Origin: Frankia alni ACN14a
Lineage (GTDB): Bacteria > Actinomycetota > Actinomycetes > Frankiales > Frankiaceae
Assembly: GCF_000058485.1 (NCBI RefSeq)
Contig: NC_008278.1
Span: 3,094,962-3,158,961, forward strand
Length of the DNA stretch: 64,000 nucleotides
Direction of reading: 5' to 3'
Shown here piece by piece: positions 1-64,000 of the stretch. Position 1 is the first letter of the stretch. Every line of letters starts with the position of its first letter. The notes beneath the pieces were generated by a model. It had not been told where the DNA came from. It searched no databases and saw only the letters and a list, made by a program, of their open reading frames with translations. The position numbers and the translations under genes are program-made.

Positions 1-491
1 GGAGCAGGAGGTGGATCGGCTCGCCGAGCAACGCCGTGGTTCCGATCTCCGCCGCGCCGCCACGGCCGGCGCTGGGTCGACCCGCGCCGGGAGTGCGTCG
101 AGGCGCCGCCCCCGCGTGCGAGGCCGAGCGGTGAATGTCCTCGCCGGCCCGCCCGGATCGACGAGGGGCACCAGGCAGTCCCGGCAGGCCCAGGAGACGG
201 GCGGCCGCTCAGGTGGCAGACGACGGCGTCGGGCCGCCCGACCAGCGCAGCCCGAAGGGGACCGCGCAGCGGGTGCGCGGTGGGGAGCAGGACCGTACCG
301 CGGAACGGGATGGACCAGCCGGCGTCTCGAATCAGGCGATCGAGGTGCCGTCGGGTCATGCCCGCTTGCCGGAGCTGCGCCCAGGTGAGCATGCCGTCCT
401 GGCGCAGGGCCAGGTGACGCAGCGAGTGCGGGAGCGTGGGAAGGTCCACCCGCCCAGCCTGGCCCGTGGTCGGGCCGCCCTGCAGCGGCAT
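1..491 (-). pseudogene. Broken AbiEi/DUF559-type N-terminal fragment
   Basis: Read on the minus strand from the ATG at 491, the first ~90 codons give a coherent winged-helix-like segment: LTWAQLRQAGMTRRHLDRL, then a segment containing GWSIPFRGTVLLPTAHPLR, ending VVCHLS. This resembles the N-terminal domain of AbiEi-type antitoxins and related actinobacterial DUF559 proteins. After VVCHLS the frame loses sense, while the expected continuation (AARLLGLPGLPG) sits in a neighbouring frame near 215. A frameshift or decay is therefore likely. The C-terminal half lies beyond the window start, so I cannot tell whether a nuclease domain follows. The family call is from memory of the motif; the frame break is seen directly. 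Confidence 0.45.
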
Positions 492-500
492 CGGCCAATC

Positions 501-670
501 TGTGGACGAGCCGGTGCCCTGTGGACGAGCCGGTGCCCTGTGGACGAGCCCGGTGCCCTGTGGACGAGCCGGTGCCCTGTGGACGAGCCTGCGTCCTGTG
601 GGTGAGCCGGCGTCCTGTGGGTGAGCCGACGCCCTGGGATGAGCCGACGTCCTGGGGTGAGCCGACATCC
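501..670. repeat. 19-nt tandem repeat, about nine copies
   Basis: The unit is about TGTGGACGAGCCGGTGCCC and repeats head to tail. The first four copies are nearly identical (one has an extra C); later copies drift to TGTGGGTGAGCCGACGCCC and TGGGATGAGCCGACGTCC. A 19-nt period is not a multiple of three and there are no spacers, so this is neither a coding repeat nor a CRISPR array. It lies just upstream of the broken minus-strand gene. Confidence 0.85.
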
Positions 671-778
671 TGTCCTGCGGAGGCCGTCTGCGGGCCGCGC
701 GGCCTGCAGACAGATGCGGCCCGCCGAGGAGGCTGCCAGGCTCGGAGCCTGTTTGTAGTCGGGTGGCTACAGAATCGT

Positions 779-829
779 GCCGAGGTTTGGGCACGGTTTT
801 CTGCTCCGAAACCGTGTCTAACCCTCGGC
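779..829. terminator. 21-bp imperfect hairpin in an A/T-richer island
   Basis: Arms 779-799 and 809-829 match at 18 of 21 positions around a 9-nt loop (800-808). In a plus-strand transcript two of the three mismatches become G-U pairs, so the stem is best as plus-strand RNA. There is no clear U tract. It lies about 280 nt beyond the stop of the minus-strand FtsX gene. It could be a terminator, a regulatory RNA element or the remnant of a mobile-element end. Confidence 0.5.
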
Positions 830-894
830 ATGATTTGGCATGTTTGTGGCTGGGTTTCTCGGCGGGTGGGTGACGGTGGGGCTGGCCGGGCGTT

Positions 895-1010
895 CAGATG
901 GCGGGTGGGTCAGGGCGCGGCCGGGCGGGTCGGGGCATGGCGGGCGGGTCGGGTCGGGGCCGTGGCGGGCGGGTCGGGGCGTGGCGTGGCGGGCGGGTCG
1001 GGGCGCTGTG
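895..1010. repeat. G-rich tandem repeat
   Basis: Four to five imperfect copies of a unit close to GGCGGGCGGGTCGGGGC, with short variable joins. The plus strand has dense runs of G that could favour quadruplex structure. No gene is supported here. It lies between the FtsX stop and the hairpin at 779-829. Confidence 0.7.
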
Positions 1011-1111
1011 CGATCCAGCGTGAGGTCGCCAGGAGGCCGCGCGAGCTGGGCGGGGCGCGGCTGCGCGGACCTCCTGCGGCTGGGGTGGCGCCGGCGCCGC
1101 TGGCCGCCGGG

Positions 1112-3643
1112 TCAGGTGGCGGAGATGGCGCGCAGGACGTCCATGCGGGCGGCGCGGCGGGCGGGGAAGACGGCGGCGAGGATGCCGAGCAGGACACCGA
1201 CGACGATGACGATGATGATGGTCGGGACCGGGTAGGCGAACGTGCTGATGCCCTGGGAGGCCAGGGCCTTCGTGAGGGCCCAGCCGAAGATGCTGCCCAC
1301 GGCGACACCGAGCACGGCGCCGAAGACGGAGATGATCGTCGACTCCATGACGACCATGGCCCGCATCTGCCCGCGACTCATGCCGACGGCGCGCAGCAGT
1401 CCGATCTCCCGGGTCCGTTCGATCACGGACAGGGCGAGCGTGTTCACGATGCCGAACAGTGCGATGATCACCGCGAGGGTCAGCAGGACGTAGATGAAGC
1501 CCAGGAGCTGGTCGATCTGCTTCTCCTGCTGGGCGACGAACTCCGACTGGTCGCGCACCTCCACGGTGGCATAGGGCCTGACGATCTTGTTGATCTCGGC
1601 GCGCACGGCGGCGGGGTCGGCTCCATCGGCGCGTTTGACCAGCACGAACAGGTCGAGATCGTCGGTGTTGTGTCGGGCGAACTGGCCGGTCGAGATGATC
1701 CACGAGCCGGCCACCTGGCTCTTCTTGTACGTCCCGGCGACGGTGAGGTCCTGGGTGCCGTCGGGGAAGGTGACGGGGATCTTCTGCCCGACGCCGAGGT
1801 GGCGGTCGGCGGCGACGTCGTCATCCACGAGGATCGTGCCGTCGCCGAGGCCGCGGAGGTCACCGGCGACCTTCTTGAGGGCCAGCACCTTGGGCAGGCC
1901 GGCCGGATCCCCGGCGAGCACCTGGGCGTCGCGCCCGCCGACCTTCGCCAGGCCGCCGCGCAGCCCGGTCGCGACCTCGATGCCGGGCTTGCCGGCCAGA
2001 TCGCGCGCCACCTGCCCGCTGAAGCCCTGGCCGAAGCCCTGGGTGGTCAGGAAGAAGTCGGCGCCGAGACTGTCCTGCACGGTCGTGCGTACCGACTCCT
2101 TGATCGACTGGCCGAGGATGGAGAAGGCGCTGACCAGCGCTAGTCCGATCATGAGGGCGGAGGCCGTCGAGGAGGTGCGTCGCGGGTTGCGCATCGCGTT
2201 CTCCCGGCCGAGCCGGCCCGTGGTGCCGAACAGCGAGACGAACGGCGCGCCGAGCACCCGGATGATCGGGCCGGACAACAGCGGCGACAGGGTGGCGATG
2301 CCGAGGAAGATCCCCGCGGCACCGGCTCCCACGGCGGTGGCTCCCGACTTGCCCGCCGACGCGGTCCCGAGGACGAGCAGCAGCACCCCGAGCGCCGTGA
2401 GGGCGGTCCCGGCGACGGCCCGGGTGCGCAGCGAGCGCGTCGGCAGCACATAGGACTCCCGCATCGCCGCGATCGGTGGCACGGACGCCGCCTTGCGCGC
2501 CGGCACGAAGGCCGCGGCCGAGGTGATCACGACTCCCACGGCGTAGGCGGCGATGATCGTACGCGCCTCGAAGACCAGCGAGCCGCTGGGTAGATCCACC
2601 CCGAACGCCCCGACGGCCGCCCGGAGCAGCACGGCGAGCCCCGCGCCGAACAGCAGACCCACGCTCGCCCCGGCGAAACCGACCAGAGCTGCCTCGACCT
2701 GCAGCGAGATCTGTACCTGACGCCGGCTCGCGCCGATCGCCCGCAGCAGCGCCAGCTCCCGCACCCGCTGCGCCACCAGCATGGTGAACGTGTTGAAGAT
2801 GATGAACGCGCCGACGAACACCGAGATCGCCGCGAAGATCAGCAGGAAGGTCGAGAAGCCGCTGATCGCCTGCTGCACGGCGCTGGCGTTCTCCTCCGAC
2901 AGCTGCGTGCCGGTGATCGCCTCGACGCCGGCGGGGAGCACGGCGGCGACCCGCGCGCGCAGCTCCGACTGGCCCAGGCCGGGGACGGCCGCCAGGTGGA
3001 TGGAGCTGAACTGGCCAGGGGCCAGCAGCACCCGTTGGGCGGTGGCGGTGTCGAACGCGGTCACGGCGGCACCGCCGAGGCTGTCCTGCCCGGCCACCCG
3101 GAACGTGCCGACCAGCGTGTACGTCGTCGGTGCGCCCTTGGTCTGCACGGAGACCCGCGTTCCGAGGACGAGATGAAGGTCCCTCGCCGTCGCCCGATCC
3201 ACCGCGATCTCGCCTGGCCCCGGGGCGTGGCCCTCGGCGAGTTGCTCGGGCGCGGTCGGCTGGCCGCCCGTCCAGTTCGTGCCCCGCCCCGGCGCCCCGC
3301 CCTCCTTCGCCGGCTTGCCGGTCCGTGGGTTGATGAGCACCGCCTGGCCGTCGACCGACCCGACAGCCGCCCGCACCCCGTCGACCCTGGCCACGGAGTC
3401 GAGGATCGACGCGGGCAGCGGCGGTCGGCCGGCGTCGCTCGTCGGGTCGATCTGGTTGACCGCCCGGACCGCGACGCTGACGTTCTTGTTGATGTCGGCG
3501 AACAGGGTGTTGAAGGTCCGGTTGAGCGTGTCCGTCAGGACCAGGGTGCCGGTGACGAAGCTCACGCCGACGACGACCGCCAGCATGGACAGGGCCAGCC
3601 GGATCTTGCGGGCCAGCAGGCTCTTGAGGGTGGCGCGCAGCAT
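1112..3643 (-). CDS. FtsX/MacB-type ABC transporter permease
   Basis: 843 aa. The start MLRATLKSLLARK is an ATG four bases after the stop of the ATPase gene. An N-terminal membrane anchor (about residues 17-37) is followed by a large extracellular domain. Then come three helices of the first FtsX core, which contains the characteristic RELALLRAIGASRRQ motif near 315. A middle helix pair precedes a second periplasmic domain and a second FtsX core with REIGLLRAVGMSRGQ. This duplicated architecture is standard for actinobacterial MacB/LolE-like permeases that work by mechanotransmission rather than substrate passage. The substrate is not evident. It surely pairs with the ATPase encoded immediately upstream. 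Confidence 0.93.
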   Translation of the reverse strand: MLRATLKSLLARKIRLALSMLAVVVGVSFVTGTLVLTDTLNRTFNTLFADINKNVSVAVRAVNQIDPTSDAGRPPLPASILDSVARVDGVRAAVGSVDGQAVLINPRTGKPAKEGGAPGRGTNWTGGQPTAPEQLAEGHAPGPGEIAVDRATARDLHLVLGTRVSVQTKGAPTTYTLVGTFRVAGQDSLGGAAVTAFDTATAQRVLLAPGQFSSIHLAAVPGLGQSELRARVAAVLPAGVEAITGTQLSEENASAVQQAISGFSTFLLIFAAISVFVGAFIIFNTFTMLVAQRVRELALLRAIGASRRQVQISLQVEAALVGFAGASVGLLFGAGLAVLLRAAVGAFGVDLPSGSLVFEARTIIAAYAVGVVITSAAAFVPARKAASVPPIAAMRESYVLPTRSLRTRAVAGTALTALGVLLLVLGTASAGKSGATAVGAGAAGIFLGIATLSPLLSGPIIRVLGAPFVSLFGTTGRLGRENAMRNPRRTSSTASALMIGLALVSAFSILGQSIKESVRTTVQDSLGADFFLTTQGFGQGFSGQVARDLAGKPGIEVATGLRGGLAKVGGRDAQVLAGDPAGLPKVLALKKVAGDLRGLGDGTILVDDDVAADRHLGVGQKIPVTFPDGTQDLTVAGTYKKSQVAGSWIISTGQFARHNTDDLDLFVLVKRADGADPAAVRAEINKIVRPYATVEVRDQSEFVAQQEKQIDQLLGFIYVLLTLAVIIALFGIVNTLALSVIERTREIGLLRAVGMSRGQMRAMVVMESTIISVFGAVLGVAVGSIFGWALTKALASQGISTFAYPVPTIIIVIVVGVLLGILAAVFPARRAARMDVLRAISAT

Positions 3644-3647
3644 CGGC

Positions 3648-5177
3648 TCAGGCCCAGCCCGCCGACCCGGGCCCGTCCGCCCGGTAGCCGCGTGGGGCGC
3701 TCTGTCCGTCCGTGGAGCCGTAGCCGTCCGAGGAGCCGTAGCTGCCCGGAGCGCCGTAGCCCTCCGGGGGACCGTAGCCGTCCGGAGGACCGTAGCCGTC
3801 CGGGGAGCCGTAGCCGTCCGGCTCGTCGTCATCACGTGGGCCGGTGGGGCGCGGTAGCGGTCGGCGCCGCGGGTCACCCGCCGGCCCCCCGTAGCGGCCG
3901 CCGCCCGGGCCGCTCCCGTCCAGCGGCCCGGTCTCGGGCCCGGGGACGGGGGCGAACTCGCCGGTGAACGGCTCGGCGTAGCGGCCGTCGTAGGACGCTG
4001 GTCGGGCCGCCCGGCCGTCATTGCCGTAGCGCTGGTCGGGATAGTCGTAGTCGCCGTAGGGGTCGTCGTCGCCTGCCGGGTAGCCCCGAGGGCGGGGCGT
4101 CGCGTCGTAGCCGTCCTGGCGGGCACGGCCGCCCTGACGCTCGCGATCCGCGGGACGCGCGTGGCGGTCCCGGCCGTCGTGGCGGCCCCGGCCGTCGTGG
4201 TCGTCCCGGTGGTCGTGGCCGTCCCGGTCGTCGTAGGCGCCCGCTTCGCCGGCCGCGTCGGCGCCGTCGGGAAGCAGGCCTCGCTGGGCGGCGTCGAGGT
4301 GCTTCATCCGGTCGAGCACCTCGTCCGCGGTGGGTCGCTCGATCGCGTCGACGAGTCGGCCGTCCGCGAGGAAGATCACCTCGTCGGAGTAGGAGGCCGC
4401 GGTGGCATCGTGCGTCACCATGACGATCGTCTGGCCGAGCTCGGTGACCGAGTCCCGCAGGAACGACAGCACCTCGGCGCCCGAGCGGGAGTCCAGGTTG
4501 CCGGTCGGCTCGTCGGCGAAGATGATCTCGGGTCGGGTGACGAGGGCGCGCGCGCAGGCGACCCGCTGCTGCTGGCCGCCCGAGAGCTCGCTCGGCCGGT
4601 GCCCCAGCCGGGGGGCGAGGCCGACCGCGTCGACGACGGTGCGCATCCACGCCTGGTCCGGGGAGCGGCCCGCGATGCTCAGCGGCAGCGTGATGTTCTC
4701 CGCCGCGGTCAGCGTCGGCAGCAGGTTGAACTGCTGGAAGATGAAGCCGATCCGGTCCCGGCGCAGGCGGGTGAGCTCCTTGTCCGACAGCCGGGACAGG
4801 TCGACGTCGCCGATGAACACCCGCCCGCGGGTCACCGTGTCCAGACCGGCCAGGCAGTGCATGAGCGTGGACTTCCCCGAACCCGACGGCCCCATGATCG
4901 CCGTGAAGCGGCCGCGCGGGAAGTCCAGGTCGATCCCGCGCAGCGCGGTGACGGTCGTGTCCCCGGTGCCGTAGATCTTCGTCAGCCGGTCGGCGCGCGC
5001 CGCCGGGACCATGCCTCCCGCGCCGCCGCCGGGACCGCCCACGACGCCGGCGGCGGGCTGCTCGCGGCGATCGGCCCCGCGCTCGGCGGTCCGCGCCACC
5101 CGCTGCGGGCGACCGGCCGGAGCGCCCCGGCCCGCGTCCCGCCTCCCGCCTGGGGATGATCCGGTCCGTCGGGCCAT
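3648..5177 (-). CDS. ABC transporter ATP-binding protein with long disordered tail
   Basis: 509 aa from ATG at 5177, chosen because AGGAGAGGA lies about 7 nt upstream. A poorly conserved ~55-residue N-terminus precedes an ordinary LolD/MacB-class ATPase: Walker A GPSGSGKST (96-104), signature LSGGQQQ (198-204) and Walker B IIFADE (218-223) followed by the D-loop. After about residue 300 the protein becomes a ~200-residue low-complexity tail: first rich in Asp, His, Arg and Gly, then in Pro and Gly, finally repeats like DGYGPPDGYGPPEGYG. That tail is unusual for the family and may mediate self-association or binding. The permease follows after 4 nt. A Met at 56 (MVPAARADRL) is the alternative, family-length start. 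Confidence 0.92.
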   Translation of the reverse strand: MARRTGSSPGGRRDAGRGAPAGRPQRVARTAERGADRREQPAAGVVGGPGGGAGGMVPAARADRLTKIYGTGDTTVTALRGIDLDFPRGRFTAIMGPSGSGKSTLMHCLAGLDTVTRGRVFIGDVDLSRLSDKELTRLRRDRIGFIFQQFNLLPTLTAAENITLPLSIAGRSPDQAWMRTVVDAVGLAPRLGHRPSELSGGQQQRVACARALVTRPEIIFADEPTGNLDSRSGAEVLSFLRDSVTELGQTIVMVTHDATAASYSDEVIFLADGRLVDAIERPTADEVLDRMKHLDAAQRGLLPDGADAAGEAGAYDDRDGHDHRDDHDGRGRHDGRDRHARPADRERQGGRARQDGYDATPRPRGYPAGDDDPYGDYDYPDQRYGNDGRAARPASYDGRYAEPFTGEFAPVPGPETGPLDGSGPGGGRYGGPAGDPRRRPLPRPTGPRDDDEPDGYGSPDGYGPPDGYGPPEGYGAPGSYGSSDGYGSTDGQSAPRGYRADGPGSAGWA

Positions 5178-5460
5178 CGTGATGTCCTCTCCTCGCGAGC
5201 TCGGCGCGTCTGCCGATGCCCCTGCCCGCCGCCGGGTACAGGGCCCGTCCCATCGTCCTCTGTCGGTGTTTCGGTGCGCGGACTGGCACGCGTCGCGGGG
5301 CTCGCCTGCCGGCCGCCCGGCCCGGACGACCTCGATCGCGCCGTCGGAGTCCCCAACGACCGAGTGATGATCCGCATCTCGGGATCGATCCGGAATCCCC
5401 GACAACCCCTCCCATCGACGTTCCCGTCCTCGCCCGCGTGCGGTGTCCTCCCGGCGGCCG

Positions 5461-6447
5461 TCAGCCGTCCGCCTCGCAGACGGTCGGGGCCGCGTCGTCG
5501 AGGGGGAGGGCGGGGGCCTGGCGCGGCAGCGGCGGGGGCGTGCCGCCGAACGCCGGGCACAGCGCCTGGTGATGGCACCAGGAGCACAGGCGGTTGGGGG
5601 TGGCCCGCCAGTCCCCGCTGCGGTGGGCCCGGTCGATCGCCGCCCACAGCGCCTCGATCCGCCGCTCGGTGGCCCGCAGGTCCGCCTCGTCCGGGGCGGC
5701 CCGCAACCAGGTGCGGTCCCCGAGGTAGTACAGGCGAAGCTCCCGGGGAATCACGCCGCGGATCCGCCACAACAGCAGGGCGTAGAACCTCATCTGGAAC
5801 ATCGCCGAAGCCTCGAACGCCGGCCCGGGCGAGCGGCCGGTCTTGTAGTCGACCACCCGCAGGGCCAGGCCCTGCGGGGTCGTGGCCTCGTCGAGCCGGT
5901 CCACGTAGCCGCGCAGCCGCAGCCCGGAGTCGAGCACGTGCTCGACGTAGAGCTCGCGGGCCGACGGGGCGAGCCGGGCCGGGTCCTCCAGCGCGAAGTA
6001 CCCGGCGAGCAGGTCGCGCGCCGAATCCAGCCAGGCGGCGAGCGCGTCCGGGCCGTCGAAGAGCGTCTCGACGGCGGGCTCCCGTTCGCGCAGCGCCTGC
6101 CAGGCCGGCTCGACGAGCGTGCGCGCCGCCTCGAGGGTCCGCCCGGCCGGCGGCAGGTCGAACAGGTTCTCCAGGACCGAGTGCACGACGGTCCCGCGGC
6201 TGGCCGCCTCGCTCGGCGGTTCGGGCAGCCGGTCGACGACGCGGAACCGGTAGCGCAGCGGGCAGTTGACGAAGTCCGCCGCCCGCGACGGGGACAGCGA
6301 GCCGATCAGCGGCCGCTCGGCACCCCGCGGCCCGCCCGGCGCTGTGGAGCCGACCAGTGCCGCGCGGCCGGCCGGCGCTGCGGGAGCGGCCGCCGACACC
6401 GGGGCGTCCCTGGATGCCGCGGAATCAGGCGGCGGCGTCGTGGTCAT
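5461..6447 (-). CDS. RecB-family PD-(D/E)XK exonuclease with FeS-type cysteines
   Basis: 328 aa. The C-terminal nuclease domain of the RecB/AddB/Cas4 type is clear: His89 (GTVVH), Asp183 (GYVDRLD) and the catalytic D-x-K at Asp200/Lys202 (VVDYKTG). Four cysteines (Cys62, Cys288, Cys291, Cys297) are placed like the iron-sulfur staple of AddB and Cas4 nucleases. The first ~48 residues are Ala/Pro-rich and poorly conserved. The likely role is a single-strand exonuclease in DNA repair. In mycobacteria the orthologue also sits next to trmI and the proteasome genes. It starts divergently from the S2P protease gene and has a leaderless-type -10 element. Confidence 0.9.
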   Translation of the reverse strand: MTTTPPPDSAASRDAPVSAAAPAAPAGRAALVGSTAPGGPRGAERPLIGSLSPSRAADFVNCPLRYRFRVVDRLPEPPSEAASRGTVVHSVLENLFDLPPAGRTLEAARTLVEPAWQALREREPAVETLFDGPDALAAWLDSARDLLAGYFALEDPARLAPSARELYVEHVLDSGLRLRGYVDRLDEATTPQGLALRVVDYKTGRSPGPAFEASAMFQMRFYALLLWRIRGVIPRELRLYYLGDRTWLRAAPDEADLRATERRIEALWAAIDRAHRSGDWRATPNRLCSWCHHQALCPAFGGTPPPLPRQAPALPLDDAAPTVCEADG

Positions 6448-6453
6448 GACCCG

Positions 6454-6459
6454 ACCCTA
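6454..6459 (-). promoter_or_regulatory. -10 hexamer for the RecB-like gene (leaderless)
   Basis: TAGGGT on the minus strand ends 6 nt before the ATG at 6447, with no Shine-Dalgarno between. Transcription would begin at or next to the start codon. Confidence 0.6.
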
Positions 6460-6687
6460 GAACCCGCCACCGACACTTTCGCCGGTCGGTCCCGGCCGGC
6501 GCCGACGGACGTGCGCGGCGGTGCGGCGGTGGCGGTCCGGTCGCCGGCGGTGCCGTCCCGGGGGACCGGCGCCGCGGGGTGCGCGGGTGGGCATCGGCGC
6601 GCCGGGGTGGCCCTGACCGGAGGCCTCCGGCACCCCCGCTGGTCACAGGCGTGGACAGGGCCGGCAGACGCGGCCGGATCTGGTCCG

Positions 6688-6693
6688 TAGCAT
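6688..6693 (+). promoter_or_regulatory. -10 hexamer for the S2P protease gene (leaderless)
   Basis: TAGCAT ends 7 nt before the ATG at 6701. No ribosome binding site lies between them. Confidence 0.55.
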
Positions 6694-6700
6694 CGGTTCC

Positions 6701-7891
6701 ATGACGGATCAGCGCGGTGGCACCGGCTCGGATGCCCATGGCGGCATGGGTGGTGCGTCGCGGCATCCGGGGGAACGCCCGTCGGGAGTCGTCATCGGGC
6801 GCATCCGCGGCGTCCCGATCATGGTGTCGCCACTCGCGCTGATCTTCGCCCTCCTGGTGGCCTACCTGCTCTCCGGCTCCATCCGGGACCGGCTGCCGAC
6901 GGCGTCGGACGGCCAGGTCCTCGCCATGGCCACGGTGATCTCCGTCGGCTTCCTGGTCTCCCTGTTGGTCCACGAGATCGGGCACTGCCTGGCCGCGCTC
7001 GCCTTCGGTCACACCGTCCGTTCGGTGACGCTGCACGGGTTCGCCGGGTTCACCGAGTTCGAGCCCGAGCCCCGCAGTCCCGGCCGCGAGTTCCTCATCG
7101 CCTTCGTCGGGCCGGCGGCCAACGGCGTGCTCGCCGGGCTGTGCTTCCTCGGCCTGCTCGGCATCGGCGGCGACACCCACGTCGGGGTCGTGCTGCGTGA
7201 TCTCGGGGTCATCAACCTGGCGCTGTTCGTGTTCAACCTGGCCCCCGGAGTGCCGCTGGACGGCGGGCGGGTGGTCATCGCCGCCGTGTGGGCGGTGACC
7301 GGGGACAAGCTGCGCGGGCTGCGGGCCGGCGCCTACGGCGGCTTCGTGGTGGCCGCCGGCATGGTCGTCTGGGGTACGACGATCTCCGGCGACAGCTTCG
7401 GCCTGTTCTACACGTATGCTCTGGCGGCGTTCCTGGCCTTCGCGGCCTTTCAGTCGCTGCGGGCGGCCCAGCTGCGGGGGCGGCTGCCGGGCCTGTCCGC
7501 CGGCCGGCTGGTGCGCCGGACGCTGCCCGTCGAGGGCGCCGTGCCGCTGGCCGAGGCCCTGCGCAGGGCGCAGGAGGTCGGCGCCACCGCCGTCGCGGTG
7601 ATCGACCGGGACGGTAATCCCATCAAGATCATGAATGGCTCGGCGGTCGACGCGCTGCCCGAGCATCGGAGGCCGTGGATGTCCGTGGACGAGGTGAGCC
7701 GGGCGATCGCGCCCGGGATGGTGCTCGACGCCGATCTGGAGGGCGAGGACCTGCTCGCCGCGGTGCAGAGCATGCCCGCCTCGGAGTACCTGGTGCTGCA
7801 GCACGGCCGGCCGGTCGGCGTGCTCGCCATGGTCGACCTGGTCGCTCGCCTCGACCCGGCCGCCGCCGCACGCATGGTGGCGCAGCGGTGA
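6701..7891 (+). CDS. Site-2 protease family (M50) membrane metalloprotease with CBS region
   Basis: 396 aa. The zinc motif HEIGH is at 91-95 inside a membrane helix, and the third metal ligand is Asp187 in APGVPLDGG, both typical of M50/SpoIVFB-type proteases. Several hydrophobic helices span about 38-60, 75-100, 133-155, 165-185 and 205-245. Residues ~285-390 form a soluble region resembling paired CBS modules (a sensor of nucleotides in related proteins). It would cleave a membrane-bound substrate such as an anti-sigma factor, but none is identifiable here. Its stop overlaps the GTG start of trmI, so the two are translationally coupled. Confidence 0.92.
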   Translation: MTDQRGGTGSDAHGGMGGASRHPGERPSGVVIGRIRGVPIMVSPLALIFALLVAYLLSGSIRDRLPTASDGQVLAMATVISVGFLVSLLVHEIGHCLAALAFGHTVRSVTLHGFAGFTEFEPEPRSPGREFLIAFVGPAANGVLAGLCFLGLLGIGGDTHVGVVLRDLGVINLALFVFNLAPGVPLDGGRVVIAAVWAVTGDKLRGLRAGAYGGFVVAAGMVVWGTTISGDSFGLFYTYALAAFLAFAAFQSLRAAQLRGRLPGLSAGRLVRRTLPVEGAVPLAEALRRAQEVGATAVAVIDRDGNPIKIMNGSAVDALPEHRRPWMSVDEVSRAIAPGMVLDADLEGEDLLAAVQSMPASEYLVLQHGRPVGVLAMVDLVARLDPAAAARMVAQR

Positions 7892-8844
7892 CCGAGCCCG
7901 ATCTCCGTCCCGGTCCCACCGGCGCGGCGCACCGCCGCGGGCCCTTCACCAAGGGCGACCGGGTGCAGCTCACCGACCCCAAGGGACGCAAGCACACCGT
8001 CGTCCTGGAACCGGGCAAGCAGTTCCACACCCACCGCGGCGCCGTCGAGCACGACGCGCTGCTAGGCCGGCCCGAGGGCATCGTCGTCACCAGCACCGGC
8101 GGCACCGACTACCTGGCGCTGCGCCCCCTGCTCGTGGACTTCGTGCTGTCGATGCCCCGCGGCGCGACGGTGGTCTATCCCAAGGACGCGGGCCAGATCG
8201 TCACGTACGCGGACATCTTCCCGGGCGCGCGCGTGCTCGAGGCCGGCGTCGGCTCGGGCGCGCTGTCCTGCTCCCTGCTGCGCACCATCGGGGACGCCGG
8301 TCGGTTGATCTCCTACGAGCGGCGGGAGGACTTCGCCGCCATCGCCCAGCGCAACATCGAGACGTTCTTCGGCGGGCCGCACCCGGCGCACACGGTGATC
8401 GTCGGCGATCTGGCCGAGACGACCGAACGGGACATCGACCGGGTCGTCCTCGACATGCTGGCGCCCTGGGACGTCGTGGACGCCGTCAGCGCGGCGCTCG
8501 TTCCCGGCGGGGTGGTCTGCGCCTACGTCGCCACGACGACGCAGCTCTCCCGCGTCGTGGAGACCCTGCGCGCGCACGGCACGTTCGCCGAGCCCGCCGC
8601 CTGGGAGACGATGATGCGGGACTGGCACGTCGAGGGCCTTGCCGTCCGCCCCGGCCACCGCATGGTCGGCCACACGGGCTTCCTGGTCACCGCGCGCCGC
8701 CTCGCCGACGGCGTCACGCCCCCGGTCCGCCGGCGCCGGCCCGCGAAGGGCGCCCTCGGCGAGCCGACGGCCACGGGACCCGCGGAGTCGGCCCCCCTGG
8801 CCGCGCCGGTGGCCGCCGAGGACGAGCCCGAGTCCGTCCCCTAG
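7888..8844 (+). CDS. trmI: tRNA (adenine-58-N1)-methyltransferase TrmI
   Basis: 318 aa from GTG at 7888, which shares bases with the upstream stop (GTGA). A small N-terminal beta domain (residues ~20-75) precedes a class I methyltransferase fold with the S-adenosylmethionine loop EAGVGSG at 118-124. The pattern matches actinobacterial TrmI (the Rv2118c family), a tetramer that methylates N1 of A58 in the T-loop of tRNAs. The last ~45 residues are Ala/Pro/Glu-rich and probably disordered. The RecB, TrmI, ARC neighbourhood is conserved in other actinomycetes, which supports the call. Confidence 0.93.
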   Translation: MTEPDLRPGPTGAAHRRGPFTKGDRVQLTDPKGRKHTVVLEPGKQFHTHRGAVEHDALLGRPEGIVVTSTGGTDYLALRPLLVDFVLSMPRGATVVYPKDAGQIVTYADIFPGARVLEAGVGSGALSCSLLRTIGDAGRLISYERREDFAAIAQRNIETFFGGPHPAHTVIVGDLAETTERDIDRVVLDMLAPWDVVDAVSAALVPGGVVCAYVATTTQLSRVVETLRAHGTFAEPAAWETMMRDWHVEGLAVRPGHRMVGHTGFLVTARRLADGVTPPVRRRRPAKGALGEPTATGPAESAPLAAPVAAEDEPESVP

Positions 8845-9206
8845 GCCGCCGCGAGGCCCGGCCGCCGGACCCCCTCGGTTCGCACCGCCGGTTGGTTCCG
8901 CGCTGCGTACGGTCTGCGCTGCTTCTCGCGCGGCCGGTCCGCTTCTCGCGCGGGCCGGTCCGCACTGCCGCTCTGTCTGGGCTGCCAGCCGCTCTGGGCC
9001 GCCTGGCTACCTGGTCTGTGCTGCCTGTGGGGCCGCCTCCATGGGGCACGGCTCCACGGGGCACGGCTCCACGGGGCTCGGCTCCACGGGGCTGTGGGCC
9101 CGCGGCCGCACGCCGGCCCGCGCCGTCCACGGCGGCGCGGACGGGCCTTCGGACCCTGCTCCGGCCGGCCCCGTGGTCGGCGGGCGTCGTCCTGGTCAGG
9201 GGGTCG
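8845..9206. other. Non-coding stretch with short tandem repeats
   Basis: No gene is supported between trmI and the ferredoxin stop. It holds a ~22-nt duplication (GCTTCTCGCGCGGCCGGTCC, 8931-8975) and four copies of a 15-nt unit (CTCCACGGGGCACGG, 9037-9095). The region lies between convergent genes, where such repeats could act in termination. Confidence 0.6.
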
Positions 9207-9527
9207 TCAGCTCAGGGGGCCGCCGGCCTCGAGGGTGCCGTCCGGGCGTTCCACGTAGATGCACGTCCCCGGACACTCGTCGGCCGCGTCGACGACCGCG
9301 TCCACGACCGGGAGGGGGACGGGCACGTACGCTCCGTCGGTCGTCTGGAGCTCACCGGCGTCGTCCTTGACGTAGGCGAGCCCGTCGACGTCGAACTCGA
9401 AGACGCTGGGGGCGAGCTGGACGCACAGACCGTCGCCGGTGCAGGCGTTCTGGTCGACCCGCACGCGCAGGCCCGCCGAAACGCCCGGCTTCGCTGGAGT
9501 TGCCACAGGGCTCCGATCTTCTGTCAC
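9207..9527 (-). CDS. Ferredoxin, [3Fe-4S]-type, CxxD motif
   Basis: 106 aa from GTG at 9527; an ATG one codon upstream (9530) is the alternative. I prefer the GTG because the hexamer TACGGT (9539-9534, minus) ends exactly 6 nt before it, matching the leaderless pattern of this window. Cluster ligands: CTGDGLC, then CPGTC near the C-terminus. The second position of the usual Cx2Cx2C motif is Asp, as in single-cluster ferredoxins that serve P450s or other oxidoreductases. A ~20-residue insertion separates the two cysteine segments. It is divergent from arc; its redox partner is not evident. Confidence 0.85.
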
Positions 9528-9534
9528 CATGGCA

Positions 9535-9554
9535 CCGTAACCCGCTGTTTACGG
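9535..9554. promoter_or_regulatory. Inverted repeat in ferredoxin/arc divergent promoter
   Basis: CCGTAA and TTACGG arms are separated by 8 nt. They overlap the proposed -10 element of the ferredoxin gene, so a regulator could bind here. No protein can be assigned. Confidence 0.35.
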
Positions 9555-9605
9555 CAAAGCCGGGTCGTCCTTGCGTGACCGGCCTGCCAGCGGCGGTCAC
9601 AACGG

Positions 9606-9611
9606 TAGTGT
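9606..9611 (+). promoter_or_regulatory. -10 hexamer for arc
   Basis: TAGTGT lies 38 nt before the GTG at 9650. Unlike its neighbours, arc then has a leader with a purine-rich site (GGGGGAGGTGGAGG) just before the start. A GTGACC/GGTCAC inverted repeat sits immediately upstream (9575-9600). Confidence 0.45.
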
Positions 9612-9649
9612 GGGTGCGTCCCGGTCAGCACGGGGGAGGTGGAGGCGCA

Positions 9650-11455
9650 GTGTCCGGTCCCCGTTCGGGCTCTGGCTCCGGTGGGAGCACGGGTCGTCCA
9701 GGTGATGCCGAATCACGGCGGTCGGCGTACGAGAAGGAAGCACACGAGCTCACGACGCAGGTCGCCTTCCTGGAAGAGGAAGTGGCCATGCTGCGGCGTA
9801 GGTTGTCCGAATCGCCCAGGCAGGTCAGGGTGCTGGAGGAACGCCTCGCGGAGGTTCAGGCCGAGCTGTCGTCCGCCACGGGACAGAACGACAGACTCGT
9901 CGCCACCCTCCGGGAGGCGCGCGACCAGATCGTCACCCTGAAGGAGGAGGTCGACAGACTCGCGCAGCCGCCCAGCGGCTACGGGATCTTCGTCTCCCGA
10001 TATGACGACGGCACCGTCGACGTGTTCACTCAGGGCAGAAAGCTCCGAGTGACCGTGTCGCCGAGTGTCGACGTCGGCTCGCTCTCGCCCGGCCAGGAGG
10101 TCATGCTCAACGAGGCCCTCAACGTGGTCGAGGCTCGCTCCTTCGAGCGACAGGGTGAGATCGTCCTGCTCAAGGAAGTCCTCGAAAGCGGTGACCGAGC
10201 ACTGGTGATCGGTCACACCGACGAGGAGCGGGTGGTCATGCTGGCCCAACCGCTGCTCGACGGTCCGATCCGCGCGGGGGACTCGTTGTTGATCGAGCCC
10301 CGCTCCGGGTACGCCTTCGAGCGAGTCCCGAAGTCCGAGGTCGAGGAGCTCGTCCTCGAAGAGGTCCCGGACATCGGGTACGAGCAGATCGGCGGGCTGA
10401 AGAGCCAGATCGAGTCGATCCGCGACTCGGTGGAGCTGCCGTTCCTGTACAAGGACCTGTACCGGGAGCATCAGCTCAAGCCGCCGAAGGGTGTGCTGCT
10501 CTACGGCCCACCCGGCTGCGGCAAGACGCTGATCGCGAAGGCGGTCGCGAACTCGTTGGCCAAGAAGGTCGAGGCGATCACCGGCCAGGGCAACGGCCGC
10601 GCCTTCTTCCTCAACATCAAGGGCCCCGAGCTGCTCAACAAGTTCGTCGGCGAGACCGAGCGGCAGATCCGGCTGGTGTTCCAGCGGGCGCGCGAGAAGG
10701 CGTCCGAGGGAATGCCGGTGATCGTGTTCTTCGACGAGATGGACTCGATCTTCCGGACCCGCGGCTCGGGTGTGTCCTCGGACGTGGAGAACACGATCGT
10801 TCCGCAGTTGCTCAGCGAGATCGACGGCGTCGAGCAGCTCGAGAACGTGATCGTGATCGGCGCGTCCAACCGTGAGGACATGATCGACCCGGCGATCCTG
10901 CGGCCGGGACGGCTCGACGTCAAGATCAAGGTGGAGCGGCCCGACGCCGAAGCGGCCCGCGACATCTTCGCCAAGTACGTCGTGCCCAGCCTGCCGCTCT
11001 ACCCGGAGGACCTCGCCGAGTTCGACGGCAACCGGGAGGCCACGGTCGCCGCGATGATCCAGCGCGTCGTCGAGCGGATGTACGCGGAGAGCGAGGAGAA
11101 CCGCTTCCTCGAGGTGACCTACGCCAACGGTGACAAGGAGGTCCTGTACTTCAAGGACTTCAACTCGGGCGCGATGATCGAGAACATCGTCGCCCGCGCC
11201 AAGAAGATGGCGGTCAAGGCGCACATCGAGGGCGGCCTCAAGGGTCTGCGCATGCAGTACCTGCTCGCCGCGTGCCTGGACGAGTTCAAGGAGAACGAGG
11301 ACCTGCCGAACACGACCAACCCGGACGACTGGGCCCGGATCTCCGGCAAGAAGGGCGAGCGGATCGTCTACATCCGCACGCTCGTCACCGGAACGAAGGG
11401 CACCGAGGCCGGACGCTCCATCGACACCATCGCGAACACCGGCCAGTACCTGTAA
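9650..11455 (+). CDS. arc: Proteasome-associated AAA ATPase ARC/Mpa
   Basis: 601 aa from GTG at 9650, preceded by GGAGGTGGAGG. Residues ~24-100 form the coiled coil that captures Pup, followed by two OB domains (~105-245). The AAA module has Walker A GPPGCGKT at 286-293, a Walker B FFDEMDS near 361 and an arginine-rich second region. The C-terminus is GQYL, the penultimate-Tyr tail that docks into the alpha ring of the 20S core and opens its gate. It would unfold pupylated substrates and thread them into the PrcBA chamber encoded downstream. Length and every domain agree with mycobacterial Mpa and Rhodococcus ARC. Confidence 0.97.
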
Positions 11456-11480
11456 CGGCCGGCGTAACACCACCGCAGTT

Positions 11481-11515
11481 CCGTCGCGGTCGCGCTGTCC
11501 AGGCGACCGCGACGG
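11481..11515. terminator. Perfect 13-bp hairpin after arc
   Basis: Arms 11481-11493 and 11503-11515 are exact complements around a 9-nt loop, 26 nt after the arc stop. There is no U tract, as is common for terminators in high-GC actinomycetes. Confidence 0.6.
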
Positions 11516-11531
11516 GAGGCGGCACGCTTCG

Positions 11532-11574
11532 TACCGCGGCGCTCGGGACCGAGGAGGTCCCGAGCGCCGCGGTA
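11532..11574. terminator. Perfect 19-bp hairpin between arc and dop
   Basis: Arms 11532-11550 and 11556-11574 are fully complementary with a GAGGA loop. It follows the 13-bp hairpin by 16 nt, giving a tandem pair. It is the strongest stem found in the window. It probably separates arc transcription from dop. Confidence 0.7.
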
Positions 11575-11930
11575 TGTGCGCGGCGAAGGCACGGCCCGCA
11601 CGGCCCGCCTGGCCCGGCCCTGCCGGGCCCTCGGGCCGGCCCTGCCCGGGCCACGGGCCGGCCCGTTCGGACCGGCCCGTCCGTGCGGGCCCTGCAGCCC
11701 ACCACGAGGGCTTTCGCGAGGGCGGCCGCCACCTGCGTGGCCGCCTCCGCGGGTCGGTCGCGCCGCGATCCCGTCCCGGCTCAGGGTGCCCCCGATCGGG
11801 GGATCCCCGGTTTCGGGAGGGTCCGGTGAGGGGCCATTCGCGCCGATCCGCATCGGGCGGAACGGGTCCGTGCGCACCGCCCAGAACAAACAAGGCGGAC
11901 GTCCGACCAACCGACCGCCCGCGCAGCACC
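11575..11930. other. Non-coding stretch before dop
   Basis: This stretch holds only GC-rich repeats of the CGGCCC/GGGCCG kind (11590-11700) and no convincing coding segment. Longer open frames here lack family features and run into dop out of context. The dop promoter lies at its end. Confidence 0.5.
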
Positions 11931-11936
11931 TACGCT
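11931..11936 (+). promoter_or_regulatory. -10 hexamer for dop (leaderless)
   Basis: TACGCT ends 6 nt before the GTG at 11943 and no Shine-Dalgarno is present. Confidence 0.6.
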
Positions 11937-11942
11937 TGCAGA

Positions 11943-13460
11943 GTGAGCGCGCGCCGGATCATGGGAATCGAGACCGAGTACGGGGTGTCGGTGCCCGGTC
12001 AGCCGAACACCAACCAGATGTTGGCCTCGTCGTTGGTGGTGAACTCCTATGCCAACAGAACGTCGTCCTCGGGCAGCCGTGCCCGGTGGGACTTCGAGGA
12101 GGAGTCGCCACTGCGGGACGCGCGAGGCTTCGAGCTCCCCCGGGAGCCCGCGGTCGACCCGAGCGCGCCGGCCAACGAGGACGACCTGGGCCTCGCCAAC
12201 GTCATCCTGACCAACGGGGCGCGGCTCTACGTCGATCACGCCCATCCGGAGTTCTCCTCGCCCGAGGTCACCAACCCGCGCGACGTCGTGCTGTGGGACA
12301 AGGCCGGTGAACGGGTGATGGCGGAGGCGGCGCGGCGCGCCCTGACGGTGCCCGGCGCCAAGCCCGTGAACCTGTACAAGAACAACACCGACAACAAGGG
12401 CGTCTCCTACGGCTGCCACGAGAACTACCTCATGGCCCGCTCGACGCCGTTCGGGGAGATCGTCCGCAACCTCACCCCGTTCTTCGTCTCCCGCCAGGTC
12501 GTCTGCGGTGCCGGTCGGGTCGGCCTCGGCGTGGACAGCCGGGAGGCCGGCTTCCAGATCAGCCAGCGGGCGGACTTCTTCGAGGTCGAGGTGGGCCTCG
12601 AGACGACGCTGAAGCGCCCGATCATCAACACCCGCGACGAGCCGCACGCCGACCCGGAGAAGTACCGCCGGCTGCACGTCATCATCGGCGACGCGAACAT
12701 GAGCGAGGTCGCCACCTACCTGAAGGTGGGGACGACGTCGCTGGTTCTCGCCATGATCGAGGACGGCTGGTTCAGCGTCGACCTGTCCGTGGACGGTCCG
12801 GTGGCCGCGCTGCGGGCGATCTCGCACGACCCCTCGCTCAAGCATCTCGTCACGTTGCGCGACGGTCGGAAGATGACCGCCGTGCAGCTGCAGATGGAGT
12901 ACTTCGAGCAGGCCCGCAAGTACGTGGAGAACCGGTTCGGCTCGGACGTCGACCCGCAGACCGCCGACGTCCTCTCCCGGTGGGAGTCGGTCCTCGGCCG
13001 CCTCGAGGTCGACCCGATGAGCTGCGCCCGGGAACTCGACTGGGTCGCCAAGCTGTCGATCCTGGAGGGGTACCGCTCGCGCGACGCCCTGGCCTGGGAC
13101 TCGCCCCGCCTGGAACTCGTCGACCTGCAGTACCACGACGTCCGGCCGGACAAGGGCCTGTACAACCGCCTCGTCGAGCGCGGCCGGTTCGATCTGGTCG
13201 TCAGCGAGGACGAGGTCACCAGGGCGATGACGGAGCCGCCAGAGGACACCCGGGCGTTCTTCCGGGGGCGCTGCCTCGCCCGCTACCCGCAGCAGGTCGC
13301 CGCGGCGTCGTGGGACTCGGTGATCTTCGACATCGGCCGGGACTCCCTGCAGCGGGTGCCGACCCTGGAGCCGTTGCGGGGGACGAGGGCGCACGTGGGC
13401 GAGCTGCTCGACCGGTGCGCCACCGCCGCGGATCTCGTCGACGCGCTGGCCGGCCGCTGA
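11943..13460 (+). CDS. dop: Dop, depupylase/deamidase of Pup
   Basis: 505 aa from GTG at 11943; the leaderless -10 supports it over the ATG six codons later. The glutamine-synthetase-like fold is recognisable from [20 protein letters not shown] (catalytic Asp98 in this numbering), [18 protein letters not shown] and [10 protein letters not shown]. An insertion of about 40 residues between the first two motifs (the Dop loop region, ~35-80) separates it from PafA. In actinobacteria Dop hydrolyses the isopeptide bond between Pup and target lysines and, where Pup ends in Gln, deamidates it. Here Pup already ends in Glu, so depupylation is its needed activity. pup follows 189 nt downstream. Confidence 0.96.
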
Positions 13461-13616
13461 GGAGGCCGCAGGCCCCCTTCCTCGCCCGTCGCCGCGCCGG
13501 GCCGCCCCCGGCTGACCTGCGGGCGTTGCGCCCTGGGCGGACGTCGCGACGAGACGGTCAGTTCGTGATGGAGTGGACCTCTCACCGATCCGACTGATGG
13601 TGTCGGTGGGGCGGGA

Positions 13617-13622
13617 TAGTGT
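13617..13622 (+). promoter_or_regulatory. -10 hexamer for pup
   Basis: TAGTGT lies 27 nt before the pup ATG, leaving a short leader that carries AAGGAGG (13638-13644) five nt before the start. pup is thus leadered, with the strongest ribosome binding site in the proteasome region, fitting a highly made small protein. Confidence 0.55.
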
Positions 13623-13649
13623 CGCGCCAGGCGATCGAAGGAGGGCTTC

Positions 13650-13868
13650 ATGGCCACCAGGGACAGCGGCGGCGGGCAGCAGCACACCAACCGGCATGCC
13701 GACGAGGTCGAGGAGGTCGCCGCCGAGGGCAACGACGCCAGCGACCTCAAGGAGCGGCACGAGAAGCTGTCCGAGGACGTCGACTCGCTCCTCGACGAGA
13801 TCGACGACGTCCTCGAGGAGAACGCCGAGGAGTTCGTCAAGGGCTACGTCCAGAAGGGCGGCGAGTGA
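13650..13868 (+). CDS. pup: Prokaryotic ubiquitin-like protein Pup
   Basis: 72 aa, acidic, with predicted helices about 30-60 that pair with the ARC coiled coil. The C-terminus reads VKGYVQKGGE. The terminal Glu is the residue that PafA links to target lysines through its side chain. Mycobacterial Pup is made with Gln and needs Dop deamidation, whereas this version is conjugation-ready. A start at MATRDSGGGQQH is fixed by the AAGGAGG site just before it. It lies between dop and the core subunit genes, the canonical order. Confidence 0.97.
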   Translation: MATRDSGGGQQHTNRHADEVEEVAAEGNDASDLKERHEKLSEDVDSLLDEIDDVLEENAEEFVKGYVQKGGE

Positions 13869-14011
13869 CCGCGCGGCGTCGGCGGGGCTGAGCCCGCACC
13901 GCGCACCGGCTCCGGGCGCGCTCGGGGCACCGGAAGGTGCCTCTCGATCGTGGCGGTCGTCCTGTGTCGCCTGACCGCCGCCGGCCGGGTCGCCCGCCCG
14001 CGCCCCGTGTG

Positions 14012-14039
14012 TCGCCCGCCGGGTTCCACCGGCGGGCGA
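14012..14039. terminator. Hairpin after pup
   Basis: An 11-bp perfect stem (14012-14022 with 14029-14039) has a 6-nt loop, about 145 nt beyond the pup stop. The rest of 13869-14351 shows no gene. It could end the pup transcript before the prcBA promoter. Confidence 0.5.
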
Positions 14040-14351
14040 GGCCGGGGCGTGGAGGGTTGCCGGGCGCCGGAACCACGGTGTCGGCCTCCGTTGCGCCGCG
14101 ACGCCGCGGTCCGCGGCGTGCGGATCGCCGCTGGTCGCGTCGGCGGCCGGCCGGGTGTGCCCGGACGGCCTGATCCGGCCCGGGGCGCGCCGCGGGGTGC
14201 GGCCGGGTGTCGCGGCCGGGTCGGCCGGGTGCCCGCGGACGGTCCGCGCGGGGTGGATGTGCGGTCGGTGCGGGAGCGGGCTGCGCGCCCGGATCGCCGG
14301 TCGGTCGCCGAGCCGGTCGCCCTGGCCGACCGCACCAGGTGGCCATGGCCC

Positions 14352-14357
14352 TATGTT
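14352..14357 (+). promoter_or_regulatory. -10 hexamer before the prcB leader ORF
   Basis: TATGTT ends 6 nt before an ATG at 14364, the same geometry as the leaderless promoters of dop and helY. It would drive the short ORF and prcBA together. Confidence 0.5.
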
Positions 14358-14363
14358 GTGCTC

Positions 14364-14489
14364 ATGCGCACGTCGCCCGCGGTTCCCGGAGACGACCGGG
14401 ACGCCGCGGACCGTGTGACCGTCTATCGGAAGGGGGATGCGTGGCTGATCCAATGGGTGGCGCCGGGCGCCTACCGGCTGTGTTCATGA
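14364..14489 (+). CDS. Candidate 41-aa protein coupled to prcB
   Basis: A 41-codon frame begins 6 nt after TATGTT and ends in a TGA that shares bases with the prcB ATG (ATGA). The product starts [17 protein letters not shown] and continues with an amphipathic, strand-like part, [18 protein letters not shown]. Promoter spacing and stop/start overlap suggest it is translated and couples ribosomes into prcB. I do not recognise a family. The alternative is that prcB starts further upstream in its own frame with an extended propeptide, but no start there has a ribosome binding site. Confidence 0.45.
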
Positions 14490-15265
14490 CACCGGGAACG
14501 TCGTCGTTCACCGATTTCCTGTCGCAGTCGGCGCCGCACCTGCTGCCGGGGGCCCGGGGTGGCCTGCCGGGGCCGGTCACCGAGGTGGCGCACGGCACGA
14601 CGATCGTGGCGGTGACGTTCCCCGGTGGTGTGATCATGGCCGGTGACCGCCGGGCGACGCAGGGGCACATGATCGCCCAGCGGGACGTCGAGAAGGTGCA
14701 CCACGCCGATGACTTCTCCTGCGTGGGCTACGCCGGCACGGCCGGGGTTGGCGCCGAGCTGATCCGGCTGTTCCAGGTGGAGCTGGAGCACTACGAGAAG
14801 ATCGAGGGCGCGACCCTGAGCCTGGACGCCAAGGCCAACCGGCTGGCGGCCATGGTCAAGGGGAACCTCCCGATGGCCCTGCAGGGCCTCGCCGTCGTGC
14901 CCCTGTTCGCCGGCTACGACCCGGACCTGGACAAGGGCCGGATCTTCTCCTACGACATCGCCGCGGCGAAGTCCGAGGAGCGTACCTACGAGTCCATCGG
15001 TTCCGGCTCGGTGTTCGCGAAGGGCTCGCTGAAGAAGCGCTTCCGCGTCGACCTGACCCAGGACGACGCGGTGCGGATCGCCGTCGAGGCCCTCTACGAC
15101 GCCGCCGACGACGACTCGGCCACCGGTGGCCCGGACACGATCCGCAAGCTGTACCCGATCGTCGCGTCGGTCACGTCCGACGGGTACCGCCGCTACGGCG
15201 ACGACGAGGTAGAACCCGTGGTGACCGCCATCATCGCGGACCGTTCCACGAGCGCGGGAGGCTGA
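14486..15265 (+). CDS. prcB: 20S proteasome beta subunit
   Basis: 259 aa from ATG at 14486. A 37-residue propeptide ends in AHG, and autocleavage exposes Thr38 (TTIVAV), the N-terminal nucleophile of the mature subunit. Downstream, GDRRATQG, the lysine region and SGSVFAKG match actinobacterial PrcB. It forms the two inner heptameric rings that degrade pupylated proteins delivered by ARC. It is coupled to the small ORF before it and to prcA after it: the stop is one base from the prcA GTG. Confidence 0.97.
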
Positions 15266-15266
15266 C

Positions 15267-15992
15267 GTGACCATGCCGTTCGGATACGCGAGCCCCGAAC
15301 AGCAGGTCCGCGACAAGTCCGAGTACGCGCGCAAGGGCATCGCGCGCGGGCGCAGCGTCGTCGTCATCACCTACGCGGACGGGATCCTGTTCGTCGCCGA
15401 GAACCCCTCGGCGACCCTGCACAAGATCAGCGAGATCTACGACCGCATCGCGTTCGCCGCCGTGGGCAAGTACAACGAGTTTGAGAACCTGCGCACGGCC
15501 GGCATCCGTCTGATGGACTCCCGCGGCTACATGTACGACCGGCGCGACGTGACCAGCCGGGCCCTCGCCAACGCCTACGCGCAGACCCTCGGGGCGATCT
15601 TCACCGAGAGCGTGAAGCCCTACGAGGTCGAGATCGTGGTGGCCGAGGTCGGTCCCACCACCGACGACGACCAGATCTACAAGCTGACGTTCGACGGGTC
15701 GATCGCCGACGAGCGGGGGTTCGTCGCGATCGGCGGCGCCTCCGACCAGGTCACGACCTCGCTGAAGGAGCACCACCGGGACGGCCAGCCCCTCGCCGAC
15801 GCCCTGCGGGTCGCGGTCCAGGCGCTGACCGTCAGCGTCCCGCCGGGGCTGCCGCAGAACGGCGAGCGGGTGCTCACCGCGGCCAACCTGGAGGTCGGGA
15901 TGCTCGACCGGACCCGTGCCCGGCGCCAGTTCAAGCGGATCGCCGGTCCCGCCCTGGCCGAGCTGCTCGCCCAGACCGCCACCTCGTCCTGA
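15267..15992 (+). CDS. prcA: 20S proteasome alpha subunit
   Basis: 241 aa from GTG at 15267; GGGAGG at the end of prcB serves as its ribosome binding site. The N-terminal segment [20 protein letters not shown] is the alpha-type gate and H0 helix. The body ([20 protein letters not shown], ending in the fifth strand region) lacks the active-site Thr, as expected. Alpha rings cap the beta rings and receive the C-terminal GQYL tails of ARC. Length and order (beta before alpha) are standard for Actinobacteria. Confidence 0.97.
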
Positions 15993-16012
15993 CCGCCCGC
16001 TTCTGACCGACC

Positions 16013-16092
16013 GGATCTTCTTGGCCGACAGGCTCCTCTTGGCCGATCGGTTCCTTGATCGACCGCTTCTGATCGACCGCCTCTGATCGACA
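16013..16092. repeat. Short GATCGACCG-type tandem repeats after prcA
   Basis: Degenerate units appear in two series: TTCTTGGCCGACAGGCTCC-like, then CTTCTGATCGACCGC-like. They fill the space between the prcA stop and the terminator hairpin. No coding sense. Confidence 0.5.
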
Positions 16093-16095
16093 GAG

Positions 16096-16141
16096 CCGGC
16101 CGGTCCGGTCAGGGCCCCAGGGCGACTGCCGGACCGGCCGG
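16096..16141. terminator. 13-bp perfect hairpin between convergent prcA and hydrolase
   Basis: CCGGCCGGTCCGG (16096-16108) pairs exactly with 16129-16141 around a 20-nt loop. Its place between converging genes suggests a bidirectional terminator. Confidence 0.65.
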
Positions 16142-16146
16142 GCGGC

Positions 16147-16932
16147 TCAGCGCGGGCGGACGTGCTCGTCGAGGAAGGCGAGCGCGCGGGACCAGGCGTC
16201 CGCGGCGGCGACCGGGCGGTACACCGCCTCCCGGTCGTCGCTGTGGAAGGCGTGTCCCGCGTCCGGGTAGCTGACGAGTTCCGTCGGCGCGCCGCTGCGG
16301 GCGGCCGCGGCCCGCAGCGCGGCGATCTCGTCCGCGCTGATCAGAGCGTCCTGCTCGCCGTAGAGGCCGAGCCACGGCACGCGCAGCGCCGGGGCCGCCT
16401 CGACCAGCGGCGGCACGCCCGGCCAGTACGGCGTGCTCACCCCGCCGCCGTAGAACGACACCGCCGCGGCCAGCGGGTGGCGGGTGGCGGTGTGCAGCGC
16501 CACGGTGCCGCCCATGCAGAACCCGACGATCGCGCTCTGCCCGGCGTCGAAGCCGGAGTCGGCGAGATGGGTGAGCGCCGCGTCGACGTCGGCGTCGATG
16601 CCCGTCCCCGTCAGCGTCTCCATCGCCGGGACCGCCCCCGGCCAGCCGCCGGCCGGGTCGACCTCGTCGAAGCCGTCCCGGTGGTAGAGGTGCGGCGCCA
16701 CGGTCAGCCAGCCGGCCCCCGCCAACCGGTCGCACACGGAGACCAGGTACGGCGTGATGCCGCGGGCGTCCTGGACGACGACGACGCCACCGCGGGGCGG
16801 GTCGTCCGCCGCGGGGGCCACGATCGTCAGCGGGACGGAGTCCCGCCGGGTGACCTCCGCCCGCAGGTGGCTCTTCAGGGTGCCGTTGCGGTGGGACTGG
16901 CTGGACGTCGCATCGTTCGTTCCGGTTGTCAT
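16147..16932 (-). CDS. Dienelactone hydrolase family protein
   Basis: 261 aa from ATG at 16932. The GGAAGG site is 9 nt upstream of this codon but touches the ATG three codons earlier (16941), so the later start is preferred. The alpha/beta hydrolase fold has Cys139 in GFCMGG as nucleophile, Asp195 in GEQDA and His227 in DAGHAFH, the triad of dienelactone hydrolases. In beta-ketoadipate-type pathways these open lactone rings, but many genomic members act on other esters. No aromatic pathway genes are adjacent, so the substrate is unknown. It is probably transcribed alone. Confidence 0.88.
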   Translation of the reverse strand: MTTGTNDATSSQSHRNGTLKSHLRAEVTRRDSVPLTIVAPAADDPPRGGVVVVQDARGITPYLVSVCDRLAGAGWLTVAPHLYHRDGFDEVDPAGGWPGAVPAMETLTGTGIDADVDAALTHLADSGFDAGQSAIVGFCMGGTVALHTATRHPLAAAVSFYGGGVSTPYWPGVPPLVEAAPALRVPWLGLYGEQDALISADEIAALRAAAARSGAPTELVSYPDAGHAFHSDDREAVYRPVAAADAWSRALAFLDEHVRPR

Positions 16933-17230
16933 GGCGGCCATCCTTCCCCGTCGCAGCCGTCGTGACCGCATGGCCTGCGTCGGACATGCCACCGTCGCGG
17001 CCCTGGCGTGTGGGCGCCTCACGTCGACCCCCGTGTGGCGGCCCACCGCAGTGCCCCCGGCCTGCCCGCCGGGGCCGCCGGAGGGCGCCGGGAACCGCCG
17101 GGTGACGACGGATTCCGTCGCGAAACGCCGTGCCGCGACACGCCGCCGGACGGGCCGCGACACCGTGAAGGCGGCACGCTACTCCCCGTAGCGTCCCGGC
17201 GGGCTCCGCCGGACGGAGGGGAGGATGCGG
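16933..17230. other. Divergent intergenic region
   Basis: No gene is supported here. At its right end GGAGGGGAGG (17215-17224) precedes a GTG at 17231 that opens a 36-codon frame ending at 17340 with a stop overlapping a GTG of the membrane protein gene. Confidence 0.4.
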
Positions 17231-17333
17231 TGAGCAGACCGCTGCCGAACAGGACGGCGAGTGCGCGCACGACGGCGGACTCGCGGGGCACGGCGGGCGC
17301 GGCGCGGGCCGGCGTGACCGGGACAGCGGTCCC

Positions 17334-19646
17334 GTGGTGACCGGCGGCCGGCACCGGGAGGGTGACCGAGGTCCCCTGCCCGGGCAACGTCACCAACCCG
17401 GCCCGCAGGCGGACGGCGCCGCCGGACCGAGCGCCGAGCCGGCCGCCCACCGCGAGCCGGCCGCCCACCGTGAGCGGGACGGCCTTCGTGAGCGGGACGG
17501 CCTTCGTGAGCGAGACGACCTTCGCGAGCGGGACGGCCTTCGTGAGTCGGACGGCCTTCGGGGTGCCGACGGCGCCGATGGTTCGGGCGGCCGTGAGAGT
17601 TCGGGCGGCCCTGACCCTTCGGGCGGCCTTCGTGGTGCCGTCGACCAGCGGGATCCGGGCGGCATGCGTGCTCCGGCCGGGAGCGGCTCCGCGGTCGGCT
17701 GGCACGCCCATCCCGGTTACCCGCCGCACGAACACGGGCGGGGCGACATCGGCTCGCCGGACCACCGACCGGCGTACGGCCACCGCCATGCGGCCGACGG
17801 CGGCGTGGTCCCGACTCCGGACGGCAGCGACCCTGCCGGTGACACCTCGCCGGGCGCCCCCCTGGCCGCTGGCGATGGCGCCGGCTCGGTCCGTGTCCGT
17901 GGCTCGTCGGGTGTCCCCGGCTCGTCGGGTGTTCCTGGTTCGTCGGGTGTTCCTGGTTCGTCGGGTGTTCCCGGTTCGGGAGGTCTGCCTGCCACGGCAG
18001 GGGCGCCCGGCCTGGCGCGGGCGGGACGCTGGAGGCCGGCCGCCCCGGCGGAGCAGCGCCCCGGGCGTGACCCGCTCGGCCTGCGCGCGGTGCGGCGGGC
18101 CGGTGCCATCACGGTCGGGATGGCCGTGCTGATGGGGATCCTCGTCTGGCTCTACGGGACGTCGGTGACCAGCCTGCGGCCACGGGACCTGCCGATCCTC
18201 ACCGTGGGTCCGGCGCCCGCGGCGACCGCGCTCGCCGACCAGATCAGCCGGGTCGAGCCCGGCGCGCTCACCGTGCACACCGTGCCGACCGTCGCCGCGG
18301 CCGACCAGGCTCTACGCGATCGCGACGCCTACGCTGCGATCGTCATCGGCAACGACGGGCTGACGCTGCGGGTCGCCTCCGCGGCCAGTCCCGCGGTGAC
18401 CGAGGCGATCACCCGGGGCATCCGGGTGTTCATGCCCGGTCTGGAGATCCCGGTCGTCGACGTGGTCGCGAACGCGCCCAGGGACCTGGCCGGCGGAGGA
18501 CTGGCCGCCGGGTACCTGCCGCTCGTGCTCGTCATCGCCGCCGCGGGGGTGCTGCTGACCCGGCTCGTCCGCTCCCGCGCGGTCCGGCTGGCCGGCATCG
18601 CGGTACTCGCGGTGCTCTGCGGGTTCGCCGGGACGGTGGCGCTGCAGGGCGCGCTGGACGTCCTGCCGGGTTCCTTCCTGACGACGATGGCGGTGCTGAC
18701 CCTGCTGGCCCTGGCGGTCGCCGGGCCGATCGTGGGGGTCGGCGCGGTGGCGGGGACGCCGGGCCTGGTGGGCGCCGTCCTGGTGACGGTCGCGGGCGCC
18801 GCGCTGTCGGCCGTACAGTCCGCGCCCGAGATGCTGCCCCGTCCGTGGGGGGACATCGGCCAGTTCGGGCCGCCCGGAGCGGGGGCGACCCTGCTGCGCT
18901 CCACCAGCTACTTCGAGGGCGCGGCCGGCGGCCGGCCGGTGGTCGTGCTGGCCGTCTGGCTGGTGGTCGGCCTCTGGCTGGCCTTCGTGGGGGAGCGCGG
19001 CGCCGCCTCGTCGCTGTACCCGGGTACCCGGGGTACCCCCCGGTCGGACCAGGAGCCGCACCGACAGCCGGCCGGCATCGCCCCGGCCGGTGCAACCGCG
19101 ACGGGTGCGCCGCTGGCGGGCGGGGCCACGATTCCGGCAGGCGCAGGCGCAGGCGCAGGCGCAGGCGTTACGGCCACGGCGGGTTCCGGTTCGGGCGCGG
19201 CGGGCTCGGGCGTGCCAAGCCCGGGGGCGGCGGCGGTGCCCGCACGAGCCGGCGCGACCGCGGCGGACGAGGTGTGGGCACCCCAGGAAGCGGCCGGTGG
19301 CCCTGTGCCTCCCGGTGGCCCAGTGCCTCCCGGTGGCCCTGTGCCTACCGGTGGGTCGGCACTGCCGGGTGGTTCGGTGCTGCCCGGTGCTTCGGTGGGG
19401 CCCGGTGGCGGGGCGGCGGTGGATCAGGCGCCGGCGGCGCGCGCGGGAAGCGCGCCCGGTGGGCCACCGGCCGCGGTGGCGACTCCCCTGCCGACGTGGC
19501 GTTCGCCGCTGGAGCGCACCGTGCCGATCGAGCCGTCGGGAGGAGGCGTCCGGCTGGTGCCCCCGACCCGTCCGGGTGACCCGCCACCAGGGCGTGGGGG
19601 AGCCCCCGCGGGGGGTGCGACGGCGGGCGGGTCGGAATCCCGCTGA
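17334..19646 (+). CDS. YhgE/ABC-2-like membrane protein with repeat-rich ends
   Basis: About 770 aa. The first ~250 residues are hydrophilic and repetitive: five copies of a 7-residue unit close to RERDGLR, later four copies of GSSGVP. A membrane helix at ~253-275 is followed by an extracellular domain of ~110 residues and five helices (about 389-408, 419-437, 448-472, 477-495, 536-554). This topology resembles YhgE/DUF3533-type ABC-2 membrane proteins. The last ~200 residues are Gly/Ala/Pro-rich with GGPVPP repeats. No ATPase gene adjoins it. The start is uncertain (GTG at 17334 or 17337); a well-marked short frame at 17231-17340 overlaps it, so a frameshift or coupling is possible. Function unknown. 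Confidence 0.7.
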   Translation: MVTGGRHREGDRGPLPGQRHQPGPQADGAAGPSAEPAAHREPAAHRERDGLRERDGLRERDDLRERDGLRESDGLRGADGADGSGGRESSGGPDPSGGLRGAVDQRDPGGMRAPAGSGSAVGWHAHPGYPPHEHGRGDIGSPDHRPAYGHRHAADGGVVPTPDGSDPAGDTSPGAPLAAGDGAGSVRVRGSSGVPGSSGVPGSSGVPGSSGVPGSGGLPATAGAPGLARAGRWRPAAPAEQRPGRDPLGLRAVRRAGAITVGMAVLMGILVWLYGTSVTSLRPRDLPILTVGPAPAATALADQISRVEPGALTVHTVPTVAAADQALRDRDAYAAIVIGNDGLTLRVASAASPAVTEAITRGIRVFMPGLEIPVVDVVANAPRDLAGGGLAAGYLPLVLVIAAAGVLLTRLVRSRAVRLAGIAVLAVLCGFAGTVALQGALDVLPGSFLTTMAVLTLLALAVAGPIVGVGAVAGTPGLVGAVLVTVAGAALSAVQSAPEMLPRPWGDIGQFGPPGAGATLLRSTSYFEGAAGGRPVVVLAVWLVVGLWLAFVGERGAASSLYPGTRGTPRSDQEPHRQPAGIAPAGATATGAPLAGGATIPAGAGAGAGAGVTATAGSGSGAAGSGVPSPGAAAVPARAGATAADEVWAPQEAAGGPVPPGGPVPPGGPVPTGGSALPGGSVLPGASVGPGGGAAVDQAPAARAGSAPGGPPAAVATPLPTWRSPLERTVPIEPSGGGVRLVPPTRPGDPPPGRGGAPAGGATAGGSESR
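17480..17570. repeat. 21-nt coding tandem repeat
   Basis: Imperfect copies of CGTGAGCGGGACGGCCTT run in frame inside the membrane protein gene. A second coding repeat (18-nt GGTTCGTCGGGTGTTCCT unit) lies at about 17905-17980. Confidence 0.75.
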
Positions 19647-19690
19647 CCTCGAGCCCGAGCGTCTGGCCACGCCAGGGTGGCATCCGAGCA

Positions 19691-19696
19691 TAGGGT
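19691..19696 (+). promoter_or_regulatory. -10 hexamer for pafA (leaderless)
   Basis: TAGGGT ends 7 nt before the GTG at 19704; no ribosome binding site is present. Confidence 0.6.
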
Positions 19697-19703
19697 CACA
19701 GAC

Positions 19704-21062
19704 GTGGATCGCCGCATCTTCGGACTGGAGAACGAGTACGGCGTCACCTGCGTGTTCCGGGGGCAGCGGCGGCTGTCCCCGGACGAGGTGGCGCGGTACC
19801 TGTTCCGTCGTGTCGTGTCATGGGGACGCAGCAGCAACGTGTTCCTCAAGAACGGCGCCCGCCTCTACCTCGACGTCGGGAGCCATCCGGAGTACGCCAC
19901 CCCGGAATGCGACTCCGTCCCCGACCTCGTCACCCACGACAAGGCCGGCGAGCGGATCCTGGAGGGCCTGCTCGTCGAGGCCGAACGGCGCCTGCGGGAG
20001 GAGGGCATCGCCGGAGACATCCATCTGTTCAAGAACAACACCGACTCCGCCGGCAACAGCTACGGCTGCCACGAGAACTATCTCGTCGGCCGGCACGGCG
20101 AGTTCTCCAAGCTCGCCGACGTGCTGGTGCCCTTCCTGGTCAGCCGGCAGATCCTCTGCGGGGCCGGCAAGGTGCTGCAGACCCCGCGCGGCGCGGTCTA
20201 CTGCATCTCCCAGCGCGCCGAGCACATCTGGGAGTCGGTGTCGTCGGCGACCACCCGGTCCCGCCCGATCATCAACACCCGGGACGAGCCGCATGCGGAC
20301 GCCGAGCGCTTCCGCCGCCTGCACGTGATCGTCGGCGACTCGAACATGAGCGAGACGACGATGCTGCTCAAGCTCGGCTCCACCGACCTGGTGCTGCGCA
20401 TGATCGAGGCCGGCGTCATGCTGCGCGACATGACGCTGGAGAACCCGATCCGGGCGATCCGCGAGGTCAGCCACGACATGACCTGCCAGCGCAAGATCAA
20501 GCTGGCGAACGGTCGCGAGGTCAGCGCGCTGGACATCCAGCGGGAGTACTACTCGAAGGCCGTCGAGTTCGTCGAGCGCCGCGGCGGCGACGAGGTCGCC
20601 AAGCGGGTGCTCGACCTGTGGGGCCGTACGCTGCTCGCGATCGAGACCGACGACCTCGAACTCGTCGCCCGGGAGATCGACTGGGTGACGAAGTACGTGC
20701 TCATCGAGCGGTTCCGGCACAAGCACGGCCTGTCGCTGGCTTCGCCGCGGGTCGCCGAGCTCGACCTGAAGTACCACGACATCCACCGCGATCGCGGGCT
20801 GTACTACCGGATGGAGCGGGCGGGCCTCGTCGAGCGGGTGACCCGCGACCTCGACGTGTTCGAGGCCAAGTCGCGCCCGCCGCAGACCACCCGCGCCCGG
20901 CTGCGCGGCGAGTTCATCAAGCGGGCCCAGGAGAAGCGGCGCGACTTCACGGTCGACTGGGTCCACCTCAAGCTCAACGATCAGGCGCAGCGTACGGTCC
21001 TGTGCAAGGACCCGTTCCGCTCCGTCGACGACCGGGTGGACAAGCTCATCGCCAGCATGTGA
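19704..21062 (+). CDS. pafA: PafA, Pup-protein ligase
   Basis: 452 aa from GTG at 19704, chosen from the -10 spacing and because [13 protein letters not shown] is the family N-terminus. The glutamine-synthetase-like fold has the catalytic Asp57 in [13 protein letters not shown], plus [29 protein letters not shown] and GDSNMSE motifs shared with Dop. It activates the terminal Glu of Pup with ATP and forms an isopeptide bond with a lysine of the target. It lacks the ~40-residue insert of Dop, as expected. It heads the run pafA, FKBP, pafB, pafC, which is conserved in actinomycetes. Confidence 0.97.
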
Positions 21063-21075
21063 GGACCCGACCCCT

Positions 21076-21783
21076 GTGATGTCCGCTTCGCGGCGCGCCC
21101 GCGCCGCCCTGACCGCCCCGCGCATGGCGATCCAGCGCATGGCCGTCCAGCGCATGGCCGTCCAGCGCGCCACCGCCCCGCGCGCGACCACCCCGCTCGC
21201 GCGGGTCGCCCACCGTCGGCGCCTGCTCGCCGGCGTGGTGCTGCCCGCCGTGCTGGTCGTCCCGGTTCTCGCGGGCTGCGCCGCCTCGGACGCTCCCGAC
21301 GGCACCAGCGCCGCGCCGGCGCAGACCGTGACCGCCGGCTCCCGCCTGCCCGTGGTGCAGAATGCCACCGACCTGACCCGCAAGCCGCTGTCCGCGGCGG
21401 GGTCGGGAACCGCGCCGACGACGCTGGTCACCGACGACCTCGTGACCGGCCACGGGGCGCGCGCCTCGGCCACCAGCACCGTGGTCGTCCAGTACTCCGG
21501 CGTGCTGTGGCGCAACGGCCAGGAGTTCGACACCACCTGGGGCACCGGGCAGGCGGCCACCTTCCCGCTAGACAGCACCATCCCCGGCTTCGGGCGCGGC
21601 ATCGACGGCATGCGCGTCGGCGGCCGCCGGCAGATCGTCATCCCGCCCGACCTCGGCTACGGGCCGGCGGGCGGCCAGCCGCCGACCATCCTCGCCGACG
21701 ACACTCTGGTCTTCGTGGTCGACCTGCTCGCCGTCCAGGGCGGCGCAGGTGCCGGCGCAGGCGGGGCGACCGTCCAGCCCTAG
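21076..21783 (+). CDS. FKBP-type peptidyl-prolyl isomerase lipoprotein
   Basis: 235 aa from GTG at 21076. The start region is odd: ~45 residues with three copies of a MAVQR-like unit (15-nt DNA repeat) precede the arginine-rich signal region, hydrophobic core and lipobox VLAGC, with lipid-modified Cys68. An internal Met may be the true start. The mature part contains one FKBP domain: VVVQYSGVLWRNGQEFDTTW, FPLDSTIPGFGRGIDGM, IVIPPDLGYGPAG. It would assist proline isomerisation of exported proteins on the outer face of the membrane. It lies 13 nt after pafA, a common actinobacterial arrangement. Confidence 0.9.
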   Translation: MMSASRRARAALTAPRMAIQRMAVQRMAVQRATAPRATTPLARVAHRRRLLAGVVLPAVLVVPVLAGCAASDAPDGTSAAPAQTVTAGSRLPVVQNATDLTRKPLSAAGSGTAPTTLVTDDLVTGHGARASATSTVVVQYSGVLWRNGQEFDTTWGTGQAATFPLDSTIPGFGRGIDGMRVGGRRQIVIPPDLGYGPAGGQPPTILADDTLVFVVDLLAVQGGAGAGAGGATVQP

Positions 21784-21862
21784 CCGCCTGCGTGGCCGGC
21801 GGGAAGGGCAGCGGAGTCGGGTCGCGGGTGGGGGCGGTGCCGGCCCGGCGCCGCCGGCCGGC

Positions 21863-21868
21863 TAGCGT
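21863..21868 (+). promoter_or_regulatory. -10 hexamer for pafB (leaderless)
   Basis: TAGCGT ends 7 nt before the GTG at 21876, suggesting that pafBC has its own promoter in addition to any read-through from pafA. Confidence 0.55.
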
Positions 21869-21875
21869 GTGTCAG

Positions 21876-23048
21876 GTGTCCCGGCGACGGGTGGAGCGCC
21901 TGCTGAACCTGACGATGTGCCTGATGGCGACATCGCGCTTCCTCACCGTGTCCCAGCTCGGTGAGCTGGTGGAGGGCTACGAGCCCGGCGTCACCGAGGA
22001 GGAGCAGGAGGCCTTCCGGCGGATGTTCGAGCGGGACAAGGCCTACCTGCGTGAGATCGGCATCCCGCTGGAGACCGGGGCGGACTCGGCGTTCAGCGAC
22101 GAGGTCGGCTACCGGATCCGCCGCGGCGACTACGCCCTGCCCGACATCGCGCTGGCACCGGACGAGGCCGCCGCGCTGGCGCTGGCCGGGTCGCTGTGGT
22201 CGACGACGGCGCTGGCCGGGCCGGCGGCGAGCGCACTGCGCAAACTGGCCGCCGGCAGGGCCGCGGTCGGCGGCGGTGCTGACAGGGGCGGTGCTGACGG
22301 GGGCGGTCCTGACGGCTCCGACGGCTTCGCCCCTCTGAACGGTCTCGACACTCTGGACGGCTTCGAGCCGCGGGTCGACGCGCGGGATCCGGCGTTCGAG
22401 CCGTGCCTCGCCGCGGTGCAGGCCGGCCGGGCGATCCGCTTCCCCTACCGCAAGGTCGGCGAGATCGGCGCGGCCGAGCGGCACGTCGAGCCGTGGGGCG
22501 TGCTGTCCTGGCGGGGCCGCTGGTACCTGGCGGGCCACGACGTCGTCCGCGGCGCCCCGCGGGTGTTCCGGCTGTCCCGGTTCGCGGGGCCCGTGCGGCC
22601 GGTCGGACCCGGCGGGGCCGTGCGCGTCCCGCCGGACGTCGACCTCTACGCCATGGTCTCCACCGAGGCCCCGCCGGACCGGGTGCGCACCGCGACGCTC
22701 GCCGTGCGTCGCGGCACCGGCCACGCGCTGCGCCGCGGCGCTCGCCCCGTCCATCCCGCCTGCCCCCCGACCGAACCGCCGCCGGGCCTGCTCACCGGCC
22801 TGCCGGCCGAGGTGGGAGGTCGGCCGGTCGAGGCGGGGCGGCGGCCGGTCGTGCCGGCGGACATGGACCTGGTGGAGCGGGAGTTCGCCGACACCGAGCG
22901 GTTCGCCCGCTGGATCGTCGGGTCGGGGCCGGACGTGCTCGTGCTGGGGCCGCCGGAGCTGCGCGCCGCCGTGGTCGCCCGCCTGCGGGCAGCGGCCGCG
23001 GGCACCGCCGGCGCGCAGGCGGCCGCCGCGGTTCCCGGCGGGCGATGA
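21876..23048 (+). CDS. pafB: PafB, WYL-domain transcriptional regulator
   Basis: 390 aa from GTG at 21876. The N-terminal helix-turn-helix region begins RRRVERLLNLTMCLM and continues with a motif (RFLTVSQLGELVEGY) typical of the first protein of the actinobacterial WYL pair. A Gly/Asp-rich insert lies at about 130-160. The WYL domain follows (RAIRFPYRKV, WGVLSWRGRWYLAGHD, RVFRLSRF), ending in the WCX extension. In mycobacteria PafB and PafC form a heterodimer that activates the RecA-independent DNA-damage response. Despite the name it is not needed for pupylation. pafC starts 3 nt after its stop. Confidence 0.93.
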   Translation: MSRRRVERLLNLTMCLMATSRFLTVSQLGELVEGYEPGVTEEEQEAFRRMFERDKAYLREIGIPLETGADSAFSDEVGYRIRRGDYALPDIALAPDEAAALALAGSLWSTTALAGPAASALRKLAAGRAAVGGGADRGGADGGGPDGSDGFAPLNGLDTLDGFEPRVDARDPAFEPCLAAVQAGRAIRFPYRKVGEIGAAERHVEPWGVLSWRGRWYLAGHDVVRGAPRVFRLSRFAGPVRPVGPGGAVRVPPDVDLYAMVSTEAPPDRVRTATLAVRRGTGHALRRGARPVHPACPPTEPPPGLLTGLPAEVGGRPVEAGRRPVVPADMDLVEREFADTERFARWIVGSGPDVLVLGPPELRAAVVARLRAAAAGTAGAQAAAAVPGGR

Positions 23049-23051
23049 GCG

Positions 23052-24044
23052 ATGAGCGCCGCGACCGACCGGTTGAGCCGGCTGCTCGCCCTCGTCCCCT
23101 GGCTGCGGGCGCATCCCGGCGTCCCGCTGCCGGCCGCCGCGGAGGCCTTCGGCATCACGCCGCGCCAGCTACGCGACGACCTGGATCTGCTGTTCGTCTG
23201 CGGACTGCCCGGCGGGGCGCCGGGCGACCTCATCGATCTGAGCTACTCCGGGGACCGAATCACCGTCGCCGATCCGCAGACCCTCGACCGGCCGCTGCGC
23301 CTGTCGGTGGACGAGGCCACGGCGTTGGTCGTCGCCGCCCGCGCGCTCGCCGACGTGCCGGGGCTCGCCGGCCGGGAGGCTCTCGACCGGGCGCTGGAGA
23401 AACTGGAGAAGGCGGTCGGCGCGGCGGGCAGCGTCGCCGGCCAGGTGCGGGTGAGCCTCGACACCCACGCCGACGTGCTCGCCGCGGTGCAGCGGGCGGT
23501 GCGGCAACGCCGCCGGGTGCACCTGCGCTACCTCGTGTGGTCCCGCGACGAGCTGACCGAGCGTGACGTCGACCCGATGCGGGTGCTGGTCCGGGAGGGT
23601 CACTGGTACCTGGAGGGCTGGTGCCACCGGGCGGAGGCGGTGCGACTGTTCCGGCTGGACCGCATCGACGGGCCGGGCGGGGTCGAGGTGCTCGACGTCC
23701 CGGCCGCACCGCCGCCGGGCGCGGTGTCCCGCGACACCAGCGAGGGGATCTACCGGCCCGGCCCGGCCGACGTCCGGGTCGTCCTCGAACTCGCCTCGCC
23801 GGCCCGCTGGGTCGCCGACTACTACCCCGTCACCGGGGTGCGGGAGCTGCCCGACGGCCGCCTGGAGGTCACCCTCCACGCGCGGGAGACCTCCTGGCTG
23901 CACCGCCTTGTGCTCGGCCTCGGCGCCGACGTGCGGGTCGTCGAGCCGCCGGTGCTCGCCGCCCAGGTGCACGCCCTGGCGCGCCGGGCGCTGGCCGCCT
24001 ACGGGCTCGACGCCCCCGCCGCCGGCGCCGGCGGCGACCGGTAG
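23052..24044 (+). CDS. pafC: PafC, WYL-domain transcriptional regulator
   Basis: 330 aa from ATG at 23052, 3 nt after pafB. The HTH (AEAFGITPRQLRDDLDLLFVCG) is at ~30-55 and the WYL core has RRVHLRYLVWSRDE, MRVLVREGHWYLEGWC and AVRLFRLDRI. A WCX domain (WVADYYPVTGVRELPDG) closes the protein. Together with PafB it forms the heterodimeric DNA-damage regulator known from mycobacteria; the WYL pocket is proposed there to sense single-stranded DNA. Adjacency and similar domain order in the two proteins fit an ancestral duplication. Confidence 0.94.
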   Translation: MSAATDRLSRLLALVPWLRAHPGVPLPAAAEAFGITPRQLRDDLDLLFVCGLPGGAPGDLIDLSYSGDRITVADPQTLDRPLRLSVDEATALVVAARALADVPGLAGREALDRALEKLEKAVGAAGSVAGQVRVSLDTHADVLAAVQRAVRQRRRVHLRYLVWSRDELTERDVDPMRVLVREGHWYLEGWCHRAEAVRLFRLDRIDGPGGVEVLDVPAAPPPGAVSRDTSEGIYRPGPADVRVVLELASPARWVADYYPVTGVRELPDGRLEVTLHARETSWLHRLVLGLGADVRVVEPPVLAAQVHALARRALAAYGLDAPAAGAGGDR

Positions 24045-24047
24045 GGT
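24042..24047 (+). promoter_or_regulatory. -10 hexamer for the small membrane protein gene
   Basis: TAGGGT overlaps the pafC stop and ends 7 nt before the ATG at 24055, the leaderless spacing seen elsewhere here. Confidence 0.5.
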
Positions 24048-24054
24048 GATCGGC

Positions 24055-24270
24055 ATGTTCTGGGCGCTCGTCTACCTCGTGCTCATCCTCGGCGGGCTCG
24101 GCCTGCTCGGCCTGTGCGCCTGGCGGGTGTGGCAGAAGGTGCGCGGCGTGCGCCGGGCACTCGGCGAGCTGTCGACCCGGGTGTCCGGCCTTGCCGCAGA
24201 CACCGCGGAGCTCTCCGCCCGGCTGAACCATGCCGAGGTCACGGCCCGGCTCGCCGAACGCACCTCCTGA
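24055..24270 (+). CDS. Small single-pass membrane protein
   Basis: 71 aa. It starts MFWALVYLVLILGGLGLLGL, a membrane helix of about 20 residues, then a basic stretch (RVWQKVRGVRR) and an amphipathic helical tail (ELSTRVSGLAADTAEL). The basic side suggests the tail is cytoplasmic and could form a short coiled coil. I do not recognise a named family, but small membrane proteins at this place after pafC occur in related actinomycetes. A leaderless -10 overlaps the end of pafC. Coupling to Tat or to the WYL pair is only a positional guess. Confidence 0.7.
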   Translation: MFWALVYLVLILGGLGLLGLCAWRVWQKVRGVRRALGELSTRVSGLAADTAELSARLNHAEVTARLAERTS

Positions 24271-24360
24271 TCGGCCCGGCCTTCCGATCGGCCCGGCCTT
24301 CCGATCGGCCCGGCCTGCTGATCAGCCGGGCTCGCCGATCAGCCGGGCCCGCGGGTCAGC
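24271..24360. repeat. 17-nt tandem repeat with facing inverted copies
   Basis: Three copies of CTTCCGATCGGCCCGGC are followed by inverted versions (GCCGGGCTCGCCGATC). The run can fold into GC-rich stems and lies directly after a stop codon, so it may terminate the paf transcript before tatA. Confidence 0.6.
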
Positions 24361-24704
24361 CCGACCGGGCCGGATGCGCTGCGCGGCCAGGCAGCTCGAG
24401 TGTGGTCCCGCCGTGATCCATGAGGAGCGATCGCGGGATTCCCACTCGTGACGCCGAGTCACGGCCAGGTCGACCTGACGTCGCGTCCTGATGACTGTGG
24501 GAGATTTCGGCGGTCGTGGCGCAGAACTTCGCGTGCGAAGGGTTCTGGAACGGCTACAATTTGTCCGGCAGACTCGCTTCGTTGCGCAGCCGTCATCTCC
24601 GAGATACCCGTCTGCCTTCTATCTCCTCCTAGGCTGGCGGACGTAGCATCGATCGCACCGGTCGTGGGACCGGGGCCGGTACCGCTCATCGGAGGACGCA
24701 GAGC
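24361..24704. other. tatA upstream region
   Basis: No gene is supported. It is less GC-rich than its surroundings. It contains a perfect palindrome CTTCGCGTGCGAAG (24527-24540) and, 14 nt later, TACAAT (24555-24560), a good -10. The palindrome would overlap the -35 area and so is a candidate operator. The leader to tatA is ~140 nt and ends with CGGAGGAC before the ATG. Confidence 0.45.
24527..24560 (+). promoter_or_regulatory. Palindromic operator and -10 box upstream of tatA
   Basis: CTTCGC-GT-GCGAAG is a perfect inverted repeat and TACAAT follows at -10 distance. Binding at the palindrome would block polymerase at the -35 site. The regulator is unknown. Confidence 0.4.
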
Positions 24705-24977
24705 ATGCCTAACCTGGGCACCACCGAGATCATCATCATCGCCCTCGTCGTGCTGGTGCTGTTCGGATCGAAGAAGCTCCCCGACGCGGCGCGTTCCTTC
24801 GGCCGCTCGCTGCGCATCTTCAAGGCCGAGACCAAGGGCCTGCGCGACGACGAGCACCCGGCCCCGGCCGCCCAGCCGGCCCCGTTGCCGATCGAGGCCC
24901 CGGCTGTGAGCCCTGCTCAGGCGGCCCAGCCCGGCGCGTCCGTGAACGGCTCCGCTCCGGTGGCGGATCGCCACTGA
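24705..24977 (+). CDS. tatA: Twin-arginine translocase subunit TatA
   Basis: 90 aa. A short N-terminal membrane helix ([15 protein letters not shown]) is followed by the hinge [21 protein letters not shown], an amphipathic helix and an acidic, Ala/Pro-rich tail: a standard TatA/E. It multimerises to let folded proteins with RR signal peptides cross the membrane, working with TatC encoded 174 nt downstream. The ATG is preceded by GGAGGAC. No tatB lies here; in actinomycetes it is normally elsewhere. Confidence 0.95.
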
Positions 24978-25151
24978 CCGCACGTCCCGGCCGGGCACAG
25001 CAGGGCCCGGCCGATGGGTACAGGTCACCGTCGGGGGTTCTTCGCGCCGTCGAGGTGCCCCGTCGACCCGCCTGCCCCTGATCCCTCTCGACTCTGCCCC
25101 CCTCGATCCTGCCCCCTCCCGATTCTGCCCCCTTGACCAGGAGACGCCGAC

Positions 25152-26156
25152 GTGCCAGGGATCCCCACGCCGCGCAGGCTCTTCGCCTCGGTGCACCAGC
25201 GGCGGACCCGCACGGTCGAGGACAGCCGGATGCCCCTGACGGAGCACCTTCGTGAGCTGCGGAACCGGATCGCGGTCGCGCTCCTGGGGTTCGCGGTCGC
25301 CGCGGTCGTGTGCTTCATCTTCGAACCGCACATCTTCAACTGGCTCAAGGCGCCCTACTGCGACCTGCCGGCCAGCAAGCGTTTCAGCCCCGACGGCGCC
25401 GCGTCGACCAACTGCACCCTGTACTTCTTCGGCATCCTCGACGCTTTCACCATCCGGCTGAAGATTTCGATGATCGCCGCGGCGGTGGTGTCCTCCCCGG
25501 TGTGGCTCTACCAGCTCTGGTCGTTCATCACCCCCGGCCTGCACCGGCACGAGCGGCGCTGGTCGCTCACGTTCGTCGGGATCTCGCTGATCCTGTTCGC
25601 CACCGGCGCCGTCTTCGCCTACCTGACCCTGTCCACGGGGCTGAGCCTGCTGCTCGGGTTCGGCGGCAACGGCCTGGTCAGCGTCCTCGACGGCAACAAG
25701 TACCTCAGCTATGTGCAGGCGATGCTGCTGATCTTCGGGTTGTCGTTCGAGGTTCCGCTGCTCGTCACCATGCTGAACCTGGCCGGGGTCGTCACCACCG
25801 CCCGGCTGCGGTCCTGGCGACGCGCCGAGATCTTCCTCGTGTTCGTCTTCGCCGCCGTCGTCACGCCCAGCCAGGACCCGTTCACCATGCTGGCGCTGGG
25901 CCTGCCGATGGTGCTCCTCTACGAGGTCGCGCTGATCGTCGGCTGGATCAACGACCGGCGCAAGGCCCGCCGCGGCGACGACTCGCCCTACGCCGACCTC
26001 GGCGACGACGAGACCTCGCCGCTGGACTACGACGACGCCCCGCTCCGCGCGGCCGGCGCCGCCCGGCCGACCGAGTCGACGCCGGCATCGCCGGTCGGCG
26101 CCGGAACCGCCGCCACGGCCCCCGGTGTCGATCCGTCGCACCTCGACATCACCTGA
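25152..26156 (+). CDS. tatC: Twin-arginine translocase subunit TatC
   Basis: 334 aa from GTG at 25152 with GGAGA upstream. The core has six membrane helices. Diagnostic pieces are MPLTEHLRELRNRI (first cytoplasmic segment, whose Glu binds the twin-arginine peptide), the SSPVWLYQLWSFITPGLHRHERR loop region and FGLSFEVPLL. The ~25-residue N-terminal extension and the ~75-residue acidic C-terminal tail are poorly conserved. With TatA it forms the receptor and channel for folded precursor export. Its leader contains three CTGCCCCC-type repeats (25075-25135). Confidence 0.96.
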   Translation: MPGIPTPRRLFASVHQRRTRTVEDSRMPLTEHLRELRNRIAVALLGFAVAAVVCFIFEPHIFNWLKAPYCDLPASKRFSPDGAASTNCTLYFFGILDAFTIRLKISMIAAAVVSSPVWLYQLWSFITPGLHRHERRWSLTFVGISLILFATGAVFAYLTLSTGLSLLLGFGGNGLVSVLDGNKYLSYVQAMLLIFGLSFEVPLLVTMLNLAGVVTTARLRSWRRAEIFLVFVFAAVVTPSQDPFTMLALGLPMVLLYEVALIVGWINDRRKARRGDDSPYADLGDDETSPLDYDDAPLRAAGAARPTESTPASPVGAGTAATAPGVDPSHLDIT

Positions 26157-26246
26157 CCCCGACTCACCTGACCTCGACATCGGCTGACGGGTCCGGCTCC
26201 GCGACGGTCGGTGCGAGGGCGGTCGGTGCAGGGGCGCCGCGTCCCG

Positions 26247-26252
26247 TAGGGT
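26247..26252 (+). promoter_or_regulatory. -10 hexamer for helY (leaderless)
   Basis: TAGGGT ends 6 nt before the GTG at 26259. No Shine-Dalgarno is visible. Confidence 0.6.
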
Positions 26253-26258
26253 GGCACT

Positions 26259-29200
26259 GTGTCCTCCACGCCTGAGGCTCTCGTGGAGTTCGCCGCCAGC
26301 CTCCCCTTCGGGTTCGACCCGTTCCAGCTCGAGGCGCTCTCGGCGCTGGCGGCAGGCGAAGGGGTTCTGGTCGCGGCGCCCACGGGAGCGGGCAAGACGG
26401 TCGTCGGCGAGTTCGCCGCCCACCTCGCCCTGAGCACGGGAACGCGCTGCTTCTACACGACGCCGATCAAGGCGTTGTCCAACCAGAAGTACACCGACCT
26501 CGTCGCCCGCTACGGCGCGGACAGGGTCGGCCTGCTGACCGGTGACACCTCCCGCAACGGCTCCGCGCCGGTCGTCGTCATGACGACCGAGGTGCTGCGC
26601 AACATGCTCTACGCCGGCCCGGTCGGCGGCGGCGGCCTCGACACCCTCGCCTACGTGGTCATGGACGAGGTGCACTATCTCGCCGACCGTCAGCGGGGCG
26701 CCGTGTGGGAGGAGGTCATCATCCACCTGCCGGCGCACGTCCGGCTGGTGTCGCTGTCGGCGACGGTGAGCAACGCCGAGGAGTTCGGCGAGTGGCTCGT
26801 CACCGTCCGCGGGCACACCCGCGTCATCGTCAGCGATCACCGGCCGGTGCCGCTGTGGCAGCACGTCCTCGCCGACCGCACCCTGCACGACCTGTTCCTC
26901 GAGGACGGTTCCGGCGCCCCGGCGCCGTCCGCCGGGGCGGCAGTCGCGCGGGCGGTGTCGGGGGAGGAACTCGCCCGGCCCGGCTGGGGTGCCCCGCCCA
27001 CCTCGGGATCCGCCCGGGCGGTCCCGCCTGCCACCGGGTCCGCCCGGACGGTCCCGCCCGGGGCGGGCGGGCGGTCCGGTGACCGGGGCCGCGGCGGGGA
27101 GCGCGCCCGGCGCCGCGACGGGCGGGGTCGTGCCGACGACGCCGCCAGGACCTCGACGCCGGCGGTGCCCGCGGCCCGCGCCGGCGGCAACGGCGCGGCT
27201 CGCGGGGACGGCGCGGCTCGCGGCGCGACGGCCAAGGTGGGTGGCCGGGTGGTCAACCCGGACCTGGTCCGGCTCGCCCGGGAGGAGAACCGGGCGATGC
27301 CCGGCGGCTACGGCCGGGGCCGCGGCGGGCCCGGCGCCCCGCGGCGGCGGATGTGGGTGCCGGGCCGGCCGGAGGTGGTCGAACGCCTCGACCGCGACGG
27401 CCTGCTGCCCGCGATCGTGTTCGTGTTCAGCCGGGCCGGCTGCGACGACGCGGTCACCTCCTGCGTGCGGGCGGGGCTGCGCCTGGTCGGCCCGGCCGAG
27501 CAGCAGCGCATCCGGACGATCGTCCGCGAGCGCACCACCGGGATCCCCGACGCCGACCTCGGCGTCCTCGGCTACTGGGCGTGGCTGGAGGGCCTGGAAC
27601 GGGGCATCGCCTCCCACCACGCCGGGATGCTGCCCACGTTCAAGGAGATCGTCGAGGAGCTGTTCGTCCAGGGGCTCGCCCGGGTCGTGTTCGCCACCGA
27701 GACCCTGGCGCTCGGCATCAACATGCCGGCGCGCACCGTCGTCCTGGAACGGCTGACGAAGTTCAACGGCGAGAGCCGCGTGGACATCACCCCCGGCGAG
27801 TACACGCAGCTCACCGGCCGCGCCGGCCGCCGTGGCATCGACGTCGAGGGTCATGCCGTCGTGCTGTGGCAGCCGGGGCTGGACCCGCTGGCCCTGGCCG
27901 GGCTCGCGTCCACCCGCACCTATCCGCTGCGCTCGTCGTTCCGCCCCTCCTACAACATGGCGGTCAACCTCGTCGGCAGGCTCGGCGCCGACCGGGCCCG
28001 CACCGTGCTCGAATCGTCGTTCGCGCAGTTCCAGGCCGACCGGGACGTGGTGGGTCTGGCGCGGGTGGTGGCGCGCAACACCGAGGCTATCGACGAGATG
28101 CGCGCGCAGCTGAGCTGCGACCGCGGGGACGCCGCCGAGTACGACCGGATCCGCCGCGACATCCGCGAGCGGGAGGCGGCGCTGTCCCGGGAGGGCACGG
28201 CGCGCCGGCGCGCCGAATCGGCGGCGGCGCTGGGCCGGCTGCGCACCGGCGACATCGTGCGGGTACCCGCCGGGCGGCGCAGCGGGCTCGCCGTCGTCCT
28301 CGACGCCGACGCGGGCGCGGTCGGCGCCGAGGGGCCCCGTCCCGTCGTGCTGACCGCGGACAAGCAGGTGCGGCGGCTGTCGCTGGTCGACTTCCCGGTC
28401 GCGGTGGAGCCGCTCGGACGGGTCCGGGTGCCGCGGTCGTTCAACCCGCGCTCGCCGCAGTCCCGTCGGGACCTGGCCTCCTCGCTGCGGGCCGCGGACG
28501 TCGACCCCGACGGTCCGCCCGGCCGGCGGGCCAAGGCGCGCTCCGCGGCCGCGGACGACGCCGAGCTCGCCCGGCTGCGCCGCGCCCTGCGCGCCCACCC
28601 GGTGCACGACTGCCCGCGCCGCGAGGAGCATCTGCGCTCCGCCGAGCAGGTCAACCGGCTCGCGAAGGAGACCGCGGCGATCTCCCGGAAGGTCGAGGGC
28701 CGCACGAACACGGTCGCGAAGACGTTCGACCGGGTTCGCGCGGCGCTGGCGGAACTCGGCTACCTCGACGGCGACACGGTCACCGACGCCGGCCGGGTGC
28801 TGGCGCGCATCTACTCCGACCAGGACCTGCTCGTCGCCGAGTGCCTGCGTGCCGGCATCTGGGAGGACCTGACCGCGCCGGCGCTCGCCGCCGCCGTGTC
28901 CAGCCTGGTCTTCGAGCCGCGCGGCGACGACGTGGGCGTCCCGGCGCTGCCCGGCGGCGCGGCGCTGCGCGACTGCCTGGACGAGATGAGCCGCCTGGCG
29001 TTCCGGCTCGCCGCGACCGAGCAGGGCCACCGGCTGAGCTTTCTGCGCCCGCCCGAGCTCGGGTTCGTCCCCGCCGCGCACGACTGGGCCGTGGGCCGAC
29101 CGCTGGAACGGGTCCTCACCGACAGCGGGCTGGAGCTGACCGCCGGCGACTTCGTCCGCTGGATGCGCCAGCTGCTCGACCTGCTTGACCAGATCGCCAA

Positions 29201-29294
29201 GGTCGCCCCCGACGACTCCCGGGTGCGCCGCACCGCCCGCTCCGCGATGGACGCGCTGCGCCGCGGCGTCGTCGCCTACGCCAGCAGTGTCTGA
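26259..29294 (+). CDS. helY: DEAD/DEAH-box RNA helicase of the HelY/Ski2 type
   Basis: 1011 aa. Walker A is PTGAGKT (41-47), motif II DEVH (136-139) and motif III SLSATVSN near 167. The second RecA-like domain includes the IASHHAGMLP and FATETLALGINMPAR segments and the QLTGRAGRRGID motif. A ~110-residue Arg/Gly/Pro/Ala-rich insert (about 225-340) separates the two RecA domains, longer than usual. The C-terminal part is the helical DSHCT-like domain (DEMSRLAFRLAATEQGHRLS) of Ski2/Mtr4 helicases. It probably remodels structured RNA in the cytoplasm. The tatC, helY linkage is typical of actinomycetes. Its stop overlaps the start region of cobD. Confidence 0.93.
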   Translation: MSSTPEALVEFAASLPFGFDPFQLEALSALAAGEGVLVAAPTGAGKTVVGEFAAHLALSTGTRCFYTTPIKALSNQKYTDLVARYGADRVGLLTGDTSRNGSAPVVVMTTEVLRNMLYAGPVGGGGLDTLAYVVMDEVHYLADRQRGAVWEEVIIHLPAHVRLVSLSATVSNAEEFGEWLVTVRGHTRVIVSDHRPVPLWQHVLADRTLHDLFLEDGSGAPAPSAGAAVARAVSGEELARPGWGAPPTSGSARAVPPATGSARTVPPGAGGRSGDRGRGGERARRRDGRGRADDAARTSTPAVPAARAGGNGAARGDGAARGATAKVGGRVVNPDLVRLAREENRAMPGGYGRGRGGPGAPRRRMWVPGRPEVVERLDRDGLLPAIVFVFSRAGCDDAVTSCVRAGLRLVGPAEQQRIRTIVRERTTGIPDADLGVLGYWAWLEGLERGIASHHAGMLPTFKEIVEELFVQGLARVVFATETLALGINMPARTVVLERLTKFNGESRVDITPGEYTQLTGRAGRRGIDVEGHAVVLWQPGLDPLALAGLASTRTYPLRSSFRPSYNMAVNLVGRLGADRARTVLESSFAQFQADRDVVGLARVVARNTEAIDEMRAQLSCDRGDAAEYDRIRRDIREREAALSREGTARRRAESAAALGRLRTGDIVRVPAGRRSGLAVVLDADAGAVGAEGPRPVVLTADKQVRRLSLVDFPVAVEPLGRVRVPRSFNPRSPQSRRDLASSLRAADVDPDGPPGRRAKARSAAADDAELARLRRALRAHPVHDCPRREEHLRSAEQVNRLAKETAAISRKVEGRTNTVAKTFDRVRAALAELGYLDGDTVTDAGRVLARIYSDQDLLVAECLRAGIWEDLTAPALAAAVSSLVFEPRGDDVGVPALPGGAALRDCLDEMSRLAFRLAATEQGHRLSFLRPPELGFVPAAHDWAVGRPLERVLTDSGLELTAGDFVRWMRQLLDLLDQIAKVAPDDSRVRRTARSAMDALRRGVVAYASSV

Positions 29295-30540
29295 GCCCGC
29301 GCCGGGGGGCCGGGTGGCGAATCGGCGCTCGGCGGCCTCGTCCGGTGGTCGGGGGCGTGCGGGCGTTGCCGGACCTGCGGGTGGTGGTGGGCGTCTCGGC
29401 GGTGGTGGGCGTCGGCGCGTGGCGGCGCGGGCCGGCGGGCTGATGCTCGGGGCGGCCCTCGACGCGCTGCTCGCCGATCCGGCGCGGCGGCACCCGGTCG
29501 CCGGCTTCGGCCGGGCCGCCGGCCGGCTGGAACGGCTGCTCTACCGGGACGACCGCGCCGCCGGGGCCCTGTACACCACGCTGCTGCTGGCCGCGGTCGT
29601 CGTGCCCGCCGCCGCCGCCGAGCGCGCCGGCGCGCGGACCCGTGGCAGCGCCCCGATCGCGCCGGCCGCCCCAGTCGCGCCGGCCGCCCCAGTTTCGCCG
29701 GTAGCGCCGATCGCGCTGGCCGATTCTGTCGCGCCGTGGGCGCCGGTCGTGATGACCGCGGCGCTGACCTGGGTGGTGCTCGGTGGGGCGTCGCTGCGCC
29801 GGCAGGGCAGGCGCCTCGGCGCGGAGCTGCGCGCCGGCGACCTGGCCGCCGCCCGGGCGCGGCTGCCGACGCTGTGCGGGCGGGACCCGTCGCGGCTCGA
29901 CGAGGCCGGGGTCGCCCGCGGCGCGATCGAGTCGATCGCCGAGAACACCTGCGACGCAGTGGTCGCACCGCTGTGGTGGGGTGCGTTCGCCGGCCTGCCG
30001 GGGCTGGCCGGCTACCGGGCGGTGAACACCCTCGACGCGATGATCGGCCATCACAGCGACCGCTACGAACGGTTCGGCTGGGCGGCGGCCCGCCTCGACG
30101 ACCTGGTGAACCTGCTGCCGGCCCGGCTGTGCGCGCTCGCGACCTGCGCGTGCGCGCCGGTCGTCGGGGGCAGCGTCGCCGACGCGTTCTGGGTGATGCG
30201 CCGCGACGGCCGATCCCATCCCAGCCCCAACGCGGGGATGGCCGAGGCCGCGTTCGCCGGGGCGCTGGGCCTGCGCCTCGGCGGGGAGCTGCGCTATCCG
30301 TACCGCGTCGAACACCGGCCCGAGCTGGGGTTCGGCCGCCCGCCGCGGGGCGCCGACGTCCTCGCCGCCGCGCGGCTGTCCGGGGCCGTCAGCGCGCTGT
30401 GCCTCGCGGTGACGGCACTGGCCGGCGGCACGGCGGGCGCGCTGCTGGCCGCTGGCCTGCGGGGCCTGCGTCGGGCGTGCTGCCCACGTGGGGTGGGCGG
30501 GACGTGCCCGGCCCTCAGGCAGGGGGGGTCGCGCCGGTGA
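29287..30540 (+). CDS. cobD: Adenosylcobinamide-phosphate synthase CobD/CbiB
   Basis: 417 aa if started at GTG 29287 (overlapping helY by 8 nt). A GTG at 29419 ([15 protein letters not shown]) fits the usual family N-terminus and removes a Gly/Arg-rich extension. Membrane helices and conserved blocks [54 protein letters not shown] and [18 protein letters not shown] identify CobD/CbiB. This membrane enzyme attaches aminopropanol phosphate to adenosylcobyric acid. A Pro/Ala insert near 125-145 is not conserved. The stop shares bases with the cobQ GTG, so the two cobalamin steps are coupled. Confidence 0.92.
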
Positions 30541-32099
30541 GCGGGGGACTGCTGGTCGCCGGGACGGCGTCGGATGCCGGCAAGAGCGTGCTGACCGCGG
30601 GCATCTGCCGGTGGCTGGCCCGCGAGGGCGTGCGCGTCGCGCCGTTCAAGGCGCAGAACATGGCGCTGAACTCCACCGTCACCGCGGACGGCGCGGAGAT
30701 CGGCCGGGCGCAGGCGATGCAGGCCGCGGCGGCCGGGGTGGAGCCGGAGGCGGCGATGAACCCGGTGCTGCTCAAGCCGGGCGGCGACCGCCACAGCCAG
30801 CTCATCGTGCTGGGCCGCCCCGTCGCGGAGGTCGACGCGCTGGGCTACCGCCCCCACAAGGAACGGCTCGCGAAGATCGTCCTGGAGTGCCTCGACGACC
30901 TGCGGGGCCGGTTCGACGCGGTGATCTGCGAGGGCGCCGGGTCGCCGGCGGAGATCAACCTGCGGTCCACCGACATCGCTAACATGGGACTGGCCCGCGC
31001 GGCGAACCTGCCGGTGATCGTGGTCGGTGACATCGACAAGGGCGGGGTGTTCGCCGCCCTGTTCGGCACCCTGGCGCTGCTCGACCGGGCCGACCAGGCC
31101 CTCGTCGCCGGCTGGGTGATCAACAGGTTCCGCGGCGACGCCCGGCTGCTCGAACCCGGACTGCGCCAGATCGAGGCGCTGACCGGCCGGCCCGTGCACG
31201 GCGTCGTCCCGTTCCGCTCCGGCCTCTGGCTCGACGTCGAGGACTCCCTCGACCTGACCTCCTACCCCGACGCCGAGCCGGACACCGACTCCGGACTGGC
31301 AGGGGAGGACGCGTCGGCGGGGGAGGGCGCGTCGGCGGGGGACGGGGTGCGGCGGGAGAGCCTGCGGGTGGCGGTGGTCCGGCTGCCCCGGTTGTCGAAC
31401 GTGACCGACCTGGACGCGCTGCGCGCCGAGCCCGGCGTCGTGGTGCGGCTGGTCACCGGGCCGGACGAGTTGGCCGACGCCGACCTGGTGGTGCTGCCCG
31501 GCACCCGCTCGACGGTCGAGGACCTGCGCTGGCTGCGCCGCCGCGGCCTCGCCGACGCCGTCGCCGCCCGCGTCGCCGCCGGCCGGCCGGTGCTGGGGAT
31601 CTGCGGCGGCTACCAGATGCTGGGCCGGCGCATCCACGACGACGTCGAGTCGGGTGCGGGCGAGGTCGCCGGCCTCGGCCTGCTGCCGGTGACGACCACC
31701 TTCGAGGCGTCGAAGCTGCTCGGTCGCCGCGCGGCGACCGACGCCGCCGGCCGGCCGGTGACCGGCTACGAGATCCGCCACGGCCGGCTGGCCATCGCCG
31801 ACCATCCCGCCGCGGAGCCGTTCGCCGCCGACGGGGTCCGGGTCGGCGCGGTCGCCGGCACGAGCTGGCACGGGCTGCTGGAGAACGACGAGTTCCGCCG
31901 CGCCTACCTCACCGAGGTCGCCCGCGCGGCCGGGCGGGCGTTCGTCCCCGCCCGCACCCGCTTCGCCGACGTGCGCCGACGCCGCCTCGACGTCCTCGGC
32001 GACCTGGTCGCCGAGCATCTCGACACCGCCGCCCTGCGCCGCCTGCTCGACGAGGGAGCCCCACCCGGCCTGCCCTTCGTCCCGCCCGGCGCGCCGTGA
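30537..32099 (+). CDS. cobQ: Cobyric acid synthase CobQ
   Basis: 520 aa from GTG at 30537 (GTGA overlap with cobD). The N-terminal ATP-dependent domain has GTASDAGKS and [10 protein letters not shown]. The middle shows [13 protein letters not shown] and [10 protein letters not shown]. The C-terminal glutaminase domain carries the nucleophile Cys in [11 protein letters not shown] and the His in [11 protein letters not shown]. It amidates four carboxylates of adenosylcobyrinic a,c-diamide using glutamine and ATP. A short Gly/Glu/Ala repeat ([15 protein letters not shown]) between domains is local. The pair CobD-CobQ implies the organism makes or finishes cobalamin. Confidence 0.96.
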
Positions 32100-32142
32100 C
32101 GCCGCCGGTCGTCAGACTCCCAGCAGTCAGGGCGGTCGGCGG

Positions 32143-32370
32143 TCAGAGCCGGTTGCGTAGGAGCTGCTTGCCCTGCTCGGCGCCCTTGCGACTCTCGGTC
32201 TGCGCCCGGCGGAACAGGTCGTGCAGCTCCCGGTCGCCGTCGCGTTCGGCGTCGGCGGCGTAGGTCTCCAGCCGCAGCGCGTTGCTCAGGCAGATTTCGG
32301 TGAACCACAACAGGTCGTACTGAGCGTCCTTGGTCCCGGTGATGCTCCCGTGCTCCACGGTGGTCGTCAT
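32143..32370 (-). CDS. Small helical protein, unknown function
   Basis: 75 aa from ATG at 32370. After a short N-terminus (GSITGTKDAQYD) the protein is predicted to be two long helices: LLWFTEICLSNALRLETYAADAE.. and LHDLFRRAQTESRKGAEQGK.., with many charged residues. I recall similar small actinobacterial proteins without a described function. The Shine-Dalgarno AGGAGAGAGG ends 9 nt before the start and belongs to the first unit of a 17-nt tandem repeat. It is divergent from the SDR gene at 32740. Confidence 0.75.
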   Translation of the reverse strand: MTTTVEHGSITGTKDAQYDLLWFTEICLSNALRLETYAADAERDGDRELHDLFRRAQTESRKGAEQGKQLLRNRL

Positions 32371-32383
32371 CTGGATCGACCTC

Positions 32384-32451
32384 TCTCCTGCGCTGTCGAA
32401 TTTTCTGCGCTGTCGGATCTCCTGCGCTGTCGAATCTCCTGCGCTGTCGTG
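32384..32451 (-). repeat. Four 17-nt repeats each carrying an AGGAGA box
   Basis: On the minus strand the unit is TTCGACAGCGCAGGAGA; one copy reads GCAGAAAA instead. The copy nearest the gene supplies its ribosome binding site, so the leader repeats a Shine-Dalgarno three times. Copy number could tune translation. Confidence 0.75.
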
Positions 32452-32739
32452 AACCTGTGGCCCGTCGCACGCCGTGAACCCACGCGCCGGCTCGCACACG
32501 GCCGGACCGATGATCGAGCCCTCACACGCCCCGGTTCGGCGGCACAGGGCAATCACCATCGGTGCCTATTCCCGCACCGAACGTTCCTACCCGTGTGCTC
32601 GCCCGATCGGTCTCGCCGCCTCCGCGGAAGACCGGCGGCGGCCGGGGGGTTCCCCGCAGAAGACAGTGGCAGGGTTCCCGGGAACAACCGAGATCCGCAA
32701 CCAACCGAGATCCGAGATCGATTGACTGGAGACCACGCG
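32452..32739. other. Divergent promoter region
   Basis: Between the repeat array and the SDR gene I see no gene. It includes a short direct repeat (CAACCGAGATCCG, CCGAGATCGA) near 32690-32720 and a ribosome binding site CTGGAGACC before 32740. Confidence 0.4.
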
Positions 32740-33564
32740 ATGGACGGGCGAACGATTCTCATCACCGGTGCGACCGACGGCCTGGGCGCCCATCTCGCCG
32801 AGCGGTTGGGCGCGGCGGGCTGGCGGGTGCTCGTCCACGGCCGGGACGCCGAGCGCGCCGAGCGGGTGCGCGCCCGCATCGAGGCCGCCGGCGGCCCCGA
32901 GCCGACGGTGCTGCTCGCCGACCTGGCCGACCTGGGCGACGTCGCCCGCCTCGCCGCCGACGTCGAGCGGCACACCGACCGCCTCGACGTGTTGGTGAAC
33001 AACGCCGGGGTCGGGTTCGGCACGCCGGGCGCCCCCCGCGAGACCAGCGCCGACGGCATCGAGCTGCGCTTCGCCGTCAACTACCTGGCCGGCCACCGGC
33101 TCACCCGGCTGCTGCTGGCGCCGCTGACCCGGTCGGCCCCGGCGAGGATCGTCAACGTCGCCTCCGCCGGGCAGGAGCCGCTCGACTTCGCCGACCTGCT
33201 CACCACCCGCGACTACGACGGCGTCCGCGCCTACCGCCGCAGCAAGCTGGCGCAGATCATGGGCACGTTCGACCTCGCCGAGGAGCTGGCCGGCACCGGC
33301 GTCACCGTCGACGCCCTGCACCCCGCGACGTTCATGGACACCACGATGGTCCGCCAGGCCGGATCCCCGGTGAGCAGCACCGTCGCCGAGGGCGGCGACG
33401 CCACCCTGAACCTGATCGACGGCCCCGCCGCCGCCACGGGCACCGGCCGCTACTTCGCCGGCCTGCGCGAGGCCCGCGCCCTCGCCCAGGCCTACGACCC
33501 CGCCGCCCGCCACCGCCTGCGCCAGGGCACCGACGAGCTCCTCGCCGCCTCCGCCCGGCGCTGA
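32740..33564 (+). CDS. Short-chain dehydrogenase/reductase
   Basis: 274 aa from ATG at 32740 with GGAGA 7-8 nt upstream. Rossmann motif TGATDGLGAHLA begins at residue 9. NNAGVGFG lies near 88-95 and the active-site Tyr-x3-Lys is YRRSK near 165. The shape resembles retinol-dehydrogenase-like SDRs that use NADP(H). The substrate is unknown. It is convergent with the phosphotransferase-like gene, with 40 nt between, and appears to be a single-gene unit. Confidence 0.88.
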   Translation: MDGRTILITGATDGLGAHLAERLGAAGWRVLVHGRDAERAERVRARIEAAGGPEPTVLLADLADLGDVARLAADVERHTDRLDVLVNNAGVGFGTPGAPRETSADGIELRFAVNYLAGHRLTRLLLAPLTRSAPARIVNVASAGQEPLDFADLLTTRDYDGVRAYRRSKLAQIMGTFDLAEELAGTGVTVDALHPATFMDTTMVRQAGSPVSSTVAEGGDATLNLIDGPAAATGTGRYFAGLREARALAQAYDPAARHRLRQGTDELLAASARR

Positions 33565-33604
33565 GAGCAAAGTAGCCATCGGTGTTCGGACGGAGGGTTG
33601 GCGG

Positions 33605-34708
33605 TCAGGTCAGGGAGCGGGCCAGGGCCTCGGAGTCGAGCAGCAGGCGGCGGACGATGGCGTCGAAGCGGTCGCCCTTGGCCTTCGGTGACAGCCCCTG
33701 GATCGCCTCGGCGACCTTGTACTCGATCATGCAGGCCGCGCGCCACTTGGCGAGCACCGAGTAGTAGCCGATCGTCGAGACGTCGCGGCCGGTCCGCTCG
33801 CCGTAGTAGGCGATGACGTCGTCGCGGTGCGGGAAGCGCCCGGGCGCGAAGTACCGCATGGCGCCGTCGTCCTCCGCCTCGGTGACGAGGTTGTTCGCGA
33901 AGGCGGCGAGGTCGAGCAGGGGATCGCCGATGGTTGCGGTCTCCCAGTCGATGATCGCGGCGAGGCGGGCCGGCGGGCGGTGGTGGAACAGCGCGTTGTT
34001 CGGCGCGTAGTCGGCGTGGATGAGCGCGGGACGCGACCCCGCGGGGACGTTGTCCCGCAGCCAGTCCGCCACGTACGTCAGCCCGGGCAGGTCACGCCGC
34101 TCGTACTTCGGGTAGCGCCGCTGGTAGCCGTCGACCTGGCCCAGCCAGCGGTCCGGCTGGCGCTCGAGGAACCCGTCGGGCCGGCCGAACCCGCCCAGCC
34201 CGACCGCGGTGTAGTCGAGGTTGGCCAGCGCGACCAGCCCGTCGGTCATCGCCCAGCAGATGTAGTGCTGGTCGGGGCCGCCGTCGAAACCCGCCGGCCA
34301 GATCGTCTCGTTCTCGGCGGTGATGGTCGCCGCCCAGCCGTCGACCAGCTCCATGACGTAGAAGCTGACCCCGAGCAGCGACTCGTCCGCGCAGAAGCCG
34401 AGGAACTCCGGGCTCGGCACGTCCGTCCCGGTCAGCGCGCGCAGGACGGTGGCCTCGCGCTGGATCGTGCGCGCGCCCTGCGGGCTGCCCGCCAGGGGCG
34501 GGCTGCGGAAGATCGCCTTCCGGCCGCCCCGGTCCAGGCTCAGGATCAGGTTGGTCGACCCGCCGGAGACCAGGGCCGTCGTCAGGGGCCCGTCGCCCAG
34601 ACTCGGGACGTGCTCGTCCAACCAGCCGGTGAGCGCCGCCACATCGATCAGATTGTTCGCATCCGCCACAGATGCAGCGTTCCACACCTGCGACGGTGAC
34701 GTTCTCAT
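33605..34708 (-). CDS. Phosphotransferase family protein (ACAD10/11-like)
   Basis: 367 aa; the last gene of the minus-strand operon. The kinase-like fold shows the catalytic loop HADYAPNN (231-238; most relatives have HGDY) and the metal-binding IIDWETATIGDP with Asp254. An Arg in RKAIFRSPP occupies the site of the usual nucleotide-binding lysine, as in the branch related to the N-terminal domain of ACAD10/11, found next to acyl-CoA and terpenoid catabolism genes. It more likely phosphorylates a pathway hydroxyl compound than an antibiotic. The start shares a base with the cupin stop (TGATG). Confidence 0.85.
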   Translation of the reverse strand: MRTSPSQVWNAASVADANNLIDVAALTGWLDEHVPSLGDGPLTTALVSGGSTNLILSLDRGGRKAIFRSPPLAGSPQGARTIQREATVLRALTGTDVPSPEFLGFCADESLLGVSFYVMELVDGWAATITAENETIWPAGFDGGPDQHYICWAMTDGLVALANLDYTAVGLGGFGRPDGFLERQPDRWLGQVDGYQRRYPKYERRDLPGLTYVADWLRDNVPAGSRPALIHADYAPNNALFHHRPPARLAAIIDWETATIGDPLLDLAAFANNLVTEAEDDGAMRYFAPGRFPHRDDVIAYYGERTGRDVSTIGYYSVLAKWRAACMIEYKVAEAIQGLSPKAKGDRFDAIVRRLLLDSEALARSLT

Positions 34709-35229
34709 CAGTGCCCGACGGCTCGACCTCCCACGATCACGTACAGCACGACCGCGGGTTCGTCGCGGCGGTTGCGCCAGCCGTGCGCGGCGCCGTTGTG
34801 GACCAGCACGTCCCCGGCTGCAAGCGCGCGTTCCGCGCCGCCGGCCAGCACGATGCAGATCTCACCCCGCAGCACCACGCCGTAGTCGACCGTCTCCGTC
34901 GTGTGAAGCAGGCTGTCGTCGAACGGGGCGGCAGCCGCGTCGTCGACGTCCGCGGGCGGCCTCGCGGCGGGCTCGCGAAGCCCGAACCCGGGCGGATACG
35001 TCACGGAGATGAGGCGGGTTCCCCCCGCAGGCGGGACGGGCTCCTGGTCGAGCCGGGTGCTCTCCGCGCCGCTGCCGGGCACCGAGGGCGGCTCCTCGGT
35101 GGACCACAGGTAGCTCACCTCGAGGCCCGGCCGGCTGTCGTTGGTGATCACATGGGGTGCCGGCCCGTCCTGGACGAAGATCCCGGCACCGTCCGGGCCC
35201 GCGCCCGTCACCACGCGTCGTAGAGCCAC
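34708..35229 (-). CDS. Cupin-domain protein
   Basis: 173 aa. The second half forms a cupin: LLHTTETVDYGVVLRGEI (first metal-binding motif, here degenerate) and LAAGDVLVHNGAAHGWRNR (second motif, with His). The N-terminal part contains a second, poorly conserved strand-rich segment. Such proteins in catabolic operons are often called cupins of unknown role; they may be enzymes or small-molecule sensors. It lies 9 nt after the ferredoxin and is coupled to the phosphotransferase gene. Confidence 0.8.
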   Translation of the reverse strand: MALRRVVTGAGPDGAGIFVQDGPAPHVITNDSRPGLEVSYLWSTEEPPSVPGSGAESTRLDQEPVPPAGGTRLISVTYPPGFGLREPAARPPADVDDAAAAPFDDSLLHTTETVDYGVVLRGEICIVLAGGAERALAAGDVLVHNGAAHGWRNRRDEPAVVLYVIVGGRAVGH

Positions 35230-35238
35230 ATCACATAC

Positions 35239-35433
35239 TTACTCGTCGACGAGGCTCAGCGCGCGCTCGGGGCAGGCGGCGACGGCGTCGCGCGCACGCC
35301 TCTCCTGGCCTGGCGGAATCTCCGGGTCGGTGACGGCGAGGTAGCCCAGATCGTCGAGGGGAAAGAGGTCCTCGGCGGTGGCGTTGCAGCGGGCGTGGCC
35401 CGAGCAGAGCCCGGTGTCGACCACGATCCTCAT
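35239..35433 (-). CDS. Ferredoxin, [3Fe-4S]-type, CxxH motif
   Basis: 64 aa from ATG at 35433 with GGAAAGGAC upstream. The cluster motif is CSGHARC with a distal ACP segment; the position of the usual second cysteine is His. Mycobacterial ferredoxins that serve P450s show the same replacement. Its gene directly follows the P450 gene by 20 nt, so it is very likely that enzyme's electron donor. A matching reductase is not encoded in the operon. Confidence 0.92.
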   Translation of the reverse strand: MRIVVDTGLCSGHARCNATAEDLFPLDDLGYLAVTDPEIPPGQERRARDAVAACPERALSLVDE

Positions 35434-35453
35434 CGGTCGTCCTTTCCGCCGGG

Positions 35454-36662
35454 TCAGGACCCGAACTCCGCCAGGGGCAGGGAGAAGATGCCGTGGACGT
35501 TGCCCCAGTACGCCTGGGGCGCGGTGCCCTCGCCCAGGGCGTAGGCCGGGATGACGCGGTGCCAGCCGGCGAGCGCGACGTTCATCTCGATCCGGGCGAG
35601 GTGGGACCCCAGGCATCGGTGGGGGCCAGCGCCGAACGCCAGGTGCGGGGCGGGCGGCCGGGAGACGAGGTCGACGGTGCCCGCGCCGGCGACGAGCGCC
35701 TCGTCCCGGTTCGCGGCGACCAGCGGGAAGAGCACGAGATCACCGGCTCGCAGCTGCTGCCCGCCGATCTCGATGTCCTGCTTCACCTTCCGGCCGACCT
35801 CGGGCACGGCGTAGAAGCGGAGCAGCTCCTCGACGACGCCGTCGAGCGGCTCGCCGGCGGCGGCCAGCCCCGCGACGTGCCGGCGGTCGGCGTCGTGCGT
35901 CGCGAGGTGGTGCATCGCGAAGGACAGGCTCATCGCCACGGTGTCCAGGCCCGCCAGGAAGAGCAGCAGGGAGCAGTTGACCAGCGCGTCGTCGGGGGCC
36001 GGCGCACCGTCGAGCTCCCAGTCGAGCATCGCGCCGAGCAGGCCGTCCCCCCGCTCGCCGCTGTCCCGGCGACGGGCGATCTCGGCCTGGAAGTACCCGA
36101 CGACCGAGAAGATCCCGCCGATCTGCCGGTCCTTGTCGAAGTCACCGCTGTCGGTCGGGGCGAGCGCCTGCTTCTCCCACTCCAGGAAGGTCGGCAACTC
36201 GTCGATCGGCAGCCCCATCAGCTCGAGGAAGACCACCGTCGGCAGCTCCAGCGCGAAGTCCTCGACGTAGTCGCATTCTCCCCTGGCGCGGATCGCGGCC
36301 ACGAGCTCGGTGGTGCGTTCCTCCAGGCGCGGCCGCAGCAGCCCCATCGTGCGCGGAGAGAAGTACTGCGCCAGCAGCCGCCGCCACTGCGTGTGCTCCG
36401 GCGGGTCGAGCTGGATGGGAATCATCGACAGCGGCGGGTCCGGGCTGAGCGGGGTGATGACCTCGCTGGAGAAGACCGCCGGATTCTGCAGGCACTCACG
36501 CGCGAGATCGTGGTCCAGCACCATCCAGTAGGAGCGGTCGGGTTCGGTCACCCTGACGATGCGGTGTAAGGAACGCAGCGCGTCGAAACGGTCGCCTGCG
36601 TCGCCGACCGTGCCGACTCCGACGATGCGGTGGTCGGTGATCTCGGTGGTGGGCGTTGTCAT
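35454..36662 (-). CDS. Cytochrome P450
   Basis: 402 aa. The I-helix oxygen-binding motif is AGLDT, the ExxR pair is in EELLR, and the heme loop is FGAGPHRCLG with Cys350 as thiolate ligand. Soluble bacterial type; hydroxylation of a terpenoid, steroid or other hydrophobic compound is the usual role in such operons. It is 29 nt after the SDR gene and directly before its ferredoxin. No family number can be assigned by eye. Together with the SDR and ALDH it suggests stepwise oxidation of a methyl or methylene group to alcohol, aldehyde or ketone and acid. Confidence 0.95.
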   Translation of the reverse strand: MTTPTTEITDHRIVGVGTVGDAGDRFDALRSLHRIVRVTEPDRSYWMVLDHDLARECLQNPAVFSSEVITPLSPDPPLSMIPIQLDPPEHTQWRRLLAQYFSPRTMGLLRPRLEERTTELVAAIRARGECDYVEDFALELPTVVFLELMGLPIDELPTFLEWEKQALAPTDSGDFDKDRQIGGIFSVVGYFQAEIARRRDSGERGDGLLGAMLDWELDGAPAPDDALVNCSLLLFLAGLDTVAMSLSFAMHHLATHDADRRHVAGLAAAGEPLDGVVEELLRFYAVPEVGRKVKQDIEIGGQQLRAGDLVLFPLVAANRDEALVAGAGTVDLVSRPPAPHLAFGAGPHRCLGSHLARIEMNVALAGWHRVIPAYALGEGTAPQAYWGNVHGIFSLPLAEFGS

Positions 36663-36691
36663 CGCGGATTCTCCTCAGTCGTCCCGGGCCG

Positions 36692-37510
36692 TCAGCGGAC
36701 TGTGAAGCCGGCGTCGAGGGCCCACTGGGTCCCGGTGATGAACCTCGCCTCGTCGGAGACCAGGTACGCCACGGCGCCTGCGATGTCCTCGGGCTGAAGA
36801 ATGGGGATCGGCAGGGCGTTCTGCATCGCGGAGATGTTGGTGTCCGCCTTCGCCATCGCCGCCTGCATCGCGGCGTTCATCGTCATGCCCGACACGACCC
36901 CGGTCGGGTGGATGGTGTTGACCCTGATCATCTCGGCGGCGTACTGGTTGGCCAGCACCTGCATGTAGCCGACGAGCCCCCGCTTGGCCGCCGTGTAGGC
37001 CTGGGCACTCGGCTCCTCGCTCGCGGTGCCCTTCAGCCCCGCGCTCGAGGAGGTGATGACGATCGAGCCGCCACGCCCACCCTCCCGCAGGCGCGGCAGG
37101 GCCACCTGGACGGTGTTGAACGTGCCGGTGAGCAGGATGTCGATGGTGTCCTGCCACTCGCGTGTCGGGTCGACGCTGTCGCCGACCCGCAGGATGCCGG
37201 CATTGGCCAGGATGATGTCGACCCGACCGAACGCGGCGTACCCCTCGTCGAAGACGGCCCGAAGCGCGGTCTGGTCACGGACGTCGGCCCTGCCGATGAT
37301 CGCCCGGCGGCCCTCCTTCTCGACCAGGTCTGCGGTCTCCGCCAGCTCGGCCCAGGTGCCGCACGGGTAGTTCATCGACGGGATGTCCGCACAGATGTCG
37401 ACACCGATGATGTCGACGCCCTCCCGGGCGAGGCGCACGGCGTGCGCGCGGCCCTGGCCGCGGGCGGCGCCGGTGATGAAGGCCACGCGCCCTTCGAGCT
37501 TTCCGGTCAT
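36692..37510 (-). CDS. Mycofactocin-type short-chain dehydrogenase
   Basis: 272 aa. The N-terminus TGAARGQGRAHAVRLAREG and the following DICADI are the signature of the mycofactocin-coupled SDR subfamily, which holds its nicotinamide cofactor tightly and passes electrons to mycofactocin. The active site has the Ser region SSSAGL and Tyr-x3-Lys in YTAAKRG. It would oxidise the alcohol formed by the P450. No mycofactocin biosynthesis genes are in this window. Neighbours: ALDH upstream (123 nt), P450 downstream (29 nt). Confidence 0.9.
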   Translation of the reverse strand: MTGKLEGRVAFITGAARGQGRAHAVRLAREGVDIIGVDICADIPSMNYPCGTWAELAETADLVEKEGRRAIIGRADVRDQTALRAVFDEGYAAFGRVDIILANAGILRVGDSVDPTREWQDTIDILLTGTFNTVQVALPRLREGGRGGSIVITSSSAGLKGTASEEPSAQAYTAAKRGLVGYMQVLANQYAAEMIRVNTIHPTGVVSGMTMNAAMQAAMAKADTNISAMQNALPIPILQPEDIAGAVAYLVSDEARFITGTQWALDAGFTVR

Positions 37511-37544
37511 GTGTTCCTGTCCTGTCTCGCGTGCGGAAGAAAAG

Positions 37545-37633
37545 GCCGGGGCCGAGGTGAAGTCGGGGCCGAGGTGAAGTCGGGGCCGACGGGGAACCGG
37601 GCCGAGGGATGGCCGGCCGAGGTGAGGCCGGTG
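37545..37633. repeat. 17-nt tandem repeat between SDR and ALDH genes
   Basis: Two and a half copies of CGGGGCCGAGGTGAAGT are followed by decayed units up to the ALDH stop. It lies within the operon and may form a weak attenuating structure. Non-coding. Confidence 0.6.
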
Positions 37634-39085
37634 TCAGACGGTGATGCCGACGCTGCGGATGCGCAGGAACTCCTCGATGCCCTGCCGGCCGCCCTCCTTG
37701 CCGACGCCGGAGAGCCCGAACCCGCCGAACGGCCGGCCGACCTTCAGATTGGTCGCGCCGTTGACGAGCGTCTCGCCGGCGTCGAGTTCGGCGGCGACCC
37801 GCAGCGCCCGCTGCAGATCCCGGGTCTGGACGTAGGAGGACAGCGCGTACCGGGTGCCGTTGGCCAGCGCGACCGCTTCTTCCTCGGTACGGAACTTGAA
37901 GATCGTCAGCACCGGGCCGAAGACCTCGGTCTGGGCGAGCTCGGAGTCCGGGTCGACGTCGGCGAAGACGGTCGGCTGGATGAAGTAGCCGGCCCGGTCG
38001 ATCCGGCTCCCGCCGGCCAGCAGGGTCGCGCCCTGCTCGGCGGCCCGCTCGATCATCCCGAGAATCCGCTCGACGGCCGCCTGGTTGACGACCGGACCGG
38101 AGGCGACGGCGGGATCGAACGGGTCACCGACCGGGATGTTCTGCGCGATCAGCGTCACCCGCGCGACGACCTCGTCGTACACGTCCTCGTGGACGATCAT
38201 CCGGGTCGCGAAGGCACAGCCCTGGCCGGAGAGCGCGATCAGGGAGAACGTCGTCCCGATCTGGCAGGCCACGTCGAGGTCGGCGTCGGCGAAGACGATG
38301 TTGGCGGACTTGCCGCCGAGTTCGAGGACGGCGGGCTTCATGCTGGGCGCGCACGCCTCGAGAATCCTGGTCGCCGTGGCCGGGCCACCGGTGAAGGTGA
38401 CCTTCCTGACCAGCGGGTGGGAGACGAGTTGCGCGCCCGCCTCGGCGGTGCCGGGCAGGACGTTGACGACGCCGGGCGGGAACCCGGCCTGCTCGACGAG
38501 GTCCATGAAGAGCTCCCCGCTGAACGGGGTGAGCTCGGAGGGCTTGACCACCACGGTGTTGCCGGCCGCGACCGCGGCCGGGATCTTCATGGCCAGCGAG
38601 ATGAGCGGCCCGTTCCAGGTGATGATGATCCCGACGACGCCGTACGGCTGGGCGAGGGTGTAACCGAGCTCGCCGTCCTGGACGGGGTTGCCGGTCAGCT
38701 CACCCTGGATCTTGTCGGCCCAGCCGGCGTAGTAGCGGGTCCACTCCGCCGAGAGCACCGGGAAGGCCGCCCCGACGGTGAGCGGTGTGCCGTTGTCCAG
38801 CGCCCCGAGCCGGGCGAACTCGTCCGCGTGGGCCTCGATGAGGTCCGCGAGCCGGACGAGCAGGGCGCGGCGCTGGGCGGGCGGGGTCCGCTTCCAGCTC
38901 TGGAACGCCTCGTGCGCCGCGGTGACGGCGAGGTCGATCTCGTCCTTGTCCGCGAGCGGGATCTGCGCGTCGACCTCGCCGGTCGCCGGGTTGACGTGAC
39001 CGTAGGTGCCGCCCGAGCCGGACGCACGCCTCTCACCGTTGACGCGGAGGTGGACCTTCGGCGGGGTGCGGTCGATGCCTGACAT
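37634..39085 (-). CDS. Aldehyde dehydrogenase (NAD-dependent family)
   Basis: 483 aa from ATG at 39085, chosen for GAGGAG seven nt upstream and the start MSGIDRTPP; an upstream ATG at 39178 would add an unconserved stretch covering the promoter. Catalytic residues: Asn158 (TWNGP), Glu255 (LELGGKS) and Cys290 (SGQGC), with FTGG at 231-234 in the cofactor site. It oxidises an aldehyde to an acid. First gene of the operon running to the phosphotransferase-like gene; divergent from a TetR regulator. Confidence 0.95.
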   Translation of the reverse strand: MSGIDRTPPKVHLRVNGERRASGSGGTYGHVNPATGEVDAQIPLADKDEIDLAVTAAHEAFQSWKRTPPAQRRALLVRLADLIEAHADEFARLGALDNGTPLTVGAAFPVLSAEWTRYYAGWADKIQGELTGNPVQDGELGYTLAQPYGVVGIIITWNGPLISLAMKIPAAVAAGNTVVVKPSELTPFSGELFMDLVEQAGFPPGVVNVLPGTAEAGAQLVSHPLVRKVTFTGGPATATRILEACAPSMKPAVLELGGKSANIVFADADLDVACQIGTTFSLIALSGQGCAFATRMIVHEDVYDEVVARVTLIAQNIPVGDPFDPAVASGPVVNQAAVERILGMIERAAEQGATLLAGGSRIDRAGYFIQPTVFADVDPDSELAQTEVFGPVLTIFKFRTEEEAVALANGTRYALSSYVQTRDLQRALRVAAELDAGETLVNGATNLKVGRPFGGFGLSGVGKEGGRQGIEEFLRIRSVGITV

Positions 39086-39112
39086 GGCGCTCCTCGGGAC
39101 GTTCCCGCTCAT

Positions 39113-39197
39113 ACGACGGAGGTGACTAAGTGACCTCAGTGAACTGTGGCGGTGCTCACGTGTCAAGGTATCGGACAAAGTCGTCCGTAAACGGTGC
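39113..39197. promoter_or_regulatory. Divergent operator/promoter region
   Basis: Two inverted repeats are seen. GAGGTGAC-TAA-GTGACCTC (39115-39133) matches at 7 of 8 arm positions. CGGAC-N6-GTCCG (39172-39187) has perfect arms. A minus-strand TTGACA (the complement of TGTCAA near 39160) could be the -35 of the ALDH operon. The TetR encoded next to it is the obvious candidate binder. Confidence 0.45.
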
Positions 39198-39274
39198 GCG
39201 GAGATCGGCTCCGCGGGGCCCGCGGCTCGCCGCTACGGTGAGGATCGGCGCGCGGACACGGCGGGGGGAGATCC

Positions 39275-39916
39275 ATGGGTGACGGCGTGACAGCCGCGCG
39301 GCGGTCCCCCGGCCGGCCTCGCCGGGCCGACGCCGAGCGGCGCATCCTCGACGCCGCCATCGACGAGTACCTCGAACGCGGCGCGAGCGGCTTCACCATC
39401 GACGGCGTCGCCCGGCGCGCCGGGGTCGGCAAGTCCACCGTCTACCTGCGCTGGCCCGACCGCGACACGCTCCTCGTCGACAGCGTCCTGGCGCGGTCCC
39501 GCGCGATCGAGGACGTCGACACCGGATCACTGCGCGGCGACCTGGTCGCCCTGAGCGTGAACATGTTGCGCTTCCTGCTCGACCCCGTCGGGTTCGCGAC
39601 GCTGCGCCTGACGGTCGAGGCCGTGGCCAGCGGTTCCACCCGCGAGGTCACCACCGGGGTGGCCGATCGCCATCGCCGGGCCGCGGGCCTGGTACTCGCC
39701 CGGGCCGCCGAGCGCGGGGAACCCGTCAACCCGGGCACCCAGGCCCGCGTCGTCGAGTGCCTCTACGGCGCGATCACCATGAAGGCGCTGGCGCACGGTC
39801 TCGAGACGGACGCGACCAGCGAGGCGACCATCGTCGCGGCCTGTGTCGAGCTGGTCGACCTGCTCCTGCCGCTGCTGCTGGAGCACGTCCGACCCCCGCC
39901 GGACCCGGCCCGGTGA
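39275..39916 (+). CDS. TetR-family transcriptional regulator
   Basis: 213 aa with GGGGGGAGAT just before the ATG. The N-terminal DNA-binding domain is typical: AERRILDAAIDEYLERGAS, then the HTH FTIDGVARRAGVGKSTVYLRW. The ligand domain is helical and not specific. Its divergent position suggests it represses the ALDH-SDR-P450 operon until the substrate or a product binds. TetR and the photolyase genes converge with 37 nt between them. Confidence 0.92.
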   Translation: MGDGVTAARRSPGRPRRADAERRILDAAIDEYLERGASGFTIDGVARRAGVGKSTVYLRWPDRDTLLVDSVLARSRAIEDVDTGSLRGDLVALSVNMLRFLLDPVGFATLRLTVEAVASGSTREVTTGVADRHRRAAGLVLARAAERGEPVNPGTQARVVECLYGAITMKALAHGLETDATSEATIVAACVELVDLLLPLLLEHVRPPPDPAR

Positions 39917-39953
39917 CGCCCCCGCCGGCCCCCGCGGTCCGGGCCGCCCGCGG

Positions 39954-41507
39954 TCAGGGCGGGCCCGCGCCGCGGCGGTGTTCGGCGGCGGTGACCGCGG
40001 CCCGGTCGGCGAGGCGGGCGAGGCCCGCGAGCGGGCGGCGCAGGCGGGGGTTGGCGGCCAGCGCGCCGGCGTTGCGGTCGAGGAAGGCCCAGTAGCCGGC
40101 GGTGAAGGGGCAGGCGTCCTCGCCGAGGCGATGGGACGGGTGGTAGCGGCAGCCGCCGCAGTAGTCGCTCATCCGGTGGATGTAGGCGCCGCCGGCGGCG
40201 TACGGCTTCGTCGCCATCAGGCCGCCGTCGGCGTACTGGCTCATCCCCACGACGTTGGGCGCCATCACCCAGGCGTAGCCGTCGACGAAGCTCTCGTGGA
40301 AGAAGTCGGTGAGCGCCCGCGGGTCGTAGCCGCGTTGCAGCGCCCAGTTGCCCAGCACCATCAGCCGGGGGATGTGGTGGACCCAGCCGCGCTCGCGGAC
40401 CCCGGCGAGCACGTCGGACAGGCAGGCGGCGCCGACCGCGTCCGCGTCGAGGTCGTCGAACCAGCGTGGCAGCGGGGTCCGCGCGCCGAGGGCGTTGCGG
40501 TCGGCGTAGTCCTCGCCGGCCCACCAGTAGATCCCCCAGACGTACTCGCGCCAGCCGAGGACCTGGCGGACGAACCCCTCGACGCTGGCGATCGGCGCCT
40601 CGCCGCGCCGGTACGCCTGCTCGGCCGCGGCGACGACCTCCAGCGGGTGCAGCAGGCCCAGGTTGAGCGCCGGCGAGAGGGTGGAGTGCGCCATCGCCCA
40701 GTCGCCGGCGAGCATCGCGTCCTCGTAGGGGCCGAAGTCGGCGAGGCGATGGCGGACGAACCAGTCCAGCGCCTGGCCCGCCTCCGCCCGGGTCGCGGCG
40801 AACCGGCGCGGGCCGTCGACGCCGCGGAACTGCGCGTGGCCGTCGCGTTCGAGCCGGTCGAGATGCTCCCGGACCTCGGCGTCGACCTCGGTCTCCGACG
40901 GCGACCACGGCTCGGGCAGGTCGAGGTGGGCGCGCCGGGGCGGGGGGTGGCGGTTGTCGTGGTCGAAGTTCCACCGGCCGCCGGCGGGGGAGTCGCCGTC
41001 CATGAGCACGCCGAACCGGCGTCGCTGCCAGCGGTAGAAGTCCTCCATGAGCAGCCGTCGACGACCGCCCGTCCCGCCACGAGCACCGTCGCCGTGACCG
41101 TCCCACCGGCCGTCGCCGTGGCCGTCGCTGTGGCCCTGGTCGGTGCCGCCGTGGGCCCAGGTGGAGAAGTCGTCCCGGCTCGTGGCGGTGTAGGCCGTCG
41201 GCACGACCGTCACCCCGGGCAGGTCGGTGACGAACCGCCGCGCCGCCCAGGAGGTCGGGTCGGGCACCTCCAGGGGCTCGCCGTAGTCGGCGACGGCCTC
41301 GCCGTAGGTCGCGCCGATCCGGTGGTCGCAGCGGTCGCCGAGCTCGCGCGCCCGGTGGCGCAGGGCCGAGAGCAGCAGCTGCGCCTTCTGCCGGTGGAAG
41401 CGCCGCCGGGCCAGCACCCGGGTCGACTCGACGAGCAGGACCGGCTGGTCGGGATCGTCGAGGAAGTGCGGCCCGAGCTGGTCGGCGAACAGCCAGCGGC
41501 GCATCAT
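39954..41507 (-). CDS. FeS-type bacterial photolyase/cryptochrome (PhrB-like)
   Basis: 517 aa from ATG at 41507 (MMRRWLFADQLGPHF). Four cysteines at 362, 450, 453 and 466 have exactly the spacing of the [4Fe-4S] ligands of Agrobacterium PhrB (Cys350, 438, 441, 454). The blocks MEDFYRWQRRRFGVLMDG, WREYVWGIYWW, MSQYADGGLMATKPYAA and the C-terminal MSDYCGGCRYHP are family hallmarks. Members repair (6-4) photoproducts or sense light using FAD and a lumazine-type antenna. An unusual ~27-residue Gly/Asp/His insert (GHSDGHGDGRWDGHGDG) lies near residues 150-175. Confidence 0.93.
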   Translation of the reverse strand: MMRRWLFADQLGPHFLDDPDQPVLLVESTRVLARRRFHRQKAQLLLSALRHRARELGDRCDHRIGATYGEAVADYGEPLEVPDPTSWAARRFVTDLPGVTVVPTAYTATSRDDFSTWAHGGTDQGHSDGHGDGRWDGHGDGARGGTGGRRRLLMEDFYRWQRRRFGVLMDGDSPAGGRWNFDHDNRHPPPRRAHLDLPEPWSPSETEVDAEVREHLDRLERDGHAQFRGVDGPRRFAATRAEAGQALDWFVRHRLADFGPYEDAMLAGDWAMAHSTLSPALNLGLLHPLEVVAAAEQAYRRGEAPIASVEGFVRQVLGWREYVWGIYWWAGEDYADRNALGARTPLPRWFDDLDADAVGAACLSDVLAGVRERGWVHHIPRLMVLGNWALQRGYDPRALTDFFHESFVDGYAWVMAPNVVGMSQYADGGLMATKPYAAGGAYIHRMSDYCGGCRYHPSHRLGEDACPFTAGYWAFLDRNAGALAANPRLRRPLAGLARLADRAAVTAAEHRRGAGPP

Positions 41508-41711
41508 CCGACGGTGACACACCCGCCGCGACCGGCCAACTCGATCGTGCGCCGCCCGCGCACACTCCGCCTCGCCCTGCCACGAGGTCGGCCAGGTCCC
41601 CCAGCAGCCGCGGCGTGCCATCCACCGCCTCACCAGATAATCAACGTTGTTGACGACGTGTGATCGGCACTGATGATCATGGACGGTCGGTGGGCACCAC
41701 GGTGACGGTCG

Positions 41712-42599
41712 TTACCGGGCCACCGGGGCGGGTTGGCGGGCGAGGACGGTGTCGAGCAGGATGCGGGCCGCGGCCGAGGTGGCGCCGGCCGGGGTGACGA
41801 TTCCCGTCGGGAAGGTGGGGACGGGCGGGGCGAGCGGGATCAGCCGCAGCTCGTCGCGGTGGCGGGGGTCGAGGCTCGGCGGCAGGACGGCGACGCCGAG
41901 CCCGTGCGCGACGAGGTCGAGCAGCGTGTCCGTGTCGCCGACCTCGCAGGCCAGCCGGCGGCGCAGGCCGTGATCGGCGAGCACAGCGTCGACGACCGTG
42001 CGCGACCCCCAGCCGGGCGGGTAGTCGACGAAGTCCTCGTCGGCGGTCTCCGCCAGCGACACCGCCGCCCGGCCGGCCAGCCGGTGCCCGCCGTGGCAGG
42101 CGAACACCATCGGCCGGTCGTCCAGCGGGGTCAGGTGGACGCCGGCCGGGGCCGTCCGCGCGCAGGCGAACGCGAGGTCGAGGGTGCCGGCCGCGACCCG
42201 GTCGAGCAGGTCCGCGCTGGGCGCCTGCACGAGCCGTAGCTCCACCCGCGGGTGCTCGGCGTGGAACGCGGCGAGCGCCTCGGTGAGGCCGCGGCGGAAA
42301 CACTGCATGATTCCGATGGTCAGCCGGCCCCCCATGCCGCCGGCCACCCCGGCGACCGCCGAGCGCGCCGTGGCGGCGGCGGACAGGATCCGGCGGGCCT
42401 GGGTGAGCAGCACCTCGCCCTCCTGGGTCAGCCGCACGGCGCGGGTGCTACGCACGAACAGCTTCGCGCCGAGCTCGCGTTCCAGGGCGCCGATGGACGA
42501 CGACAGCCCCGACTGGACGATGTTCACTCGCTGCGCGGCCCGGGTGAAGTGCAGCTCCTCGGCGGCGGCGACGAAGTGTTCGAGCTGGCGGAGCTCCAT
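41712..42599 (-). CDS. LysR-family transcriptional regulator
   Basis: 295 aa from ATG at 42599 with AGGAG a few nt upstream. The winged helix begins MELRQLEHFVAAAEELHFTRAAQRVNIVQSGLSSSI, followed by the substrate-binding domain. It is divergent from the MFS transporter gene, so it most probably controls it. The shared 74-nt region includes an A/T-rich segment suited to a LysR binding site. The co-inducer is unknown. Confidence 0.93.
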   Translation of the reverse strand: MELRQLEHFVAAAEELHFTRAAQRVNIVQSGLSSSIGALERELGAKLFVRSTRAVRLTQEGEVLLTQARRILSAAATARSAVAGVAGGMGGRLTIGIMQCFRRGLTEALAAFHAEHPRVELRLVQAPSADLLDRVAAGTLDLAFACARTAPAGVHLTPLDDRPMVFACHGGHRLAGRAAVSLAETADEDFVDYPPGWGSRTVVDAVLADHGLRRRLACEVGDTDTLLDLVAHGLGVAVLPPSLDPRHRDELRLIPLAPPVPTFPTGIVTPAGATSAAARILLDTVLARQPAPVAR

Positions 42600-42673
42600 A
42601 CATCTCCTACACAGATGAAGCCAAGCTGATTGTTCTGTTGGACAGGTTACCCAGGGTGCGGCACGCTGGCCCC
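42600..42673. promoter_or_regulatory. LysR/MFS divergent promoter
   Basis: The short space between the two start codons is locally A/T-rich (AAGCTGATTGTTCTGTTGG) and has near-palindromic GTTACCCAGGGT. CACGCT, 6 nt before the MFS ATG, is a weak -10. Confidence 0.4.
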
Positions 42674-43993
42674 ATGATCGACGGCGGCGTGACGACGCAC
42701 GGATCCTCCGACGGCGCGTCCGAGGGCGGCGCACCCGGAGGCGGCAGGTCCGGGGGCGGCGCGTCCGGGGGCGGCGCCTTCGCCGACGGCACCTCCCCGG
42801 CGGCGGGGACGGGTCTCGGCCGCGGCCTCGTCGGGCTGCTCGCGGTGAGCACGGGCATGTGCGTGGCGGCGATGTACTACGCCCAGCCGCTGCTCGGCGA
42901 GATCCGGGCGGCGCTGGGCCTGTCCACCGGCACGGCCGGGCTCGTCGTCTCGGTGACCCAGGCCGGCTACCTGGTGGCGCTGTGCCTGCTGGTCCCGGTG
43001 GGCGACCTCGTGGCCCGCCGCCGCCTGATCCCCGCACTGGTCGCCGCCCAGGCGGTGGGCCTGTTCGTGCTCGCCACCGCCACCTCGGCCACCCAGCTCC
43101 TGATCGCCGCCGTCGCGGTCGGGGCCCTGTCGGTGACCGCGCAGATCGGCGTTGCCTTCGCCGCGACGCTGGCCGGCGACGCCGAGCGCGGCAAGGTCGT
43201 CGGGACGGTGATGAGCGGACTGCTGCTGGGCATCCTGCTGGCCCGCACCGTCGCCGGCTACCTGGCCGACCTCGGCGGCTGGCGTACCCCGTTCTGGGTC
43301 GCCGGGGCCGCCCAGCTCGTGCTGTGCGCCGTGCTCGCCGCCCGCCTGCCGGCCGAGCCGCGCACGGCGGCGCCGCGGCTCGGCTACCGGGCGCTGATCG
43401 CGTCGGTGGTCGGGCTGCTGCGCGACGAGCCGGTGCTGCGGCTGCGCGCGGCCTACGGGGCGGCGTCGTTCGGGGCGTTCAGTGCGCTGTGGACGCCGCT
43501 GGCGTTCCTGCTGTCCGCGGCGCCGTACCACTACTCGACCGGCGTCATCGGCCTGTTCGGCCTGCTGGGCCTGATGGGCGTGCTGGCCGCGTCGTTCGTC
43601 GGCCGGGCCGCCGACCGCGGGCGCGCCGGGGCGGCGACCGTGGGCACGGCCGCGCTGCTGCTCGCCGCCTGGCTGCCGCTCGGCCTCGGCGGCCACTCGC
43701 TCGCCGCGCTGATCGTCGGCATCCTCGCGCTCGACCTCGCGGCGCAGGGCCTGCACATCGCCAACCAGAGCGAGATCTACCGGCTGAACCCCGCGGCCCG
43801 CAGCCGGCTCACCTCCGCCTACATGGCGACCTACTTCGCCGGCGGCCTCGCCGGCTCGATCGCCTCGGGCACCGCCTACAGCCACGGCGGCTGGACCGCC
43901 GTCAGCGTCACCGGCGCCGTGTTCGGCCTCGCCGCCGTCGCCCTGGCCTGCTGGGACGCGCTGCGCCGCCGCTCGGCCGCCGTTGCGGTGTGA
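42674..43993 (+). CDS. MFS transporter (drug/sugar efflux type)
   Basis: 439 aa from ATG at 42674. After a ~45-residue Gly/Ser-rich cytoplasmic start come twelve predicted membrane helices. The MFS signature between helices 2 and 3 appears as PVGDLVARRRLIP. GILLARTVAGYLADLGGWR matches motif C-like residues of exporters. The divergence from a LysR gene is common for inducible efflux pumps. Substrate unknown. Confidence 0.92.
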   Translation: MIDGGVTTHGSSDGASEGGAPGGGRSGGGASGGGAFADGTSPAAGTGLGRGLVGLLAVSTGMCVAAMYYAQPLLGEIRAALGLSTGTAGLVVSVTQAGYLVALCLLVPVGDLVARRRLIPALVAAQAVGLFVLATATSATQLLIAAVAVGALSVTAQIGVAFAATLAGDAERGKVVGTVMSGLLLGILLARTVAGYLADLGGWRTPFWVAGAAQLVLCAVLAARLPAEPRTAAPRLGYRALIASVVGLLRDEPVLRLRAAYGAASFGAFSALWTPLAFLLSAAPYHYSTGVIGLFGLLGLMGVLAASFVGRAADRGRAGAATVGTAALLLAAWLPLGLGGHSLAALIVGILALDLAAQGLHIANQSEIYRLNPAARSRLTSAYMATYFAGGLAGSIASGTAYSHGGWTAVSVTGAVFGLAAVALACWDALRRRSAAVAV

Positions 43994-44228
43994 TCCGCCG
44001 GGCGGCGGCGACAGTCCTGCACCGGCCCGTACCCGAGCCGCCCGCAGTGCCACGTCGGCCGTCGCGAGCCCGATCAGCCACGGGTGGTCGCCCGGATTCA
44101 CGGTGTCCACAGCGTAGGATGCCGAGACCGACCGAACAGCCCGTATCGTCGGCGCGAGGCTCTGGTTCGGCCCCACCGGGTCGGTGAGTGCGCGTGCGGG
44201 GTCGAGTCGGGACGTGGGGGCGAGGCGG

Positions 44229-44852
44229 ATGGACGCGGCGGCGTGGGATGCCCGGTACGCGGCCACCGAGCTGCTGTGGGGCTCGGCGCCGAACCGCTTC
44301 GTCGCCGCCGAGATCGACGGGCTGGCGGTGGGGCGGGCGCTCGACCTGGCCTGCGGCGAGGGGCGCAACGCGATCCACCTGGCCACCCTCGGCTGGCACG
44401 TCGTCGGCGCCGACTTCTCCGCCACGGCGGTGGAGCGCGCCGGGCGCCTCGCCGAGCACGCGGGGGTGGCGGACCGGACGACCTTCGTCGTGGCCGACGC
44501 CGTCGCCGGCCCCCTGCCCGCCGGCCCGTTCGACCTGGTCCTGCTCGCCTACCTGCAACTGCCCGCGCAGCGTCGCCGGACGGCGCTGCACCGGGCCGCG
44601 GATCTGCTGGCACCGGGCGCGACGCTGCTCGTCGTCGCCCACGACTCGGCGAACCTCACCGAGGGCGTCGGCGGCCCGCAGGACCCGGCGGTGCTGTACA
44701 CCGCCGACGACGTGACCGCCGACCTGGCCGACCGCGCGGAGCTCAGCGTGGACGCCGCGCGGCGGGTGCACCGCCCGGTGCCGACCCCGGCCGGCGAGCG
44801 CACCGCCGTCGACGCCCTCGTCCGCCTGCGCCGTCGGGTGGGCCGCGGGTGA
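44229..44852 (+). CDS. Class I SAM-dependent methyltransferase
   Basis: 207 aa from ATG at 44229 after CGAGGCGG. The motif I loop is LDLACGEGRNAIHLA (near 38-52), followed by the acidic GADFS and motif for substrate access. It looks like the TehB/thiopurine-type small methyltransferases (starts WDARYAATELLWG). Target unknown; it may act on a metalloid, thiol or small metabolite. It converges with the HAD gene, with 20 nt between. Confidence 0.87.
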   Translation: MDAAAWDARYAATELLWGSAPNRFVAAEIDGLAVGRALDLACGEGRNAIHLATLGWHVVGADFSATAVERAGRLAEHAGVADRTTFVVADAVAGPLPAGPFDLVLLAYLQLPAQRRRTALHRAADLLAPGATLLVVAHDSANLTEGVGGPQDPAVLYTADDVTADLADRAELSVDAARRVHRPVPTPAGERTAVDALVRLRRRVGRG

Positions 44853-44872
44853 GGGCCGTCGTGTGAGGGCTT

Positions 44873-45598
44873 TCAGGTGACGGCGTCGCCGTGGAGGGCG
44901 GTGCGGCCGTAGACGGCGGTGCGCAGGGTGGGCAGGCTGGTCAGGTCGGTCAGGACCGCGTTCGGGCCGGCGGCCCGCAGGGTGTCCGCGGTGGTCGCGC
45001 CGGTGGCGACCGCGACCGCCCGCACCCCGGCGTCCCGCGCGCCGCGGACGTCGTGCACCGTGTCCCCGATGACCACGACGCGGGCCGGGGAGAAGGTCAG
45101 CCGGTGGGCGGCCTGCGCGCGCTTGATGGCCAGGGCGACGAGCACGGCGCGGTCGGTGTCGTCGTCGCCGTAGCCGCCGACGGCCAGGTCGAGCAGGTCG
45201 GTCAGCCCGCAGCAGGCCAGTTTGAGCCGAGCGAGGGACGGCAGATTGCCGGTGACCACCGACTGCACCACACCGTCGCCCGCCAGGCCTTCGAGGGCCG
45301 CCCGCGCGCCGGGCAGGACTCGGCCGGTCCGACGCATCCGATCGTCGAGCGCGACGGCCGCGGCCGGCAGCGCCGCGTAGAACGCGGGCAGCAGCGACTC
45401 CGGCCGGTCGATCCCGTTCAGCCGCAGGGTGTCGACGACGATGGCCCGGTCGGTGCGGCCGGCGAGGTCGGCGATCTGGTCCGCGGGCCGGCCGACGACC
45501 GCCTGGAAGGCCCGGGCGTGCAGCTCGCGGCCGAGCCCCGGGAACGACAGCAGCGTATGATCAACATCCCACAGGATCAGCGCAGGTTCGGCGGGCAT
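44873..45598 (-). CDS. HAD-superfamily hydrolase
   Basis: 241 aa. Motif I is ILWDVDHTLL with Asp11 and Asp13; motif II is in VVTGN; motifs III/IV are VVVIGDTVHDV. The insert between motif I and II is helical, as in phosphoglycolate phosphatase-like (subfamily I) enzymes. It probably dephosphorylates a small metabolite. It is followed by the glycosyltransferase gene in the opposite direction of the chromosome walk but on the same strand; the 113-nt gap holds repeats. Confidence 0.88.
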   Translation of the reverse strand: MPAEPALILWDVDHTLLSFPGLGRELHARAFQAVVGRPADQIADLAGRTDRAIVVDTLRLNGIDRPESLLPAFYAALPAAAVALDDRMRRTGRVLPGARAALEGLAGDGVVQSVVTGNLPSLARLKLACCGLTDLLDLAVGGYGDDDTDRAVLVALAIKRAQAAHRLTFSPARVVVIGDTVHDVRGARDAGVRAVAVATGATTADTLRAAGPNAVLTDLTSLPTLRTAVYGRTALHGDAVT

Positions 45599-45654
45599 CC
45601 GCGCACGATCTCACAGCTCGCCGACCCGGCGGGTTGCTCGGTGGAAGTGAGCGG

Positions 45655-45711
45655 CCGGCAGGGAACGGATGGTAGGGCCGGTCAGGGAAGGGCCGCTCAG
45701 GGTAGGGCCGG
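45655..45711. repeat. GGTAGGGCCGGTCAGGG tandem repeat
   Basis: Three imperfect copies of GTAGGGCCGGTCAGGG end at the glycosyltransferase stop codon, and the last one includes part of the stop. Non-coding. Confidence 0.6.
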
Positions 45712-46893
45712 TCAGGGCAGGAAGGACTCGACGGCGTCGGCGGCGGCCTCGATTCCGCCGTGGGCGCGCAGCACGGACGCGAGCCCGGTCAGCCGTCCGG
45801 CGATCTCGGCGTCGGCGGCCACGGACGCGACGGCGGTGCGCAGGAGCTGTGGGTCGACCCGGTCCGCGGCGAGCTGCTGGCCGACGCCGAGGGCGGCGAG
45901 GATCGCGGCGTTGCCGAACTGCTCGGCGGCCAGCGGGATCGCCACCGTCGGCACGCCGAACCACAGCGCCTCGACGCAGCTTCCCATCCCGGCGTGGGTG
46001 ACGAACGCCGACGCCGCGGCGAGCACGGCGAGCTGGGGGACGCTGCGGTGGGCTTCGACGTTGGCGGGCAGCGGGCCGAGCGCGGCGGTGTCGACGCGCC
46101 GGCCAAGCGCCATGACCACGTGCCAGTCGGTGCCGGCGAACGCCTCGGCGGCGGCCCGGTAGATGTCGGGCCGGTCGTTGTAGACGGTGCCGAGGGACAC
46201 CAGCAGCACCCGGCCGGCGTCCGGCGGCGCCGTCCAGGTCCGTTCGGCCAGGCGCGCGGGGTCCAGGCACGGCCCGACGAACCGCACCCCCGGCCGGACC
46301 CGGTTCAGGTGCGGCTGCAACACCGGAGGGATCAGCGAGACGGTGGGCCGGTCGGCGCCCAGCCACTCCCAGGGGTCGCGGTCGAGGCCGTTGTCGCGCA
46401 GCCACGCGCTGAACCTCGCCTGGTACTCCTTGCCGGGCACGGACGTGCGCAGTGCCGACAGGGCCTCGGCGTTGTCCTGCTCGAAGCCGTCCCACGGCAC
46501 CCAGGTCGGGGACAGCAACACCGCGGGGACGTCCCACCGGGCGGCGAGCACCGGTCCCGCCTGCGCGGCGACATCGTGGATCAGCAGGTCGGGCCGGTCG
46601 TCGTCGAAGTGGCGGGCGAGCGGCGGGAGGGTGGCGATCCCCTCGTTGAGCAACATCCGGGTGGCGAGTTCGGCGGCCGGGTTGTCGGGCCAGTCACCGT
46701 CCTGCGCGGGCAGCGTCGAGGGGTGGGTGACGGGCCGCGCGCCGGTGGGCTCCACCAGCGCGGCGAGCCGGTCGCCGATGGCGTAGCTGACCCGGTGGCC
46801 GCGGCGGACGAGTTCGGCGATGACGCCGAGCGAGGGGTAGACGTGGCTGGGCGTGGTGCAGCCGATCATGGCGATGTGTCGCGGGGTGCGCAT
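45712..46893 (-). CDS. MGT-type (GT1) glycosyltransferase
   Basis: 393 aa from ATG at 46893 (MRTPRHIAMIGCTTPSHVYP). The N-terminal acceptor domain has the conserved early His-x-x-P. The C-terminal donor domain shows the family block THAGMGSCVEALWFGVPTVA followed by EQFGNA. Such enzymes transfer sugars from UDP or TDP donors to macrolides, lipids or other natural products. It is about 4 kb from the lipid-synthase operon and may act on its product, but it is not in that operon. Divergent from the F420-type oxidoreductase. Confidence 0.92.
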   Translation of the reverse strand: MRTPRHIAMIGCTTPSHVYPSLGVIAELVRRGHRVSYAIGDRLAALVEPTGARPVTHPSTLPAQDGDWPDNPAAELATRMLLNEGIATLPPLARHFDDDRPDLLIHDVAAQAGPVLAARWDVPAVLLSPTWVPWDGFEQDNAEALSALRTSVPGKEYQARFSAWLRDNGLDRDPWEWLGADRPTVSLIPPVLQPHLNRVRPGVRFVGPCLDPARLAERTWTAPPDAGRVLLVSLGTVYNDRPDIYRAAAEAFAGTDWHVVMALGRRVDTAALGPLPANVEAHRSVPQLAVLAAASAFVTHAGMGSCVEALWFGVPTVAIPLAAEQFGNAAILAALGVGQQLAADRVDPQLLRTAVASVAADAEIAGRLTGLASVLRAHGGIEAAADAVESFLP

Positions 46894-47052
46894 CGGGTCT
46901 CGTGTCCTGCCGTTCAGCGTCGTCTGGTGGCTGCCGGTGACGGCGGGTCTGGTCCGGCCGGGTCGGCGCGTCCGTTTCGTTGTCGTCCGGGCCGGTCGGC
47001 AGGTTGCCCGCCGACCCGGAAGAGGCTCCCGGTTCGGGGGGTTGCAGAGGCC

Positions 47053-47889
47053 ATGACCACTCTCGGCACCATCGGCATCGCGAGTTCGACGATCGCCTTC
47101 AACCCGGACGTCCCCGCCGCCGTCGCCGCGGCCGCGGAGCTCGAGGACCTGGGCTACTCGACGCTGTGGCTGCCCGGCGGCCAGGGCAACAACGTCCGGC
47201 TCGTCGAGCAGGTCGTGCGCGGCACGGGGAGCCTGCTCGTCGCCAACGGCATCCTGTCCGTCGACCAGGTCCCCGCCGCCGAGGTCGCGGCGACCTACGC
47301 GGCGCTCGCCGCCGACCATCCCGGCCGCTACCTCGCCGGCCTCGGCGGCGCGCACGGCGCGGGTCCGCTGGCCACCCTCGGCGCCTACCTCGACGAGCTC
47401 GACGCCGCGCAGCCGGCGGTGCCGGCCGCCGGGCGCATCCTCGCCGCCCTCGGCCCGGCCATGCTCCGCCTCGCCCGCGACCGCGCGGCCGGGGCGTACC
47501 CGTTCCTCGTCACGCCGCAGTACGTCACCGACGCGCGCGCCGTGCTCGGCCCCGACCGGACGCTGGCCGTGCTCGTCACCGTCGTCCCCGACCGCGACCC
47601 GGCCGCCGCGCGCGGCACCGCCCGCGAGGCGATCCGCTTCCTGACCACCGTCCCCGGCTACGCCAACAACCTGGTCCGGATGGGCTTCACCGCCGACGAC
47701 GTCGCCGACCTCTCCGACCGGCTCATCGACCAGGTCACCGTGTGGGGCGACGTGGAGACCATCGGCAAGCGGGTGGCCGAATACCTCTCCGCCGGCGCCG
47801 ACCAGGTCGTGCTCCAGGTCAACGACGCGACCGGCGGGGAGCCCGAGTCCACCTGGTGGCGACGCCTCGCCGACGTCCTGCTGCCCTGA
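47053..47889 (+). CDS. LLM-class F420-type oxidoreductase
   Basis: 278 aa. The TIM-barrel start GTIGIASSTIAFNPD, then AAAAELEDLGYSTLWLPGG, TLLV-like strand GSLLVANGILSV and the HPGRYLAGLGG segment are typical of luciferase-like F420-dependent oxidoreductases in actinomycetes. It would transfer hydride between F420 and an unknown substrate. Its last codons and stop are tandemly duplicated just downstream. Confidence 0.88.
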   Translation: MTTLGTIGIASSTIAFNPDVPAAVAAAAELEDLGYSTLWLPGGQGNNVRLVEQVVRGTGSLLVANGILSVDQVPAAEVAATYAALAADHPGRYLAGLGGAHGAGPLATLGAYLDELDAAQPAVPAAGRILAALGPAMLRLARDRAAGAYPFLVTPQYVTDARAVLGPDRTLAVLVTVVPDRDPAAARGTAREAIRFLTTVPGYANNLVRMGFTADDVADLSDRLIDQVTVWGDVETIGKRVAEYLSAGADQVVLQVNDATGGEPESTWWRRLADVLLP

Positions 47890-47916
47890 GCTGCTGCCCT
47901 GAGCTGCTGCCCTGAG
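47881..47916. repeat. 13-nt repeat that duplicates the gene end
   Basis: CTGCCCTGAGCTG occurs three times; the first copy is the terminal Leu-Pro-stop of the LLM gene, giving three successive stop codons in the same frame step. A fresh duplication. Confidence 0.7.
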
Positions 47917-47948
47917 CCGGCCGACCGGCCGATCGGCCGATCGGCCGG
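47917..47948. terminator. 32-nt near-perfect palindrome
   Basis: CCGGCCGACCGGCCGATC and its mirror form an almost exact palindrome centred on CGATCG, 28 nt after the LLM stop. It is likely a GC-rich terminator. The rest of 47949-48243 shows no gene, only a purine-rich end (GAAGAAGGAG) serving the next gene. Confidence 0.6.
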
Positions 47949-48243
47949 CGGGCCCGGCGGCCGGCCGCTTTCGCGAGTCCAGGTCCACCACGGCGGGCGC
48001 TGTCCCGGAACGCCGAAACCGAGGCACGTTCCTCTGTCGATACCGCATATTCGCCGCGATGGTGACCGGACTCGGCGCGGCATTCTCCCTTCCGGTGATA
48101 CCGGTTCTCGGGTGTGGAGCGGGCCGGCCGGATGGTGCGGGCCTGTCACCCGACGAGGGGAAATGCGGTGCGAGTCGGGTCCGGCCGGTCGACCGGGTCC
48201 ACGGATACTGGTCGTCCCCGTTCCCCGAAGAAGGAGTTCCCAC

Positions 48244-49263
48244 GTGCCGTCCCCGCTACGTCCCTACCAGTTCGCCGCCGCAACCGCCGTCGTGACCGGT
48301 GCCGCGAGTGGCCTGGGGGAGGAGATGGCCTACGAACTCGCCGGCCGCGGCAGCAACCTCGTCCTGCTCGACCGCGACGCACCGCGCCTGGCGGCCGTGG
48401 CCGCCAGGATCTGTGCCCGCCATCCGCGGCTGCTGGTCGACTGCCTGACCGTCGACCTCGCCGACGCCGACGCCGTCGACGCCGCGGCGACCCGCGTGCT
48501 GGCCGAGCATCCTGGGGTGTCCCTGCTGGTCAACAACGCCGGCGTCGCGCTCGGCGGCGGCTTCGAACACCTCACGCTGGAGGAGTTCGACTGGGTGATG
48601 GACATCAACTTCCGCGCGCCCGTGCGGCTCACCCGCCTGCTGCTGCCGGCCCTGCTCGCCAGCCCCGGCAGCCACATCGTCAACGTCTCAAGCCTGTTCG
48701 GGCTGATCGGACCCCCCGGCCAGACGGCCTACTCGGCGAGCAAGTTCGCCGTGCGCGGCTTCACCGACGCGCTGCGCCACGAGCTGGCCGGCCGCGTCGG
48801 CGTCACGGCGGTGTTCCCCGGTGGGGTGCGCACCCGCCTCGCCGAGACGGCCCGGGTGGCGCGGGCCGTGCCGAGCCACGAGGCGGAGGCGGGCCGCCGC
48901 GAGTTCGCGAAGATGCTCAGCTACCCGGCGGACGCCGCCGCCCGGGAGATCCTCGCCGCGGTCGAGGCCCGCCGAGGCCGCGTGGTCATCACCCGCCAGG
49001 CCAGGACGATCGACGCCGTCGCCCGCCTCTTCCCGGCGTCCCACATGTCGATCCTCGGCTACGTCCTCACCCGCGCCGCCCGCCTGACCGTCTCCGCCCG
49101 CCCCGCCCCCGCCAGCCCCGCCAGTCCCACCCCCGAAGGTGCCGGTCCCACCGTCCCGGTCCCCACCGTCCCCATCCCTGGCGGTCCCGTCCCCACCATC
49201 CCCGCCGCCGGCAGCCCTGCCGCTGGCAGCCCCGTCACCGGCAGCGAGGCCACCACCGGCTGA
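48244..49263 (+). CDS. Short-chain dehydrogenase/reductase with Pro/Thr-rich tail
   Basis: 339 aa from GTG at 48244 with GAAGAAGGAG upstream. The fold begins VTGAASGLGEEMAYELAGRG; NNAGVALGGG is near 96, and the catalytic Ser (NVSSLFG) and Tyr-x3-Lys (YSASK) are present. About 270 residues form the enzyme; the last ~60 are low-complexity PxPTVP and AGSP repeats, seldom seen in this family. Substrate unknown. It converges with the next HAD gene. Confidence 0.87.
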   Translation: MPSPLRPYQFAAATAVVTGAASGLGEEMAYELAGRGSNLVLLDRDAPRLAAVAARICARHPRLLVDCLTVDLADADAVDAAATRVLAEHPGVSLLVNNAGVALGGGFEHLTLEEFDWVMDINFRAPVRLTRLLLPALLASPGSHIVNVSSLFGLIGPPGQTAYSASKFAVRGFTDALRHELAGRVGVTAVFPGGVRTRLAETARVARAVPSHEAEAGRREFAKMLSYPADAAAREILAAVEARRGRVVITRQARTIDAVARLFPASHMSILGYVLTRAARLTVSARPAPASPASPTPEGAGPTVPVPTVPIPGGPVPTIPAAGSPAAGSPVTGSEATTG

Positions 49264-49339
49264 CGGGTGGTCCGCACGGGGGACGACGGCTGGGTCGTGG
49301 ATCGATGGTGAACGCGTGGCGCTCGGCAGGCCGCCGCCG

Positions 49340-50059
49340 TCAGGCCTGCCGGACCAGTTCCAGGACCGCCGTGAGGTCCCCGACCTCGGCGACGAGCGAC
49401 GCCCCTGCCGGCCGTTGCCGGTGCGTGCGGTTCATCCAGACGGCGGGAATGCCGAGCGCGTTGGCGCCGGCCACGTCGCAGGCCAGGGAATCGCCGACGT
49501 GCCAGACCTCGCCCGGAGCGAGGCTGTGCTGGCCGGGTCCGTGCTGGCCGGGTCCGTGCTGGCCGGGTGCCAGGTGGTCGAGGGCGAGCCGGAACGGTTC
49601 CGGTCGCGGTTTGTACTCGCTTGTGACGATCGCGTCCACTCGGAGCCCGTGGGCGTCGAGTGCGGCGTCGAGATCGACACGGTCGATGTCGGAGACAAGG
49701 CAGACCGGCAGTTCGATCTCGGCCAGGAAGGCGGCGGCGCCGGGCAGGAGCGCCGGCCGACGCCAGTAGTCGAACAGCCGCCGGCTGAGCGACTCCTCGT
49801 CGGCGTCCGAGCCGAAATGCCGGATCGTCTCCCGCAGTGACCGGCGTTCCAGCTCCCGCTGGGTGGCGAACGCGGGGCCCGCCGCGGCGGCGCACAACCG
49901 GGCGAAGGCGTCCGACCAGTACCGGCCGATCGTCGCCGGATCGCGCACTCTGGCCGTCGCGGTCTGCTCGATGCTGCGGCAGACCGCGGCCACCACGTCG
50001 TCGTCCTCGGCGACGACGGTGCCGTAGAAGTCGAGCAGGATCGCGCGCGGCCGGCTTAT
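49340..50059 (-). CDS. HAD hydrolase without a canonical start codon
   Basis: The frame encodes motif I LLDFYGTVVAE (nucleophile Asp), a helical cap, VCLVSDIDR for motif II, a Lys in SEYKPRP and WHVGDSLACDVAGA for motif IV, so the whole HAD enzyme is present. However, motif I lies upstream of the first GTG in this frame (49996). Between an in-frame stop near 50090 and the motif there is no ATG, GTG or TTG. A purine run GGGGGAAG stands ~5 nt before an ATA at 50059, which I use as a provisional start. Alternatives are an ATT further upstream, a sequencing error or gene decay. A 15-nt repeat gives GPGQHGPGQHGPGQH. Confidence 0.65.
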   Translation of the reverse strand: MSRPRAILLDFYGTVVAEDDDVVAAVCRSIEQTATARVRDPATIGRYWSDAFARLCAAAAGPAFATQRELERRSLRETIRHFGSDADEESLSRRLFDYWRRPALLPGAAAFLAEIELPVCLVSDIDRVDLDAALDAHGLRVDAIVTSEYKPRPEPFRLALDHLAPGQHGPGQHGPGQHSLAPGEVWHVGDSLACDVAGANALGIPAVWMNRTHRQRPAGASLVAEVGDLTAVLELVRQA

Positions 50060-50186
50060 CCGTCTTCCCCCGGAAGGAATGGTGGGTGGTGCTGATCAGT
50101 GGTAGGTCGTGCACCACCTCCGCCAGCCAGTGTCCGCCGCCGACCGCCGCGGCAACAGCCGGACAGGCCGCCGCGGGCCGGGCGGG

Positions 50187-52157
50187 TCAGCCGGTGGGGA
50201 CGAGGAGCTGGGTCGTCGCCAGGTCGCGGTAGAGCGGGTCGGTCTCCAGCAGTTGCGCGTGGCTGCCGAGGGCGCGTACCCGGCCCGCCTCCATGACGAT
50301 GATCTGCCGGGCGCCGACGACGGTGGACAGCCGGTGGGCGACGACCAGCACCGTCGTCGTGCTCGCCGCGGCGGCGATGGTGTCGCGCAGCGCGAGCTCG
50401 TTGCCGGCGTCGAGCGCCGAGGTCGCCTCGTCGAGCAGCAGCAGCCGGGGCCGGCGCAGCAGGGCGCGGGCGATGGCGATGCGCTGGCGTTCACCGCCGG
50501 ACAGGGTGCCGCCGCGGTGGCCGATCCAGCCGTCGAGCCCGCCGGGCAGCGCCGCCACGAACAGCTCCAGCCGGGCCAGGCGCAGCGCCTCGTGCAGGTC
50601 CTCGTCGTCGACGCCGGTCAGGCCGAGCGTGAGGTTCTCGCGCAGGGAACCGGCGAGCACCGGAGCCTCCTGCTCGACGTAGCCGATCGAGCGGCGCAGC
50701 TGTGCCAGCGGCCAGTCCCGCACGTCGCGGCCGTCGACGAGGATCCGCCCGGCGGTGGCGTCGTAGAACCGTTCGAGCAGCAGGAAGATGCTCGACTTGC
50801 CGGCGCCCGACGGGCCGACGATGGCGGTCATCCCGCCGGGCGGGACGGTGAACGACACCCCCCGGTGCACCGGCGGGAGGTCCTGCCGGTAGGCGAACTC
50901 GACGTTGTCGAAGGCCACCGTCGCGCTGGCGGCCCGGCGGTTCGGCCCGGTGTTCGTGGCGGACGCGGCGCGCCTGGTCAGCGCGGCGCGGCGGACGACG
51001 ACGGGCCCGCGCCTGAACATGGGGCCGCTGGTGGCGGGATCGCGGTGGCCGCCGTTGGCGCGTCGGCCGGCGGTGGTGCGTCGGCCGCCGTTGGTGCCTC
51101 GGCCGCCGTTGGTGCCTCGGCCGGCGGTGGTGCGTCGGTCGAGGGAGCTGCGTCCCCGGGCCGCGGTGGGTTCGGCATCCAGGCGCAGCACCGCCTGGAT
51201 GCGTTCCGCGGCCGCCCCGCCCGCCCTGAACTGACCCCAGGCGCCGACCAGGGTGGTCACCGGCTGGGTCAGGAAGAACATGTAGAGCAGGAACGCGATC
51301 AGGTCGGCGATCGGCAGGTCCCCGGCGGCGACCCGGGCGCCGCCGACGCCGAGCACTCCCAGGAACGACGCCTGCATGAGCATGCCGGCGCTCGCCCCGG
51401 TGCCCGCCTGCCAGGCGGCGACGCGCAGCCCCCGGCGGAACGCCGTCTGCGCCGCGTCGGCGAGCAGGCCGATCTCGTGGTCCTCCGCTCCGGAGGCCTT
51501 CACCGTGCGCAGGGCACCGAGGTCGCGGTCGAGCAGGGTGGCCATGTAGCCGACGGCGGCCTGCGCCTGCCCGGTGGCCTTGCCGATCCGCGACGCCGAC
51601 CAGCGCACGCTGGCACTCATCAGCACGACCGACGACAGCGTGACGCCGAGCAGGACCACGTCGATGAGGGCCATCATCACCAGCGCCCCGACCAGGGCGA
51701 TGGTCGCCGTGCAGCTCGTCACCAGGGCCTGGGTCGTGACCTGGCGCAGCAGCGTGGTGTCGCCGACGAGCCGCGACATCAGATCACCGGGCTTGATCTC
51801 GTCGGTCGCGGACAGCCGCAGTCGCAGGATGCGTTCCACCAGGCGGATGCGGACGGTCCGCACGAGGGTCTCGCCGACCGACTCGATGAGGAAGAATCCG
51901 CCGGCGGACACCGCCGTGCCGAGCAGGACCGCGACGGTCAGGACGCCGAGCAGCCGCCCGACCGGCTGGTCGGCGGTGAGCCGGGCCAGGATGTGCTGGG
52001 CGATGATCGGCTGGGCCAGCGACATCGACGTGCCGAGCAGGGTGAGCACCCCGCCGGCGAGCAGGACGCGGCGCGAGCCCGCGGTGAAGCGGAGCACGAA
52101 CCGCCCGGCCGGCAGCGGCTGGCGGCGCGCCGCGGCGGCGCGGCGGGCGCGGCTCAT
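50187..52157 (-). CDS. ABC exporter, fused membrane and ATPase domains
   Basis: 656 aa from ATG at 52157, which overlaps the glycosyltransferase stop (ATGA). Residues ~28-310 are a six-helix exporter domain. The ATPase has Walker A GPSGAGKSS (448-456), signature LSGGERQ (552-558), Walker B LLLLDE (572-577) and the H-loop His. The two are joined by an unusually long ~80-residue linker with RGTNGGRG repeats (345-370). It likely dimerises. Its place at the end of the lipid-synthase operon suggests it exports the glycosylated lipid, but MsbA-type proteins move many substrates. Confidence 0.93.
   Translation of the reverse strand: MSRARRAAAARRQPLPAGRFVLRFTAGSRRVLLAGGVLTLLGTSMSLAQPIIAQHILARLTADQPVGRLLGVLTVAVLLGTAVSAGGFFLIESVGETLVRTVRIRLVERILRLRLSATDEIKPGDLMSRLVGDTTLLRQVTTQALVTSCTATIALVGALVMMALIDVVLLGVTLSSVVLMSASVRWSASRIGKATGQAQAAVGYMATLLDRDLGALRTVKASGAEDHEIGLLADAAQTAFRRGLRVAAWQAGTGASAGMLMQASFLGVLGVGGARVAAGDLPIADLIAFLLYMFFLTQPVTTLVGAWGQFRAGGAAAERIQAVLRLDAEPTAARGRSSLDRRTTAGRGTNGGRGTNGGRRTTAGRRANGGHRDPATSGPMFRRGPVVVRRAALTRRAASATNTGPNRRAASATVAFDNVEFAYRQDLPPVHRGVSFTVPPGGMTAIVGPSGAGKSSIFLLLERFYDATAGRILVDGRDVRDWPLAQLRRSIGYVEQEAPVLAGSLRENLTLGLTGVDDEDLHEALRLARLELFVAALPGGLDGWIGHRGGTLSGGERQRIAIARALLRRPRLLLLDEATSALDAGNELALRDTIAAAASTTTVLVVAHRLSTVVGARQIIVMEAGRVRALGSHAQLLETDPLYRDLATTQLLVPTG
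51045..51140. repeat. Coding repeats in the ABC exporter linker
   Basis: Imperfect 18-21 nt units (such as GTTGGTGCCTCGGCCGCC) encode Arg/Gly/Thr/Asn repeats between the membrane and ATPase domains. They are in frame and keep the gene open. Confidence 0.65.
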
Positions 52158-53521
52158 CCGACCGGGCTGCGCGCCGCGGCGAGGCGCTGCAGGTGCTCGG
52201 CGGCGGCCGCGGCCCCGCCCGCCGCCTGGAACGAGGCACCGACGCGGGCCGCGGCCGACCGGTAGCGGGGATCGTCGAGGACCTCGCGGACGGCCGACGC
52301 CACGATCGTCGGCGTGGCCCGGGCGAAGCGCAGCCGGATGCCCGCACCCGCGTCCACCACCTGCTGGGCGATGACCGGCTGGTCGTCCCGGATCGGCGCG
52401 ACGACCAGCGGCACGCCGTGCCCGAGCGCCTCGCAGACCGTGTTGTGCCCGCCGTGGCAGACGACCGCCGCCGCTCGCGGCAGCAGGTCGACCAGCGGCA
52501 GGAACCGCGCGGCGATGCCGCCGTCCGGCAGGGCGGCCGGGTCGACGGCGCCCAGCGGGTCGGCGATGACGGCCTGCACGCCGTCGCCGAGCGTGCGCAG
52601 CGCCGCCGCGCACGTTCGCAGGAACTCCCCGCTCACCTGGCCGTTGACCGTCCCGAAGCTGGTCACCACGAGCCGGCGTCCCGGATCGAGCCGCCCCCAC
52701 GGGAATGCCTCGGCCGCCGCCGAGCCACCCGGTTCCGGCCGACCCGGTTGCGGCCGACCCGGTTGCGGCCCACCCGGGCCGCTGCCGAGGGGAGCTGGAC
52801 GTGGCAGTGGCAGCGACGGGCCGACCCAGGCGGTCGGCGGCCCGTCCGGGCCGATGAGCGAGTCGCCGCCGGGCGGCCCGGCCAGCGCCTGCGTGGTGAA
52901 CGCGACGACGAGATGAGGGGACAGCCGCAGCGTGCCCGGCGTCGGCGATCCGCCGGCCGCGGCCGGGTCGGCCCGCACCGGGCTGGCGGTGGGGGCTGCG
53001 TCGGCGAGCCGGGTCGGGGTGGCGAGCCGGGTCGGGGTGGCTGTGCGGGTGATGAGCCCGTCGAGCAGGTCGTCGAACCACCGCTGGACCTTCGGGGTGG
53101 CGGCGAAGGTGTCCCGCAGCGGGCCCGACGTCGTCGCCGACGTCGCCCACGGCCGGCCCAGCCGCGCCGCCGCGAGCGGCCCGGCCAGCGCCTGCATGTC
53201 GCAGACCAGCACGTCCGCGGCCGACCGGACGGCCGCCTCGACGACCGCCGGATAGGTCGCCTCGGCCAGCGGGACGAGGAACTCCTCCCACAGGAAGCGG
53301 ACCCCGGCGTAGCCGCGCAGCTCGGCGCCGCGGATGTCGACGTCGACCGGTCCCGCCAGGCAGGGGTGAATCTCGGCGCCCGATCCGGCCAGCCGCCGCA
53401 CGATCGACTCCTCGCCCGACCAGACCACCCGGTGGCCGCGGTCGCGCAGCCGGTCGGCCACGGCGACCAGCGGGGTGATGTGCCCGGCCAGCGGCGGCAC
53501 CACGAACAGGAAGGTGCTCAC
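52154..53521 (-). CDS. GT1-family glycosyltransferase (MGT/UGT-like)
   Basis: 455 aa from GTG at 53521, overlapping the hydrolase stop (GTGA). The N-terminus MSTFLFVVPPLAGHITPLVAVADRL-type region carries the acceptor-side His. The donor domain has VVCHGGHNTVCEALGHGVP and the DQP motif, as in enzymes that glycosylate polyketides and lipids. A ~30-residue Pro/Gly-rich repeat (GPQPGRPQPGRPEPGG) and an earlier TRLATPTRLA repeat separate the domains. It is coupled on both sides in the six-gene operon, so it very probably adds a sugar to that pathway's product. Confidence 0.92.
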   Translation of the reverse strand: MSTFLFVVPPLAGHITPLVAVADRLRDRGHRVVWSGEESIVRRLAGSGAEIHPCLAGPVDVDIRGAELRGYAGVRFLWEEFLVPLAEATYPAVVEAAVRSAADVLVCDMQALAGPLAAARLGRPWATSATTSGPLRDTFAATPKVQRWFDDLLDGLITRTATPTRLATPTRLADAAPTASPVRADPAAAGGSPTPGTLRLSPHLVVAFTTQALAGPPGGDSLIGPDGPPTAWVGPSLPLPRPAPLGSGPGGPQPGRPQPGRPEPGGSAAAEAFPWGRLDPGRRLVVTSFGTVNGQVSGEFLRTCAAALRTLGDGVQAVIADPLGAVDPAALPDGGIAARFLPLVDLLPRAAAVVCHGGHNTVCEALGHGVPLVVAPIRDDQPVIAQQVVDAGAGIRLRFARATPTIVASAVREVLDDPRYRSAAARVGASFQAAGGAAAAAEHLQRLAAARSPVG

Positions 53522-54435
53522 GCCCCCTCACCGGAGGGGACGCCCACCGCCTGGTGCCGGTGCACCCAGTCGATCGTCAGTTCGCGGACGCGCCGGTGCG
53601 ACTCGACGAGCACCGAATGGTCCTGATCCGGCACGATCACCGTGTGGCAGTCGGGAAGAACGCTCTGTAACAGATAGGGGTCCTCCGCCTGGAAGCCGTC
53701 GCTGCCCAGGATGCTCAGCACCGGCTGCTGGATGCGGGCCAGGTCCTCCAGGTCGAGCAGCGGGCCCTGCGGGATCTCGTCGGCCATCGACGTCTCCTGC
53801 AGGCGCCGGTAGGCCAGCCGGGACAGCCGGACGTAGTGGGAGCCGAAGGTCTTCTGCAACCAGGCGTAGGTGTCCTCGCGGCCGAGGTCGCGCCGGGTGT
53901 TCTCCAGCATCAGCCCCACCCGGTCGGCCCACGGCTGCGTCGGCGGCTCGGCCTCGATCGTGACGATGCTCGCCACCCGGTCCGGGTGGGCGGCCGCGAA
54001 GGCATAGGCGATCGTGCCGCCGAAGCTGTTGCCCACCAGGTGCACCGGCTCGTCGATGCCCAGGGCTGCCAGCAGGCCGGCGAGATCGGCGACGAAGTCA
54101 CCGACGGTGTAGCCCCGCGCGGGCCGGCCGCTGTTGCCGTGCCCGCGCAGGTCGTAGAACACCGCGTCGATGCCGGCGGCCGCCAGTGGGGCGGCCATCG
54201 TCAGGTAGAAGCTGGCCAGGCTGTCGGTGCCCAGGCCGTGCACGCAGACCAGCGTCGGCGCCGCGCCCGCGGGCCGGGCCGGGTCGCCGAGGTCGGTGCT
54301 GGTGGTGGTGGCGGCGGGGGCGGGGGCGGGGGCGACACCGGGGCCGGGCGCTGCGAGCTCGCCCCGCTGCTGGCGGCGTTTGCCCCGTTCGTGGAGGTAG
54401 TGGAGGTCGTTGCCGTTGACGTCGATGATCGGCAC
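53518..54435 (-). CDS. Alpha/beta hydrolase
   Basis: 305 aa. Oxyanion region VHGLG (65-69), nucleophile Ser137 in GNSFGG, acidic residue in ILGSDGF and His in QDHSVL complete the triad. A ~35-residue Pro/Ala-rich insertion (25-60) lies before the second strand. Lying between the acyl carrier protein and the glycosyltransferase, it could act as a thioesterase releasing the acyl chain or as a transesterase; sequence cannot tell. It begins 2 nt after the ACP stop. Confidence 0.88.
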   Translation of the reverse strand: MPIIDVNGNDLHYLHERGKRRQQRGELAAPGPGVAPAPAPAATTTSTDLGDPARPAGAAPTLVCVHGLGTDSLASFYLTMAAPLAAAGIDAVFYDLRGHGNSGRPARGYTVGDFVADLAGLLAALGIDEPVHLVGNSFGGTIAYAFAAAHPDRVASIVTIEAEPPTQPWADRVGLMLENTRRDLGREDTYAWLQKTFGSHYVRLSRLAYRRLQETSMADEIPQGPLLDLEDLARIQQPVLSILGSDGFQAEDPYLLQSVLPDCHTVIVPDQDHSVLVESHRRVRELTIDWVHRHQAVGVPSGEGA

Positions 54436-54437
54436 GG

Positions 54438-54746
54438 TCAGTCCACGCCTGCCGGGGCGCCCAGCCGGGAGCGGACGAACGCCACGATGTCGCCCACGGT
54501 GAGCGCGATGACCTCGGTGAGATCCTTCTCGGCAAGGAACTCGGCGAGACTGACGTTCTCGCCGTACCGCTCGGCGAGCATGCCGCCGAGCGTGACCAGG
54601 TCGATGCTCTCCATCTCCAGGTCGTCGTGGAAGGCCGTGGTCATCTCGACGCGCACGTCGCCCAGGCCGTATTTCTCCAGGATGCGGGCGATCATCGCGC
54701 CGATCTCGGCGAGCAGCGTGCCGGACAGCTCGTCATCGTGCGTCAT
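54438..54746 (-). CDS. Acyl carrier protein
   Basis: 102 aa. The phosphopantetheine attachment site is Ser47 in DLEMESIDLV. The size and acidic helices are standard. Its start lies 14 nt inside the end of the large synthase gene, so translation is coupled. It is a free-standing partner for the two multidomain synthases, which would explain why the middle synthase shows no carrier domain of its own. The ATG has AGGAAT-type purines upstream. Confidence 0.94.
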   Translation of the reverse strand: MTHDDELSGTLLAEIGAMIARILEKYGLGDVRVEMTTAFHDDLEMESIDLVTLGGMLAERYGENVSLAEFLAEKDLTEVIALTVGDIVAFVRSRLGAPAGVD

Positions 54747-57700
54747 GGTGCGATTCCTCTCGACTGGGGGTGCCTGTCGTCCAGGCGACCACGTACCGGT
54801 GCCGCGTCCCCGCGGTGGCGTGCCCCTGCTGCGCGGCGGGCGCGTCGATCTCGGCGTAGCCCACGGCGTACCGCTGCGGCGGCGGCGCGCCAGGACCGCC
54901 GTCACCGCCGTCCGGGTCGGCGCCGACCGCGACGATCAGCGTGCCGTCGGGGCCCGTGGCCACGACCCGGGCAACGGCGTGACCGCCGGCCCGGCTCGCG
55001 GCCTGCCGGGCGGCGGCGAACCGGGCCCGCCAGCGGGCCGCCGCCTGGTCGCCTTCTGCCCGGCACTCTCCGCGCAGCCGGCGCAGCAGCTGTCTCTCCG
55101 CGGTGTCCGCGGGGTCCGCGACGGCCGGCCCGGCCGGGGGATGGGGCGTAGCCGGAAGGGCGGGGTCGGCCGGGTCGATCCTGGCGAGCGCGATGCCGAC
55201 GCCACCGCCGCGTCCCTCGCGCGCGGGGCGGGCGAGGGCCACGGCCAGTCCGGCGTCGTGGGCGACCGACAACGCGAAGGGCGCCAGCGCGCCGCCGTGA
55301 GCCCCCGTCACCGTCGTGCTGGCCACCACGTCAGCGGTCCCACCGGCGCCGGTTCCACCGGGGCCGGTCGCACCGGGGCCGATCACCGCGTCGGTGACGT
55401 GCAGCTCGGCGGGGAACAGGGGGCCGTGGCCCGCCGCCCACAGCCGGGTGCGCACGGCGTCCTTCGCCGCGATCCGGCGCAGCAGCCAGGCGCGCCGCGC
55501 CGGCGGCGGGGTCGCGTCGTGCACCGCCCGCTCGGCGGCGCCGGTGACGCTGCCCAGGACCAGCTCCCGCGTCGCCAGATCGGGCCACTGTTCGGTGACG
55601 CGCACCCAGCCGCCGGGCTGCGCCAGCGCGAACGGGTGCCGGTCCGGATGGCGGAACGCCTCGTCGAGCGCCGGATCGAGGCCGAAGCGGCGGTCCACCC
55701 AGCCCTCGACCTCGGCCCAGACCTCGGTGCCGTCGACGAGCTGCAGGTGGGCGTGGACCCACTGGTCGTCCATCCAGGTCACCCACGCCTGGCAGGTCAC
55801 CGGGGTGCCCGGCGCCGGCTCCGGTCCGTACAGCCGCACCCCGCCGATGCGCACCGGGAACAGCACCAGCCCGTCGCGGGCCTGGGTGCGGATCCAGTAG
55901 CCGAGCAGCTGGCCGGCGGCGTCGAGCAGCGAGCCGGGTGCGCGGGTGCCGGTGAGCACCGCGCGCACGCCGTGGGCGCTGTGGCCGAGCAGGGCCGTCA
56001 CGCCCTGGAACGCCGGGCCGTGGAACATCCACCGTTCGCGGTAGAAGTCCCGCGCGTTGATGATCGGCGGCTGCTCGGCGGCCGGGTCGACCGGCCAGCG
56101 CGCCGGCCGGGACGCCGGATAGCGATCGGCGACGACGACCTGGGCGCTGGCGTAGCCGGCGAACGTGACCTGCAGCCGGTCGGGCCCCGCCGGCGCGATC
56201 CTGACCGCCACCTCCCGGGTGGGGGTGGCGGGCAACCAGGCGTCGAAGCGGGCGTCGGCGACGCCGACGGCGATCAGCCCCGACGCCCGCTCGGCGGCGT
56301 CCATCATCAGCCGGACGGTCGTCGTCGCCGCCACCACCGGGCGTCGGTCGGCGTCGTCGGGCCAGCCGGGGCGCTGCGCGTGCAGTGCGTGGTCGAGCAG
56401 GTGGGGCATCGCCTCCAGGGAGACTCGAAGGATCGCCTCCCAGCCGGCGCCGCTGCGCGTCGGAGTGCTCAGCGCGGGTTCGGTCGGCCGCGGTGGCGCG
56501 GCGAAGGCGCTGGCCAGCACGGACGCGGCGGTCTCGGCGGTGTCGTCGAGCAGGGCCATGAGCTCGCCGGCCAGGGGATCGCGGGCGGCCCACGCGGCCA
56601 GCGGGCTCGCCGACCGGGCCGGCTCCAGCCTGGGCAGCGCCGACGGGTCGAGGTGGACCGACGCCGCCCCCAGATCGAGGCGGACCAGCGGGCCACCGCG
56701 GCGACCCGTCGCCCCCGCACCGCCCGCGCCGCCCGCGCCGCCCGCGCCGCCCGCGGGGGTCTCGGGGGTCGCGTCGACCGCGGGAGTCGCCGGGACAGCC
56801 GCACCGCCGGCGGGAAGGGGAGCAGGCGGCGCCGTACCGACGCCCGGGGAGTCCAGGGCGGCGAAATCGGGGTCGCCGTGCTCCACCCACAGGGCGACGG
56901 CGAGCCGGCGCAGCTGCCCGAGCCCGTCGCGTTCGGAGCTGTTCGCCGCGATCGTCAGGTGCGGTGTCGACTCCAGGGTGGCGTCGACGAGCCCCCCGAG
57001 TCGTCCGGGCCCGACCTGCACGAACACCCCGACGCCGGCGGCGGCCATCGCCTCGACGACCTGCCGGAACAGCACCGGTTCGAGCAGGTGCCGGACGAAC
57101 AGCTCGCGGATCGCGTCGGTGTCGTCCGGATACGGCGAGGCGGTCGTGGCCGACCACAGCTCGATCTGGGGCGCCCGGCGGATCCGCATCCGCTGGGTGC
57201 GTTCCCGCAGTCCGGCGAGGTAGGGCCGCAGCATCGGGGTGTGAAAGCCGGAGCGGAACGGCAGGATCTGCACGACGACGTTGCGTCGGCGCAGCCCGCG
57301 GGCGAGCTCGGCGATCCGCGCCGGCGGTCCGCACACCACCGTCTGCGTCGGGGCGTTGTCGTGGGAGAGCACGACTCCGGGATGGTCGGCGATCGCGGCC
57401 AGGGCGTCGTCGTGCGAGCAGCTCAGCGACGCGTAGTCCACCTCGGGCACGGCACCGTCGTACGGGTCGGCGCCGAAGATGTCGGCGTCGACCTCCGCCT
57501 CGTCGAACAGGCCCGCGGCGAACATCGCGCTCCACTCGCCGATGCTGTGCCCGGCCACGGCGTCGGGCTCGACGCGCAGCCGGCGCAGCGTCCGGTCGAG
57601 CACGCGACTGGTGGCCAGCACGCTGGTGCCGTGCGTGCCCAGGCCGTCGGCGGACAGCCGCGGCGGCGCGAACCCGAAATGCGCGCACACGTCGTCGAGC

Positions 57701-59667
57701 CGCGGGGCGAACTCGGCCTCCAACCCCGGGAAGACGAACGCCACCCGCGCCGGCTTCGGGCCGGCGAGCAGGCCGGACGCGCTGTACCAGACCTCGCTGC
57801 GACCCCGCCAGGCGTCCCAGGCCCCGGTGCGGGCCCCGCCGGCGGCGTGCCGGGCGGCGGCGAGCCGGCGCGGGGTGGGATGGACCAGGCCGAGGCGGGC
57901 GCCGGGACCCGAGTACGCGGGCGTGCCGCCGGCCGTCGCGCGCAGGGTCGCGTCGTCGGCGTCGAGCTGGCCGGCGAGCTCGCGCGGCGTCGCCGCGGCG
58001 AAGCGGAGGACGATGTCGGCCTCGCGGACCGTCGCCGTCGCGCTTGCCGTTGCCGTTGCCGTTGCCATCACCGTTGCGGCCGCGGCGGGTGCGGCGGACT
58101 GGCCCGCGGAGGCCGGGTCCCGCCGCGCCCCCGGCGAGTCGGCCCCCGCGGGGGATCCGGGTGCCCCGGCCCCGGCGCGCGGGGCGGTGGGGGGCGGTGC
58201 CTCCTCCAGCAGCACGTGGGCGTTCGTCCCGCCGAACCCGAAGGCGTTCACCCCGGCGCGCCGCGGCCCGGCGCTCTCCCACGGCGCGGCCGTCAGTAGC
58301 GGGCGAAACCGCGTCCGGGTCAGCGCCGGATGCGGATCCTCGCAGTTGACCGCCGGCAGCAGGACGCGGTTGTGCAGGGCCAGCGCGGCCTTCACCAGCC
58401 CGGCGACACCGGCCGCCGCCATCGCGTGCCCGATCATCGACTTGACCGAGCCGAGCACGCCGATGTCGTCCCGGTCGCTGCCGAAGACCTGGGCCAGGGT
58501 CGCGAGTTCCGCGGCGTCCCCCGCCGGCGTCGCGGTGCCGTGCGCCTCGATCATGCCGACCGAGTGCCGGGCGCGTGGATCGAGTCCGGCCGCGGCCCAG
58601 GCCCGTTCGACGGCGAGGGCCTGCCCGGCCGGCTCCGGATTCACCAGGCCGCCGCCGCGCCCGTCGCTGGACGTCCCGGTGCCGCGGATCACCGCGTACA
58701 CCCGGTCGCCGGCGCGCTGGGCGTCGTCGAGGCGCTTGAGCACGACGACGCCGGTGCCCTCGCCGATGAGGATGCCGTCCGCGGCGCGGTCGAACGGCCG
58801 GCTCTGCTGGCGCGCCGACAGCGCCCCGAGCTGCGCGAAGGTGCTCCACAGGGTGATGTCGTGGCAGTGGTGGACGCCGCCGGCGAGCACCGCGTCGCAG
58901 CGCCCGGCGGCGAGCTCGGCGACCGCGCTGTCCACGGCGATCAGCGACGAGGCACAGGCCGCGTCCACCGTGTACGCGGGGCCGCGCAGGTCGAGCCGGT
59001 TCGCGATCCGGGACGCGGCCAGGTTCGGCACCATCCCGATCGCGCCGTCCGGGCGCTGCGGGCCGAGTTGGTCGGTGAAGGCCGCCCGGATCCGGTCGAG
59101 CTCGCCCGCGCCCAGGGCGGGCAGCAGCGTGCCGAGGGTGGACACGAGCTGGTGGGCGGTGCGCAGCCGCTGGTCGAGGCGGGCCAGGCCGGCGCCGAGG
59201 TAGCCGCCGCGGCCAAGGATGACGCCGACGCGGGCCGGGTCGCCGAGCCGGGCGGCGCCGCCGGCGTCGTCGATCGCGCTCGCGGCGACCTGCAGCGCGA
59301 GAAGCTGGTCGGGTTCGATGCCGGCGACGTCGGCGGGCGGGATGCCGAAACGCAGCGGGTCGGCGTAGGCGTACTCGTCGACGAACCCGCCGCGGCGGCA
59401 GTAGATCCGCTCCGCGTGGTGGTCGTCGGCGCCGGCCGGGTCGTAGAAGCGGGGATCCCAGCGGTGCGGCGGCGCCTCGCTGATCGACTCGATCCCGCCC
59501 AGCAGGTTCTGCCAGTAGGCGGCGAGGTCCGGTGCACCCGGCAGCAGCACCGCCATGCCGACGACGGCGATCGGTGGCTGGCGCCAGCCACCGGCGGCGG
59601 GGCCGGGCGGCGCGACGGCCCGGGACGGGCGCGCCGGTAAGGAGGGCGGGGCCGGCGAGGGCGTCAT
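54733..59667 (-). CDS. Multidomain secondary-lipid/polyketide synthase: KS-AT-DH and PPTase-like end
   Basis: 1644 aa; AAGGAG lies 10 nt before the ATG. A ketosynthase fills ~30-490 with Cys238 (DAACASS), His in EAHGTATPAGD and His in KSMIGHAMAAAG, so it should be active. An acyltransferase-like region follows (GHSIGEWSAMF). A double-hotdog dehydratase (LLDHALHAQRPGWPDD, then FHGPAFQGV and LLDAAGQLLGYW) spans ~1040-1390. The last ~230 residues resemble a phosphopantetheinyl transferase (RAWLLRRIAAKDAVR; FALSVAHDAGLAVALA), but the usual VGIDVE reads VGIALARID. This order resembles PUFA or secondary-lipid synthase subunits more than modular PKS. No carrier domain is present; the adjacent ACP probably serves. 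Confidence 0.9.
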   Translation of the reverse strand: MTPSPAPPSLPARPSRAVAPPGPAAGGWRQPPIAVVGMAVLLPGAPDLAAYWQNLLGGIESISEAPPHRWDPRFYDPAGADDHHAERIYCRRGGFVDEYAYADPLRFGIPPADVAGIEPDQLLALQVAASAIDDAGGAARLGDPARVGVILGRGGYLGAGLARLDQRLRTAHQLVSTLGTLLPALGAGELDRIRAAFTDQLGPQRPDGAIGMVPNLAASRIANRLDLRGPAYTVDAACASSLIAVDSAVAELAAGRCDAVLAGGVHHCHDITLWSTFAQLGALSARQQSRPFDRAADGILIGEGTGVVVLKRLDDAQRAGDRVYAVIRGTGTSSDGRGGGLVNPEPAGQALAVERAWAAAGLDPRARHSVGMIEAHGTATPAGDAAELATLAQVFGSDRDDIGVLGSVKSMIGHAMAAAGVAGLVKAALALHNRVLLPAVNCEDPHPALTRTRFRPLLTAAPWESAGPRRAGVNAFGFGGTNAHVLLEEAPPPTAPRAGAGAPGSPAGADSPGARRDPASAGQSAAPAAAATVMATATATASATATVREADIVLRFAAATPRELAGQLDADDATLRATAGGTPAYSGPGARLGLVHPTPRRLAAARHAAGGARTGAWDAWRGRSEVWYSASGLLAGPKPARVAFVFPGLEAEFAPRLDDVCAHFGFAPPRLSADGLGTHGTSVLATSRVLDRTLRRLRVEPDAVAGHSIGEWSAMFAAGLFDEAEVDADIFGADPYDGAVPEVDYASLSCSHDDALAAIADHPGVVLSHDNAPTQTVVCGPPARIAELARGLRRRNVVVQILPFRSGFHTPMLRPYLAGLRERTQRMRIRRAPQIELWSATTASPYPDDTDAIRELFVRHLLEPVLFRQVVEAMAAAGVGVFVQVGPGRLGGLVDATLESTPHLTIAANSSERDGLGQLRRLAVALWVEHGDPDFAALDSPGVGTAPPAPLPAGGAAVPATPAVDATPETPAGGAGGAGGAGGAGATGRRGGPLVRLDLGAASVHLDPSALPRLEPARSASPLAAWAARDPLAGELMALLDDTAETAASVLASAFAAPPRPTEPALSTPTRSGAGWEAILRVSLEAMPHLLDHALHAQRPGWPDDADRRPVVAATTTVRLMMDAAERASGLIAVGVADARFDAWLPATPTREVAVRIAPAGPDRLQVTFAGYASAQVVVADRYPASRPARWPVDPAAEQPPIINARDFYRERWMFHGPAFQGVTALLGHSAHGVRAVLTGTRAPGSLLDAAGQLLGYWIRTQARDGLVLFPVRIGGVRLYGPEPAPGTPVTCQAWVTWMDDQWVHAHLQLVDGTEVWAEVEGWVDRRFGLDPALDEAFRHPDRHPFALAQPGGWVRVTEQWPDLATRELVLGSVTGAAERAVHDATPPPARRAWLLRRIAAKDAVRTRLWAAGHGPLFPAELHVTDAVIGPGATGPGGTGAGGTADVVASTTVTGAHGGALAPFALSVAHDAGLAVALARPAREGRGGGVGIALARIDPADPALPATPHPPAGPAVADPADTAERQLLRRLRGECRAEGDQAAARWRARFAAARQAASRAGGHAVARVVATGPDGTLIVAVGADPDGGDGGPGAPPPQRYAVGYAEIDAPAAQQGHATAGTRHRYVVAWTTGTPSREESHHDAR

Positions 59668-59724
59668 CGTGGTCGGACTCCTTGGACCGGGAGGGACGGG
59701 CGGGGACGGGGCCGCGGCGGCCGG

Positions 59725-62700
59725 TTACCAGTCCGATGCCGTGTAGACGACCGCGGGGGCGTCGCGGGGCCCCCAGGCGAGCTCGCGCAGCAGGCACAGG
59801 TGACCGGCGTCGGGGTCGATGAGATCCACCCCGCGGCGCGCGAACTCCGCCTCGAGCCCGGGGTCGACCATCCCCGGATGCGCGGCCGACGGCGCCCACG
59901 GACCCCAGTGCACGGTGATCGTCCGGGTGTCCCGGTGGCGGGCCCAGGCGGCCCCGAGGGTCTCCAGCGCGTCGTTCGCGGCGGCGTAGTCCCCCTGACC
60001 GCGGTTGCCCAGGACGCCCGCGATGCTGCCGAAGAAGGCCAGGAACCGGGGCGCGACGGGCAGTTCGGCGAGCGCGGCCAGCAGGGTCCGGGCCCCGGCG
60101 ACCTTGGTGTCGAACACCCGCCGGAACGACTGCGGATCCTTGTCCGCGACGAGGGCGTCCTCGATGACCCCGGCCGAGTAGACGACGCCGTCGAGGCGGC
60201 CGTGGCGGGCGAAGACCTGCTTGACCGCCTGCTGGACGGCGTCGGCGTCCAGGACGTCGAGCTGGCGGTACCGGGCCTGGCCACCGCGCGCCTCGACGTC
60301 GGCGAGGGTCGCGGCGATCTCCCGCCCGGCGAGGACGGCGGCGACCGCGCGGCGCGCCTCCCCGGGCGTGCGGTGCCCGAGCTCGCGTACCGCCTGGATC
60401 AGACCGGCGCGGTCGACGATCCCGGCGGTGCGGGGATGCTCCGCGGCCGGCGGGGCGGTGCGCCCGGCGAGTTCGAGCCGGCAGCGCGCGGCGCCCGCGA
60501 GCAGCGTCGTGAACCCTGCGGTGATGCCCCGGGCCCCGCCGACGAGCAGGATGACGGCGTCGCGGTCGAGGCCGAGCGCCGCAGCCTCCGCCGCGCCGTC
60601 GGCGGCGGGCCCGGCGCCCGCGGCGGCCAGCGGTCCCGGCGGCACCGCCGTGAGCCGCTCTCCGAGCCGGACGCCGCCGCGGTGGACGACGACCGCCCCG
60701 GACCCGGTGGACCGGCCGAGCTCGGCGACCAGGACGTCCGCCGCCGCGCGGGCGGCGTCGAGCTCGACGAGCCGCACCAGCCGATCCGGATATTCCCTGG
60801 CCAGCGTCCGGAACAGCCCACGCAGGCCGGCGGCGCGCTCGGTGGGCAGCGCCCGCCCCGACCCGGCGGGACTGGTCGCGTCGGTCGCGTCGGTTGGGTC
60901 GGTTGGGTCGGCGGCGAGTGAGCTGACGGCGAGCACCCAGCGGGGCCCGGCGCGCAGCACGGCCTGGATCGCCGCGAAGGTCTCGGGCAGCTCCGGCTCG
61001 CCCTCGGCGCGACCCCAGCCGCACAGGTAGACCACCCCGTCGACTCGCTGCGGCGCAGCCGTGGCCAACGCGGAAGCGGTGCGCATGGTGACCGTAGCTC
61101 CGAGGTCCGCCAGCCGGGTGACCACCGCGTCGGCGACGTGGTGCGCCGTCACGTCACCGAACACCGTCCACTCGGTGCCGGTGAGGTCGACCGAGGCGGC
61201 GAGCAGCGGCGCGGGGACGGTCGTGAGCACGAACCGGGTCGGCGCCCGCCCACCAGCGCGCCCGCCGGGCTCGCCTGGCCCGGAGCCGACGGCCGGTGCG
61301 ACCGTCCCCGTAGCCACCGCGGGCGCCATGGCGGTCGGGGACGCCGGAGGCGCGCCGGATGCTGGGGACGCGGTGGTTGCTGGGGACGCGGTGGTTGCTG
61401 GGGACGCGGTGGTTGCTGAGGGCACGGCGGGTGCGCCGGGGCCAGGTGCTGCGGCCCGTTCGGTGAGCCAGGTGGTGATGGCGCGGACGGTGCGTAGTCG
61501 GCTCAGTTCCTCGACGGCGCGGGGGCCGTGTGTGTCGGTGAGGTGGAGTCGTTGGGTGAGCTGGCCGGCGATCTCGGTGCGTTTGATGGAGTTGACCGAC
61601 AGGTCGGTTTCGAGGTCCAGGTCGGGTTCGATCATCTCGGTGGGGTAGCCGGTGCTGCCGGCGAGGAGATCCAGCACGACGCCCTGGAGCTCGGCCTCAC
61701 CCGGCAGGGCCTCGCCTGGCACGGCCTCGCCTGGCAGGGCCTCGCCTGGCACGGCCTCGGGGGCCGGCGCCGCGGCCGCGTCCGCCGTCGGGGTGCGTTC
61801 GGTGAGCCAGGTGGTGATGGCGCGGACGGTGCGTAGTCGGCTCAGTTCCTCGACGGCGCGGGGGCCGTGTGTGTCGGTGAGGTGGAGTCGTTGGGTGAGC
61901 TGGCCGGCGATCTCGGTGCGTTTGATGGAGTTGACCGACAGGTCGGTTTCGAGGTCCAGGTCGGGTTCGATCATCTCGGTGGGGTAGCCGGTGCTGCCCG
62001 CGAGGAGATCCAGCACGACCGCGCCGAGGTCGACCGCCGCGGCACCGCCACCGTTGCCGACCTCCCCGCCGACCCCGCCGGTCTCCACGCCGACCCCGCT
62101 GTTCCCCGCGCCGACCCCGCTGTTCCCCTCGCCGACGCCGCCGTCTCCGGCGCCGGATCCGCCGTCTGCCGTGGCGAGTCGGCCGTCTGCCGTGGCGAGT
62201 GGGCCGTCTGCGGCGGCGGGTCGGCCGTCACCGCCGCCGGGCCGGCCGGTCCCTGCCGGGGCGATGGCCGCCGCCGGGCCCAGCAGCGGCGCCGTCGTCC
62301 CCACCGCGGCGAGGGCCGACGGCACCGCTGGGCCGGCTCCGGCCGGGGGGGTGGCCGGGGTGCCCAGGTAGGACAGCAGGACGTCGCGCTGAGCGGCAAG
62401 CATGTCTCGTGCGGTCGTGAGGAAGTGGCCGACCAGTGCCTCCCGGGTCGGCGCACCCGCGTCCCGTCCCGCGCCAATCTCCTGCCCGCCCAGTCCCGGC
62501 TGTGGCTGGTTGAGTGTCCCCGGCTGTGCGAAGGCTGCCGCCTGGACGAACGCCCCCGGCTGCGCCGGTGCGGCGGGCAGGCCGCCGCCAGAGGGCTGGG
62601 CGAGCGTTGTGGGCTGTCCGGACAGCGACGTCCGGGCCGGTGCGAGGGGGACCCGTCGGGCCGGTGTGAGTCCGCCCGGCAGCGGCTCGCCGTCGGCCGT

Positions 62701-64000
62701 CAACACCGCTCGGCCGGTCACGCTCCATCGCGGGCGGGCGGGCGGCCGGCTGCCCCGCAGGTCGGCGGCGTCGCGTCCCTCGACCAGCCAGTCCGGGCGC
62801 AACGCGACCCCGGCGACAGCGAGCTCCGCCACCGCGTCGAGGAAACCGCGCAGGCCACCGCGGCGCCCGTCGCAGGCGACCGCGACGTGCGGGCGCTCGC
62901 CGAGGATCTCGTCGACGAGCCCGGTCAGCACCCGACCTGGACCCGCCTCGACGAACACGCGCGCCCCGGCGGCGTACATCGCCTCGATCTCGTCGACGAA
63001 CCGGACGGGCGCGCCCACCTGCGCCGCGAGCTCCGCCCGCACCCTCGCGCCGCCGTCCAGGTCCGTGCCGCCGTTCGGGTCTGTGCTGCCGTGCGGGTCT
63101 GTGTCGCCGTTCGGGTCTGTGCTGCTGTTCGGGTCTGTGCCGCCGTTCGGGGCCACGGCGGCGTGCCGGTCCGCGTGCCCGTCCGTGTCTGCGGGTGTGC
63201 CGGTCGCCGAGTTCCCGTCGGCCTCGACCGCGGGCGGCTCGGTGCCGCCCTGCGGGTCGGCGACGGGGTAGAGGGAGGCGGTGCGGTTCGCCCACACGGG
63301 CAGGCGCGGCGCCGTCACCCGGGTTCGGGCGAGGACCTCGGCGAACCGGTCACCGGCCGCGGCGACCAGGGGACTGTGGAACGCGCACGCCACCGGCAGC
63401 CGCACGGCGCCCAACCCGGCCGTGCGCAGCAGTTCGACGGCTCGCTCAATACCGGCGGTCGCCCCGGAGATCACCGACTGTCCGGGGGAGTTGTGGTTGG
63501 CCACGACCACCTGGGCGGCGAGCCCGGCGTCCGCGAGCACTGCCTCGATCTCGGCCGCGCCGGCACGCACCGCCGCCATCGCCCCCGGATCACTCACGTG
63601 CCCGGCTGCCTCCGAGCCCTCGCCGCTGTCCGCCGTCTCCACCGCAGCCATGATCGACTGGGCGCGGGCGGCGCTGAGCTCCAGCAGCGTCTGCGGGTCG
63701 AAGGCACCGGCGGCGGCCAGCGCCACCAGCTCTCCGTAGCTGTGCCCGGCGAGCAGGTCCGGTTGCACACCGAGCCGGGTCAGCAGGTGGTGGACGGCGA
63801 GCCCGGTGATCCCGAGCGCCGGCTGAGCGACCCGGGTATCGCGCAGCCGCGTCTCGGCGTCCGCGCCCGCGTCGCCTCTCTGCGCGTCGCCTCCTCGCGC
63901 GGCGGGGCCCGCGTCGCCTCCCACCGTGGTGACGAACGCGGACGGCGGGTGCAGCAGGTCCGCCCAGGCGTCGCCGGCCCGCAGGTAGTCCTGGAGCTCG
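59725..64000 (-). CDS. PfaA-like synthase: AT-ACP-ACP-KR (5' end beyond window)
   Basis: The C-terminal ~1425 residues of a protein entering from the right edge. Domains in order: malonyl/acyltransferase (GHSYGELVALAAAGAF) encoded at ~62850-64000; a disordered linker with PNGGTD-type repeats; two acyl carrier domains (62019-61797 and 61680-61458), each with NSIKRTEIAGQL; then a ketoreductase with VGGARGITAGF and the active-site Tyr in GDYAAANDALE. Tandem carrier domains with SIKR and a GGARGIT ketoreductase are hallmarks of PUFA/secondary-lipid synthases (PfaA: KS-AT-ACPs-KR). A ketosynthase presumably lies just outside. The next synthase starts 57 nt after its stop. Confidence 0.9.
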   Translation of the reverse strand, partial: ELQDYLRAGDAWADLLHPPSAFVTTVGGDAGPAARGGDAQRGDAGADAETRLRDTRVAQPALGITGLAVHHLLTRLGVQPDLLAGHSYGELVALAAAGAFDPQTLLELSAARAQSIMAAVETADSGEGSEAAGHVSDPGAMAAVRAGAAEIEAVLADAGLAAQVVVANHNSPGQSVISGATAGIERAVELLRTAGLGAVRLPVACAFHSPLVAAAGDRFAEVLARTRVTAPRLPVWANRTASLYPVADPQGGTEPPAVEADGNSATGTPADTDGHADRHAAVAPNGGTDPNSSTDPNGDTDPHGSTDPNGGTDLDGGARVRAELAAQVGAPVRFVDEIEAMYAAGARVFVEAGPGRVLTGLVDEILGERPHVAVACDGRRGGLRGFLDAVAELAVAGVALRPDWLVEGRDAADLRGSRPPARPRWSVTGRAVLTADGEPLPGGLTPARRVPLAPARTSLSGQPTTLAQPSGGGLPAAPAQPGAFVQAAAFAQPGTLNQPQPGLGGQEIGAGRDAGAPTREALVGHFLTTARDMLAAQRDVLLSYLGTPATPPAGAGPAVPSALAAVGTTAPLLGPAAAIAPAGTGRPGGGDGRPAAADGPLATADGRLATADGGSGAGDGGVGEGNSGVGAGNSGVGVETGGVGGEVGNGGGAAAVDLGAVVLDLLAGSTGYPTEMIEPDLDLETDLSVNSIKRTEIAGQLTQRLHLTDTHGPRAVEELSRLRTVRAITTWLTERTPTADAAAAPAPEAVPGEALPGEAVPGEALPGEAELQGVVLDLLAGSTGYPTEMIEPDLDLETDLSVNSIKRTEIAGQLTQRLHLTDTHGPRAVEELSRLRTVRAITTWLTERAAAPGPGAPAVPSATTASPATTASPATTASPASGAPPASPTAMAPAVATGTVAPAVGSGPGEPGGRAGGRAPTRFVLTTVPAPLLAASVDLTGTEWTVFGDVTAHHVADAVVTRLADLGATVTMRTASALATAAPQRVDGVVYLCGWGRAEGEPELPETFAAIQAVLRAGPRWVLAVSSLAADPTDPTDATDATSPAGSGRALPTERAAGLRGLFRTLAREYPDRLVRLVELDAARAAADVLVAELGRSTGSGAVVVHRGGVRLGERLTAVPPGPLAAAGAGPAADGAAEAAALGLDRDAVILLVGGARGITAGFTTLLAGAARCRLELAGRTAPPAAEHPRTAGIVDRAGLIQAVRELGHRTPGEARRAVAAVLAGREIAATLADVEARGGQARYRQLDVLDADAVQQAVKQVFARHGRLDGVVYSAGVIEDALVADKDPQSFRRVFDTKVAGARTLLAALAELPVAPRFLAFFGSIAGVLGNRGQGDYAAANDALETLGAAWARHRDTRTITVHWGPWAPSAAHPGMVDPGLEAEFARRGVDLIDPDAGHLCLLRELAWGPRDAPAVVYTASDW
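61361..61420. repeat. 18-nt coding repeat in synthase linker
   Basis: Three copies of GCTGGGGACGCGGTGGTT give the peptide repeat ATTASP between the second carrier domain and the ketoreductase. In-frame. Confidence 0.75.
61458..61680 (-). repeat. Carrier-domain repeat, copy A
   Basis: A 223-nt segment encoding an acyl carrier domain that recurs at 61797-62019 with only one base difference seen by eye (G/C near the outer end). It is offset by 339 nt from its twin. Confidence 0.9.
61693..61760. repeat. 15-nt coding repeat between the two carrier domains
   Basis: Alternating GGCAGGGCCTCGCCT and GGCACGGCCTCGCCT units give GEALPGEAVPGEALPGE on the minus strand, a flexible linker. Confidence 0.75.
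61797..62019 (-). repeat. Carrier-domain repeat, copy B
   Basis: Twin of 61458-61680. The near-identity at synonymous positions, in contrast to the diverged linkers, points to recent duplication or gene conversion. Confidence 0.9.
63070..63155. repeat. 18-nt coding repeat downstream of the AT domain
   Basis: Five copies near CCGTTCGGGTCTGTGCTG encode TDPNGG-like hexapeptides on the minus strand, inside or beside the acyltransferase region. Confidence 0.7.

Follow-up and report, generated by a model that had tools for sequence, protein, structure and literature searches.

What could an operon do that joins a mycofactocin-type dehydrogenase to a phosphotransferase, a combination for which an earlier note on this DNA could name no pathway? 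The locus lies in a 64,000-nucleotide stretch of Frankia alni ACN14a (contig NC_008278.1, positions 3,094,962 to 3,158,961; hereafter the window). A divergent TetR gene faces six co-directional genes, for an aldehyde dehydrogenase (ALDH), a mycofactocin-type SDR, a P450, a CxxH ferredoxin, a cupin and an APH-fold kinase. In window coordinates, the features are:

33605–34708, minus strand: APH-fold kinase, 367 aa (PF01636, 108 bits)
34708–35229, minus strand: cupin-domain protein, 173 aa (PF07883, 31 bits vs. 27)
35239–35433, minus strand: small ferredoxin, 64 aa (CSGHARC...CP; Fer4_15 on the longer ORF)
35454–36662, minus strand: cytochrome P450, 402 aa (PF00067, 87 bits; AGLDT, EELLR and FGAGPHRCLG motifs)
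36692–37510, minus strand: mycofactocin-coupled SDR, 272 aa (TIGR03971, 337.1 bits, cut-off 300)
37545–37631, no strand: 17-bp tandem repeat, 5.3 copies, in the ALDH–SDR gap (TRF)
37634–39085, minus strand: aldehyde dehydrogenase, 483 aa (PF00171, 514 bits)
39121–39135, no strand: palindrome O2, GGTGACTAAGTGACC, 6/7 pairs, putative second TetR operator (alignment of eight intergenic regions)
39161–39166, minus strand: TTGACA, possible −35 element between O1 and O2 (by eye; a suggestion only)
39172–39187, no strand: palindrome O1, CGGACAAAGTCGTCCG, 6/8 pairs, putative TetR operator (alignment of eight intergenic regions)
39275–39916, plus strand: TetR-family regulator (Pfam TetR_N and TetR_C_11)

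All seven genes were found at or near the coordinates given by the earlier note, in the same order and on the same strands. The gaps are small as described there, running 123, 29, 20 and 9 bp from the ALDH to the kinase gene and ending in a 1-bp overlap. The limits of the operon are the divergent TetR gene on one side and, on the other, a convergent SDR gene whose end is at 33564. The ALDH starts at the ATG at 39085, behind GAGGAG, and the position of this ATG is kept across an alignment of eight homologous regions. The array was found in five other Frankia (L047–L051) with 84–99% protein identity, and per-gene mean dN / mean dS among the Frankia operons was 0.17–0.42. Because it recurs in these relatives with ratios well below 1, the array is more than a chance arrangement. 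The cupin is dispensable in relatives, since its gene is entirely or mostly gone from three of the five other operons, one of which (L050) has also lost the ferredoxin gene. In a phylum-wide sample of 396 genomes, searching with the P450 at E 1e-85 returned no genome besides F. alni ACN14a itself.

The inverted repeats that had been described between the TetR and ALDH genes correspond to two palindromes inside 39113–39197 that are common to Frankia and Actinomadura. Both came from the cross-species alignment; a generic inverted-repeat finder run on the intergenic region reported neither. Their positions are conserved in six Frankia and three Actinomadura copies (L062–L064), and in the Actinomadura TetR-ALDH-SDR-P450 cassette they stand 52–53 bp apart. 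O1 had one match in the 64-kb window (0.01 expected), and the O2 pattern occurs in one place only across the 7.5-Mb genome. Paired shuffles (n = 5000) gave an O1-like pair in 17, an O2-like pair in 1 and both in 0, with thresholds set post hoc to the observed values; the real O1 pair scores 12/16, below an earlier threshold of 13/16. The TetR protein encoded at the equivalent position is 84–92% identical in the five other Frankia and 60–62% identical in Actinomadura. A consensus scan for a sigma-70 promoter or terminator found none. Synteny and the two conserved palindromes back the proposal that the oxidative operon is controlled by the divergent TetR, which most likely represses it through the two predicted palindromic operators around the promoter.

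Turning to the enzymes, the available text of PMC3023750 lists F. alni ACN14a among genomes with a mycofactocin cluster. The genome encodes MftC (668 bits), MftA (53.5 bits) and MftD (722 bits), all above cut-off, and together with the SDR's score above the TIGR03971 cut-off this supports the predicted mycofactocin dependence of the SDR. The mftC gene is present in 12 of 13 Frankia genomes, including all six with the operon; the one genome without mftC (G002) also has no operon. Solved structures related to the SDR include carveol dehydrogenases.

The P450 has full heme and I-helix motifs, and its best solved match (177 bits) was 4dxy, which we take to be CYP101D2. The partner ferredoxin of CYP101 is of the [2Fe-2S] type. 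The operon's ferredoxin, with its CXXHXXC(X)nCP motif and a gene 20 bp from that of the P450, is probably [3Fe-4S]; the ferredoxin class differs from that of CYP101D-type P450s, and the Frankia P450 is too distant from them for substrate transfer. The cupin protein matched solved structures 3es1 and 8x0u. A terpenoid or steroid substrate is a guess, and stays one because neither 4dxy nor the carveol dehydrogenase relatives of the SDR fix the substrate.

The kinase aligned with the ACAD11 kinase domain (8v3u) over residues 20–270 at 88.6 bits. The catalytic Asp (D220) of HxDxxxxN is kept, LIHADYAPNN in the operon kinase aligning with LVHGDFKLDN in ACAD11; the catalytic Asp position reads A in the 8v3u chain. 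Solved matches were ACAD11, a putative acyl-CoA dehydrogenase and 9o56, titled aminoglycoside phosphotransferase. This last title and membership of PF01636 would suit an aminoglycoside-type resistance kinase placed by chance at the end of the operon, but the other solved matches and the presence of the gene in all six operons of these closely related Frankia make that reading highly improbable. An antibiotic resistance role was rejected at the level of family models, the APH(3') model giving 25.8 bits where its cut-off is 205.

The locus that had resisted naming would, with an LvaA/ACAD11-type hydroxyacyl-CoA kinase, acquire a candidate pathway, short of proof, in which the mycofactocin-type dehydrogenase and the phosphotransferase are linked. 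Our main reading, to which we give a probability of roughly 0.48, is an inducible catabolic operon whose kinase is such an enzyme and feeds beta-oxidation. In the reaction order that we infer, an inducer, probably the substrate or product, would lift TetR from the operon, and the P450, supplied by the operon's own ferredoxin, would hydroxylate a hydrophobic substrate. The alcohol would then be oxidised by the mycofactocin-coupled SDR and the resulting aldehyde converted to an acid by the ALDH. A ligase acting in trans would join the acid to CoA for beta-oxidation. The APH-fold kinase would phosphorylate a hydroxyacyl-CoA on a hydroxyl, probably the one at C4, after which an ACAD10/11/LvaC-type dehydrogenase from another locus of the genome would remove the phosphate by elimination and yield an enoyl-CoA. 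The Frankia operon has no gene for a CoA ligase or for an acyl-CoA dehydrogenase. The ligase and dehydrogenase steps must therefore occur in trans in Frankia, which weakens the catabolic reading.

Candidate dehydrogenases are present in the genome. Seven paralogs of the kinase are encoded in F. alni ACN14a, and four of them (L146, L147, L149 and L150) stand beside acyl-CoA dehydrogenases (ACADs), in each case within about 0.7 kb of one with both of the ACAD10/11-like motifs that we used, R-x4-R-x2-H-x2-R and DG[PA]xE[VTA]H, which were chosen post hoc after viewing the sequences. According to the available text of PMC12440821, R626, H634 and R637 are absent from conventional ACADs, the HCMR motif is specific to ACAD10/11, and the bacterial counterparts of ACAD10/11 are LvaA and LvaC. 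The own-genome ACADs carry an ACAD10/11-like R...HxMR/Asp signature, two of the four reading HAMR, not HCMR. At E 1e-60, the L150 dehydrogenase matched 4hr3 only and not ACAD11. Relatives of the L147 dehydrogenase (E 1e-80) occur in 9 of 13 Frankia genomes, including all six with the operon, with motifs checked only in F. alni ACN14a. The sequence ADGPDE, presumably the ACAD10/11 catalytic motif, stands in ACAD11 at the position of the DGPTEVH-type motif. As a search pattern it proved too strict, the own-genome enzymes reading DGPTEVH, DGPTEAH or DGASETH; searched as DNA in the F. alni genome, it occurred in three places, none within an acyl-CoA dehydrogenase according to the translated frames.

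Among the actinomycete genomes that we examined, APH-fold kinases of this kind are frequent (32 matches across six genomes), and we built a tree from 48 sequences after removal of two fragments shorter than 250 aa and of L066, a duplicate of L200. Rows were labelled by hand as paired if a neighbouring dehydrogenase had one or both of the motifs, and 24 of the 39 non-operon rows received this label; 17 of the 39 have a neighbour with both. Three kinases, namely L207, L211 and the second one of L186, were labelled unpaired despite a motif-bearing frame that overlaps or lies 2.8 to 3.8 kb off. The operon clade falls inside a 23-row group (100/99) in which 11 of the other 17 rows carry the paired label, the order within the group being unresolved. 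The operon kinases sit on a long branch of their own (1.2 changes per site), and the enzyme may have changed substrate. This branch, and an operon that has a kinase but no CoA enzyme, would fit a catabolic or detoxifying operon in which the kinase acts not on a CoA ester but on a small alcohol that the P450 has produced, such as a terpenol, phosphorylating it to trap or activate it. We consider this unlikely, as four of the seven own-genome paralogs are paired with ACAD10/11-like dehydrogenases and both Actinomadura and Nocardia harenae have an APH kinase and an ACAD10/11-type dehydrogenase near related core genes.

In Actinomadura physcomitrii (L062), TetR, ALDH, SDR and P450 are 60, 82, 74 and 72% identical to the Frankia proteins, with an AMP-binding ligase downstream of the cassette and two enoyl-CoA hydratases upstream. 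Further upstream in Actinomadura (copy L215) are an APH kinase, an SDR and an ACAD with RLGGGRVHHAMR and DGPTEVH. This kinase is only 27% identical to the Frankia operon kinase, and the slot is therefore filled by a different APH member. The order in N. harenae is mycofactocin SDR (71%), P450 (36%), SDR, APH (35%) and ACAD; this ACAD matches ACAD11 (8v3u) at 448 bits and has the HCMR motif. Six other contexts have SDR and ALDH at 66% identity or more (EI5c, Mycobacterium E796, Actinomadura, Nocardioides, Rhodococcus JCM 9791 and HM1), and in their available flanks a kinase with an ACAD10/11-type gene was found in Actinomadura alone. Neither ACAD10/11-like motif occurs in the dehydrogenases that neighbour the EI5c and E796 cassettes.

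The window also holds a polyketide synthase region at 52154–63924 (ketosynthase, acyltransferase, KR and carrier domains, two glycosyltransferases and a hydrolase), approximately 15 kb from the operon and about 13–24 kb from the TetR gene. The P450, SDR, ALDH, cupin and kinase could instead be tailoring enzymes that decorate a specialised metabolite, perhaps one from this region. Such ferredoxins also serve P450s of secondary metabolism, as stated in the available text of PMC6237146, and in QA3, too, such a region lies about 15 kb from the operon. However, the QA3 linkage says little because QA3 is a close relative in which the whole neighbourhood is conserved. The operon itself has no scaffold enzyme; photolyase-related, LysR, MFS and methyltransferase genes separate it from the polyketide synthase region; and in relatives elsewhere the core is accompanied by genes for a CoA ligase, an enoyl-CoA hydratase or an acyl-CoA dehydrogenase. 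Finding the region raised our estimate for a tailoring role slightly, to a level that is still distinctly unlikely, and lowered that for the catabolic operon with a hydroxyacyl-CoA kinase from 0.50 to 0.48.

A broader proposal, in which we have somewhat less than even confidence and which the polyketide synthase region made marginally more tentative, is that some actinobacteria couple mycofactocin/P450 oxidation to a phosphorylate-and-eliminate route of the known LvaA/LvaC and ACAD10/11 type, which would make up a complete, regulated pathway for a class of branched or cyclic, possibly plant-derived compounds. The Frankia version would be trimmed to six genes, borrowing its ligase and dehydrogenase from other loci of the genome. 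In a literature search that most subscription papers lay outside, we found nothing joining mycofactocin and cytochrome P450 in Frankia, nothing on a mycofactocin SDR, cytochrome P450 and ferredoxin together, and nothing on a 4-hydroxyacyl-CoA kinase in actinobacteria or on LvaA together with levulinic acid in Rhodococcus; papers on mycofactocin, phosphotransferase and dehydrogenase were off topic by title. The available text of PMC10520049, on F. alni genes responding to a plant peptide, has no FRAAL28-prefixed name, which is uninformative because the operon's locus tags are unmapped.

If the catabolic reading is true, a plant-symbiotic soil bacterium has a switch-controlled route to oxidise an oily, possibly plant-made compound, with the kinase probably tagging awkward hydroxylated acids with phosphate for breakdown. 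This would assign a role to a type of APH-fold kinase that is common in the actinomycetes examined and has a solved relative titled aminoglycoside phosphotransferase. One mycofactocin-dependent dehydrogenase would also gain a probable physiological setting, and the two predicted operators of this compact operon would offer a way to the inducer and hence the substrate.

Parts of the operon resemble characterised systems. The carveol dehydrogenase of Rhodococcus erythropolis DCL14, as covered in the available text of PMC3023750, belongs to TIGR03971, the family whose cut-off the Frankia SDR exceeds in a genome that also encodes MftA, MftC and MftD; the Frankia enzyme differs in sitting in a P450/ALDH/kinase operon. 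The ferredoxin has the motif, comparable size and adjacent P450 gene of M. marinum Fdx1, Fdx5 and Fdx8, members of a 61–65-aa class that serves P450s of secondary metabolism and catabolism (PMC6237146, available text), and has the motif of the P450-linked Mtb FdxE (PMC9868604). It departs from these in being absent from the L050 operon, where another ferredoxin may serve. With the lva operon of Pseudomonas putida (LvaA kinase and LvaC dehydrogenase) and mammalian ACAD10 and ACAD11, as described in the available portions of PMC12440821 and PMC11342911, the Frankia locus has in common an APH-fold kinase that retains the catalytic Asp. It likewise has ACAD10/11-like candidate partners, both in its own genome and near similar core genes in two other genera. 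The Frankia kinase is divergent in sequence. The comparison with lva draws on the description of that system in those papers. Unlike lva, the Frankia operon has no dehydrogenase or ligase gene, and its kinase is tied to a P450, a mycofactocin SDR and an ALDH.

Six minus-strand genes face a divergent TetR gene on the single 7,497,934-base contig that contains the window. The earlier note had described them as one operon, and its genes, order, strands and small gaps all held up:

37634-39085, minus strand: ALDH, first in transcription order
36692-37510, minus strand: mycofactocin-type SDR, second
35454-36662, minus strand: P450, third
35239-35433, minus strand: ferredoxin, fourth
34708-35229, minus strand: cupin, fifth
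33605-34708, minus strand: APH-fold kinase, sixth and last
39275-39916, plus strand: TetR

From ALDH to the kinase, the gaps are 123, 29, 20 and 9 bp, followed by a 1-bp overlap. A 17-bp tandem repeat (5.3 copies, 37545-37631) fills the ALDH-SDR gap, whose length varies between Frankia operons. The operon ends after the kinase, since the next gene, an SDR ending at 33564, is convergent. At the other side, a gene for a deoxyribodipyrimidine photolyase-related protein (39954-41633) adjoins the TetR gene.

We searched 35 genomes of the family with the P450 (E 1e-60). At 89-96% identity it turned up in five more genomes of the genus, which makes 6 of 13 with that of the window. A genome of another genus, Frankia sp. 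EI5c, has it at 68%; 13 further genomes had matches of at most 41%, and because several searched genomes are drafts, absence there is not proof. The array from TetR to kinase was found in all five other genomes (L047-L051). The cupin is absent or cut to a tail in L048 (6704-6842) and L049 (5701-5798), and in L050 (4675-4896) the ferredoxin is gone along with most of the cupin; the kinase, P450, SDR and ALDH frames stay open in all three. Mean dN/mean dS was 0.17-0.23 for SDR, ferredoxin, P450, ALDH and kinase; TetR and the cupin (three sequences) came out at about 0.4. The enzymes, kinase among them, are thus retained and the cupin is dispensable. The six full-operon strains were isolated from alder or related hosts; the operon may be tied to the host, but this is confounded with kinship.

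Alignment of eight TetR-ALDH intergenic regions (six from Frankia, two Actinomadura copies) gave two conserved islands, both palindromes:

39172-39187: O1, CGGACAAAGTCGTCCG
39121-39135: O2, GGTGACTAAGTGACC

In a mechanical ORF list ALDH opens with the TTG at position 39178. An ATG at 39085 follows a GAGGAG and is common in position to all eight aligned regions, and with this start both palindromes fall outside the gene. A minus-strand TTGACA (39166-39161) lies between them. Both occur at this place, 52-53 bp apart, in the window, L047-L051 and the three Actinomadura loci L062-L064; neither was found in the EI5c, Mycobacterium sp. E796 or Rhodococcus loci. An inner pair of O1 is broken in the window and intact in Actinomadura, and an outer pair is intact in the window and broken in Actinomadura, a pattern that would fit recognition of both versions by a single kind of protein.

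Search patterns drawn up post hoc from the alignment matched once each in the window. Genome-wide, O2 matched a single place and O1 two at no mismatch. O1 loses its distinctiveness once a mismatch is allowed, with 55 hits a strand at one mismatch vs 28 for a reversed control; relaxed patterns also matched unrelated places (O1 at L160, L190 and L218, O2 at L200). In 5000 paired shuffles, with thresholds set at the values of the real sites, an O1-like pair arose 17 times, an O2-like pair once and both never. The inverted repeats that the earlier note saw are thus conserved as far as Actinomadura, which strengthens its guess of TetR regulation; we infer that TetR would bind O1 and O2.

That the SDR is of mycofactocin type is supported: it passes TIGR03971, and the genome has an MftC gene (3870602-3871612), close to which MftD and an MftA-type peptide are encoded. 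MftC is present in 12 of 13 genus genomes, including all six with the operon, and the one without it also lacks the operon. PMC3023750 reports a mycofactocin system with 10 TIGR03971 members in F. alni ACN14a and none in CcI3.

At E 0.001, the only solved relatives of the kinase are 9o56, 3dxp and two ACAD11 sequences. Its LIHADYAPNN aligns with LVHGDFKLDN of 8v3v, whose aspartate is A in 8v3u. According to PMC12440821, D220 is the catalytic residue of the ACAD11 kinase, and R626, H634, R637, an HCMR motif and D753 are named for the dehydrogenase domain; it agrees with PMC11342911 that the bacterial counterparts are LvaA and LvaC. The window's genome has eight kinase matches at E 1e-6, the operon kinase among them. 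Within about 0.7 kb of four of the other seven lies an acyl-CoA dehydrogenase with both ACAD10/11 motifs (an R-x4-R-x2-H-x2-R spacing and an Asp motif):

L146 dehydrogenase: RLAGGRLHHAMR and DGPTEAH
L147 dehydrogenase: RLGGGRIHHAMR and DGPTEVH
L149 dehydrogenase: RLGPARMTHCMR and DGASETH
L150 dehydrogenase: RLTPARLTHCMR and DGPTEVH

No motif-bearing dehydrogenase was found beside the three weakest paralogs in this genome. At E 1e-60, the sole match of the L150 enzyme is 4hr3, a putative dehydrogenase that shares these motifs. Of 13 genus genomes, 9 carry relatives of the L147 enzyme, including all six with the operon. Pairing was frequent among 32 kinase matches (E 1e-30) in six other actinomycete genomes; when the window's own genome and two further loci are added, 39 non-operon kinases result, of which 24 have a paired label and 17 both motifs. 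In the kinase tree, those of the operon make up a single, long-branched clade inside a 23-row group (100/99) that includes the L146 and L147 kinases, with the order inside not settled.

Two other clusters of this genome hold genes of these kinds. One, at L146 (7135-10680; G000:C1 ~3860134-3863679), consists of a kinase, an SDR and an ACAD10/11-like dehydrogenase, and the mycofactocin precursor gene is some 6.5 kb away. At L053 (6761-11983; G000:C1 ~4446760-4451982), a divergent LysR, a DUF7064/7065 protein, an APH kinase, a P450 (46% to the operon's) and an ALDH (37%) form a second P450 cluster, whose kinase-P450-ALDH part recurs in five other Frankia (L037, L039-L042).

From a genome scan with the SDR, 79 loci out of 115 relatives were kept. 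Actinomadura physcomitrii has three TetR-ALDH-SDR-P450 copies on separate scaffolds (L062-L064), two identical across 4.35 kb and the third about 90% identical to those. Downstream of its P450 are a frame resembling an alpha/beta hydrolase by eye and a frame of 129 aa that matches no Pfam family; L062 adds an AMP-binding ligase downstream and two enoyl-CoA hydratases upstream of the cassette. The copy at L215 has genes for an APH kinase, an SDR and an ACAD on its upstream side. EI5c retains ALDH-SDR-P450-ferredoxin, with neither TetR nor kinase at that place, next to an AMP-binding ligase and an acyl-CoA dehydrogenase with neither ACAD10/11 motif; an APH gene (38%) lies about 7.5 kb away. SDR and ALDH at 66-81% occur in E796, Nocardioides sp. 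Iso805N (covered to about 1.9 kb past the SDR) and two Rhodococcus, with no close P450 in the stretch around each locus; E796 has a P450 at 29% and a ferredoxin at 51% nearby. Most of these neighbouring genes are typical of a catabolic route.

A biosynthetic use of the operon, linked to the polyketide synthase region at 54733-63924, seems unlikely to us. That region, accompanied by glycosyltransferases and a hydrolase (onwards from 45712 and 52154), lies some 15 kb away from TetR, and the order is the same in Frankia sp. QA3 (L222, L223), the sole other genome covered that far; this proximity counts against a catabolic reading. However, photolyase-related, LysR, MFS and methyltransferase genes intervene, so the region may be a mere neighbour.

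We tentatively prefer a catabolic cassette with a hydroxyacyl-CoA kinase, at a probability of about 0.48. Sequence and synteny are what we observed, and we infer the chemistry: the acid product would reach beta-oxidation bearing a hydroxyl at which ordinary enzymes stop, and the kinase and an ACAD10/11-type dehydrogenase would take it off. A dehydrogenase of this type lies nearby in Actinomadura and in Nocardia harenae (a row of MFT-SDR, P450, SDR, kinase and dehydrogenase, the last scoring 448 bits against ACAD11); of the two enzymes, the Frankia operon has the kinase only. The P450 resembles 4dxy and the SDR resembles carveol-dehydrogenase-type SDRs. These similarities allow a terpenoid substrate, one of those suggested in the earlier note, without fixing it. 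The operon's parts are of known kinds and their combination was not found in the literature searched; the earlier note could name no pathway joining the kinase to a mycofactocin-type SDR, and through this putative chemistry the formerly unexplained kinase gains a testable role.
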